Assembly: GCA_000585075.1 (NCBI GenBank)
Contig: JEMY01000005.1
Location: 1-40,701 of the forward strand
Length of the DNA: 40,701 nucleotides
Direction of reading: 5' to 3'
Source of the DNA: Candidatus Accumulibacter regalis
Lineage (GTDB): Bacteria > Pseudomonadota > Gammaproteobacteria > Burkholderiales > Rhodocyclaceae
Shown: positions 1-40,701 of the stretch, piece by piece
Layout: every line of letters begins with the position of its first letter
Numbering within the stretch: position 1 is the stretch's first letter
Position numbers and translations under genes: made by a program
The notes under the pieces: model-generated
Told to the model about the DNA's origin: nothing
Seen by the model: only the letters and a program-made list of their open reading frames with translations
Database searches by the model: none

Positions 1-140
1 CCGAGGCCGACGGCGATGCCGCCCAGATGGGCGTCGAACCCGCCTTCGATCGGCGAACCCGGCGCGAGGATGCCGATGGCGATGAAGCCGCCGGCAATGA
101 CCACGTCGCGGATGAAGCTGTGGGTATGCGGTAATTTCAC
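1..140 (-). CDS. Membrane protein of the transfer region, 5' end only
   Basis: A reading frame starts with GTG at 140 and runs off the left edge; about 46 residues are visible. A strong ribosome binding site (AAAGGAG, eight bases before the GTG) decides the start. The residues form one hydrophobic helix (GGFIAIGILAP) followed by a Gly-rich stretch, so a membrane or periplasmic protein is likely. It starts four bases after the stop of the OmpA-like lipoprotein gene and is probably cotranscribed with it and the lytic transglycosylase. I do not recognise the family. A role in the conjugation channel is inferred only from position. Confidence 0.6.
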   Translation of the reverse strand, partial: MKLPHTHSFIRDVVIAGGFIAIGILAPGSPIEGGFDAHLGGIAVGL

Positions 141-144
141 GTCG

Positions 145-831
145 CTACGCTCCTTTGCGGTTGTTGCTGCGGTTGTTGTCACTGAGCCCGTCGCGCGGGC
201 CAGCGAGACGCACCTCGACGCGGCGGTTGCTCCGGCGCGCCGCTTCGGTGGGTGCCGGATCGAGGTAGCAGCACAGGCCCTCGGCACGAACCAAGATCTC
301 TGCCTGGACGCCTCTGTCGAGGAGCCATGAGCGGACGGACTCGGCACGCCGTCTGGCGAGCCGGTCGTTGTAGGCTTTGCCACCGATGTCGTCGGTTCGG
401 CCGACGAGTTCGATGCGCTGGTACTTCACTGCAATGGCAGCCAGGCGCTCCAGCTCCCGTTGTCCATCGGCGGTGGGAGTCTCCTGGCCGTACTCGAAAT
501 GGATGGAGGCGGTTGCCGGCTCGGCAGCGGTGGCGACTGGAGAATCAGAGGCAACCGGTGGGGGGGTCTGATGGACACCAGAAACGGCAGGCGCTGGCTC
601 GTCTGTGGCCACGGGCAGTTCGACGATGGCCAGCGTCTTGCGTGTGGGTATCGGGCAGGCGGTGCCGCTGCAGGTTTTAAATTGGCGTTCGATCCAGGCG
701 ATCCTGTCGCTCGCCATGGGTTTGGGACCTGCTTCGGGAAGCGCCTTGGGCAGCGCTTGGGGCAAGCTCTCGCACCCGACCAGTATCGCGGTCGTGAGAA
801 GCAGGACGGCGACCGGGTTCAGGAGCGCCAT
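145..831 (-). CDS. OmpA-like outer-membrane lipoprotein of the transfer region
   Basis: 228 residues. The N-terminus is a lipoprotein signal peptide with lipobox LVGC (Cys about residue 20). A Pro/Ala-rich linker of about 85 residues follows, then a C-terminal OmpA-type peptidoglycan-binding domain (about residues 108-210) with the motif LVGRTDDIGGKAYNDRLARR and a final RRSNRRVEVRL strand. A CC pair (GLCCYLD) inside the domain is unusual. The family anchors the outer membrane to peptidoglycan. Its start overlaps the end of the lytic transglycosylase gene by 13 bases, so the two are translationally coupled; this suggests a cell-wall anchoring part of a conjugative type IV secretion apparatus. 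Domain call is secure, the conjugation role is inferred from neighbours. Confidence 0.85.
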   Translation of the reverse strand: MALLNPVAVLLLTTAILVGCESLPQALPKALPEAGPKPMASDRIAWIERQFKTCSGTACPIPTRKTLAIVELPVATDEPAPAVSGVHQTPPPVASDSPVATAAEPATASIHFEYGQETPTADGQRELERLAAIAVKYQRIELVGRTDDIGGKAYNDRLARRRAESVRSWLLDRGVQAEILVRAEGLCCYLDPAPTEAARRSNRRVEVRLAGPRDGLSDNNRSNNRKGA

Positions 832-1250
832 GGCTTTACCTGCGAGGCGACCTTGCGGGCATAGGCCGCGCGTTTGTCGGGAGAGACGGCGTTGTAGGCC
901 CCTACAGCTTCCCAGCCATAGCCGAGGCGACGAATGTTCTGCGCGAGAATCCAGGCGCCGATGTACGTACTGGTGCAGGTATCAAAAAGCTGATCGCGGC
1001 CAATGCCATACGACCGCAGCTTGCGCAGCCAACTGCTGTTGATCTGCATGTGCCCGAGGTCCTCCGAGCCATCGCGGTTGCGATGGCGTGCGGCGGGGTT
1101 GGAGTTGGACTCGACGGCCGAGATTGCTTTGAGCAGCGATGGCGGAATGCCGTAGCGGCGACCGGCTTCTTCGAAGCAGGCGGCCTGCACGGAAAAGGCA
1201 GCGGGCAGCAGCAGAAGGATTGTCAGGAAGGCGCGAGTCATGGCTGCCAT
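819..1250 (-). CDS. VirB1-like lytic transglycosylase
   Basis: 143 residues with a cleavable Sec signal peptide (AFLTILLLLPAAFSVQA). The SLT domain shows the catalytic Glu in AISAVESNSNP, the GHMQINSSWL motif and the late AYNAVS motif, which together define the VirB1/PilT-type soluble lytic transglycosylase fold. Such enzymes locally open peptidoglycan so that a conjugative channel can be assembled. Two start codons are possible, 1250 or 1241; neither has a clear Shine-Dalgarno sequence. It is the first gene of the visible run transglycosylase, OmpA lipoprotein, membrane protein. Immediately upstream lies an IS3-family element, so its native promoter and upstream transfer genes may have been displaced. 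Confidence 0.9.
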   Translation of the reverse strand: MAAMTRAFLTILLLLPAAFSVQAACFEEAGRRYGIPPSLLKAISAVESNSNPAARHRNRDGSEDLGHMQINSSWLRKLRSYGIGRDQLFDTCTSTYIGAWILAQNIRRLGYGWEAVGAYNAVSPDKRAAYARKVASQVKPWRS

Positions 1251-1371
1251 GGTAGGAAGCCAGACGATTCCTGCGTCGCTGAAATGTGACCGTTAAGGGC
1301 GCATTTCGGTTAGCGGAGGGTTGTTGTTTGGGCTTCGGAACGTGTCAATGACTTTGAGACACCGATGCACA

Positions 1372-2463
1372 TTAATCTAGTGAGCATGGGTCGTCTGTTT
1401 TTGTCGGCGTGTTCTCCTGCTTGGGTGGGTTGATCCAGGCGGCGATGGGCAGCTTGGGAGGTTGGGGGCAGTGGCCCTTGAATCGGCTCGGGTGAGCAGC
1501 GTAGGCGGCGTTCAGGGTGCCGGCCCGTTGCTCGAACAGCTCTGCAGCCTGGCCATGGTGGACGGCGGTCGGGGTCATGAAGCCGATGCCGGAATGGCGA
1601 TGCTGTTCGTTGTACCACTGGAAGAAGCGCTGGCAGTGAGCGCGGGCTTCTTCGATGGTACCGAAGCGCGCGGGGAAGTCCGGGCGGTACTTCAGGGTTT
1701 TGAACTGCGCCTCCGAGAAGGGGTTGTCGTCGGAGACGTAGGGACGGCTGTGGGACTTGGCCACATCGAGGTCCACCAGCAGTTCTGCCACGAGCTTGGA
1801 TCGCATGCTGGTTCCGCGGTCGGCATGGACGGTGAGCGTGCGTGGCTCGACGCCCTGTTTGGCGACGGTCTCGGCGATCAACTGCCTGGCCAGTTCAGCG
1901 CTCTCGCGCGGGGCGATCAACCAGCCGACGACATAGCGGCTGAAGATGTCGAGGATCACGTACAGCTGGAAGCAGGTCCATTTGAGCGGCCCTTTGAGCT
2001 TCGTGATGTCCCAACTCCAGACTTGATTCGGTCCGGTGGCCAGCAGTTCGGGTTTGAAGTAGGCCGGATGAGTAAGCTGATTACGCCTTTCGCGCGCTTG
2101 ACCATCGGCGGCCAGCAAGCGGTACATGGTGCGCACCGAGCCCAGGTAGATGCCCTCGTCGAGCAGGGTGGCGTAGATGCTCGGTGGCGCGCAATCGGCA
2201 AAGCGCTCGCTGCACAGCACGTCGCGCAGCGCCTGCCGCTCGGTATCGCTGAGGGCCAGCGGTGGCGCCGGTCGAGTCGACGGTGTCATCGGCGGAACGT
2301 TCAAGCGCCGCCGGCGCGCGTCGTCGCGATAGACCGTACTGCGAGGGATCCGCAAGGCCGCGCAAGCGGGTGCCAACCCAACCTCTGGCGCCAGGACATT
2401 GACCGCGTGCATCAGGATCTCCCGTCCGGCGTGTCGTCCGTCAGCTGCCCCAGCAGCATACAA
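1372..2463 (-). CDS. IS3-family transposase OrfB (DDE integrase domain)
   Basis: 363 residues in the -1 frame relative to orfA. It has an N-terminal HTH_21-like region (ALRIPRSTVYRDDARRRRL) and an rve integrase core with all three catalytic acids visible: D in WSWDITKLKG, D in VHADRGTS, E in NPFSEAQFKTLK. The usual WYNEQHRHSGIG box follows. No stop or frameshift interrupts it, so the element may be active. It is expected to be made mainly as an OrfAB fusion through the A-rich slippery run at 2466-2473, because the orfB frame opens at that run and has no good independent start. Confidence 0.92.
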   Translation of the reverse strand: MYAAGAADGRHAGREILMHAVNVLAPEVGLAPACAALRIPRSTVYRDDARRRRLNVPPMTPSTRPAPPLALSDTERQALRDVLCSERFADCAPPSIYATLLDEGIYLGSVRTMYRLLAADGQARERRNQLTHPAYFKPELLATGPNQVWSWDITKLKGPLKWTCFQLYVILDIFSRYVVGWLIAPRESAELARQLIAETVAKQGVEPRTLTVHADRGTSMRSKLVAELLVDLDVAKSHSRPYVSDDNPFSEAQFKTLKYRPDFPARFGTIEEARAHCQRFFQWYNEQHRHSGIGFMTPTAVHHGQAAELFEQRAGTLNAAYAAHPSRFKGHCPQPPKLPIAAWINPPKQENTPTKTDDPCSLD

Positions 2464-2900
2464 ACTTTTTTTTGGACATCGATAATGGTATGGGCCTGGG
2501 CGAGCTGGCGACGCAGGCGGTCGTTTTCCCGCGTGAGCTGCTCCAGCCGCCGCGCTTCGGCCAGCGCCGGGTCGGCCTTGCGCCCGCGCTTTTGCGGTTC
2601 GAGTGCGGCCTGTTCGATCGCCGCGCGCTTTTTTCGCCAGGTGGCGAGCAGGGAGGAATAGATGCCCTCCCGGCGTAACAGGGCGCCAATTTCGCCGGCT
2701 TTGGTACAGCCGTCGGCAAGGGCCAGAATACGCCGCCTGTCGCTACTGGAGAACTGGCGGCGGCGCGCCGTCGCCACCACCTCGGGGTCGGGCGGCGCGA
2801 TGGATGACGCGTTTCCAGTCGCCCTACGGGCTCCTTCCAACGCGTCATCCATCGCCAAGGCTGCTTGTCCGTTCATCAGATCCTTCGTGTCGTTTGTCAT
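2412..2900 (-). CDS. IS3-family transposase OrfA (HTH, leucine zipper)
   Basis: 162 residues. A helix-turn-helix region (SSSDRRRILALADGCTKAGEIGALLRR) is followed by a basic linker and a C-terminal heptad zone (LAEARRLEQLTRENDRLRRQ) typical of IS3 OrfA. It binds the element ends and dimerises with the OrfAB transposase. The ATG at 2900 is preceded by a purine-rich region. Its last 50 bases overlap orfB and contain the frameshift run. Confidence 0.9.
   Translation of the reverse strand: MTNDTKDLMNGQAALAMDDALEGARRATGNASSIAPPDPEVVATARRRQFSSSDRRRILALADGCTKAGEIGALLRREGIYSSLLATWRKKRAAIEQAALEPQKRGRKADPALAEARRLEQLTRENDRLRRQLAQAHTIIDVQKKVCMLLGQLTDDTPDGRS
2466..2473 (-). promoter_or_regulatory. Programmed -1 frameshift run (A8) joining orfA and orfB
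   Basis: Eight consecutive A on the minus strand occur in the orfA codons for Gln-Lys-Lys just before the orfB frame opens. Slipping back by one base joins orfA residues ending DVQKK to the orfB sequence SLYAAGAADG. This is the standard IS3 mechanism; the site is seen in sequence, its use is inferred. Confidence 0.75.
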
Positions 2901-2975
2901 GATGGAAACCTACCTTTCTACTCTAATTCGTCAGGGGTAGGTGTCTCAGGTCATATTGGCACAGGGGGCTTGCGC

Positions 2976-3067
2976 GGCCTCGGGTCGATCGCTGCCAGTG
3001 GACTGAAAAATCTGAGCGGCTGCTCTCAGTTCGATCCGGCCGTTGGTGCTCGGCTTCAGCAGTTACT
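2976..3067 (-). repeat. Dispersed intergenic repeat, copy 1
   Basis: The reverse complement of this stretch matches 29937-30030 at roughly 80 percent identity, sharing blocks such as CTGAGAGCAG and CCACTGGCAGCGAT. Both copies are intergenic and in opposite orientation. It directly follows the right end of the IS3-family element. Confidence 0.75.
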
Positions 3068-3090
3068 CGTTTGGCTGTCCTCTCCAAACC

Positions 3091-3768
3091 CTACGCGAAC
3101 TTGATCATCGGGACGGCACGAACATTCGGCTGCTTCGCCAAGAAGTCGCGAAGGAACTCACCGAGCTTTCGCTCGCACAGGGCGATCACGGCTTCTTCCT
3201 GCTTGATGCGATTACCCTGCTTCCGCACGGCGGTGATCAGTCGCTGCTGCAGGGCGATCACTTGCGCTTTCTCATCGATCAGCAACCCCTTGCCGGGAAT
3301 CTCATGCGAGATCGCACCGATGGCTGGCGACGACACGAGCTCCGGCTTCTTCAACGGCAGGGTTATGCCGGTGGCGTCGCCAGCCACAGTGAAACTCTCT
3401 GGGCTCAAGTCGTAGCCGACGGAGTACTCCACCGCGTAGTTCAAGATGATGGTGGCGTCCGACTTGATGCCCAGCGCTGACCTGTTGATGTGCTCAACAT
3501 GGACGTAGTTGCGGTCGATTGTTGCGGCGAGGAATTTCGCCCGGCCTGAGATCGCTTTCTTGGTGACCTCCAGGTATTGCGTGAACGTGGTGTAGCCGAG
3601 GAGATCGTGCTTGGTGGCCGACAGGGTTTTCTCTACCGCGTGGAGCTATGACGCGAGGGCTGATTGGTGATGCTCGGCGGCGGTGGATTGCTGGTATTGG
3701 TGGGTCGCGGCGGCGGCGAGCATGGCGAGTGATGCGGTGATGGTGATTGCGGTGGCGAGTTTCTTCAT
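3091..3768 (-). pseudogene. Exported protein gene interrupted by one amber codon (DUF4230-like?)
   Basis: Reading from ATG at 3768 (GGAGC six bases upstream) gives a signal peptide (MKKLATAITITASLAMLAAAATHQ), then after 40 codons a TAG at 3648-3646, and then the same frame stays open to 3091. The continuation begins LHAVEKTLSATKHDLLGYTT and includes EYSVGYDLSPESF and a coiled stretch KAQVIALQQRLITAVRKQG. Because no base is gained or lost, one C-to-T change (probably CAG to TAG) explains the break. The part from about 3444 could be translated alone without its signal peptide. The shape resembles DUF4230 proteins, but that assignment is weak. It diverges from the STAND gene starting at 3980. 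Confidence 0.7.
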
Positions 3769-3979
3769 GGGCGGCTCCTGGGTTGGAGATTGGCGTAATG
3801 GTGGGGTTGTGGCGATTCGACTTGGGCGGAATATGCCGAGGTCGCACCTTCGCCGCCACCGCGATTTGTTTGTGCAGCGAAATTTCTACGAATTTGCTCC
3901 GCCACCAACGCCCTTGATCGATTAACTTAGAGTGCCAGGAAACGTCAGCGACTTCCGCCGACACGAGTGTGGAGCCAAT

Positions 3980-6952
3980 ATGGCTAGACTGCCGGGCCAC
4001 CGAGTTCCACCAACGGACATAGCGCACATGAAGCAAGACGAACCAGCTGCGGTACTCGATCCCAAGCAGCTCTCTCGAATCGAGGGAGTTCACCGGGGCT
4101 TCATGTACCAACATCTGTTCGCTGCAGGCTGCTTGCTTGTGGCGCATGGACATGCCACCGCGGTCTGTGTTGAAAAGGACGAGGACATCGAGATCGTGTC
4201 CGGTGGACGTGCGACATACATTCAGGTGAAGACCCGATCTAAGCCGCTGATCCATTCCGACATCAAGGGTGCACTGCAGCGATTTGCTGAGCTTCGCGAA
4301 GAGCATGCCTCGGGTCGGCGCAGCGCGAAAGCGGAGTTCGTGCTTGTGTCGAACGTAGCCCCAGCGCCGGCTTTGCTTGCGCTAGCGCAGCGAGGTCAGT
4401 TTCCGCCAGACGTTTCCATGACTTGGCCTGAGGGAGCAATAGGCCTACGGGTTGATGGCTTACCTCCGGCATGGCCTGATATCCCGACTGCGGCTGCGTG
4501 GTGTACGGCAGCCGCAGAAAGACTGCCGCAGCGCATAATCACAGCTGAGGTGCTCGTCTGGAAGATCGCCGCGCATGTCGCGCTCGCGGCGAGCGGCACG
4601 GCACCTTACCGGAATCACAGCTTTCAGGTTGCAGAACTACCGACCCTTTTTGAACAGATACTGCTCCAATTGCAGGACTTCCCCGAGCTGCTTCAGCACT
4701 ATCGTCCTCAGCAAGACGAGCCGGCTCTTGACTCGGCCGCACATCTCAGGATCGTTTGTGGGTTCTCAGGCGCCGGCAAGACGACTTGGGCAGCCCAAGC
4801 GGCCGCGCACTCGGGAAGTGGCTGTGCCTATTACGACGCCGCGGACATTCCAGCAGCTGCTTTGGCCGCTGCGCTCGTACGGGAGTGCGCAGCCCAGCTT
4901 GCAGGATCGGGAACGCTCCCCCTTGACAGCGTGCTGGCGCCAGGGGTCACGGGCTTGGAATCACTTCGCGGGCTGGACAAGGGACTCTGCCGCGCAGGTC
5001 GACCTGCGATTCTCGTGATTGACAACGCACACAGTCTTCCCGCAACGGCGTTGCAGAAGGTAGTACAGGCGACCCGCCACATTCGCCTAATCTTACTGTG
5101 CCATCCCTTACCAATGGTGGCGGAGCTCGAAGCACTAACGGGTGTAAAAAGGGAAGATTTGAAGGGCTGGTCACTGGAAGATGTCGCAGCCGAAGCAGCG
5201 GCCCTTGAATGTCGAGGGTCGATTGATGCAATGGAACGATTAAGGGTTTTGACGGGGGGTTACCCGCTTTTCGTCCAAGGTGCTGCGCGACTGGCCGCAG
5301 CAGAGTACGTCGGCGACGTGGCGGCTTTGTGCGCTTCAGTGGAAAATGGAATTCACACAGCCGCAACCGCGCAAGAGGTAATCTTGGCCCGCATTTTTAA
5401 TGCACTAGAACCTTCCCAGTGTCACGCCGCTGGTCTTCTGAGCTTCTCTGACGTCTCCCTCTGCCGCTCAGAGGTCATCAGATTGCTGCGGGAGGGCATG
5501 GCGATAGAGGAACCGGCTGCTGCGGCCATTCTCCGGCAACTTCGCTTAGTTGGGCTCGTTCAAATCTCAGGTGCTGACCGAGTTCGAGTCCATGACGCGA
5601 TCCGCGTGTTGGGTAAAGCCTACGTACGGTTATTGGGCGCCGATAGTACCAAGAAAGGGCTAGAATCCCTCAAAGAGATAATCTTTAAGTCCCTGCACGA
5701 GCAGCGTGACTCCTCTAGGTTTGGTGCGTTCGCACGCTTGCTCGCCTCGCTGAATTACCTCGAACCACTGGTCGAATTGATCGGTGAAGAGCTCTTTCAC
5801 GAAATTGGCGTGATACCCGAGGTGACGGCTGCACTGGAGCATGCTCTTGCGTCCGGGGAGCTGACCCCGTCCCAGCAGTACTGGGCGTACGACGGTTTAG
5901 TCTTCGCAGCCATGAAGCATGGAGGCCAAGGCGTGCAGAAGAACCTCCAGAGATGGCTGGGAGCGATGGAGAAATTGCTTCGACAAGGAGTACTGACGCG
6001 CAACCAGAAGGCTGCTCTGTGGATGAAGAGAATGCATTACGAGGCGGTGACGGGAAATGCCAAAGGCGCGCTTCAGGCGCATGAGAGGGCCAAATCGGTT
6101 CTGCGCGACGACAAAGCCTACGTTCGTGTATTTAACTACAACGCAGCCGCCGCACTATATCGGCTGGAGTCATACGAGCTCGCGGAGCATCTAGTCCAAG
6201 AGCTCATCAGCGAATACTACGCACTGCTGGTGATTGAGCCGGATCAAGTAACCGAACTGAGCCAAGAGGAGCTGTGGAAAGCAATTAGCACCCCTGATCT
6301 CGACATTCAGGATGTCAAACATCTTGCCGACGCCCTAGAGCTACTGGCCATGGTTTGTGCCAAACAAGAGAAATTCCTGCCTTTCGCGAGAATCCATGCG
6401 ACGCGCTTCTATGAAATAGCAGGAGCGGTGGACTCCGTCGTTCGAACTGGTCTGGATGTGGCAGATGACTTCGTTCGCATGAACGACTTCCTCGGCGCAA
6501 GACAGTTCATGGAACGTACCGTCCTGCCCTATATCCAGCAGCATCGTCTTATTTCAAAGCTTCTGGATGCGCGAAGCCTGTACGCGGTGATTCTCGCCTA
6601 TTCCGGCGAGTTCGACGATGCCGAATTAGAGATGGCGCGTATTGCCCCTTTGGTTGAAGATTCACCCATAGCAATGCAAGAGCAGATCGCTGCACAACTG
6701 TTACGTCCCGCACTAATCCGGAGGCCTCGGGCCAAGCTTTTCGAGGTTGAGACGATGGCCGAGTCCCACGCTGCGGCCGGAAGATCGGCGCCGGCGACAG
6801 CGTGGGACAAAGGCACTACCGGTGAGGAAGCGGAGGGGTCCGCCAAGGGGCTTCGGGATCGTACAGATTCATCTGTCGCTGGTGGTAGCGGCGTAGTTGC
6901 ACGACGTAACGGCTCTCGCAAGCGGCGGCAAGCTGGTGCAGGAATTCACTGA
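3980..6952 (+). CDS. DUF4297-type nuclease - STAND NTPase - TPR defence protein, C-terminus replaced by transposon sequence
   Basis: The ATG at 3980 is preceded by GGAG at 3971-3974; GTG 3932 and ATG 4028 are alternatives. Domain order: a Cap4/DUF4297-like PD-(D/E)XK nuclease at about residues 40-110 (acidic EDIEI, then IQVKTRS carrying the catalytic Q-x-K); a STAND P-loop NTPase at about 255-480 with Walker A GFSGAGKTTW and Walker B AILVIDNAH; then helical TPR-like repeats to about residue 905. This layout matches Avs-like antiviral STAND sensors that cut DNA after recognising a phage protein. From base 6699 the frame enters a transposon, so the last 84 codons or so are foreign. The native end is at 9982-10172 (SEC-C). 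The present product may be unstable or blind to its trigger. Confidence 0.88.
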   Translation: MARLPGHRVPPTDIAHMKQDEPAAVLDPKQLSRIEGVHRGFMYQHLFAAGCLLVAHGHATAVCVEKDEDIEIVSGGRATYIQVKTRSKPLIHSDIKGALQRFAELREEHASGRRSAKAEFVLVSNVAPAPALLALAQRGQFPPDVSMTWPEGAIGLRVDGLPPAWPDIPTAAAWCTAAAERLPQRIITAEVLVWKIAAHVALAASGTAPYRNHSFQVAELPTLFEQILLQLQDFPELLQHYRPQQDEPALDSAAHLRIVCGFSGAGKTTWAAQAAAHSGSGCAYYDAADIPAAALAAALVRECAAQLAGSGTLPLDSVLAPGVTGLESLRGLDKGLCRAGRPAILVIDNAHSLPATALQKVVQATRHIRLILLCHPLPMVAELEALTGVKREDLKGWSLEDVAAEAAALECRGSIDAMERLRVLTGGYPLFVQGAARLAAAEYVGDVAALCASVENGIHTAATAQEVILARIFNALEPSQCHAAGLLSFSDVSLCRSEVIRLLREGMAIEEPAAAAILRQLRLVGLVQISGADRVRVHDAIRVLGKAYVRLLGADSTKKGLESLKEIIFKSLHEQRDSSRFGAFARLLASLNYLEPLVELIGEELFHEIGVIPEVTAALEHALASGELTPSQQYWAYDGLVFAAMKHGGQGVQKNLQRWLGAMEKLLRQGVLTRNQKAALWMKRMHYEAVTGNAKGALQAHERAKSVLRDDKAYVRVFNYNAAAALYRLESYELAEHLVQELISEYYALLVIEPDQVTELSQEELWKAISTPDLDIQDVKHLADALELLAMVCAKQEKFLPFARIHATRFYEIAGAVDSVVRTGLDVADDFVRMNDFLGARQFMERTVLPYIQQHRLISKLLDARSLYAVILAYSGEFDDAELEMARIAPLVEDSPIAMQEQIAAQLLRPALIRRPRAKLFEVETMAESHAAAGRSAPATAWDKGTTGEEAEGSAKGLRDRTDSSVAGGSGVVARRNGSRKRRQAGAGIH
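6694..6698. repeat. Target-site duplication ACAAC, left copy
   Basis: ACAAC directly abuts the left transposon end and recurs at 9977-9981 next to the right end. A 5-bp duplication is what Tn7/Mu/Tn552-type transposases produce. Confidence 0.88.
6763..6808 (-). terminator. Hairpin after the last transposon gene
   Basis: Perfect 11-bp inverted repeat GTCCCACGCTG (6763-6773) and CAGCGTGGGAC (6798-6808) with a GC-rich, partly self-complementary loop. It starts eight bases after the stop of the small transposon gene on the minus strand. No long T run follows, so termination is likely but not certain. Confidence 0.5.
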
Positions 6953-7016
6953 GCGCCGCCGCGCTTTCATCGGAGAGCCCATCGGGGAACAGCGGGACAG
7001 CAGAGCGGCGCTTCAT
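6816..7016 (-). CDS. Small transposon-borne protein (66 aa)
   Basis: Starts at ATG 7016, overlapping the stop of the ATPase gene in an ATGA arrangement, so it is translationally coupled. The 66-residue product is highly charged, with a helical AALSEFLHQLAAACESRY segment and a basic QLRRYHQRQ stretch near the middle. No known domain is recognised. Coupling to the ATPase suggests an accessory role in transposition, in the position where TniQ/TnsD-like proteins sit in related elements, but it is far too short to be TniQ. Confidence 0.7.
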   Translation of the reverse strand: MKRRSAVPLFPDGLSDESAAALSEFLHQLAAACESRYVVQLRRYHQRQMNLYDPEAPWRTPPLPHR

Positions 7017-7807
7017 CGCAATTCCTCGATTGCCGACTGCAAGAGATCGTCCGGCAAATGATTCAGACCGCGCGGCACCGCCAGGCGCATCGCCGTACGC
7101 ATAATCCGCCCGGCGTGCCGCGGTAATCCCTTGCTGGCCTGGCGCAAGATCTCCAGGCCCGAATCGCTGAGCAGCGTATTCGTGCAACCGGCGCTCTTCA
7201 GGCTGTGCAGGATCAGTTGCGCGAAGCGCTCGCGTTCGAGCACCGGTTTGAGCTGCACGCGGACCTGAATGCGCCCGGCCAGCGCCGCATAAGGCGCCCG
7301 CTCCAGCGCTTGCGCCAGTATCGGATGGCCGATCAACCAGACCGCCATCACATCGCGTGTATCAAAGGCGAAGTTGAGGAAAGCCGGCAAATCCCGAAAG
7401 AACTCCAGCGGCAGATTCTGCGCCTCGTCGATGATCCACACCGGCACCAGTTGGCGGCCATCGACCAGTTGCAGAATCCGCTCCTTCAGATCGCGCCACA
7501 ACTGCGCCCGCCGATAGCCCGCTTCCACTCCCAGCGCACGCGCCAGACCGCGATAGATATCGAGCCGACCGAAATCCGTCTCCGCCTGATAGATCACCAG
7601 GTGGCGATGCGGATTCAGCCCGCGGGTCAATTGGCGCAAGGCAGCTGTCTTGCCCACCCCGGGTTCGCCGGTGATCAGGCCGACCCCGGGTGAGTGCAAT
7701 AACCAGGCAAAGCGCTCCGCCAATTGCCCCAGCGCACCGTCATCCCACAGCTCGGCCGCTTCCTTGCCCAGCGGCGCATGCCGCAAACCAAAGTGTTGCA
7801 GGTCCAT
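7013..7807 (-). CDS. ExeA/TniB-like AAA ATPase of the transposon
   Basis: 264 residues. Starts LQHFGLRHAPLGK, the usual opening of ExeA-type AAA ATPases. Walker A is GEPGVGKTAALRQL (about residues 47-55), Walker B is VPVWIIDEAQNLP, and a sensor region IGHPILAQAL follows. Such ATPases pick the target and activate the transposase in Tn7 (TnsC), Tn5053 (TniB) and Mu (MuB). One base separates it from the transposase stop, and it overlaps the small downstream gene by four bases, so the three form one translational unit. Confidence 0.9.
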   Translation of the reverse strand: MDLQHFGLRHAPLGKEAAELWDDGALGQLAERFAWLLHSPGVGLITGEPGVGKTAALRQLTRGLNPHRHLVIYQAETDFGRLDIYRGLARALGVEAGYRRAQLWRDLKERILQLVDGRQLVPVWIIDEAQNLPLEFFRDLPAFLNFAFDTRDVMAVWLIGHPILAQALERAPYAALAGRIQVRVQLKPVLERERFAQLILHSLKSAGCTNTLLSDSGLEILRQASKGLPRHAGRIMRTAMRLAVPRGLNHLPDDLLQSAIEELR

Positions 7808-7808
7808 C

Positions 7809-9137
7809 TCACTCCCCCTTGCGGTCGTAATATTGCTGATAGATCAGCTCGATCAGATTCGGACCGCTCGCCGGTTTCTGGGGCGGGCTGCTGTCCGCCG
7901 GATCCGGCTGGCGTCGCCGGCGCGTGACGTTGGCCAGCGCATCGAGCGGCGTCGCCGCGCCGATCGCTTCCCCGTTCTCGTCCTCGACGCCGATCACCAC
8001 CTCGGTATGCGGATCGACCACCAGAGACACCGTTTGACCGGAGAGCTCGAACGGCACCTCGAAGCGCTTTCCCTGATACGACACCGTGCCATCCTTGCGC
8101 ACCAGGCGGCTGACGCGATGCCGGAACAAGGCATCGAGCGTCGCCGCCAACGGTCCCAGCGGGCGAATTCTGGGCAAGTCCTGCTGGTAACGCGCCAGGG
8201 GGCTGATGCCGTCCAGACCGGCATGCGGACTGTGGTGATACACCTGCTCAAGCCAGGCCCACAAGCGCGCGTTGAGATCGTCCAGGCTGGCGATATGGCG
8301 CTCGTCGAGTTCGCTGAGAAACTGATCGCGGCAGGTACGGTGCCAGCGCTCCAACTTGCCCTTGCCTTCGGGCGCGTACGGCCGGCAATGAATCAGATGG
8401 ATACCCAGCCGGGCACAGATCCCCTGCAAGCTTTCGGCGCGGTAGGCGGCGCCGTGATCAACGACGAGCTTGAGCGGGATGCCCCGTTTGAGCACCGCCT
8501 GCTTGAGCACGCCTTCGATGTCCAGGGCGCTTTCGCCGGGGCAGAAGGCGCTGTGCGTGAGTAGCCGGGAGGCGTCGTCGAACAGCGAGACAAGATAGCT
8601 CTTGGCGAGTTTGCCGCCGATCGGCACGCGTGGGCCGTGCATCACGTCGCCATACCAGATCGCCCCCGCTGTCGCGGCGACAAAGCTGCGTTTCTCTTCC
8701 GGCAGGCTGGCCGAGCCCGCGATCCGTGACAGGCCGTGCTGCTGCAGCAGACGGTGAATGGTCGAGCGGGCCAGGCTGCCACGGGCAACGGTACCGGCGG
8801 CTTCGAGCAATTGTCGAATCTGGCGCAGCGAGCGCCGCGGGTTGTCGCGCTTGGCGGCGAGAATGGCCGCCTGGGTGGCGGCAGAGAGCTTCGACTGCCC
8901 GCGGTCAGCGCGCGGCTTGGGGGTCAGGCCATCAAGTTTGTGGGCACGCCAGGCGTAGTACCACGCCTGGATCGTCTTCTCGCTCAGATGGTGCCGACGG
9001 GTGCCGGGGATGGCGTACTCGCGGCTGGCCAGTTCCCGCAGGAGCTGTTGCAGTTCTCCACGTTCCAGCCGCTCGCGGCTGATCAGGGGACCGAGGACGG
9101 ACAATCGAAACAGGGCTTTCGGATCAATCGGGTTCAT
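7809..9137 (-). CDS. Integrase-core (rve) transposase of the transposon
   Basis: Start ATG 9137 has AGGAG a few bases upstream; a longer frame to 9203 lacks support. The 442-residue protein has N-terminal HTH domains (HLSEKTIQAWYYAWR, then LARSTIHRLLQQHGLS), an rve core with D in WYGDVMHGP, D in LVVDHGAAY and E in APEGKGKLERWHRT, and a C-terminal Mu-type beta domain (DGTVSYQGKRFEVP). This is the TniA/TnsB/MuA layout, so it should cut and join the TGTTACGTCC ends with its ATPase partner. No damage is visible. Confidence 0.92.
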   Translation of the reverse strand: MNPIDPKALFRLSVLGPLISRERLERGELQQLLRELASREYAIPGTRRHHLSEKTIQAWYYAWRAHKLDGLTPKPRADRGQSKLSAATQAAILAAKRDNPRRSLRQIRQLLEAAGTVARGSLARSTIHRLLQQHGLSRIAGSASLPEEKRSFVAATAGAIWYGDVMHGPRVPIGGKLAKSYLVSLFDDASRLLTHSAFCPGESALDIEGVLKQAVLKRGIPLKLVVDHGAAYRAESLQGICARLGIHLIHCRPYAPEGKGKLERWHRTCRDQFLSELDERHIASLDDLNARLWAWLEQVYHHSPHAGLDGISPLARYQQDLPRIRPLGPLAATLDALFRHRVSRLVRKDGTVSYQGKRFEVPFELSGQTVSLVVDPHTEVVIGVEDENGEAIGAATPLDALANVTRRRRQPDPADSSPPQKPASGPNLIELIYQQYYDRKGE

Positions 9138-9208
9138 GACCACTCCTGGTGATAAATGGGAGCAGTGATCAAACCAGAAGAACCGGGCTAATGACAGGAG
9201 CAAACTGT

Positions 9209-9238
9209 GTGGGGGCCCCGCCCGGGCGGGGCCCCCAC
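9209..9238. repeat. 30-bp perfect GC palindrome inside the transposon
   Basis: Bases 9209-9238 are a perfect palindrome made only of G and C apart from its outermost three positions. It lies between the 3' end of the DUF6431-like gene and the transposase start. As RNA it would form a very stable hairpin and could attenuate transposase expression; as DNA it could be an operator. No T tract follows on the minus strand. Confidence 0.7.
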
Positions 9239-9266
9239 TGTCCGTCGCTCGTTCGGAATCAGGACA

Positions 9267-9800
9267 TCACGGGACGCTGATCTGCTGATCAAGGAGGGCC
9301 ATGGCTTGCACCAGGCCCATGGATTCGAACACGCGCCGCCAGAAGGCGCCAAAGTCGGCGGCCCGTCCGAGGTCGGCACAGCGAGCGCGCAGGTGAAACT
9401 CAAACAGCACGCTGTTCTTCTGTAGCCAGTTCCACCAGCGACCGGCGGTGCGCCGGTCGGGCACAGCGCAGTGGGCGCCGTGGCTATCGGGGCGTTCGTT
9501 CAGCTGCCGTTCAAGGTGGGCTTGCTGCACCGACCAGTCATGCCAGCGGCGCGGTGCGATGCACGCCGGCAGACGCGAACAGGTGCGCCGACATCCTGAG
9601 CAACAGTAGCGGCAGATCGGCACCGGATTGAGGGAGAACTGCCCGGGTCGCCGGTCGGCTTTGCGCTCGTAGTGTCCGTGCTGCCAAAGAATCTTGAGGC
9701 CGCAATGCGGGCAGCGCGGCGGCCGATACGCTTCCGGGGTTTCCTTGATTGCCTCAAGGTGCTGCTCGATCGTGTGGATGCCGGCTACAATTCGTTCCAT
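9267..9800 (-). CDS. DUF6431-like zinc-binding transposon protein
   Basis: 177 residues. A CPHC...CRYC..GC zinc-ribbon/finger zone occupies about residues 30-75 (CPHCGLKILWQHGHYER, then ICRYCCSGCRRTC). The second half is helical with Trp-rich segments (RRWHDWS, RWWNWLQK). I associate this pattern with DUF6431 proteins next to transposases of this sort, from memory. It lies inside the transposon ends (6699-9976), first in the transcribed order. A DNA-end or target-recognition role is plausible but inferred. Confidence 0.75.
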   Translation of the reverse strand: MERIVAGIHTIEQHLEAIKETPEAYRPPRCPHCGLKILWQHGHYERKADRRPGQFSLNPVPICRYCCSGCRRTCSRLPACIAPRRWHDWSVQQAHLERQLNERPDSHGAHCAVPDRRTAGRWWNWLQKNSVLFEFHLRARCADLGRAADFGAFWRRVFESMGLVQAMALLDQQISVP

Positions 9801-9976
9801 GGGCTGGGCTCTTTGCTATGTGGTTTGTCTTGATAACTTCCCACGATAGCAGAGGTGTTCCGGCCCACCTTATGTTCACTTCGTCCCAGCCTCGTTCAGG
9901 TAACCCAACTTCTTTCGCTCCCGCCGTTCATGGGATAACTGACGCCGTCAGTTCCTGGAGAGCGGCGGACGTAACA

Positions 9977-9981
9977 ACAAC
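9977..9981. repeat. Target-site duplication ACAAC, right copy
   Basis: Second copy of the 5-bp duplication flanking the transposon; see 6694-6698. Confidence 0.88.
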
Positions 9982-10172
9982 TCGGGTTGCTCGCCGAGTT
10001 ACGCGTCAAAGGCCCACCACCACAGACGCTTCTGCAGTTTGGCAGGGCGATCAAGATACCTACTGCAGAAGCCGCCTCTGTACGACCGTTCGGGACAGTC
10101 GAACGCAACGAGCCATGCCCTTGTGGTTCGGGACAGCAATTCAAAAGATGCCACGGCGTTGGCCGGAGGTAG
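9982..10172 (+). pseudogene. Severed SEC-C C-terminus of the STAND defence gene
   Basis: Joining base 6698 to base 9982 (removing the transposon and one ACAAC) keeps the STAND reading frame: Ala-Gln then CTC GGG TTG and on to the stop at 10170-10172. The fragment encodes about 63 residues ending in the SEC-C motif RNEPCPCGSGQQFKRCHG, a zinc-binding module with C-x-C and C-H ligands known from SecA and many conflict-system proteins. In its present context the frame is closed by TAA at 9972-9974 and has no ribosome binding site, so it is unlikely to be made. Confidence 0.85.
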
Positions 10173-10355
10173 AGATGGGGCTGAGCGAGGAAACCACCTG
10201 ATCAGGCGAAGGGAACCTCGCATGTCCCGAAGTGGATTCGCCACCTCGGTGCAGCGGCCAGTTGCGCTACTCACAGTCTATGCTTAAACACTGCCATGCA
10301 CCTGGCAGTGTGATTCGCTTCTTCACCGCTCACCCATATCACGTTCTCTTGCAAC

Positions 10356-12218
10356 CTAATCCGTCGGGAAAAAACCGTAACGACCATGCTCGCGACTACG
10401 CGTAAAATAGTAGTACTGAGTAAGCCGTCGAATCGCTGCGGATGGCTCCTTGTTCTCCAAAATGATGACTTGCCCTCTCCCTGTGTCTCTCGCAATATCG
10501 CTGTAAAAAGCCTCCTGGACCTCCTCACCGAGTTCCTCACGGTCCTGCTCCTTGTACGAGGTAAGGGGGGAATCGAGGACCACGACGCCAGGATGAGGAA
10601 GGTCAGCCGTAATGCAGTAGCGCATCAAGCTGATCGCGAAGGCAGACTTAATGATCGCTCGGACCCCCTTGCCGTTCGATCTCGCCTGAACGCCCGCGAC
10701 AATAAGGTTCATATCTGAGTCGAACTCGACTGTTCCGGCGTCGGGGACCTGCCACGTTCTAAGGGTTGATTCCAGAATATCGCAGAACTTGCGCCGCTCT
10801 TGAGTGGGAATTCGAGGCTCAGAATCCGCCGTTTTCTCGCCCTTTCGCTGCGCGCGCGGCTTAGCACCGAGTTCGCCAAGTTTCGTTTTCAACTCTTCCA
10901 ACTGTCGCCAATCGTTGAGCTGAAGTGAGATTTTTTCAAAGCTCGCTTTCTCCGCCGAAAGGGCTTTTTCGAGAGGCTTTGAACGCTGGTGCCATGCAGC
11001 CTTGAGCATGACATCAAGTTCTCCCTCTTGCTGTTCCAGGCTTCGAATTTGGTCCGCTAGATGTTTTTGCTCGGTCTTAAGTGTCTCGATTGTCGTCGCG
11101 AGGTCATCCAGATGACGGATTAGCTTCCTTCGCTCGGCACGAGCAGCCTGAATCTGATCTTCCCCGGATAAATGAGGATGGCCTTCGCGTTCGGATTGTG
11201 GGAGTGGCTGACCGCATGTCGGACAGCTCTCGCCACCAAGCTGAGCGGTGAAGTTCGCAGTCTCTTCGATAAACTCCAACCGTTCGAGATCTGAGCGGTA
11301 ACTTTCGGCTAACAGGCCGAATTGCCCTAACAGTTGCTCGATAACACGGATGCGAAGTTCAGTTGGTCGTTTCTCGTCGAGCAGCGTCTTCTTCCTGCCG
11401 TTCAGAACCGTCACTTCCTCACCGACTTTCGCGAGCTCGCGCATAGCCGTGGCAATGATTGCCTCGGAACGCATCTGCGCTTCCTTGAGTTCGGCTGCAT
11501 GCGGACTATCAGCGACTGATTTCTCCAGCGGAGCGATAAGTTCATGAAGTAACTCGCTTCGCGCCGCCCATGATGCCGCCCGGACTTCTAGCTTCTTTGG
11601 CTTCGGTACCACGCCGCTCCAGTCCTGACCGCTGAGCATGAGGTCGAAGGCTGCGGTTTCCACCGTCATTTTCGTGTACTGACCGGAGGGACGAATGGGG
11701 CTCTGCTCGGAAATTATCCGAACCTCATCGACCAAAAAGAACGGCCGGATGTCGTGAAACCACAGTGGGCGCGTTTCATTGGTCGTCGTCTTTTCAAGGA
11801 GGCGGAGACTGTTACCAAAACCACTTAGGCGGAGAAGGAAACTAGAGATATTCTCGGGATCGTCTTGCGAATGGGTATCGCTCAGCAAGGCTGGAGAGCA
11901 AACATGATCAATGTCAGTTAACGGAGCTCGATACAGTTGGAAGTCGCTGGCTTTGGCGAGCGACCGTTCAAATACGAGCGCACCTTCACCCTGCGATGTG
12001 AGCTCAAGCTGTATACTTGAGTAGCCTTTTGCCTGGATGACATCCTTCGGGCGAGTATGACTTCCGAGCATGTATTTAATACATTGATAAATGTAGCTCT
12101 TTCCTGTATTCGAGAGGCCTGCGACGATCGTAAGGTTCGGGTCAAACCTGATTCGTGCGTTAGAGACCTTCGTTCCACGCAGGCGTAGTTCAGTCAGTTT
12201 GAAGCCGGTATCTCTCAT
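10356..12218 (-). CDS. ABC-3C-type coiled-coil ABC ATPase (DUF3732-like)
   Basis: 620 residues. Walker A GLSNTGKSYI is at about residues 34-41; long coiled coils fill about 215-450, broken by a zinc-hook-like GGESCPTCGQPLP (Cys332, Cys335). A signature-like NGKGVRAIIKSAFAISLM and a Walker B GVVVLDSPLTSYKE near residue 545 follow. The residue after the Walker B Asp is Ser rather than Glu, which I recall as usual in DUF3732-type ATPases. It overlaps the middle gene by four bases (ATGA). In ABC-three-component systems this Rad50/SMC-like ATPase is thought to sense invading DNA and release the effector. Confidence 0.85.
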   Translation of the reverse strand: MRDTGFKLTELRLRGTKVSNARIRFDPNLTIVAGLSNTGKSYIYQCIKYMLGSHTRPKDVIQAKGYSSIQLELTSQGEGALVFERSLAKASDFQLYRAPLTDIDHVCSPALLSDTHSQDDPENISSFLLRLSGFGNSLRLLEKTTTNETRPLWFHDIRPFFLVDEVRIISEQSPIRPSGQYTKMTVETAAFDLMLSGQDWSGVVPKPKKLEVRAASWAARSELLHELIAPLEKSVADSPHAAELKEAQMRSEAIIATAMRELAKVGEEVTVLNGRKKTLLDEKRPTELRIRVIEQLLGQFGLLAESYRSDLERLEFIEETANFTAQLGGESCPTCGQPLPQSEREGHPHLSGEDQIQAARAERRKLIRHLDDLATTIETLKTEQKHLADQIRSLEQQEGELDVMLKAAWHQRSKPLEKALSAEKASFEKISLQLNDWRQLEELKTKLGELGAKPRAQRKGEKTADSEPRIPTQERRKFCDILESTLRTWQVPDAGTVEFDSDMNLIVAGVQARSNGKGVRAIIKSAFAISLMRYCITADLPHPGVVVLDSPLTSYKEQDREELGEEVQEAFYSDIARDTGRGQVIILENKEPSAAIRRLTQYYYFTRSREHGRYGFFPTD

Positions 12219-12688
12219 TGTCCTGGCACCAAAAGAAACTGCGCCGTATCAGCTCCCCAAACGTCTAGATTCTCATCGACCAAATTAAGGAGCTCGCCCC
12301 TCGGCCTCCTATGAAGCTCATCGGCAATCCATCGCGCCCTCTTACTAACTACTAAGAAGTACTTCGTGGTGAAGTAGCTCAGAAATGGTTGAGCGATCTT
12401 GGTTGCCCTATATCTCACCCCGTCTGGGGCGAAGCAAAGCTCTACAAGTCCCTTCTTTCGCGCGTAATCCAGGCCGGCCCTTACTAAGTCACGACGGACG
12501 AGCAATTCACCCGATCGATGTGGGACAGGCGGGTGAAGGCTCGACGGCCCGCCCGGATAGTCCCCGGAATGAACGAGGAAGTAATCGTAGATAACTAGGA
12601 CATCGAGATCCACTGCTTCTGCAATGGTAGTTAGAACGACTAATGAACGCACCGAGCTTTCCATCGCAGTGTTGAAGAGAATCCTCAT
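12215..12688 (-). CDS. ABC-3C middle component
   Basis: 157 residues, overlapping its upstream and downstream neighbours by four bases each, so all three genes are coupled. Sequence starts MRILFNTAMESSVRSLVVLT and contains a winged-helix-like part (VRRDLVRAGLDYARKKGLVEL and FAPDGVRYRATKIAQPFLSYF). Size, position and pattern match the small middle component that links the ATPase to the effector in ABC-three-component systems. Assignment is by context and remembered family pattern. Confidence 0.75.
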   Translation of the reverse strand: MRILFNTAMESSVRSLVVLTTIAEAVDLDVLVIYDYFLVHSGDYPGGPSSLHPPVPHRSGELLVRRDLVRAGLDYARKKGLVELCFAPDGVRYRATKIAQPFLSYFTTKYFLVVSKRARWIADELHRRPRGELLNLVDENLDVWGADTAQFLLVPGQ

Positions 12689-13791
12689 TTCTCTTCCTCA
12701 TCTACCCAGTGGACGCGATCGTCGTTCGCGAGCTGGTGGCAGATACCTTGCTTACTCTGCGGTTTCAGGTAGGAGCGAAGCGGGTGGTTGCTGATGACAA
12801 TCTTCGCAGACGTCGTCATGGTTTCCAGCATTCGCTGGTAGCCCGATGGAAAGTTCTTTAGCACGCAGTCGATTACGCCGTAGTACATTTGGGCCGCGAT
12901 GTCTTCGTACGGCGCCACCGACGGTTGATTATCCCTAGCAAAACGTCGAAGTGTCTCGGCCGAATAGAAGCGCTCCCGTTGTCGGTGTAGGTCAGCCTCA
13001 TATTTCGAGCCGGATAGATCACCTACCACATGGAAATTTTGGCCAGTTTCATCGGAGTACGCAGCGAGTAGCTGCTCAACGTAACGTGTCTCCGTGGTGA
13101 GGATTGAGTCCGGCGGCAATTCGTCTGGTGGGAATCCTTTCAGCCCGCCGCCGAATCGACCTGCGTATCGTCCACAATTCGAGAACTCCTGAATTACTTC
13201 GTGAATTGGTTTGCACCGAATGATTTCGAAGGGGAAGGTTTGAACGTGGGCTAGTAGATCGCCTTCCAGTGAGTACGTGTTCCCCTTGCTAATGGATTTG
13301 GCGCATTTCGTATCCCAGCGCGCTTGGATTTCGGCCCTCAGCTTCTCGGGTTCGTCAATAAGACTACCTAGTGATGGACCCACATCCTGCGGTGCCACGA
13401 GGAAGTAGTGGCGGGGCACTGGAAAGCGCTTCTGGTAAGTGAAGACACAGAGCTTTGCGAATTCGAGCCAAATGTCGCTGGGTGCAATTGGTGCCTTGTA
13501 GTGCTTGCATTGAAAAATATCAAAGCGCGACGCTTTCAGTGGAAGCTCCAAGTAGCCAACGATATCGCGCCCGAGGTCACCAGCTCCCCCGAAGCGGCGG
13601 GCAGAGACATAGTTGCCTGGCTTCTGAAGGCAGAAGAACGCCCATTCGAGAATGAACTCTTCGAATGTGTCCTCATCGTAAAGCCGCACGCGCTCCTTCG
13701 GGTCGATCGACGGGCCCATGAGGATTTCCTCGGGCGTAAGCGGGACCTGTTGTCCAGGCTGCTCAAGCGCATCAAGATCGTCCTTATTCAT
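12685..13791 (-). CDS. ABC-3C effector with restriction-endonuclease-like domain
   Basis: 368 residues. The N-terminal ~115 residues look like a PD-(D/E)XK nuclease: Glu in TFEEFILEW, Asp in GGAGDLGRDIVGYL, then FDIFQCKHYK with the catalytic Q-x-K. The C-terminal ~200 residues (from about TETRYVEQLLAAYSDE) match the conserved domain that attaches ABC-3C effectors to the rest of the system. First gene of a tightly overlapped three-gene operon. Expected to cut DNA when the ATPase recognises foreign DNA. GC is slightly lower than in the plasmid backbone, consistent with acquired cargo. Confidence 0.82.
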   Translation of the reverse strand: MNKDDLDALEQPGQQVPLTPEEILMGPSIDPKERVRLYDEDTFEEFILEWAFFCLQKPGNYVSARRFGGAGDLGRDIVGYLELPLKASRFDIFQCKHYKAPIAPSDIWLEFAKLCVFTYQKRFPVPRHYFLVAPQDVGPSLGSLIDEPEKLRAEIQARWDTKCAKSISKGNTYSLEGDLLAHVQTFPFEIIRCKPIHEVIQEFSNCGRYAGRFGGGLKGFPPDELPPDSILTTETRYVEQLLAAYSDETGQNFHVVGDLSGSKYEADLHRQRERFYSAETLRRFARDNQPSVAPYEDIAAQMYYGVIDCVLKNFPSGYQRMLETMTTSAKIVISNHPLRSYLKPQSKQGICHQLANDDRVHWVDEEEK

Positions 13792-14566
13792 GACTACGAG
13801 CCTTCGTTAAGTCGCCAAAGAGGCGTTCGCGGGATCGGGCTGGAGTATGTCCGCAGCTCATGCATTCGATTGATCCATGCTCTGGTGTCATTCGCCGCCG
13901 CCATCTTTATGAAAAACCGTTCCAGCGCTCCTTCAAGCGAGCTAAGCAAGTTGCCAGTATCGGGAAACAGGTGCGCCTGATACCTTGCGCCATTCCTCTG
14001 CTACTTCGTAGTTACGCAGCGCTTACGACATTCGAATCGTGCAAGAACTTCCGAGTCATTCATGCTTCGCGACCACGATGGGCTATACACGCGATTTGAG
14101 GGAGAGCAGTGTCTGCGTGCGCTCCTCCACCATCGGTGTCCACCGCGAGGGAACAACAGCTCCTATATCTGCTGCCCACGAAAGCGCCGGGTTCAAAAAC
14201 CGGCAGCTCACGGCAGATAAACCTTCTCGCACTGAACCGCCGCGATGGCGACCACTACGACGATAGTAACGCCGAGGCTCCCGAAGTCAATCATCTTGCA
14301 TGAAGCAACCCGGCAGCAGATCGATGCCCACCGACGTGCAACGGTGCCGCCAGAACGCGGACCAGCCGAGAGGCGCCACCACGGACCCACCCGGCCAAAC
14401 ACGCGCACGTAGCTCCACCGCCCCCGAGCCCTTCCCTTGCGCGCAATCCCCCTGCCCCACACCGCCGACCCACCCCCAGCTCGGTATAGGCCCGGAAGCC
14501 ACCCCAGAACGCAAAAAGCCCAACCTTTCGGCTGAGCTAAGCGCTTGTACTACTAGGAATTTTCTG
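13792..14566. other. Intergenic stretch without a supported gene
   Basis: About 775 bases upstream of the ABC-3C operon. Several open frames cross it, but none has a plausible start, domain or codon pattern. The part from 14300 is low-complexity Pro/Thr or Gly coding in all frames. The operon promoter should lie near 13800-13900. The right end holds the terminator-like sequence that follows the tRNA-Asn fragment. Confidence 0.55.
14508..14537 (-). terminator. Terminator-like sequence after the tRNA-Asn fragment
   Basis: On the minus strand, downstream of the tRNA 3' end, AGCCGAAAGG is followed by TTGGGCT and TTTTT: a short imperfect stem then a T run. It looks like the native terminator of a tRNA-Asn gene carried along with the fragment. 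Confidence 0.45.
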
Positions 14567-14611
14567 TGGCTCCCCGACCTGGGCTCGAACCAGGGACCTA
14601 CGGATTAACAG
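14567..14611 (-). other. 3' fragment of tRNA-Asn (attachment-site-like)
   Basis: On the minus strand this 45-base stretch begins CTGTTAATCC, the Asn anticodon loop (anticodon GTT), continues through the variable loop and the GGTTCGAGCCC T-arm, and ends GGAGCCA with encoded CCA. The sequence 5' to it (14612-14650) does not form the missing D-arm or acceptor strand, so this is not a whole tRNA. The anticodon-loop-to-CCA part is what tyrosine-recombinase islands copy as attachment core. No integrase is in the window. Confidence 0.85.
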
Positions 14612-14706
14612 GACGGCAGCGTAATCGCGTGGACGGGCCACTTGGAATGCTGTGCGCATCATACTGCTTAGGGTCGTGAAGAGCCCATCGGATTCCACTT
14701 GTCGTT

Positions 14707-14716
14707 AGACAATAGG
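14707..14716. repeat. ISAs1 target-site duplication, left copy
   Basis: AGACAATAGG directly precedes the left IS end and is repeated exactly at 15987-15996. Confidence 0.92.
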
Positions 14717-15986
14717 CAGGGCTTCCGCACTCGGATGTCATCGTTTTGACAGTCCCAGCATGTTCATCCGGAGATCGTCATCCCAAGCGGCGGCTTTACG
14801 CTTCAGGCGTAAGCTGCCTTTGGTTTTGTGGGTCGTATCGAGGCGGATCATGTTGAGCACGATCTTCTTCAGGAGCGAGAGGTTCTGGGGAGCGTTGTCC
14901 TTGCGGATGGTGCTGCCATCCTCCCCGAAGCTGACGTCGAGGATCCAGTGAAGCCGGTTTTCACACCCCAGTGCGCACGTGCGGCTACCGCCAGTTGTTC
15001 AGCAGTCAAAGCACGCGAGCTAATGTAGTAACGCCGCTCCAGGTCCGACTCTTTGTCGCCGACCTTACGCAGAGAGTCGATACGGCCGATGGTCTTGCAC
15101 TGGGGCCAATCGGCGAGATTCACGATCCCTTGGGCGGGCAGGGCCAAGGCGATCTGCCCAACCAGCCGACCATGACCCTTTTGAACCTCGTGGTGACGAT
15201 CGATGCCTCCGACTTGGCACTGGTCGATGAACGCCGTCTCGATGGCCTCCAGCAGCGTCGGTTGATTGCCTTTGACCGCCAGCAGGTAGTCGCCACCCTG
15301 ATCCGTGATCTGCGAAGCGATCTTCTTCTGGCAGCCGATGGCGTCGATGCTGACCAGGAAACCCTTGAGGTAAAGAGCTTCGAGCAATTCGGGGATGGCG
15401 GTGATCTCGTTGCTCTTGCCGCTCACCTTCTCCTGGCCAAGAACGATGCCCAGGTCTGTGGCGAAGGCGCTGACCATGTGGATCGCGGTCTCGCCACCAC
15501 TGCCCGACCCGCGCACCGTCTTGCCATCGACGGCAATGCTGCCGCTCAAGGCGCCGACAATGCCGCCCACCCAGCGCCGAAAGGCACTTTCGAATTGCTT
15601 CGGGTCGAGGACCCGAAAGACGCGAAGAAAGGTCTCCTCGGAGGGAACACCGTTCGTGAGCATGAGAAACTTGCGCAACCACGCCTCCTTCGCACGGCCC
15701 CAGTACGCGATGTCCTCGACCGTGTCGCAATCCGACAGTACCGCCGAAACAGCTATCACCAGCATCTCCAGAAAGTCATGCAGCGTCCCGTTGCTCGGCT
15801 TGCGCGGGTCGTCGATTTCGCTCAAGCAGTTCATCAGCGTCGCTCCGTTGGTCAAAGTCATTTCGGTCGCCCAAAAGACGAGAGTAGACCTGATTCCAGC
15901 GCAGTTTACAAGCTGTTGGCATAACATTATGAATGTTAACGATTTTTCCCCGGTTCATGACATGCTATCCGAGTGCGGAAGCCCTG
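14717..15986 (-). mobile_element. ISAs1-family insertion sequence with intact ends
   Basis: Perfect 20-bp terminal inverted repeats, CAGGGCTTCCGCACTCGGAT at 14717-14736 and its complement at 15967-15986, and a perfect 10-bp target duplication. The 1270-bp length and 10-bp duplication fit the ISAs1 family. The ends could still be moved in trans, although the element's own transposase is frameshifted. Confidence 0.92.
14738..15861 (-). pseudogene. ISAs1-family transposase, frameshifted
   Basis: Starts at ATG 15861 (MTLTNGATLMNCL). Family landmarks are IDDPRKPSNGTLHDFLEMLVIAV, the IAVDGKTVRGS box with a catalytic Asp, and KGNQPTLLEA. At about 14961-14963 the family sequence expects GTG GAA AAC (Val-Glu-Asn) but one G is missing, so the frame shifts and ends early at 14869 with a nonsense tail. 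The other frame continues the normal C-terminus (NRLHWILDVSFGEDG... to DDLRMNMLGLSKR) and stops at 14738. One base deletion therefore explains the damage, which looks recent because everything else is intact. Confidence 0.88.
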
Positions 15987-15996
15987 AGACAATAGG
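15987..15996. repeat. ISAs1 target-site duplication, right copy
   Basis: Exact second copy of AGACAATAGG; see 14707-14716. Confidence 0.92.
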
Positions 15997-16402
15997 CCAT
16001 GAGCGGTCAGCGAAATCCGGCGCGACGTCCCTCGTCGAGTGCCCGGGCGGAATGACGAAACCTACCCTGGCAAGCTGCCGTCGCGTTCGCGTAGGAATTG
16101 GTACGGACAGACATCCTGTCGTTCCAAACACCCAATTCGGGCCTCCATAGGTGCCACCGCCGCCCAGGCACCGGCAGGCACTGAAAACGACCCCGCCGGG
16201 GCGGGCTGTCAGCTTCCTGCGGCAGCGATTTCACGACTCGCGACGACTGGAACGTGGGGAATACCGCCAAGCTGGCCATGAATCCGCCGTCCTTACCCGG
16301 CCCGGAGACGACGTGATGCCGATGCGCGACGCCAAGCGTACGAATGTCCTCATCGGCGGCAACGACAGCGCTCAGTTCGATCCCACGTCATCGTGCGAGC
16401 TC
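15997..16402. other. Intergenic stretch without a supported gene
   Basis: About 400 bases between the ISAs1 element and the glycine-rich lipoprotein gene. Open frames on both strands lack starts, domains and consistent codon use. No repeat or hairpin stands out. Confidence 0.5.
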
Positions 16403-16729
16403 CTACTTGCGTGTGTCGGGATCGTCAGGGTCGTGGATGACGCCACCGGAACCTACGCCCGCACCCACGCTGGCGCCACCGACACGGGTGCCGACGCCGA
16501 CACCTGCACCGCCCGTGACCCGTCCTGCCTGGTTGACACCGACACCCACGCCGACCGGACCATGGCCTGCCGATACGCCGGCATTCACCCCGCCGCTGCC
16601 GACCCCGAGACCGATACCGACACCTGGCACGACCGGGATAGTGATACCGAGTCCGGCGGAACGGCAACTGGCCAGAAACATCGTCAGGCAGACGACTGCG
16701 CACAGACGAGAGATGGCAAGGATATTCAT
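16403..16729 (-). CDS. Small glycine/valine-rich lipoprotein
   Basis: ATG 16729 is preceded by GGAGG about eleven bases upstream. The 108-residue product has a lipoprotein signal (CAVVCLTMFLASC, lipobox LASC) and a mature part almost entirely made of Gly, Val and Ala in a short-period pattern (VGVGVGVNQAG, GAGVGVGTRVGG), ending DPDDPDTRK. Low-complexity glycine-rich lipoproteins of this kind are common in betaproteobacteria and have no settled function. The opposite strand also reads open because of the repeat; signal peptide and ribosome site favour the minus strand. Confidence 0.7.
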   Translation of the reverse strand: MNILAISRLCAVVCLTMFLASCRSAGLGITIPVVPGVGIGLGVGSGGVNAGVSAGHGPVGVGVGVNQAGRVTGGAGVGVGTRVGGASVGAGVGSGGVIHDPDDPDTRK

Positions 16730-16942
16730 CGCGGGTTTTTCCTCCAGGCCATCAGCGTGTGGCCCCTGGCTTGCGTGGCGCCATGCCCATGAAGTTCCGC
16801 GCGCCCGATGGTGCGCCACAACAATGCCGACCGGGGTGGCCGATGATCGTGCGCGATTACTACACTCCGCGTTCGGCCACGGCGTAGCGCCCCGCAGATC
16901 GCTGCCAGTGGCGATACCGGCGACTTCAGCTACGGCCTCAAC

Positions 16943-17203
16943 GCTCACGAAAACGGACCCTTTTTTGCTCACGAAAATTGACCCACCGTTGGCGCGCGCC
17001 AACACCCAGCTTTTCGCCTCGGAGCGGGGTCAAGGGCGGGCTGCGGTTTTTGCAGCCCGGCGCAGCGTACCCTTGACGCCGTGTAGAGGCGAGTACGCTC
17101 GGGAATGGCTGTGTGCGCGGCATTTTCGTGCGCACAGCCATGACGACTAGGCGGGTCCGGTTTTGTGAGCAAAAGTGGGTCCATTCCCGAGAGCGTCAAG
17201 GGC
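16943..17203. repeat. Strongly structured non-coding repeat element (MITE-like)
   Basis: An 18-bp unit occurs three times: GCTCACGAAAACGGACCC (16943-16960), GCTCACGAAAATTGACCC (16967-16984) and inverted at 17153-17170 (complement GCTCACAAAACCGGACCC). The outer ~30 bp form an imperfect inverted repeat, 16955-16984 against 17153-17182. Inside are GGGCTGC/GCAGCCC (17038-17044, 17052-17058), GTCAAGGG/CCCTTGAC (17029-17036, 17070-17077) and CTCGGGAATGG/CCATTCCCGAG (17098-17108, 17181-17191). No gene is inside. Direct plus inverted terminal copies recall the multiple end repeats of IS21-type elements. Confidence 0.7.
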
Positions 17204-17590
17204 TACGGCGCAAGTATGCGCCATTGAGTTCGGCCCTGCGGGTATCACGGCCAGGTACCGGCGCAATTCCACGGACTCCTTGCGGAGGCCCGGTCATTCG
17301 ACCGATCGAAAAGCAGGGCCGTCGGGCGGCAATCAACGGATCGGAAAGCAGCCACACGGCTCTACTGGTAATGGCCGACAGCAGCTCTTGGCTCATGGTA
17401 AGGCAAAGCGGGATTGGCACGAATCCGACCTTGATTCCCGACCGTCCGGCATGGCCGAGTAGCCGAAATCTCGCTCTCGCTCCTGAATGTCGGCTGTCCG
17501 TGATGCTGCTAACCGTCGCGTCGTTGATGACAGTCACAGCGCCACGATCGTTGCTAGCGGCCACGGTAGCCATACGCCCGATTGCTTGCC
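17204..17590. other. Intergenic stretch without a supported gene
   Basis: About 390 bases downstream of the 17591-18790 gene. A 125-codon minus-strand frame (17196-17573) has no recognisable domain, no clear ribosome site and overlaps the structured repeat; I leave it uncalled. Confidence 0.4.
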
Positions 17591-18790
17591 CTACTTCCCG
17601 GCGGCGTCGATCTCGCCCTTCCCTTTGGCCGCCGTCTCTGCTCGCAACCTTCCCAGTGCCTGCTCGATTGCCGGATACATCTTGGCAGCCGTCCGACTCG
17701 TCGTCCGAACCTCCTGGCAGGTGTCGAGAGCCATCTCGAGCAGCGACCCAGCATCCCCTTTGGCGCCGAATCCGATGAGGCTCAACTGGCCAAGTGCCGT
17801 CAAGGTCATCACGCGCCCCAGCGGGTACCGCGCCCAGTGCGCGTAGGCGACCGCGCGATAGAGGACGTCCTCGGCTTCATCGAAACGCTTCTCGTCCATC
17901 AGTTGATGCGCACTGTCATATTCCTCGGTGGCCCGATCGGTGCAGTAATTGCGCAGCGGCTCGGGAGGCAGAAACTCGGGCGGCAAAGACAACGCGCGAT
18001 CTACCGGCGGCGCATGCGGTTCGCGCGCCATCGCGGCCAACTTCGCCTGCACTTCCTCCCAACCGTCGTCGCCTTGCCGAAGCAGACGATGAGGAAAGTC
18101 GTCGAGCGATCCCGCTATCGACACGGGCACCTGGCGCCTGGCGCCGGTGAGCAATGCCGCATCCTTCAACGCGGCGAAGGGATCCTCCTGTTCGATGACC
18201 ACCAGCGTCGACGTCTGCTTGCCCGCCGCACGGATCAGTTCCAATTCCTTGAGCACGCCCGAAGTGAAGCCGAGGAAGTGGATGACGATCATGCCCGCGT
18301 TGCGGACCAGTAAAGCTGCCAGCGATTCCCAGTCCTCGTCTGCCAGGACGAATGCCGGCAGCGGTCCACTTTGTCCCGCTGGGTTCTGGATACCGACCAC
18401 AGGCAAAGAGGGTTCAACCGCCGCCTGGAGGCTCCGCTGCATGTAGTTGTCGAACTGCCCGGTGAGGGTCACCACCTGCGGCAGTCCGTACGGGTCGTTG
18501 CGCGCGCCATAGACGCGTGGACCGAGGCCAAAATTGCGCAGGTAAAGGCAGAACGGCGTCTGTCTGAGCACGGCTTCCCCGACGATCTCGGCCGCGCGTT
18601 GATGCGGTTTTTCCTTGAAGAACAAACGCAGTGAATCGAGCGCCAGTAGCCGGGACTCTGAAAGCTGCGCTCCCGTCCTGCCGGCGCGCGGCGGATAGTC
18701 CGGGTAAGACATGTTCATCAGTTCCAGCAGCGTGCCGTCCACCACGGGTGGCAGATAGCCCATGAACGGGGGAAGATCGCTGCCGTTCAT
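17591..18790 (-). CDS. Unrecognised protein with Rossmann-like (TIR/SLOG-like?) N-terminal region and TPR-like C-terminus
   Basis: 399 residues. After about 75 residues comes FCLYLRNFGLGPRVYG, then alternating hydrophobic strands (QVVTLTGQFDNYMQ, SLPVVGIQNPAG, PAFVLADEDWESLAALLVRNAGMIVIHFLGFTSGVLKELELI split over several strands and helices, STLVVIEQ). The W...L..A.MIVIHF...S....EL spacing recalls TIR or SLOG nucleotide-handling folds, but key residues cannot be assigned. Residues about 300-390 (EEYDSAHQLMDEKRFDEAEDVLYRA) look like TPR helices. No ribosome site is striking. It sits inside the cargo between the lipoprotein and the transfer genes; a defence or stress sensor role is speculative. 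Confidence 0.8.
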   Translation of the reverse strand: MNGSDLPPFMGYLPPVVDGTLLELMNMSYPDYPPRAGRTGAQLSESRLLALDSLRLFFKEKPHQRAAEIVGEAVLRQTPFCLYLRNFGLGPRVYGARNDPYGLPQVVTLTGQFDNYMQRSLQAAVEPSLPVVGIQNPAGQSGPLPAFVLADEDWESLAALLVRNAGMIVIHFLGFTSGVLKELELIRAAGKQTSTLVVIEQEDPFAALKDAALLTGARRQVPVSIAGSLDDFPHRLLRQGDDGWEEVQAKLAAMAREPHAPPVDRALSLPPEFLPPEPLRNYCTDRATEEYDSAHQLMDEKRFDEAEDVLYRAVAYAHWARYPLGRVMTLTALGQLSLIGFGAKGDAGSLLEMALDTCQEVRTTSRTAAKMYPAIEQALGRLRAETAAKGKGEIDAAGK

Positions 18791-19161
18791 ATCAAGCGCC
18801 GGCGAGACGCGAAGTCGCCGGCTTGGACTGCACGCCCGAAGCCAATTGCGAGCATCTCAGCTGTTTCATGTTGCACACGCCTGCCGACACCTTGTGGAGG
18901 CAGTCGGGCGAAACCGCCTGTGCCGAGAGGTGTGGGCGGCCACCGCATGGCCGAGCTCGGCAGGCCCTCCTGGCAGAGGTTGCGCCGAATGGTGGCGGCG
19001 CCAGTAGGTAGTTGCTGTTCTTTTCTCATCAAGTGAGAAGCATAGGACATTTGGCGCTGCGTCAAAACGTGTTGCTGGGGCACGACAGGAACCGTCAATC
19101 ACGCCCCCTGCTGCGACCCGTACGGCCCTGACAACGCTGACCTGTCCCTCAGGCAATCGCC
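18791..19161. other. Intergenic stretch between cargo and transfer genes
   Basis: About 370 bases. It marks the right junction between accessory cargo and the TraD/DUF4400 genes. An 87-codon minus-strand frame (from 19050) lacks domain or start support. No IS end or duplication could be recognised. Confidence 0.45.
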
Positions 19162-19779
19162 TCAAAGCCGCTTCTGCAAATTGCTCACCCATAGCCACAG
19201 GGCGTACGAGATCGCGACGATCAACAAGGGTGGCAGCAGCGAGTGCATCGGCAACGGCACGATCATCCAGACGACAAGCACTACCAGAACGGCCCACAGC
19301 ACGCGCACCCCGAGGCTGTGTCGGATCGGGCTCTGGGCCACGAAGGAATACTTCCGGATTTCCCGCACGAGCTGGCCGTCGCTGTAGGCCGCCATCACCA
19401 AGGGAATGCCTGGTACCAGCCATCCCATCAACACTTGCAGGCGGTAGGCGACCAGGCCGATCCACAACCAGGTCGCGACGATCCGGCCCTGCGCCCAAGC
19501 GCTGAGATCGGAACTTCCAAAGGGTCCCTGTCCTGTCGATTGAGCGCCGACGATGAAGCTGCGAAAATCCGACGCCAGCGATTTTTCCAGATCGGCCAGG
19601 GTACGACCGTAGACAGCGCTCTCGCCCTTGCCAGCAATCGCGTAGACCTCCGCCCGTTCGGCGATCCAGGCATTGCGGATCACCGTCGGCGGAATGAACG
19701 CCCAGGTGGCCGCCATGAGCAGAAACAGCGCGACGGCAATGAAGGTACTCCAGGCGTTGTCGGTGCGCGCAGGCCTCAT
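19162..19779 (-). CDS. DUF4400/TIGR03747-type conjugation membrane protein
   Basis: 205 residues with about four membrane segments: FIAVALFLLMAATWAFI near the N-terminus, IVATWLWIGLVAYRLQVLMGW, VLWAVLVVLVVWMIVPL and LLPPLLIVAISYALWLW at the C-terminus. A central YSDGQLVREIRKY is typical of the integrating-conjugative-element membrane proteins found beside TraD. Its start overlaps the TraD stop by four bases (ATGA), so it is translationally coupled to the coupling protein. It presumably works with TraD at the inner membrane. Confidence 0.85.
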   Translation of the reverse strand: MRPARTDNAWSTFIAVALFLLMAATWAFIPPTVIRNAWIAERAEVYAIAGKGESAVYGRTLADLEKSLASDFRSFIVGAQSTGQGPFGSSDLSAWAQGRIVATWLWIGLVAYRLQVLMGWLVPGIPLVMAAYSDGQLVREIRKYSFVAQSPIRHSLGVRVLWAVLVVLVVWMIVPLPMHSLLPPLLIVAISYALWLWVSNLQKRL

Positions 19780-21593
19780 GGCTGCGTCAGCAGGATGGGA
19801 AACCGCCCCTTGAGCGTCCGGCCGCCCGAAAGTCGGGCGATGAAATGCAGCGGCGGCAGTTCACCCAGCATCGCCGCCGGAAAAAATTCCGCCTCCGCCT
19901 CCATGATCTGTTCTTGGTAGGACGCGGTGTATTCGTCCTGCACGTGGCTATCGACGTTGTGCCCGTAGCGCAGGGCCATCGAACGCACCTTGATCTGCGG
20001 CATGCCTTCGGCCAGGTATTTTTGCGTTTCGGAATCCAGAACGCGCAGGGCGATCTTGTTGTTGGTGTTGGCGAGCACCTGGCGGGCCTTGTTTTCGTCG
20101 CCGAGTCGGCTGGCAAAGTCGGCAAAGGTCTGGGTGGCGATAGTCACCCGAAAATCCGCGCCGCCGCCCTTGTTCATGAGTTGTATGGCCGGCTGGTTGA
20201 GGACCTCGGCAGCTTCGTCGATGAAGAGATTGACCGGCGTCAGCGAATCGATGCCGTAGTTGTAGCGGTCGCCCGCCACGGCGGCGAGATCGGCCAGGAG
20301 GATCGAACCGATGGCGCTGCCCACCGTCGAGTCGGCCAGCGAATCCAGACCAATGTAGACCACCTTGTTGCCGTGAATGATCTTCGACATGTCGGTCACC
20401 AGCCGCTCGTGGCCCGGCTCGAAGTCCGGTGACAGGAGCGCCTGCAGGGGGTCACTGGTGAGCATCGAGAGGATCGGGATCAGCGACGCCACCATTTTCT
20501 GGAAGTGCTCGCGATTGTGCTCGTAGGTCGAGATCAAGCCGTCGAGATCCACGGACTGCGCTTCATGGATGGCGATCTCCCGATAGAAGGCAATGTAGGC
20601 TTCCAGCAGCCGATCCTTGTAGCGCCGGATATGGGACCCGGCGCGGCTTTCCCAGTCCTTCACCTGCCGGGTGAAATGAACTTTCAAGGCCCGCTGCAAG
20701 AGGCTCTCGGGTCCGCCTTCGACGTACCGTCGCAACTGCACCAGATTCGGCCGATGGCCGGTGGCGATCATGCCGTTGGTGATGTCGTTGAGCACTTTCC
20801 AGCCGAAGGCCGTGAACGGGTCGGCGCCGGTTTCCGAGGGGATCAACGCCGCCACTCGACTGGCCAGCTCGGTCTTTCGGTTCCAGTTACGCAAGGGATC
20901 GATGCACGCCGACCGGTCGGGATGCGCCGGATGGAAATACACGAAGCGCTCCCCTACCCCGCTGGCGTCACACGCGACGCGGGCATTTCTGGCGAGCGCG
21001 TGATCACCCTTCGGATCGATGATGATCACCGTCTCGCCCCGGAAAATTGCCTGGGCGATGAGCAGATCGAACAGGCGCGTCTTGCCGACACGGGTCGTGC
21101 CGACGATCAGGGTGTGCCCGACCAGGTGGGCGAGTTCCGAATAGAGATCGTTTTCGGGAGCGAGGCCGTGGACCCAGTAGGCGCCCTCGGTCTGCTGGGC
21201 GGCTTTGCCAAGCGTCCTGACGACGCCGAGTGAAATCAGGGTGTGCAGCTTGCTCGCCTCGATGTCGGTCCAGGGAAACCCGGTTCCCAGCCAGAGCGCC
21301 TGCCGTTGAGCGGCCTGGAGGGCCTTCTTTTCGAGTTCCCCGAGATCAATGAACGCCTTGCCGAACGAGCGCAGACGCGAGGCATCGAGCAGCCGCTGGT
21401 AAGCCTGGTAACCGCGGCAGGCCGCGGCCAGAGCACATCCGACGGCGAGCAGTGCTGAAAACTGGGAGAACAACGGAACCGCCCAGGAGAAGGCGATGAT
21501 CAGGGCCGACGCGAGCGCCCAGACCAGCGCCATTTTGGCTTCAAAATTGGGGCGCCACGGGATCTCGAAGTCGTAGGGCGAGGAGACGGTCAT
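19776..21593 (-). CDS. traD: TraD-like type IV coupling protein (SXT/TOL type)
   Basis: ATG 21593 has GGAG about seven bases upstream; a longer frame to 21764 is rejected. The 605-residue protein has two N-terminal membrane helices (MALVWALASALIIAFSWAV, SALLAVGCALAAACRGY), Walker A IVGTTRVGKTRLFD, TVIIIDPKGDHAL, Walker B NLFIDEAAEVLNQP, and the late TIATQTFADFASRLGD motif. This VirD4/TraD ATPase carries relaxosome-bound DNA to the secretion channel. Its stop overlaps the DUF4400 gene, and its start overlaps the stop of a small upstream frame (TGATG). Complete and undamaged. Confidence 0.95.
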   Translation of the reverse strand: MTVSSPYDFEIPWRPNFEAKMALVWALASALIIAFSWAVPLFSQFSALLAVGCALAAACRGYQAYQRLLDASRLRSFGKAFIDLGELEKKALQAAQRQALWLGTGFPWTDIEASKLHTLISLGVVRTLGKAAQQTEGAYWVHGLAPENDLYSELAHLVGHTLIVGTTRVGKTRLFDLLIAQAIFRGETVIIIDPKGDHALARNARVACDASGVGERFVYFHPAHPDRSACIDPLRNWNRKTELASRVAALIPSETGADPFTAFGWKVLNDITNGMIATGHRPNLVQLRRYVEGGPESLLQRALKVHFTRQVKDWESRAGSHIRRYKDRLLEAYIAFYREIAIHEAQSVDLDGLISTYEHNREHFQKMVASLIPILSMLTSDPLQALLSPDFEPGHERLVTDMSKIIHGNKVVYIGLDSLADSTVGSAIGSILLADLAAVAGDRYNYGIDSLTPVNLFIDEAAEVLNQPAIQLMNKGGGADFRVTIATQTFADFASRLGDENKARQVLANTNNKIALRVLDSETQKYLAEGMPQIKVRSMALRYGHNVDSHVQDEYTASYQEQIMEAEAEFFPAAMLGELPPLHFIARLSGGRTLKGRFPILLTQP

Positions 21594-21868
21594 CACACGC
21601 TCCTCGACGATGGCGCCGACGGATGGCCGGCACGCTTTCTTCTGTCGCGCGTTTGGGCGTGTGCCGTGACCCGCTTCGCAGGATCGAACGTCTGGTCTGG
21701 CTGGATCGTCGACGCTGCGAAGGCGATGGACTGATCCAGGTCGGGCCAGCGATCGGCGTCGCACTCATCCCTGAGAAGCAGCGGCTCAGGGAACTGGCCG
21801 CCCGATCCTGTGCGCATCATTGCACGGTGATCAATGACCGGCGTCTTCATCGGAGGCTGACGGCGCAT
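21593..21868 (-). CDS. Small protein coupled to traD (uncertain)
   Basis: A 91-codon frame from ATG 21868 (or 85 codons from 21850) whose TGA overlaps the traD ATG as TGATG. The product is hydrophilic and charged (GGQFPEPLLLRDECDADRWPD) with a basic C-terminus. No domain recognised and no clear Shine-Dalgarno sequence. The stop-start overlap and position between two transfer genes are the only support. Confidence 0.45.
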   Translation of the reverse strand: MRRQPPMKTPVIDHRAMMRTGSGGQFPEPLLLRDECDADRWPDLDQSIAFAASTIQPDQTFDPAKRVTAHAQTRDRRKRAGHPSAPSSRSV

Positions 21869-21882
21869 GATGCTAACCGGCG

Positions 21883-22299
21883 TCAGCGCCCAGCCGCCGC
21901 GCCGGCATCGTTCGCCTGGAAAAGCAGGTGCATGACGGCAACGCCGGCCCAGATCGCGACCGGCCATTCGGCCGCTGGAATCCAGATCGTGAGCACCAGC
22001 AGCCCCTCGATTCCAATCGACAGCAGGGCAAGAGCGCCGGCAAACCGACGATCGAAGATCCCGCCGTGTCTGGACACGGCGAGAATGAATCCCACCCAGA
22101 CCACGGCGCTGAGGACGGCTACGTCCAGCGACCGGCCCCTGACGAGCTGTTCCGTCAGGCCGCCAAGAAGTGTCGCGCCCATGGCCAGCCAGACGAAAGC
22201 TGCCGAGTCCGGCATCGATTTCCAGTCACCACGAAGACTCAAGAGGCGCCAGCAATGCGACGCCAGTGATGTGATCAGTCCGGTTTGTTCGTTGCGCAT
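21883..22299 (-). CDS. Small integral membrane protein of the transfer block
   Basis: 138 residues; ATG 22299 is preceded by GGAGGAG, an excellent ribosome site. Three to four hydrophobic helices are visible (AAFVWLAMGATLLGGL, VAVLSAVVWVGFILAV, ALALLSIGIEGLLVLTIWI, WPVAIWAGVAVMHLLF). It is the most upstream gene of the traD run and faces the replication origin. No family recognised; a role in transfer or mating-pair interplay is inferred from position. Confidence 0.75.
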   Translation of the reverse strand: MRNEQTGLITSLASHCWRLLSLRGDWKSMPDSAAFVWLAMGATLLGGLTEQLVRGRSLDVAVLSAVVWVGFILAVSRHGGIFDRRFAGALALLSIGIEGLLVLTIWIPAAEWPVAIWAGVAVMHLLFQANDAGAAAGR

Positions 22300-22482
22300 G
22301 TTCTTCTCCTCCGTAATGAGCGCCCTGCAACGTCCCGCTCCACCGAGAGCGGCGCCGATCGAGACGCTATCCAGAACGATTCTACGGATGGCTGAAAAAA
22401 TGCAAGTCCCCGAGAAGCGTCCTTTCGAGCCGCTTTTCGGAAAAAGTTATCCCCAGAAATCGCCCCCCAGAGAAGTTATCCA

Positions 22483-22618
22483 CGTGAAACCTGTCTCAAA
22501 CGCCATTCGCCGCAAACCCAGGCTACAAGGGGCTTCCAGAGGAGGGGAAAAGTTATCCACGTGAAACCTGTCTCAGTTAACGTGAAACCTGTCTCATAAC
22601 GACGTGAAACCTGTCTCA
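22483..22618 (+). repeat. Four identical 16-bp RepA iterons
   Basis: CGTGAAACCTGTCTCA occurs exactly at 22483-22498, 22560-22575, 22581-22596 and 22603-22618, all in the same orientation. The last three are spaced 21 and 22 bases apart (two helical turns); the first is set 77 bases away. TTATCCAC runs directly into iterons 1 and 2 (22476-22484 and 22553-22561), so DnaA-box and iteron overlap there. Confidence 0.95.
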
Positions 22619-22664
22619 CGACCTCGGCTACAGGCCTTGCGTGGCAAGGCTTTGAGGGGGGTCT

Positions 22665-22703
22665 ACAAGTAGTTAACAAGTAAATTCAAGTAATTTACAA
22701 GTA
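22665..22703 (+). repeat. AT-rich phased repeats (A/T)CAAGTA
   Basis: Four units start at 22665, 22676, 22686 and 22697, i.e. 11, 10 and 11 bases apart, all on one helix face. They sit in the only AT-rich tract of the origin, between the iterons and the DnaA box at 22719-22727. Likely the DNA-unwinding element. Confidence 0.8.
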
Positions 22704-22730
22704 AAGGGCGCTCGCGCCTGTGGATAACTA

Positions 22731-23221
22731 CGTGGCGCCGCGCCGTTCGAGCCGCAGAAGGACCCTCGCGCCGAGTGACGTGCAGCGGAATCGAGCTCGA
22801 AAAGGGCAAGAAAAGCGAAAAGCGGCCTGCCAAGAGAAAAACCAAGGTCGTGGCAATCAGGCGGGGATGGCCAGATCGGCACCTCACCGCGACAGGGTTT
22901 TGCAGGGTGTGAAACGGTCACCGTGCAGCGTGCTGCCTGAGAAGCCTTCACGCCACCACCGCGCAAGACTCGCTGCGCGTATGACCCACGAGCGGCAAAC
23001 GATCAGCGTCAGCGTCCATCACACGCACCGTCACCACCCGGAATCTCGACTGTGGATTTCGAATCGTCCGATTCCACAGCGATACAGGCTGCCGCGCCCC
23101 GTAGCTCCGCGGCCTATAGCCCTTCGCGATCTGACGCCTTCCCGCTCCTTGCATCCGAAAAGCCACTTTTCTGGACGCTTTTCGCCTGCACCGAGCAACG
23201 GCAGGGTGCAACAGTGACGGC
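22731..23221. other. Leader between origin and repA
   Basis: About 490 bases with no supported gene. A hairpin-forming sequence CTGTG...GAATC/GATTC...CACAG lies at 23050-23079 and may regulate repA expression. The repA promoter should be here, but I cannot point to convincing -35/-10 boxes. Confidence 0.45.
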
Positions 23222-24196
23222 ATGCGAACCAACCCCCAATCCCCCCTTCTCGCGATTCCATCACGGCGGCCCCACGTTCCGTCCGGCATCCCGGGATGCG
23301 GCATTCCCGTGACCAGGGTCGCGCGCGCCGACAAGCTGATGTCGATCGCTTCCGAAATCAGCGATGTCGAGGTCGATGCGGAGTCGCTCGCTTTCATGGG
23401 CCAGGCGCTGGTTCAGACCACCTTGCCGCACACCGACCCCGGCGTGTCATCCTTCGAGCGGACGAGCGGTGCCGTGTCTCTTTCGATTATCGCCGACCCG
23501 AAAATCGGCCTGCCCTTCGGCACGGTTCCCCGGCTTGTTCTGGCATGGATCTGCACCGAAGCCGTAAAGACGAAGTGCCCGCAGCTGGACCTCGGAAGAA
23601 GCCAGAAAGAGTTCCTGCACAAACTCGGCATGCGAACCGATGGCCGCGATGGGCAGCGGCTCCGCGAGCAGTCCATGAAGCTGTTTTCTTCGGTGCTATC
23701 GATCGTCTTTCAAAAACAGGGGCGGTTTTGTCTGCAAAGCATGGCGATCGCCGACGAGGCTTTTTTCTTCTGGGATCCCGAACGGCCTGACGACCAGAGG
23801 CGCTGGAAGAGCACCCTCAAGCTATCGGGGGCGTTCTTTCGCAACATCACCGAGTCGCCGGTGCCAATCGACATGCGTGTGCTGCACGCGCTCTCCCAGT
23901 CGCCGCTGGCGATGGACATCTACTCCTGGCTGGTCTACCGCATCTTTGTCCTGCGCGTCACCCGTCACTCCAGTGCCCTCATCCCCTGGCAGTCGTTGAA
24001 GCGGCAATTCGGCGCCGACTACAGCGATACCCCGCGCGGCTTGCTGGACTTCAAGAAGCGCTTTCTCCAGCGGCTGGAGGAAACCTTGCTGTTCTACCCG
24101 GAGGCCGACGTCACGGCCGAGAAACCGGGGCTCCTGGTGGCGGCCAGTCGCCTGCATATTCGCCATACCGGCGGGGCTCGGTTGTCTTCGCTGTAG
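23222..24196 (+). CDS. repA: RepA-type plasmid replication initiator
   Basis: 324 residues from ATG 23222 (ATG 23341, MSIASEISD, is an alternative). Family landmarks: LAFMGQALVQTTLPHTDPG, IGLPFGTVPRLVLAWICTEAV, a winged-helix core, and the C-terminal SPLAMDIYSWLVYRIF with a following LKRQFGADY. These match the RepA_C plasmid initiator family (PF04796). It would bind the four iterons about 600-740 bases upstream and recruit DnaA and helicase to the AT-rich tract. It is transcribed away from the origin, opposite to the transfer genes. Complete. Confidence 0.93.
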   Translation: MRTNPQSPLLAIPSRRPHVPSGIPGCGIPVTRVARADKLMSIASEISDVEVDAESLAFMGQALVQTTLPHTDPGVSSFERTSGAVSLSIIADPKIGLPFGTVPRLVLAWICTEAVKTKCPQLDLGRSQKEFLHKLGMRTDGRDGQRLREQSMKLFSSVLSIVFQKQGRFCLQSMAIADEAFFFWDPERPDDQRRWKSTLKLSGAFFRNITESPVPIDMRVLHALSQSPLAMDIYSWLVYRIFVLRVTRHSSALIPWQSLKRQFGADYSDTPRGLLDFKKRFLQRLEETLLFYPEADVTAEKPGLLVAASRLHIRHTGGARLSSL

Positions 24197-24505
24197 GCCT
24201 GATCATTCGGCACCCTTTCGATCGAAACACCCTTCTTCGGCGCGCGCTGCTGCGAGCCATTCCAGTCGCCCGGGCAATCGGAAAGATTGGCGATGGGAGA
24301 ACCTGGCAGGGCTCCAGCCTCACGGAGCAACACGTCTTGACGACGCTCTGTCGCCCACTACAATCGTCATGCGTGGCACCCACTCCGCGCCGGCATTCGA
24401 TGCGGTCTGCGGCGAGCACAAGAACGAACCGATAGACGGGGTGATTCCAGTGCGGCTGATCAACGCCATGCGTTGCACAACCAAGGTGACAAGGACTCAA
24501 GGGCG

Positions 24506-24958
24506 ATGGCGGCCAATCTACGGCAGCGAGTGACCGCGGTGAACGGTTTGTTGGCCGCGGTGTATGGTGAGGACGCTCGACTCAGCGTCCTGCTCGAACG
24601 AATTGGCGCGAGCGCAGAGGAGATCGGACACTTCCGGGAACACGCTGTCGCTGAAGCCTGCGACCGGGTGGTCGACGCGGTGAGCACCTGCTTTCAGGGC
24701 CTCCGGACTGGGAGCCGGGATTTCCTTGTCCTGTCCCGCCGCCTCGGGCTGGACGGCGACGTGGCCACGTTGCAGGAAGTTGGCGATGAATTTGGCGTCA
24801 CGAGGGAGCGCGTCAGGCAGCTGGAAGAGCGCGCACGCCTGAAGTGTCGGGCTTCGAGACATCGGGATGCGGTTGAAGCATGTCTCTTGGAAATCCTTGC
24901 CTTGACGCGCAGGCGTAGCCTCAGCCGCAACCCGAGCGCGCCCGACGAAGGGCTCTGA
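24506..24958 (+). CDS. Sigma-70 region-4-like HTH protein
   Basis: 150 residues from ATG 24506 (TTG 24473 would add 11). The C-terminal third carries ATLQEVGDEFGVTRERVRQLEERA, the sigma-70 region 4 helix-turn-helix signature that contacts the -35 box. The N-terminal ~80 residues are helical (LAAVYGEDARLSVLLERIGASAEEIG) without region 2, so this is not a full sigma factor. Lone region-4 proteins can act as DNA-binding regulators or anti-sigma decoys. It lies 310 bases after repA in the same direction and may regulate plasmid genes; that is inference. Confidence 0.75.
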   Translation: MAANLRQRVTAVNGLLAAVYGEDARLSVLLERIGASAEEIGHFREHAVAEACDRVVDAVSTCFQGLRTGSRDFLVLSRRLGLDGDVATLQEVGDEFGVTRERVRQLEERARLKCRASRHRDAVEACLLEILALTRRRSLSRNPSAPDEGL

Positions 24959-25067
24959 GCCGGGTAGCCCAAGAACCTCGTTCGGCGGGGCGAGGACGGT
25001 GACGAGTGTGATGGTTGATGATGGGCACACCGTAGCCGAGGGCGTTGCTCCTCGCTAGAATGATGGA

Positions 25068-25313
25068 ATGTCCAAACAGCCACCGCCCTCAACCCCGCAA
25101 ATCAACCGCCTCAGGGCCGCCGCAGCGCTCATTCCCATTATCGAATCTGGTCTGGCCGACTCACGACTCTCCGTCGAACGGGCGGCGCTCATGGCTTCTT
25201 TCTGCGAATGGACGGTAGAAGGGCCCTTCGACGATCCAAGCGTGGCCAAGTTGGCGGAAACCGTCGATGGTGGCTTGAAACGCATCAAGATGGCGTTGTC
25301 GTCAACCGCGTGA
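25068..25313 (+). CDS. Small hypothetical protein (81 aa)
   Basis: ATG 25068. The product is amphipathic-helical (INRLRAAAALIPIIESGLADSRLSVERAALMASF) and acidic-neutral overall, with no recognised domain. Codon use is like the plasmid backbone. It follows the sigma-like gene after about 110 bases in the same direction. No clear Shine-Dalgarno sequence. Confidence 0.55.
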   Translation: MSKQPPPSTPQINRLRAAAALIPIIESGLADSRLSVERAALMASFCEWTVEGPFDDPSVAKLAETVDGGLKRIKMALSSTA

Positions 25314-25424
25314 GAGCTCTCGGCCATCGGTTGCGCCACCGTGCGGATTTCGGGCGGAGAGAATAGCAGTAGCGCCCCTCCACGTTGATCGACACGGGTC
25401 GGGTTACCAGCCACAAGAGCACAC

Positions 25425-25595
25425 GGTCGCGATTCCTCTTAAAAGCCGACATTGATTTGAAGCGATCAGCCGTAAGCGGTCATTCGGCTGCGCATCTCAC
25501 TTTTTTGGTCTGACCGGCCGCTACGTGGCGCGAAGCAGCCGGTGGGCGCGGGATGGTGTCCGTCGGTAGCCGGCCAAGAACGGACGGTGAAGAAG
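25425..25595 (-). repeat. ~170-bp repeat, left inverted copy
   Basis: Its reverse complement aligns along its length, at roughly 75 percent, with 33697-33864. Shared blocks include CATCCCGCGCCCACCGGCTG, GCTTACGGC and GTCGGCTTT. The two inverted copies bracket the protease-HEPN-OLD-TIR segment. Confidence 0.8.
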
Positions 25596-25672
25596 TTTGC
25601 CCAAAGCCGTCATTGAAGTGATCTCGGTGTATGCTATCTCCTTAGCTCTCGATGCGCCGCTTTACACGCGTT

Positions 25673-25735
25673 TTTCGCCGTATAGAGTCAGCAAACATAC
25701 GGCGAAAGCCTGATGCAAAGAGGCTTTCAGTGTTT
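25673..25735. promoter_or_regulatory. Tandem hairpins upstream of the protease gene
   Basis: Perfect 11-bp inverted repeat TTTCGCCGTAT (25673-25683) and ATACGGCGAAA (25697-25707), then AAAGCCT (25705-25711) and AGGCTTT (25721-25727). The two hairpins share three bases. They end about 45 bases before the protease start. They could be a leader structure or the remains of a recombination site. Confidence 0.45.
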
Positions 25736-25778
25736 CGTCAGACGCCGGGTTATGTGTCTCCCACAACCGTGTTCACTA

Positions 25779-26534
25779 ATGATTTACATCCAGCCACAAT
25801 CTGTGCAGTCGCTATATGTTGAGCCTAGGTTCGACGGACAAAACATCGGTAGAGCAACCGGCTTCATAGCGATGTCGCAGGGCGGGCCGATCCTGATCAC
25901 AAATAGACACGTTGTAACTGGCAGGCATCAACACACGGGAGAGTGTTTGTCTAAGAATGCTGCCGTACCAAACCAATTAGCAATTTTCCACAACAAAAAA
26001 GGACTGATTGGTCAATGGGTGGAACGTGTCGAGCAGCTATATGACGGGCACGACAATAAGCTATGGCATGAACATCCCACGCTAGGAGAACGAGCAGACT
26101 TCGTCGCTATCAAGCTCACGAATACAGAAAATGTCGAGTTTGTTAAGTGTAGTTTAGGAGTCGGTGATCAGAAGATAAGGATACAAGTCACTGACAAAGT
26201 AAGCGTTGTAGGGTTTCCTTTTGGCATAAGAACAGACGGAGGGTTTGCAATTTGGGCAACCGGTTCAATTGCTAGCGAACCAGATATTGATCATGATAAT
26301 TTGCCCACCTTCCTAATCGACTGTAGGTCACGCGAAGGACAATCAGGTTCGCCGGTTGTTGCTCATCGATCTGGTAGTGAAGTTGTATGGCTTGAAAATG
26401 GTAGCATGATAGCAAACGGGATGCCAGCAACTAGATTCTTAGGTATCTATTGTGGTCGTGTCAATAAAGAATCAGATTTAGGAATCGTCTGGAAAGTTAC
26501 CGCATTGAAAGAGTTGGTCGAGTCAATACGTTGA
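25779..26534 (+). CDS. Trypsin-like serine protease
   Basis: 251 residues from ATG 25779 (an in-frame ATG at 25713 would start inside the hairpins). The catalytic triad is readable: His in LITNRHVVTG, Asp in ERADFVAIKL, Ser in SREGQSGSPVV. A substrate-pocket IYCGRV follows. No signal peptide, so it acts in the cytoplasm. Its GC content is clearly lower than that of its neighbours, pointing to recent transfer, and it is followed by an attC-like sequence, so it may have travelled as an integron cassette. Stand-alone cytosolic trypsin-like proteases occur as effectors in conflict systems; this role is inferred. Confidence 0.88.
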   Translation: MIYIQPQSVQSLYVEPRFDGQNIGRATGFIAMSQGGPILITNRHVVTGRHQHTGECLSKNAAVPNQLAIFHNKKGLIGQWVERVEQLYDGHDNKLWHEHPTLGERADFVAIKLTNTENVEFVKCSLGVGDQKIRIQVTDKVSVVGFPFGIRTDGGFAIWATGSIASEPDIDHDNLPTFLIDCRSREGQSGSPVVAHRSGSEVVWLENGSMIANGMPATRFLGIYCGRVNKESDLGIVWKVTALKELVESIR

Positions 26535-26540
26535 GACACT

Positions 26541-26619
26541 GTAACAACGCCACCAACTCGAATGTGCAAAAGCGGCGGGTCCCTCTGCTTCTGCACGCCA
26601 ATTATGGAGAATGTTGAAC
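26541..26619 (+). other. Degenerate attC-like site after the protease gene
   Basis: Starts GTAACAAC just after the protease stop and ends GTTGAAC (26613-26619), an R'-type core. Two 33-base arms flank an inner hairpin GTGCAAAAGC/GCTTCTGCAC. Pairing of the outer arms is patchy, so this is only a candidate. Confidence 0.4.
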
Positions 26620-26902
26620 GTCCACTTTCGAAATCTAGCTACTTCTGCTCCGGGTCGGGAGCTACCCTTGGCGAGATCTTCAGAGACGTTCTATAATGCT
26701 CGATTAATGCCAAACGGAAGCGGCCGGCCAGGAACCGACGGTGAGGAAGCTATCTCCATGGTGGACGTTCGATCGAAAATCTCTATCGGCCTACCAGTGC
26801 ATCCGGCGAGACGAACAACAGGGCCGCAAATGCCTGCCGGCGGGTAAAAGGCGAGATCTGCCGCTCATCCATCCTCGGGGACGTGGCTATGGTGATATGC
26901 TT
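26620..26902. other. Intergenic stretch without a supported gene
   Basis: About 280 bases with remnants similar to other intergenic repeats of this window (GAACGTCCACTTTC near 26617, GACGGTGAGGAAG near 26737). A longer frame of the HEPN-like gene runs through here but has no start signal. Confidence 0.4.
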
Positions 26903-26944
26903 CCTGACGTTAAACATAGCTCCCCCACGATGTTTAACGTCAGG
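26903..26944. repeat. Perfect 15-bp inverted repeat before the HEPN-like gene
   Basis: CCTGACGTTAAACAT (26903-26917) and ATGTTTAACGTCAGG (26930-26944), 12-base loop. It contains GTTAAAC and GTTTAAC, which fit the integron core-site consensus GTTRRRY and RYYYAAC. It could be a cassette boundary, an operator or a leader hairpin. Confidence 0.75.
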
Positions 26945-26968
26945 ACGTTAACTTACAAATTAGAGCTC

Positions 26969-27484
26969 ATGGACACTCTTGCCCATCAACTTGAAAAAGC
27001 AGACCGCTTAGCCGCTGTTACTCAGAGCGTCGGATTTGCGCTATGGCAACTTCAGGAGTTGGAGGGTGCCTCTGCTGAGTATTTTGTTTTGCTCACTCAG
27101 GCTAAGCAAGGTATGGGGCTAGAAGCGGGGAACGCTCTTGTTGAGAAAGCGCAAGCCAAGACATTTGGAGCAACACTGCGTCAAATTGCCAAGGCAGGAC
27201 TTATTCCGACTGAAATTGAAAGTCGATTTACAAAGCTTCTCTCAGAAAGAAACTGGCTAGTACATCGATCTCGTTTAGATAGCCGCAATGTGATCTACCG
27301 TGCCCATGCTATGCGTGATCTGATTGCGCGGCTTGAGGTCATAGCAGACGAAGCCTTGGCTTTGCTAAAATATATTGGCGCGGAAATCACGGCTTTCACT
27401 CAGAAGCACGGCGTATCGCCACAATACGTTGAGGAAATGTCTAAACAAATGCTAGAGCAATGGCAGGCTGCAGATGCGCTCTAA
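26969..27484 (+). CDS. HEPN-like protein in an integron-type cassette
   Basis: 171 residues from ATG 26969 (ATG 26930 lies within the inverted repeat and would add 13). The product is all-helical. SERNWLVHRS carries an R-x4-H pattern as in HEPN ribonucleases, preceded by long helices (SVGFALWQLQELEGASAEYFV). The TAA stop sits inside the R'' box of the attC site at 27479, a hallmark of cassette genes. GC is lower than in the backbone. HEPN proteins often act as RNases or toxins; here only the motif supports that. No antitoxin is next to it. Confidence 0.75.
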   Translation: MDTLAHQLEKADRLAAVTQSVGFALWQLQELEGASAEYFVLLTQAKQGMGLEAGNALVEKAQAKTFGATLRQIAKAGLIPTEIESRFTKLLSERNWLVHRSRLDSRNVIYRAHAMRDLIARLEVIADEALALLKYIGAEITAFTQKHGVSPQYVEEMSKQMLEQWQAADAL

Positions 27485-27574
27485 CCATTCCGTCGAGAGG
27501 GACCGCCCACAAGCTGCGCTTGTGGGTTCCCTTCGCGGCTTCGCCGCTGCGGCCCCTCACGTCAAACGTTGAAC
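27479..27574 (+). other. attC: Integron attC recombination site
   Basis: Begins with CTCTAAC (27479-27485), ends with GTTGAAC (27568-27574, fits GTTRRRY). The inner arms CGTCGAGAGGG and CCCCTCACG pair with unpaired extra bases on one side, as attC sites need for strand choice. Two further hairpins, CCCACAAG/CTTGTGGG and a GC-rich one, fill the middle. 96 bp is within the usual range. Confidence 0.78.
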
Positions 27575-27872
27575 GTCTGCTTTCCTTCGCGCCGGTGGTC
27601 GGAAATGGGTCGTGAAGAGACTGTCGGATTACATGTGTCATAAGGCAGTGCCCGGCCTTGATCGGTCGGTCAATGGAGTGAGCCGAAAGCGGTCATTTGT
27701 AGGTTGCTGCTGAGCGCACCGAAACGCATCGGGTAGCTTCCGTTCATGCCCATGAGGTATTGTTGACACCTCCGGTGCAGTTCCGCTTCGCTTCATTGAC
27801 ACACTACGACACCGGCGTGTATTGCGCCGTACGCGGTTTAACTCTCCTACCACCAGCCCCCAGAGCGTAGTG
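27575..27872. other. Intergenic stretch upstream of the OLD-like gene
   Basis: About 300 bases without a gene. Contains repeat-like text (GTTGAACGTCTGCTTTC next to the attC end; AGCCGAAAGCGGTCATT near 27682) that recurs in similar form in other intergenic parts of the window. Confidence 0.4.
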
Positions 27873-29807
27873 ATGAACAGCGATAACAACCTAGGAACAG
27901 AGGATACAAACGGCAGGCTCATATCAATGTCGAGAGAGTCCACTAAACTCACAAGCATGCAGAGGCATACAAAGGATGTGCTAGCCGAGGACCCAGCCAT
28001 TGGCGGCTATCAGTCGCCGGCGGAAGCTAGTGCGTTATCCTCGCCTTCCGCGCTCGTTGAAATCGCCGACACGCGATCCACACGGGCGCGCCGCTGGAGC
28101 GCACTCGAGTCGATAACTGTCCGAGGATTCAAAGCGGTTAAGGAGGCAAAAATCCCACTCGACAGCGTCACAATTCTTGTCGGCCCGAACGGTTGTGGGA
28201 AATCGTCAGTGCTCCAGGCAATCCACTGGGCTGCTAGAGCGGCCAGTTACGTGTTGCCAAAAAGCACCAAGGAGATGATCGCTTTTGAGCGACTCGACTA
28301 CGTTCCGTCGAGCGAGCCACTGACGACCCTCCACAAGGGCGAACTCAAATCAGACGCACGTTCGACCCCGGTAGAAGTCGTGTTTGCACACCGACCATCC
28401 GGCGAGGAGTCAACTCAAGCAACGATCCGCATTCGGGCGGCACGAAACCGCGGCGGAATAACGGCCTATATGGACGGTGGAGGCGCAGTCACACCATATA
28501 AGCAGAGATTCCAGTTCATTACGACCTATATCCCGGGCCTTGCCGGCCTATCCGAGAAAGAGTCGATCCTTGCACAGCCAACGCTGCGCCGGCAGGCCGC
28601 GAGCGGAGACGCAGGTGGCGTTCTGCGGAATATTCTCCTTAACCTGCGTAGCCGCAGGCAGGGAGAGACAGACGAGGCCAAGGGGTGTGAAAGACTCGCC
28701 ACGCTTAACGAGCTTGTCCAGCAGGTGCATCCGGGGGTCCAAGTCGACGTCGCGTTCGATGAGCGCGAGGACTACCACATCTCTGCCACTATCCGAACTG
28801 ACGACTTAGCCGACTACCACCGGCCGCTGGAAACCGCAGCGACTGGCGTGCTCCAAGTCGTTCAAATTTTTGCATACCTGATTCTGTTTGAGCCTAAGGT
28901 CATGCTTATAGACGAGCCCGACGCGCATCTTCACCCGAATAAGCAAGAGCGGCTCATCGAGACGCTCGAACGGGCGGCACCTGAATACAGCACCCAGGTC
29001 ATCCTTACGACCCATAGTCCCCATATCGTTCGCGCCGCGAGTCCGGCCGCCAAGCTTGTTTGGATGAACAGCGGAACTGTCGAGACCGAAGATGACGAGG
29101 TTATCAGACGGCAGCTCGGTTGGGGGGGGCTCGACAAAGCTGCCCTTTTCTTTGTGGAGGACGAGGATGACAAGCCGCTCCGGGCAGTGCTTCGCCAGTG
29201 GCCTGAGCTTGCGCGCCAAATCGCCGTGTGTAGATGCTTCGGCATTGACAACCTGCCCCGGGACAAATTTCTGAGGGGCCTGCTGTTAGATGGAAAGCTA
29301 AAAAATCGAGCCCTGTTGCATCGCGATGGCGACTTCATGAACACCGCCGAGGCCGAAAGGTGGGCCCAAGGTTTCAAGACGCCGGGGGTATTCCCTTGGG
29401 TCACGACTGGACCAGATATAGAGGCTTATTTCTGTCAGGCCGACTACCTAAGCGTGCTCTATAGCGTATCGACAAAGGTCGCGGAGGGTTGGCGACAGGA
29501 CGCAGCCAAAGCGGTCACCGGGGCTCGTGATACTTTCCTAGAAAAGAGGAAGAACGTTGTTCGGGCTTTGTGGCCAGACGGCGGATCGCCCGACGCAAAA
29601 GAGATGTGGGACGCTGCGGGTGGCACCTCGCCGGCCACGGTGAAAGGCAAGCGGCTGCACGCCGCTTTGAAACCAATCATCAAGAAAGCTGGCCTGAATG
29701 ATGCGCTTTTGAACGCCTTCAAAATCCCTACCGGTTACACCGTGGCGCCCGAGCTAAAGCCTTTGATCGAAGAGGCGGTTGCGAGCGATTCCGCTGCAGG
29801 ACGATGA
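27873..29807 (+). CDS. OLD-family ATPase with TOPRIM nuclease domain
   Basis: 644 residues from ATG 27873 (the frame is open from 27822; ATG 27927 is another option). After a ~75-residue disordered N-terminus come Walker A GPNGCGKSS (about 104-112), Walker B VMLIDEPDAHLHP (344-349) and the ILTTHSPHIV His switch. The C-terminal TOPRIM part shows the Glu in LFFVEDEDDK (426-433) and D-x-D in LLHRDGDF (485-487). This is the Overcoming-Lysogenization-Defect layout: an ATP-controlled DNA nuclease used alone or with a helicase (Gabija) or reverse transcriptase. No partner gene adjoins it on the same strand, so class 1 (solo) OLD is most likely. Confidence 0.9.
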   Translation: MNSDNNLGTEDTNGRLISMSRESTKLTSMQRHTKDVLAEDPAIGGYQSPAEASALSSPSALVEIADTRSTRARRWSALESITVRGFKAVKEAKIPLDSVTILVGPNGCGKSSVLQAIHWAARAASYVLPKSTKEMIAFERLDYVPSSEPLTTLHKGELKSDARSTPVEVVFAHRPSGEESTQATIRIRAARNRGGITAYMDGGGAVTPYKQRFQFITTYIPGLAGLSEKESILAQPTLRRQAASGDAGGVLRNILLNLRSRRQGETDEAKGCERLATLNELVQQVHPGVQVDVAFDEREDYHISATIRTDDLADYHRPLETAATGVLQVVQIFAYLILFEPKVMLIDEPDAHLHPNKQERLIETLERAAPEYSTQVILTTHSPHIVRAASPAAKLVWMNSGTVETEDDEVIRRQLGWGGLDKAALFFVEDEDDKPLRAVLRQWPELARQIAVCRCFGIDNLPRDKFLRGLLLDGKLKNRALLHRDGDFMNTAEAERWAQGFKTPGVFPWVTTGPDIEAYFCQADYLSVLYSVSTKVAEGWRQDAAKAVTGARDTFLEKRKNVVRALWPDGGSPDAKEMWDAAGGTSPATVKGKRLHAALKPIIKKAGLNDALLNAFKIPTGYTVAPELKPLIEEAVASDSAAGR

Positions 29808-30321
29808 AGCACCAAGTACGGCGGCCTCCTGAATGTCCGCTTCCCAATCCTCTGGCTGTCCGCAATGGGTCGATTGCCGCCACCAAACCAACAAAGCTCA
29901 GTGGCCGCTCCCAAACCACAAGCGGTCAGCCAGACCAGTTACTGCTGAGGCCGAGCGCCAAAGGCCGGACCTGACTGAGAGCAGTCGTTCAGATTCCTCA
30001 GGCCACTGGCAGCGATACGACCCAAAGCCGACGTAGTGCACCGAGCAAATCGGCCACTCGCCGAAGCGCGGTCCGCGGGGCGCGACACGGTCACCACTGC
30101 GACCGCGAAGGCGAAGCGTTGGCCAACGGGCATACCCACCCACCATGGCAACCGACGCTCCACAAGGCAAATAGAAAACGCCCAAGACATGCAGACTTAA
30201 CTTTTTGTCAGCCTAAAGTAACCGCATCGTCGAGGTCGTTGGCGCTGTCTCGCCTTAGACCTGGCCTGTCGACTGCGGCGTCGAAGAAACGGGGTGCGTG
30301 CACACCGCTACCGAGAGACTC
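29808..30321. other. Intergenic repeat-rich stretch between convergent genes
   Basis: About 510 bases between the ends of the OLD-like and TIR-STAND genes. It holds copy 2 of the dispersed repeat and further similar text (GAATGTCCGCTTCCC at 29832). No gene seems real; open frames read through the repeats. Confidence 0.5.
29937..30030 (+). repeat. Dispersed intergenic repeat, copy 2
   Basis: Matches the reverse complement of 2976-3067 at roughly 80 percent identity; see that entry. Confidence 0.75.
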
Positions 30322-33300
30322 TTACTGGTCCTCTCCGGACCGTTCAGACCAGGCAGCACGTAAGCCATCTACCAGCGATTCTGGCAACTCGGCGAGTGCC
30401 GCCTCATCGAGTACGCCTGTCGCCTTGGCTTCTTCCAGGATGGCGACGATTACGGCTCGAGCGCCTCGATCGCCGAGTCCTCGGCGGGCCGTTTCGCCAC
30501 CATCGAACGTTCGCGTAACGCGCTCGAGCAGTGCGCGGTCTGGCGCTTGCTGCGCGGCGGCGCTGTATCGCAGTAGATCAGCGCCGATTGCGCGTGCCAG
30601 ATTCCCAAAGGTCTCGGGATAAAGCTCGACAAAGGGCGCGAGGATTTCAAGTGCCTTATGGGCTGCCTGCGCCGCTTCCGCTTGCCGATCGAGCGCGGTC
30701 AAAACGTGCGACGTGACGCCGAGGCTCATCGCGAGGTTGGGCAGGAAGGCGTCGGGGCGGTCTTGCGCCAGGCGCCGTCGGATGTCCACCGCCTCCTGGC
30801 TGGCGGCGAGCGCCGCCTCGCGCCGGCCGAGGTTGAAGAGCATGGCCCCGATGTTATTCAGGCTCCTCGCGAGGTCGGGCAGGAACGCGTCGGGGCGGGC
30901 TTGCGCCAGGCGCCGATTGAGGACCTCCGCCTCCTGGCTGGCGACGAGCGCCTCCTCGCCCCGGCCGAGGGCGGAGAGGCGGACGCCGAGGTTACTCAGG
31001 CTCATCGCGAGGTCGGGCAGGAAGGCGTCGGGGCGGTCTTGCGCCAGGCGCCGAGTGAGGTCCACTGCCTCCTGGCTGGCGGCGAGCGCCTCCTCGCGCC
31101 GGCCGAGGGCGGAGAGCATAGCCCCGATGTTATTCAGGCTCCTCGCGAGGTCGGGCAGGAAAACGTCGGGGTGGTCTTGCGCCAGGCGCCGAGTGAGGTC
31201 CACCCCCTCCTGGCTGGCGGCGAGCGCCTCCTCGCGCCGGCCGAGGGCGGAGAGCATGGCCCCGATGTTATTCAGGCTCCCCGCGAGGCTGGGTAAGAAG
31301 GCGTTGGGGCGGTCTTGCGCCAGGCGCCGATAGAGGTCCACCGCCTCCTGGCTGGCGGCGAGCGCCTCCTCGCGCCGGCCGAGGGCCGAGAGGTCTCGGC
31401 CGAGGTTATTCAGGCTCGCCGCGAGGTTGGGCAGGAAGGCGTCGGTGCGGTCTTGTGCCAGGCGCCGATAGAGGTCCACCGCCTCCCGGCTGGCGGCGAG
31501 CGCCTCCTCGCGCCGGCCGAGCTTGGAGAGGCGGATGCCGAGCGTGTTAGCGCTGGCGGCCAGCCGGCTCAGTATCGTTTCGCGCTGATCGGCCGCAGCG
31601 TCTTCCAGTGCGTCAACTTTGGCGAGCCGTTCTCGCGCCAACCAGTTGCGGCGCACAGCAACATGGAGCGACAAGTCCATCAGCGACAGCGACTGGATCG
31701 GCAACTCGGTATCGATCGCGCCCAGAGATTCATCATCGAGCGCGTCAACTTGTCGATCGACCCGCTCCGCCAGCGCACCCTGCGTGTCCATCATGACCGC
31801 GACCAGGTCCGCAGCGAGTGCCTTCGCGTGCCTGCCAACAAGATGGTCCAGCAGCATGACGGCTCGATCATTGGCCTTGGTTCCGTGTTCAGGCTGGGTC
31901 GCACGCTGCAGCACCGTGAGGAGACTACGGCGCCGCTTTGCCTGGTTCTCCGTCGGCTCTGCCGCGATCCAGCGCAGGCAACCGTCGATGAGCTCGGGGT
32001 CGCCGGCCGTAGCGACGTGGTGCTCCCCGATCAAGTCGGGCTCCAGCGGACCGACACCGCCGTCAGGCTGGCCATAGACACGGCAAAGCTTGCGCACCAC
32101 GGGATCGACGGCGACGCGCGCCGTGCGCTGACCTTGATAGAAGTCATCGGCCATCAACAGGTCTTCGATGGACCGCCGCACGGCGACGCCTTGCACGGCG
32201 GTGACCTGCGCGACGCCGCGAGCCATGTCGCGCGTGCGCTCCTCGTCAAGCGCGCCAAGGAGCTTCTTCCAGTGAGTGCGCTCCAGCCCGAGCACGCGGC
32301 GCAGGAGTTCATCGACGCCGGTGGCGCCCGCTTCCGGCGGCGTGGCCGAAGCAAGCCAGAGGAGCGCCTCCATCTGTATGGCAAGCGGCCGGGCGTAGCC
32401 GGCCCCGGACTCGATGCGCGAACGCCGTTCCTGCGGAAACTTGCCGCTCGGCAAAACGTAGCCCTGGGCGCCGAGCAGCGGTGCGAACACCGCGCGGCTC
32501 GCGTCGAACAGATCGAGCCGTTGTTGACCCGTAGAAAGATCCGGGAGGGCGGCGACATTGGCAGCACCGGCCGTGCCGCGGAACACGCGTTGCAGTTCGG
32601 GGGTGTCGTCGTGTAGCGTGGTCCACCATTCACCTGCGCTGCGGGCGAGCAGCACCAGGCGGACCGGTCGCGTTTCATTCTCGGGTCGGGTGCTCAAGCG
32701 CTCGGTGATGCGCTTCACCTCGTCCTGACGGCCCTCGGCATAGTCCAGGACGATGAGCAGGCCTCGGTCTCCGCCGTGGGAAATCAGCTGGTCGAGCGCC
32801 TGCCAGCGCTGCTTGAGCGTCGCATCGAACTGCTCATGGGGCGGGTCGAGGAAGCCGGTCATCCAAGCCTGCCGCCGCAGCTTCGCCGCGACCTCGATCA
32901 TCAAGCGCGTCTTGCCAAGCCCACCCGGGCCGTGGATCAGGCGCCCAGAGGTGGGCCGCTCGTCGCTACACCAATCGATGAGCTGCGCCCGGATGCCCGT
33001 CGCATCGAGATAGCCGACCACCTCAAATTTGGCCTGCAGCAGCTCGGTGGGAGCGATCTCGCGCGGATCGCGCGCGAGCCGGCGCTGCTTGGCGTCGATC
33101 AGTCGGTGGCCGTGCTGGCGGAAATAGATTTCGTGCAGCGGCACGCGGGTCGGAATCGGCACACCAGTCATCACCTTGGCGATGGTGGCCAGGACGCGCG
33201 CGTGATCCTCGGCTTCGTCGATGTGATAGATGTTGAAAGGCTCGGGGATGTCGCTAAAGCGCATGTCCGCGGGCCGCACATTGACCAACTTGCCTTGGGC

Positions 33301-33540
33301 TTGCGCGCCCACCGCCTCGGCATAGGCATAATCGGAGATCATCGCGCCCGCCGTCCAGACGACCACGACGACCCGCGCCTCTTCAAGAGCGGCCTTGATT
33401 TGCTTGGAATACGAGGTACGACTCTCCAGCTCGTGGTCCCACCACACCGACCCGGCACCGTATTGCTCCTCGATCACGCCCGCGAGCTCCCGGGTCAGAT
33501 CACGATGCTTCGAAGAGTAGCTGATGAAAATCGGCTTCAC
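30322..33540 (-). CDS. TIR - STAND NTPase - TPR defence protein
   Basis: 1072 residues from ATG 33540. Residues 1-120 form a TIR domain (IFISYSSKHRD, WWDHELESRTSY, and the likely catalytic Glu75 in SDYAYAEAV), predicted to break down NAD+. Residues about 165-480 are a STAND NTPase with Walker A HGPGGLGKT (203-211) and Walker B LLIVLDYAEG (261-270). The C-terminal ~350 residues hold TPR repeats, six of them regular 46-residue units. This is the bacterial NLR-like plan: repeats sense a phage product, the NTPase oligomerises, TIR depletes NAD+. It is divergent from the SIR2-TPR gene at 34711, with one uncertain small frame between. Confidence 0.93.
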   Translation of the reverse strand: MKPIFISYSSKHRDLTRELAGVIEEQYGAGSVWWDHELESRTSYSKQIKAALEEARVVVVVWTAGAMISDYAYAEAVGAQAQGKLVNVRPADMRFSDIPEPFNIYHIDEAEDHARVLATIAKVMTGVPIPTRVPLHEIYFRQHGHRLIDAKQRRLARDPREIAPTELLQAKFEVVGYLDATGIRAQLIDWCSDERPTSGRLIHGPGGLGKTRLMIEVAAKLRRQAWMTGFLDPPHEQFDATLKQRWQALDQLISHGGDRGLLIVLDYAEGRQDEVKRITERLSTRPENETRPVRLVLLARSAGEWWTTLHDDTPELQRVFRGTAGAANVAALPDLSTGQQRLDLFDASRAVFAPLLGAQGYVLPSGKFPQERRSRIESGAGYARPLAIQMEALLWLASATPPEAGATGVDELLRRVLGLERTHWKKLLGALDEERTRDMARGVAQVTAVQGVAVRRSIEDLLMADDFYQGQRTARVAVDPVVRKLCRVYGQPDGGVGPLEPDLIGEHHVATAGDPELIDGCLRWIAAEPTENQAKRRRSLLTVLQRATQPEHGTKANDRAVMLLDHLVGRHAKALAADLVAVMMDTQGALAERVDRQVDALDDESLGAIDTELPIQSLSLMDLSLHVAVRRNWLARERLAKVDALEDAAADQRETILSRLAASANTLGIRLSKLGRREEALAASREAVDLYRRLAQDRTDAFLPNLAASLNNLGRDLSALGRREEALAASQEAVDLYRRLAQDRPNAFLPSLAGSLNNIGAMLSALGRREEALAASQEGVDLTRRLAQDHPDVFLPDLARSLNNIGAMLSALGRREEALAASQEAVDLTRRLAQDRPDAFLPDLAMSLSNLGVRLSALGRGEEALVASQEAEVLNRRLAQARPDAFLPDLARSLNNIGAMLFNLGRREAALAASQEAVDIRRRLAQDRPDAFLPNLAMSLGVTSHVLTALDRQAEAAQAAHKALEILAPFVELYPETFGNLARAIGADLLRYSAAAQQAPDRALLERVTRTFDGGETARRGLGDRGARAVIVAILEEAKATGVLDEAALAELPESLVDGLRAAWSERSGEDQ
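30640..31470 (-). repeat. Six near-identical 138-bp TPR-coding repeats
   Basis: The codons for LAQD recur every 138 bases (at about 30761, 30899, 31037, 31175, 31313 and 31451). Several units share most of LNNIGAMLSALGRREEALAA at DNA level, so units have been duplicated or homogenised recently. A more diverged unit precedes them. Confidence 0.9.
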
Positions 33541-33921
33541 GGCGATCCCGGATTTTATGGATTTCGAAATAGCGTAACAGCCATCACTACCGATCAGAAG
33601 CGCGCCGCGAATGCTTCAATGGGCGAAGGCGACTCTCAGCGCCGGAGTTGTTTCACTGTGAGTCCGCTTCGACGAATGTCTGCTATGGAGCCGTGCGCCG
33701 TATGACTGCTTCTGGCCGGCTGCCGACCGACGCCATCCCGCGCCCACCGGCTGCTTCGCGCAGAGTAGCAGTCGGTCAGGTGAGAAAGTTGACCTCCCCG
33801 AGGGAATCGCTGCTTACGGCGGATCGCTCCAACTCAACGTCGGCTTTGGAGAAGAATCGCCGCCCTCCGCTTCTAGCCGATTGTACGCACCACCGAGCGA
33901 ACGATCAGTGGAAAAGCAACC
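33541..33921. other. Leader of the TIR-STAND gene and repeat
   Basis: About 380 bases upstream of the TIR-STAND start. The right half is the second copy of the ~170-bp repeat. No gene is convincing; the promoter of the TIR-STAND gene must lie in or near the repeat. Confidence 0.45.
33697..33864 (+). repeat. ~170-bp repeat, right inverted copy
   Basis: Inverted relative to 25425-25595, about 75 percent identical; together they bracket 8.1 kb of defence-type cargo. Confidence 0.8.
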
Positions 33922-34254
33922 TCAACCGAGCGGCGCACGTATATCAGCAGCTTGGCGCCTGACGCCCAGCGCATGAATCAAAGCGTTCACATGCATTGGC
34001 GTTGTGTGGATGTGGCTTTTGCCGACGACCAGATGCAGGCTTTCACCGATCATGCCGCTCACAACTTGGCTATCCTGCGTCAGTTCGTCTTGAGCTTCAT
34101 CCGTCTCTCCCCGGTAAAGCGCAACGGCGGCCTCGAGCTTCAGCGCCTGATCGCCGCCACGTCCGATCCCTTCCGCGCTGAACTGCTGGGTGCGCATGAT
34201 GCCGACGCTCCCCCAGCAAGCCGACAGAATCGCACCACGCCAAACGATCTGCAT
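33922..34254 (-). CDS. Small hypothetical protein (110 aa), uncertain
   Basis: ATG 34254 is preceded by GGAGG at a short distance (five bases). The product (MQIVWRGAILSACWGSVGI, then QALKLEAAVALYRGETDEAQ) has balanced composition and coding-like codon choice, but I recognise no domain. It points the same way as the TIR-STAND gene, 380 bases upstream of it. It may be a gene remnant. Confidence 0.4.
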   Translation of the reverse strand: MQIVWRGAILSACWGSVGIMRTQQFSAEGIGRGGDQALKLEAAVALYRGETDEAQDELTQDSQVVSGMIGESLHLVVGKSHIHTTPMHVNALIHALGVRRQAADIRAPLG

Positions 34255-34710
34255 GCCTCCGCTCAACCCCCCCTCCCGCAAAAAAACCACAGGCCGTGGC
34301 GGGGCTGCGTCCGGCAGCGCGTGATAACAGCTAAAAACCCCGCCGGCGTAAATTCATGTGAGCCCCAGCTCAGGAACGGGCGAAAAAGCGCTGCAAGGGC
34401 CTTGATGTGAGCGCAATTTCGCGGAACGATACCACCCGCCGTTCGGGATCTTTTCGGGTGCAGCGACTGAATTTCAGAAAGTAGCCCGATCTCGACACGC
34501 TGTATATTTTGTCTATGCTTATTGCTTGAGAAGCTGGAAGATCGTTTTCAGCTGGTGATCGATCCGATCACTCCGGTAATCAACAGCATCGTTCGCGATG
34601 CAATGAAGGTCGCCATCGGTACCTGGCCAACCCCGGAAAGGCCTCAGCGCTAAGCGGCCACTCTCGCCCGCTGGGATCTCGTTTGCGACATGAGGTGGAA
34701 GGCGCCTTGA
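34255..34710. other. Leader of the SIR2-TPR gene
   Basis: About 455 bases without a supported gene. An AT-rich patch near 34500-34530 (TGTATATTTTGTC) is the best promoter candidate ahead of the SIR2-TPR start, with no clear -35 box. Confidence 0.35.
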
Positions 34711-37215
34711 ATGGACATGTTGATTGAGGCTGCGTCGCAAGGGCGGCTGCTGGCATTTGTCGGCGCGGGCATCTCGATGATCCCTCCGACTTGCCTTCCG
34801 TCCTGGTGGGACATCAATGAAGCCGTGATCGTGGCGCTGACCGATCGAGTCGCGCCCCTCATCGGTGGCGAGCGCTCGGTACAGTTGGCAGCCACGATCT
34901 CGGCACGACAACAGTCCGATCGGTTTCCTCCCGAGTACCAGGCCGAGCTGCTCGCCGTCCGTTTGGGAGCGAGCTACTTCCGGGTGCTCCAGTGCCTCGA
35001 TAGTGAGCGCCCCAACGCGGTGCACTTGCGGCTCGCTCGACTGGCTGCGGCAGGGCATCTGGCCGCTATCGTGACCACTAATTTCGATCGGGCCCTGGAG
35101 GCGGCTTTCCGCCTCGTCGGGGCGCCGCTGCGCGTGTGCGCACGTGCCGGCGAGTTCGACGCGCTGGCGCCGGAGCTTGAAGGCAAGTCGGGCAGTTGCG
35201 TGCTGCTCAAACTGCATGGCTCTGCCGACGACCCGGCGACGCTGATCGACACCCTGGCGCAGCGCAAGCGTGGACTGCCCGTCGGTGCGCTCAGCTGCCT
35301 GCGCACGCTGCTGCGGTCGAGTCACTGGCTGTTCCTCGGCTGGTCCGGCGCGGATCTCGATGCGGACGCGGGCTATCTCGGTTTGGCGGCGGCCTGCGAT
35401 AGCGCCCGCGGTTTCACCTGGCTCTACCGTGGCGGGGAAGACCCGCGCCCGTCGGTGGCCAGAATTTGCGCCGCCTATGGCGGACGCGCCGCGATTGTGC
35501 ACGGCGAACTTCCGCAATGGCTGGACTGCGCGACCGGCTCACTGCTCGCCGCGCCGCCGTCGACCGATGTAGACGGCGATTCGGGTGAGCTTGGGCGGCA
35601 GGCACGAGAGCAAGTCGCCAGCCACGCAAGAGGATGGGCAGAACAGATCGGCAGTACGGCATCCGCTCTCGGGCTCGCGGACATTCTGGTTGCGGTCGGC
35701 GAGCCGCATTCAGCCATCGAATTGCTGCGCGCAGCCCTGCAGGCACTGCCCAAGGCAGATCGTGAAGACAGGGACGGCGTCACGCTGACCTGTGCGCTGG
35801 CGGGCAAACTCCAGGGGCTGGGTGAGGACGCGGAGGCGCTCGCGCTTTACCAGGGAGCCGCCGGGCTCCTCGATGCGCGTGGCGATAACGAACGCGCCGC
35901 CGAAGCGCGCGGCAATGCCGGCTTGATCTACCAGGCGCGGGGCGAACTTACGGCCGCGCGCAGCGCGTTCGAGGGTGCGCGGAGGAGCGCCGAGGCTTCG
36001 GCCGATGACGCCAAGCGCAGTGTCGCGCTTCACAACTTGGCGCTGGTCCACGGCTTGCTCGGTGAGTATGACGAGGGCGAACGCCTGTTCCGCGAGGAGA
36101 TCGAGATCCTCAAAGCACTTGGCGACGAACCGAACGAAGCAGTGGCATACAACGACCTCGGATATCTTTTAGCCGAAGCATCGCGATTCGACGCCGCGGT
36201 CGAGGTGCTGACCAAGGCGGTCCGGATTCGTGAGCGTCTGGGCAACGACCGCGGCCGCGCAATGTCTCTGGGGAACCTCGCCAAGGTCCACTTTGGCCGA
36301 GGTGATCTCGAAGCGGCCTCGGCAATCCATCGTGAGGTGATCGAGATCTTTCGTCGCCTCGGCGATGAACCAAGCCGCATCACCGCGGTCGGGAATCTGG
36401 CGGTCGCTGCAGTTCGACAGGGGCAGCCGCAGGCTGCGATCCCGATGTTGCGCAAGGCGATCATCGATGCTGAAGCCATCAAGCGTACGCCTGAGGGTGT
36501 GCGCCTGCGCATGAACCTGGGTGAAGCCCTGCGCGAAGCCGGTCAACTCGAAGCGGCCTGCGAAGTGCTGGAGGAGTCGGAGAGAATCGCGAAGCGCCTA
36601 GACGCCAGCCCGGCCCGGGCGGAGACCCTGCTCGAACTCGGCATCACCCGCTGGCGGCTGGACGAACTCGACGAGGCAGAGCGGCTCTTTCGCGAGGTCG
36701 TGGCGATCTGGGACGCACTAAAACAAGAAGCCCGCGTGGCGCCGGCGCTGACCAACCTCGGTCTGGTGGCGCAACAGCGTGGGCATCTCGACGATGCGCT
36801 CGATTTCTTCCGGCGCGGCCTGGACATCAATGCCCGTCTCGGCAAGCAGGCGGGGGTCGTGCGCGGCAAGCTCAACCTCGGCAATGTCGCACTTCAGCAG
36901 GGACGGCTCGAGGCAGCGATTGACCTTTACACCGCAGCGCGCGAGCTGGCCGACGATCTCAAGCTGCCACTGGAGCGTTTCGGGGCGCGCGCGGCGATCG
37001 CCTCTACCTTGGGTCGGCAAGGAAAGGCTGGCACCGCATTGGCTGCATTCCGCGACGCAGAGGCCGCGGCGACGCGCCCGACCGACAAAATCAATCTCGC
37101 CGTTCGTCTGGATGGTCTCGCCGAGCTCTATGCAGCCAATGACCACCCGCAAATCGCCAGCGCGTTTAGCGCCGAGGCCGGAAGGCTGCGGGCGGGCGAG
37201 GCACCGGGAGCATAG
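34711..37215 (+). CDS. SIR2 NADase - TPR defence protein
   Basis: 834 residues; ATG 34711 with GGAAGG about nine bases upstream (ATG 34717 two codons later). Residues about 10-270 are a SIR2 domain: AFVGAGIS (15-22), VTTNFDRALE (121-130), catalytic His in LLKLHGSADD (169) and LGWSGADLD (209-217). The rest is a long series of degenerate TPRs (EAVAYNDLGYLLAEASRFDA, RAMSLGNLAKVHFGRGDLEA). SIR2 domains of this kind deplete NAD+ on phage infection (as in Thoeris ThsA or DSR proteins). There is no NTPase domain, unlike the TIR neighbour, so oligomerisation may rely on the TPRs. Followed convergently by the RecD2-like gene. Confidence 0.93.
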   Translation: MDMLIEAASQGRLLAFVGAGISMIPPTCLPSWWDINEAVIVALTDRVAPLIGGERSVQLAATISARQQSDRFPPEYQAELLAVRLGASYFRVLQCLDSERPNAVHLRLARLAAAGHLAAIVTTNFDRALEAAFRLVGAPLRVCARAGEFDALAPELEGKSGSCVLLKLHGSADDPATLIDTLAQRKRGLPVGALSCLRTLLRSSHWLFLGWSGADLDADAGYLGLAAACDSARGFTWLYRGGEDPRPSVARICAAYGGRAAIVHGELPQWLDCATGSLLAAPPSTDVDGDSGELGRQAREQVASHARGWAEQIGSTASALGLADILVAVGEPHSAIELLRAALQALPKADREDRDGVTLTCALAGKLQGLGEDAEALALYQGAAGLLDARGDNERAAEARGNAGLIYQARGELTAARSAFEGARRSAEASADDAKRSVALHNLALVHGLLGEYDEGERLFREEIEILKALGDEPNEAVAYNDLGYLLAEASRFDAAVEVLTKAVRIRERLGNDRGRAMSLGNLAKVHFGRGDLEAASAIHREVIEIFRRLGDEPSRITAVGNLAVAAVRQGQPQAAIPMLRKAIIDAEAIKRTPEGVRLRMNLGEALREAGQLEAACEVLEESERIAKRLDASPARAETLLELGITRWRLDELDEAERLFREVVAIWDALKQEARVAPALTNLGLVAQQRGHLDDALDFFRRGLDINARLGKQAGVVRGKLNLGNVALQQGRLEAAIDLYTAARELADDLKLPLERFGARAAIASTLGRQGKAGTALAAFRDAEAAATRPTDKINLAVRLDGLAELYAANDHPQIASAFSAEAGRLRAGEAPGA

Positions 37216-37248
37216 TGCGGCGGCCTGGTTATGCCCAGAACATAGAGG

Positions 37249-37305
37249 CTTCTGGAACAGGGCGCGCAAAAGCAGCTTCTACGCCCGAGCGGCTTGTTCC
37301 AGAAG
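37249..37305. terminator. Inverted repeat between convergent genes
   Basis: CTTCTGGAACA (37249-37259) and TGTTCCAGAAG (37295-37305), perfect, 35-base loop. It lies between the convergent ends of the SIR2-TPR and RecD2-like genes. The long loop and missing T tract make a simple terminator doubtful; a protein-binding site or element remnant is possible. Confidence 0.4.
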
Positions 37306-37406
37306 TGAGGGCGCTGCTATCGATGAGCGCCGCACTTGTAACAGCATGGGATCCAAGCGCGGGCGACCCCACGCCCGTTACCCGGTAGCGCGAGGTGGCA
37401 GCGCAA

Positions 37407-39584
37407 CTATCGGTCAGTCGCCACCAGCCGTTCTTTCAGCTTCGACCAGCGCCGCTCCACTTGCTTACCCTTGACCGCCATGGCCAGTGCCCTCTTCTGC
37501 CCGACCAGCACCACCAGCCTCTTGCCACGTGTGATCCCGGTGTAGATCAGATTGCGCTTGAGCATCATGTAGTGCTGAGTCGAGATCGGAATGACCACCA
37601 CCGGGTACTCGGAACCCTGCGACTTGTGGATCGTCGTCGCGTAACAGAGCACCAGCTCATCGAGTTCGCCAAACGGATAACTGACCACCCGGCCGTCGAA
37701 GGCCACGGCGAGTTCCTCTTCGTCCGGGTCGACGCCGGTCACGAAACCGATGTCGCCGTTGAAAACATCCCGGTCGTAGTTGTTCTCGATCTGCATCACC
37801 TTGTCGCCGACACTGAAGCGGTTGCCGAACTTGTCGACACTGTGCTCGCCGGGCGGATTGAGCACCGCCTGTAACGCCTGGTTGATACCGCGAGCGCCGG
37901 TGATCCCCCGGTTCATCGGGCACAGCACCTGAATGTCGCGGATCGAATCGACCTCGAACTTTCTCGGCAGGCGGGTCTGCACCAAATCGACCACGGTTTG
38001 CGCAATGACTTCCGGTTCTTCGGCAGCAACGAGGTAGAAGTCCGATGCTTCTCCTTTCTCGGGCAGGCTGGGAAAAACGCCTCGGTTGATCTGGTGGGCA
38101 CTGCGCACGATTCGCGAGGTGGCTGCCTGGCGAAACACTTCGGTCAGGCGGATAACGGGGACGACACCCGAGTCAATGAGATCGGTCAGGAACTGGCCAG
38201 GGCCCACCGAGGGCAGTTGATCCACGTCACCGACAAGAATCACCGCCGTGCGGGTCGCCACGGCCTTGAGCAACTGGTTTGCCAACGGCACGTCGATCAT
38301 CGAACATTCGTCGGCCACCAGAAGATCGCATTCGAGAGGATTGTCCGCGTTGCGCTTGAACTGACCATTGATCGGATTGATCTCCAGCAAGCGATGGATC
38401 GTCTTGGCTTCCAGACCGGTCGATTCGGACAGACGCTTGGCCGCCCTTCCCGTTGGCGCACACAGGAGGGGTTTGACGCCCTTGACGGTCATGATGGTCA
38501 GAATCGACTTCACCAGGGTGGTCTTCCCGACGCCGGGTCCGCCGGTGATCACCAGCAGCTTGGAAGACAGGGCGAGGCGGATGGCCTCTTTCTGGCTGTC
38601 GGCCAACTGGATAGAGAGCTTCTGCTCGACCCAGGGAATCGCTTTGTCGGCCTCGAAGGCAGGCAGGGTCGTCCCGCCCGCGTCAAGGCGCAGTATCTGG
38701 GCGGCGATCGATTGCTCGGCGTAGTACAGGGGCGCCAGGAAAACGCAGGCTTGGCCTTCGACGGTGTCGGGCAGCAATACCTCGTCGGCGACTTCTTGAG
38801 CGATCGCTGTTTCGATGATGGATTCCGCGATGTCGAGCAGCTTCACCGCCAGAGGCACCAGGTCGGCGTAGGGCAAGCCGCAGTGGCCCTGGCCCGAGGC
38901 TTCGGTGAGCGCGTAGGAAATACCGGCCTGGGCTCGCAAGGGCGAATCCTTGGCAATGCCAATCTTCTGGGCAATCGTGTCCGCCGAGAGGAAGCCTATG
39001 CCGCGAATATCCTGGGCCAATCGATAGGGGTTTTCCTGAACGATCTCGATGGCCCCCTGACCGTAGGTCTTGAAGATGCGCACCGCTCGGGAGGTGGAGA
39101 CGCCATGCGCGTGCAGGAAGACCATGATGCTGCGAATCACCTTCTGGTCAGCCCAGCCGGAGGTGATCTTTCTGGCGCGGACTTCGCCGATGCCGGGAAT
39201 TTCGCGAAGGCGTTCCGGTGACTGCTCGATGACGTCAAACACCGCCGCACCGAAGGCCTTCACCAGCTTGCCGGCATAGACGGGGCCGATGCCCTTGACC
39301 ATGCCGGAACCGAGGTAGCGCTCGATGCCGGTCAAGGTGGTCGGCGGGTAGATTTTGACGAACACAGCGCGAAACTGCCGGCCGTGCTCGCGGTCGGTCA
39401 CCCAGTTGCCGGAAGCGGACGCGTATTCGCCGGGAGAAACAACGGGGGCGTGGCCAATCAGGGTGATCAGTTCTCGCTCGCCCTTTACCTTCAGGCGCAG
39501 AACACAGAAACCGTTCTGCTCGTTGTGGAAGGTCACGCGTTCAACGAGGCCGGCGAGGCGGTCGAGGGTGGCGGCGTCAGACAT
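37407..39584 (-). CDS. recD2: RecD2-like SF1B DNA helicase
   Basis: 725 residues. N-terminal OB-like region, then helix-hairpin-helix motifs (GSGMVKGIGPVYAGKLV, REIPGIGEVRARKI), then the SF1B helicase core: Walker A VITGGPGVGKTTL, LLVADECSMID (Walker B), LVGDVDQLPSVGPGQFL (motif III), LTEVFRQA (motif IV), and C-terminal YATTIHKSQGSEYPVVVIP with YTGITRGKRLVVLVG (motifs V, VI). A 5'-3' helicase of the RecD2/TraA family. It lies 91 bases after the IHF-like gene, same strand, probably one operon. RecD2 copies on plasmids may help replication or repair of incoming DNA. Complete. Confidence 0.93.
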   Translation of the reverse strand: MSDAATLDRLAGLVERVTFHNEQNGFCVLRLKVKGERELITLIGHAPVVSPGEYASASGNWVTDREHGRQFRAVFVKIYPPTTLTGIERYLGSGMVKGIGPVYAGKLVKAFGAAVFDVIEQSPERLREIPGIGEVRARKITSGWADQKVIRSIMVFLHAHGVSTSRAVRIFKTYGQGAIEIVQENPYRLAQDIRGIGFLSADTIAQKIGIAKDSPLRAQAGISYALTEASGQGHCGLPYADLVPLAVKLLDIAESIIETAIAQEVADEVLLPDTVEGQACVFLAPLYYAEQSIAAQILRLDAGGTTLPAFEADKAIPWVEQKLSIQLADSQKEAIRLALSSKLLVITGGPGVGKTTLVKSILTIMTVKGVKPLLCAPTGRAAKRLSESTGLEAKTIHRLLEINPINGQFKRNADNPLECDLLVADECSMIDVPLANQLLKAVATRTAVILVGDVDQLPSVGPGQFLTDLIDSGVVPVIRLTEVFRQAATSRIVRSAHQINRGVFPSLPEKGEASDFYLVAAEEPEVIAQTVVDLVQTRLPRKFEVDSIRDIQVLCPMNRGITGARGINQALQAVLNPPGEHSVDKFGNRFSVGDKVMQIENNYDRDVFNGDIGFVTGVDPDEEELAVAFDGRVVSYPFGELDELVLCYATTIHKSQGSEYPVVVIPISTQHYMMLKRNLIYTGITRGKRLVVLVGQKRALAMAVKGKQVERRWSKLKERLVATDR

Positions 39585-39675
39585 GGAGAGGCGCGGTGAT
39601 GCTACCCAAGGCGGCGCGCGAATCGACTGCGAACGGGCTTGGCGCTGGCTGCGCCTAGTCTGCCAAGGGCGTGCA

Positions 39676-39987
39676 TCAGGCGGCCTGCTGAAGCGGTGCG
39701 TCCTTGACTGACGCCTCGACGCGCTCCCGCAGTTCCTTGCCAGCAGTGAAATGTGGCACGTACTTTTCGGGGACCGGAACCGCCACTCCGGTTCGTGGAT
39801 TGCGCCCCGCCCTCGCTGGATGGTAGTTCAGCCGAAAACTTCCGAAACCACGGATTTCGACACGATCGCCTTGCGCCAGGGCGCGCCCGATGGCGTCGAG
39901 GATTTCCTTTACGGCGATGTCGGTATCCTTCACCGTCAGCGTCGGAAAACGGGAGGCGATGGCGGCGATCAGATCTGCGCGTGTCAT
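39676..39987 (-). CDS. IHF-beta/HU-family DNA-bending protein
   Basis: 103 residues from ATG 39987 (ATG 39996 adds MPT; the frame stays open to 40221 but that extension is low-complexity). [15 protein letters not shown], then the beta-arm [19 protein letters not shown] with the intercalating Pro and the [13 protein letters not shown] hairpin, as in integration host factor beta. It has a short extra tail ([13 protein letters not shown]). As an element-borne nucleoid protein it could shape the origin, the transfer region or recombination complexes. First gene before the RecD2-like helicase. Confidence 0.9.
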
Positions 39988-40343
39988 GGTCGGCATTCTA
40001 CCGTCTGGACTTGCGTTGGCTGTCATTGGCGGAGGGGGTTCAGAGAGACGAGCGCTGCCGGCACCGACGGCACCATCCCTTCTATCTTCGACGTCGCGAC
40101 GGTCAGCGGTCGGCGGTGGAGCAGCAACTTGCCGCTTTCCGCTGATCGTCGCCTTGTTGGCCATGGGAGGAGGTCGCCAAGTGAACTCGCCGACTTGCGC
40201 GTCGACGCTTTGAGATCCCATCGCTCAACGACAGCTGTCGGCCGGCGAGCGATGTAGCGGCAGCGAAAGTTCGGCTGCCGCGAACGACAGCACACTGATC
40301 CGGAACCCGCCGTTCGACTCGATTGGCCGTCGACCCCGTCATT

Positions 40344-40701
40344 TCAGCGAAATACCGCGCAGACATCCCTGACGTGGCCGCGCAGCCAACGATGTGCTGG
40401 ATCGGCATCCAGCCTTGGGTGCCAGAGCAATGAAACCGTGACCTCCGGTATGGTGACCGGGAGGGGAAAGCTATGCATTCCGGCACGTAGATTTCCCGTG
40501 TGTCGTTCGGGAACAGTGGCGATCAAGTCGGAGGCTCGAGCCAAGGCCAGCGCGGTCGAAAAGCCTCCGACAATCGTGACAATCTGCCGTCCCAGCCCAA
40601 GTGGCTTCAATGCTTCGTCAATCGGGCCTTCGCCAAGCACCCTGCGCGAAACGCCGATATGCCTGCCGGCCGCAAAACGAGAGGGCGAAATCTCACCCTG
40701 G
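40344..40701 (-). CDS. LysR-family regulator, C-terminal part (cut by window edge)
   Basis: About 118 residues of the effector-binding domain are visible, entering at the right edge. The segment ALALARASDLIATVPERHTGNL followed by FPLPVTIPEVTVSLLWHPRLDADPAHRWLR is typical of LysR-type regulators near their C-terminus. The DNA-binding domain and start are outside the window. Target genes unknown. This may be the first gene outside the mobile backbone. Confidence 0.85.
   Translation of the reverse strand, partial: QGEISPSRFAAGRHIGVSRRVLGEGPIDEALKPLGLGRQIVTIVGGFSTALALARASDLIATVPERHTGNLRAGMHSFPLPVTIPEVTVSLLWHPRLDADPAHRWLRGHVRDVCAVFR

Follow-up and report, generated by a model that had tools for sequence, protein, structure and literature searches.

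STAND NTPases are defined by the P-loop, Walker B, GxP (GLPL-like) and MHD-like HD motifs, occurring in this order. In Avs3 (AVAST, PDB 8dgc), with chains of ~2000 residues, the STAND NTPase is combined with a nuclease effector and a C-terminal repeat sensor. Among mobile elements, the basis of comparison is given by the DDE transposons of the Tn7/Tn5053/IS481 type, with TGT...ACA ends, a 5-bp target duplication, and a DDE transposase accompanied by an AAA ATPase.

PMC12931631 describes the Avs1-4 nucleases as cutting both phage and host DNA upon sensing phage packaging proteins, and reports that immunity by PaAvs5-1 ended when its C-terminal helices were lost. For SecA, PMC6620043 describes a C-terminal tail made of a flexible linker and a metal-binding domain; this domain binds SecB and ribosomes, and relief of linker-mediated autoinhibition has been proposed.

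We analyzed a stretch of 40,701 nucleotides from Candidatus Accumulibacter regalis (further called the window). We consider it likely that the window carries an Avs-like immune sensor on a plasmid, and that a three-gene transposon recently inserted itself close to the 3' end of the sensor gene. The sensor starts with a restriction-type nuclease, followed by a STAND NTPase switch in the middle and, in its C-terminal part, by TPR-like repeats, which most probably recognise a phage protein; upon sensing, it would probably oligomerise and cut DNA, as judged from Avs1-4. The normal protein ends in a disordered linker bearing a SecA-like SEC-C zinc knob. The insertion takes away this linker and SEC-C along with the last part of the final helix, and adds 84 foreign residues, the first ~8 of which are predicted to restore the helix.

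A transposon insertion splits the gene

The gene that starts at 3980 is split by a transposon insertion. All features are listed in Table 1.

Table 1. Coordinates of the features in the window (strand "." where none applies)
Feature	Position	Strand	Evidence
5' piece of defence gene: nuclease, STAND NTPase, TPR-like repeats	3980..6697	+	Pfam, profile columns, motifs
Target-site duplication ACAAC, left copy	6694..6698	.	sequence read
84 foreign codons (split codon included) and stop, gene into element	6698..6952	+	frame reading
3278-bp transposon, ends TGTTACGTCC / GGACGTAACA	6699..9976	.	ends, inverted repeats, other copies
Element AAA ATPase	7013..7807	-	AAA_22 1.8e-24; phrog_296 DNA transposition protein 2.7e-24
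Element DDE transposase, IS481-like	7809..9203	-	rve 4.3e-13; IS481 model below cut-off
Element DUF6431 protein	9267..9800	-	28.9 bits, cut-off 26.6
Target-site duplication ACAAC, right copy	9977..9981	.	sequence read
Severed 3' piece: linker and SEC-C zinc motif, 62 codons and stop	9984..10172	+	SEC-C PF02810 5.8e-10
Lamassu-type system LmuB, LmuC, LmuA	10356..13791	-	LmuB 1.5e-155, LmuC 6.4e-40, LmuA 5.5e-101

The ends of the element and the ACAAC duplications lie exactly where the preliminary description had placed them. The sequence TGTTACGTCC at 6699-6708 returns as its reverse complement at 9967-9976, which makes 10-bp perfect terminal inverted repeats. In other copies of the element we found again the TGTTACGTC ends together with a length of 3.28-3.56 kb. 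Since the ends, the length and the duplications recur in other copies, the insertion is more than a chance arrangement.

Counted from the ATG at 3980, the 5' piece has 906 codons, the last being the CAA at 6695-6697; the starts of homologues agree better with an in-frame ATG at 4028. Past the CAA the gene frame enters the element and runs for 84 codons to a stop at 6950-6952. The downstream piece is open from 9984 to its stop codon at 10170-10172. Its phase matches that of the CAA codon, and therefore both sides belong to one frame, as had been claimed (by phase arithmetic on the unjoined pieces). Searches with each piece alone agreed with this claim: the N-terminal piece covered columns 6-876 of a profile of eight uninterrupted homologues, and the C-terminal piece columns 893-934 (E 6e-13 for a one-sequence search). 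The 84 foreign residues had no significant match to the same profile (E 0.16). The SEC-C match of the 3' piece reached 39.3 bits, above the cut-off of 20.4. A loss of the last 63 residues had been described; the C-terminal piece is indeed cut off, though it holds 62 residues after the split codon.

The perfect duplication and the two pieces that are still open point to a recent insertion. No direct empty-site allele was observed, the gene being absent from all 60 relatives other than its own genome.

The AAA ATPase of the element is, we assume, TnsC/MuB-like. The DDE transposase was closest to IS481 models, yet stayed below the NCBIfam equivalog cut-off (190.4 bits vs 224). The ends, the 5-bp duplication and this pair of genes resemble the Tn7/Tn5053/IS481 type. 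The element differs from it by the added DUF6431 gene, and no TnsA-, TniQ- or resolvase-like product was present among the three scanned element frames. The term "DUF6431" did not occur in the best-matching papers of an open literature search. The idea that the conserved left end is a known RNA found no support, with zero Rfam matches on the window at gathering thresholds.

DNA of the element matched 37 of 101 genomes (own included), many of them over only 30-100 bases. Elsewhere in the genus, near-complete copies were present in G018 (93%), G010 (89%, twice), G005 (75%) and G021 (74%), and split copies in G022 and G026. In PLSDB, related element DNA occurred in six records, and in two the match spanned at least 80% of the query. 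Among the seven copies with both flanks (window included), five had a 5-bp duplication, which was ACAAC in two (again counting the window), one had a 6-bp duplication and one had none.

Twelve copies (window included) were read in the phase that the gene uses in the window, and in six of them this phase stays open for 80-85 codons. The foreign 84-residue tail is therefore a side product of the element. The suggestion of "selection against, or tuning of" the system is not supported as stated: it drew on a single insertion, and the 84 residues are the frame that the left end of the element offers.

Architecture and genomic setting of the sensor

Pfam matches of the 5' piece were AAA_22 (2.3e-6) and Cap4_nuclease (2.4e-5; 25.1 bits, just below the cut-off of 26.2). 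Relatives fall on both sides of that cut-off, with 20.9 (L052) and 23.1 (L048) below it and 30.1 (L077) and 30.0 (the relic L011) above. The columns E68, D70, E71, D72, Q85 and K87, which we take to be the nuclease-type E/DED/QxK motif, were invariant in 63 of 63 aligned rows. The same held for the columns that we likewise assign, by assumption, to the P-loop (S-G-x-G-K-T), D-N, the P of GxP and the H-D motif; the G of GxP was conserved in 61 of 63. The family alignment of 63 rows thus has the STAND motifs in the defining order.

A structure model was made from an intact Variovorax relative and compared by Foldseek with solved structures. The model (mean pLDDT 87.9) has its last helix at 872-891, followed by a linker, with stretches 902-906 and 909-920 at pLDDT <50, and then by the zinc knob. 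The top-scoring solved structure was Avs3 (E 4e-13). It was followed by a STAND-TPR protein (6mfv, E 4e-12) and Apaf-1 (1.2e-7), in agreement with a STAND fold carrying a C-terminal repeat domain, and by the maltose-system regulator chain 8bob_C, presumably MalT. The TM-scores to Avs3 were low, 0.17 by query and 0.09 by target; therefore, the likeness is at the level of domains and not of one rigid fold.

The Pfam domains, the invariant motifs and the modelled fold supported the nuclease-STAND-TPR-SEC-C order given earlier, and Pfam, the model and Foldseek (at these low TM-scores) agree on the order effector, STAND, repeat sensor that is common to Avs3. The differences are the size (~950 residues), the SEC-C tail and the lack of a PADLOC Avs match. 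A sequence profile matched no Avs chain in PDB, only SecA-type tails and weak rows at chance level. In PADLOC, no Avs model was among the matches of the window piece or of the relative L007. The window piece matched HamA only (3.2e-5, confined to the nuclease part), and in NCBIfam only DUF4297_antiphage (0.0011; 18 bits vs the cut-off of 300). L007 matched LmuA (3.2e-6, nuclease part), PDC-M46A (0.001) and E2 (0.0059). None of the defence models of the two libraries covers either protein. The term "Avs-like" stands as far as the best-scoring structure goes, while PADLOC gave no Avs assignment; it is well supported in the sense of "works like", short of formal membership.

RepA_C and TraD genes are present on the contig, which looks like a conjugative plasmid or a related kind of element. 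In comparison with four related TraD regions (of the same and sister genomes), similarity ended at ~19160 in all four, and the other border, near 1338, was visible in one of the four. These borders suggest that the broken gene and the adjoining Lamassu set (Pfam matches MC2 and CTD6) occupy a variable cargo stretch. Beyond 19160 there is one gene each of the TIR-TPR, SIR2-TPR and OLD/AAA-like kind, the first with a STAND match that falls short of the threshold.

The invariant motifs, Avs3 as the best fold match and a Lamassu system adjoining in a variable stretch support the reading as an immune sensor, and an anti-phage role of the family would follow by analogy. The STAND protein could, on the other hand, be a factor of plasmid competition or regulation with no anti-phage role. 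The regulator chain among the fold matches would fit that, as would the presence of relatives on plasmids: 54 PLSDB records matched the protein, 24 over at least 80% of the query and many limited to the nuclease part. We regard such a role as quite improbable given the invariant nuclease-type columns, Pfam scans free of a DNA-binding regulator domain, the Lamassu neighbour and the TIR-TPR and SIR2-TPR genes further along. A nuclease-STAND protein might act on plasmids too.

The SEC-C tail in the family

Scanning the genome contigs with a single sequence gave no relative; with an alignment as query, 145 relatives were obtained there, of which 80 were kept, and 8 loci came from viral contigs. 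In a class-wide profile search 342 of 369 genomes had a match, with full length only in G000 and G177 among the matches listed; the other listed matches are to the SEC-C end alone, presumably in SecA and similar proteins. Only 2 of 50,697 phage records matched, one over at least 80%. Ten of the 54 PLSDB records were retrieved for the family work. The 97 loci examined were the 80 from genome contigs, the 8 from viral contigs, 8 plasmid homologues and L137. Three of the 97 (L050, L124, L126) were split in two frames; the insert in L124 looked IS630-like by eye. With the partial L066, L086 and L089 left out as well, 91 reading frames of nearly full length remained, among which there were near-copies.

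All 91 continue for at least nine residues beyond the conserved residue at the break, which is Gln in 89 and Arg in 2. The SEC-C end is present in 71, so that uninterrupted homologues with the same end, as expected earlier, do exist, and 20 are tail-less. For one of the tail-less loci, L122, the contig ends 98 bases after the frame.

A quick tree of 74 dereplicated rows, tail columns excluded, had some long branches, including the tail-less pair L133 and L013. It grouped the window protein with those of Ramlibacter and Variovorax (59% identity to Variovorax), both of which carry SEC-C. With 73 rows labelled by presence (54) or absence (19) of the tail, a minimum of six switches was counted, gain and loss not being told apart, and all six were forced by starred branches. 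Judged from the sequences, the tail is modular, coming and going in evolution.

All eight members of one tail-less clade, the largest, have a convergent gene of ~150 residues located ~20 bases downstream, a gene present beside none of the 65 other rows within the flanks examined. As the eight form one clade, this counts as one event. The gene had no Pfam or PHROG match; in PLSDB it matched 53 records (49 Xanthomonas) at low identity, annotated as transposase or hypothetical among the matches listed. In another tail-less clade, the neighbour common to both rows was HEPN_AbiU2 (Pfam on one row). The next commonest neighbour families were found at just 7 and 6 of 73 loci; therefore, the STAND gene probably acts alone in most hosts.

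The tail profile matched the SecA zinc peptides 1sx0 (2.3e-7) and 1ozb (5e-7), the latter a complex with SecB (per PMC6620043). As in the SecA tail described there, a CxCx8C(H/C) zinc knob sits at the extreme C-terminus behind a flexible linker, and the SEC-C of the modelled Variovorax relative hangs on a predicted disordered linker; the difference is that a STAND nuclease bears the tail and not a translocation ATPase. SecB is present in the same genome, as is a frame of 954 codons with SEC-C at its end, presumably SecA; in its motif 14 of 20 positions agree by eye with the window tail. Among the best matches of the open literature (PMC4619425 and PMC4468178 included), no paper title concerned a SEC-C-tailed STAND defence protein, and "SEC-C" was absent from the best matches of one of these searches and from the text examined of PMC8195603 and PMC7159879.

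SEC-C had been thought of as a possible recognition end. The 20 tail-less relatives, the disordered linker and the likeness to SecA speak against this, and favour docking or regulation over recognition of a pathogen as a first guess. A bolder and rather doubtful idea is that a SecA-type tail module might park the Avs-like sensor on SecB or the ribosome, where it would sample new phage proteins, or that the sensor might stay inactive until it docks; in tail-less proteins, the part of the tail could be taken by a separate partner gene, such as the convergent one of the eight-member clade.

The clipped product

In a model of the window product, a helix at 900-917 spans the break at 909/910, and residues 921-993 are at pLDDT <50. 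The first ~8 foreign residues are predicted helical and most others disordered, with the reservation that the alignment behind this model itself contains that helix, so that the model may lean on it. Since the foreign stretch is predicted to fill in the last helix, the loss would be mainly that of the linker and the zinc knob.

The PaAvs5-1 result argues against a working clipped protein, while the natural tail-less relatives argue for one. We give nearly an even chance to a dead protein, in which the end of the last repeat helix is lost, sensing is destroyed and the locus is a fresh pseudogene. The extension of all 91 near-full relatives past the residue at the break is consistent with that, and the three split loci are other broken members of the family; yet the N-terminal motifs and the frame are all intact, the last helix is predicted to be completed, and 20 relatives do without SEC-C. 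The clipped protein may equally well work as a tail-less form, the transposon having repeated what evolution did several times, a reading we find credible though somewhat short of probable. The six or more tail switches and the predicted retention of the last helix agree with a working form, and so does the location of the insertion: with all places equally likely, the last 63 of 969 codons would be hit with a chance of 6.5% (for one event). However, natural tail-less proteins retain their own last helix, the partner gene throughout the largest tail-less clade hints that tail loss may need compensation, and on the tree loss and gain are not separable.

What is new here is that an Avs-like sensor carries a SecA-like tail as a module, and that one tail-less clade has a constant partner gene. 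The survey delineates a group of small nuclease-STAND sensors that is widespread and goes unnamed in the PADLOC and NCBIfam libraries searched. It offers the testable idea that a bacterial immune receptor may use a tail of the kind known from protein export, for which the transposon has created a natural allele lacking the tail, its border exact to the base.

Degraded and interrupted relatives

Relics of the family of the broken gene were observed in Klebsiella plasmids, at positions 6001-6402 of locus L011 and 6001-6237 of locus L012. The former retained a short open frame in which the nuclease start was joined directly to SEC-C; the latter read on into sequence that, judged by eye, resembled an IS3 transposase. 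The gene was also interrupted in a Planctomycetota relative (locus L124), at a different site in the gene, by an insert at about 7040-8220 that was IS630-like in appearance (again by eye).

Ends and internal repeat of the transposon

Elsewhere in the genome of the window, about 300 bp of the left end of the element alone, 70% identical, was found at 28526-28826 of contig C12 (1501-1801 of locus L002). This fragment lay inside the contig, apart from any full copy of the element, and may be a relic or a conserved end. Similar matches in genome G025 were located at contig ends and may be full copies cut off there.

We also observed a perfect 15+15 inverted repeat with zero spacer at window positions 9209-9238, between the transposase and DUF6431 genes. 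Its 30 bases were found again, at 93-100%, in element copies of four genomes (G003, G005, G010 and G021).

Neighboring and co-resident genes

A conserved gene with no Pfam or PHROG match adjoined every member of one clade of homologs lacking the SEC-C tail (last row of the table).

Genes on the replicon of the broken gene and beside tail-less relatives
Feature	Location	Strand
Lamassu (ABC-three-component) system	window 10356-13791, immediately next to broken gene	minus
Trypsin-like gene	window 25713-26534	plus
OLD/AAA-like gene	window 27822-29807	plus
TIR-TPR gene (STAND match sub-threshold)	window 30322-33540	minus
SIR2-TPR gene	window 34711-37215	plus
~150-residue gene	just downstream of family gene; loci L008, L063, L064, L068, L072, L074, L076, L125	opposite to family gene

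The Lamassu set looks complete, and the TIR-TPR, SIR2-TPR, OLD/AAA-like and trypsin-like genes are candidates for further defence genes on the replicon of the broken gene.
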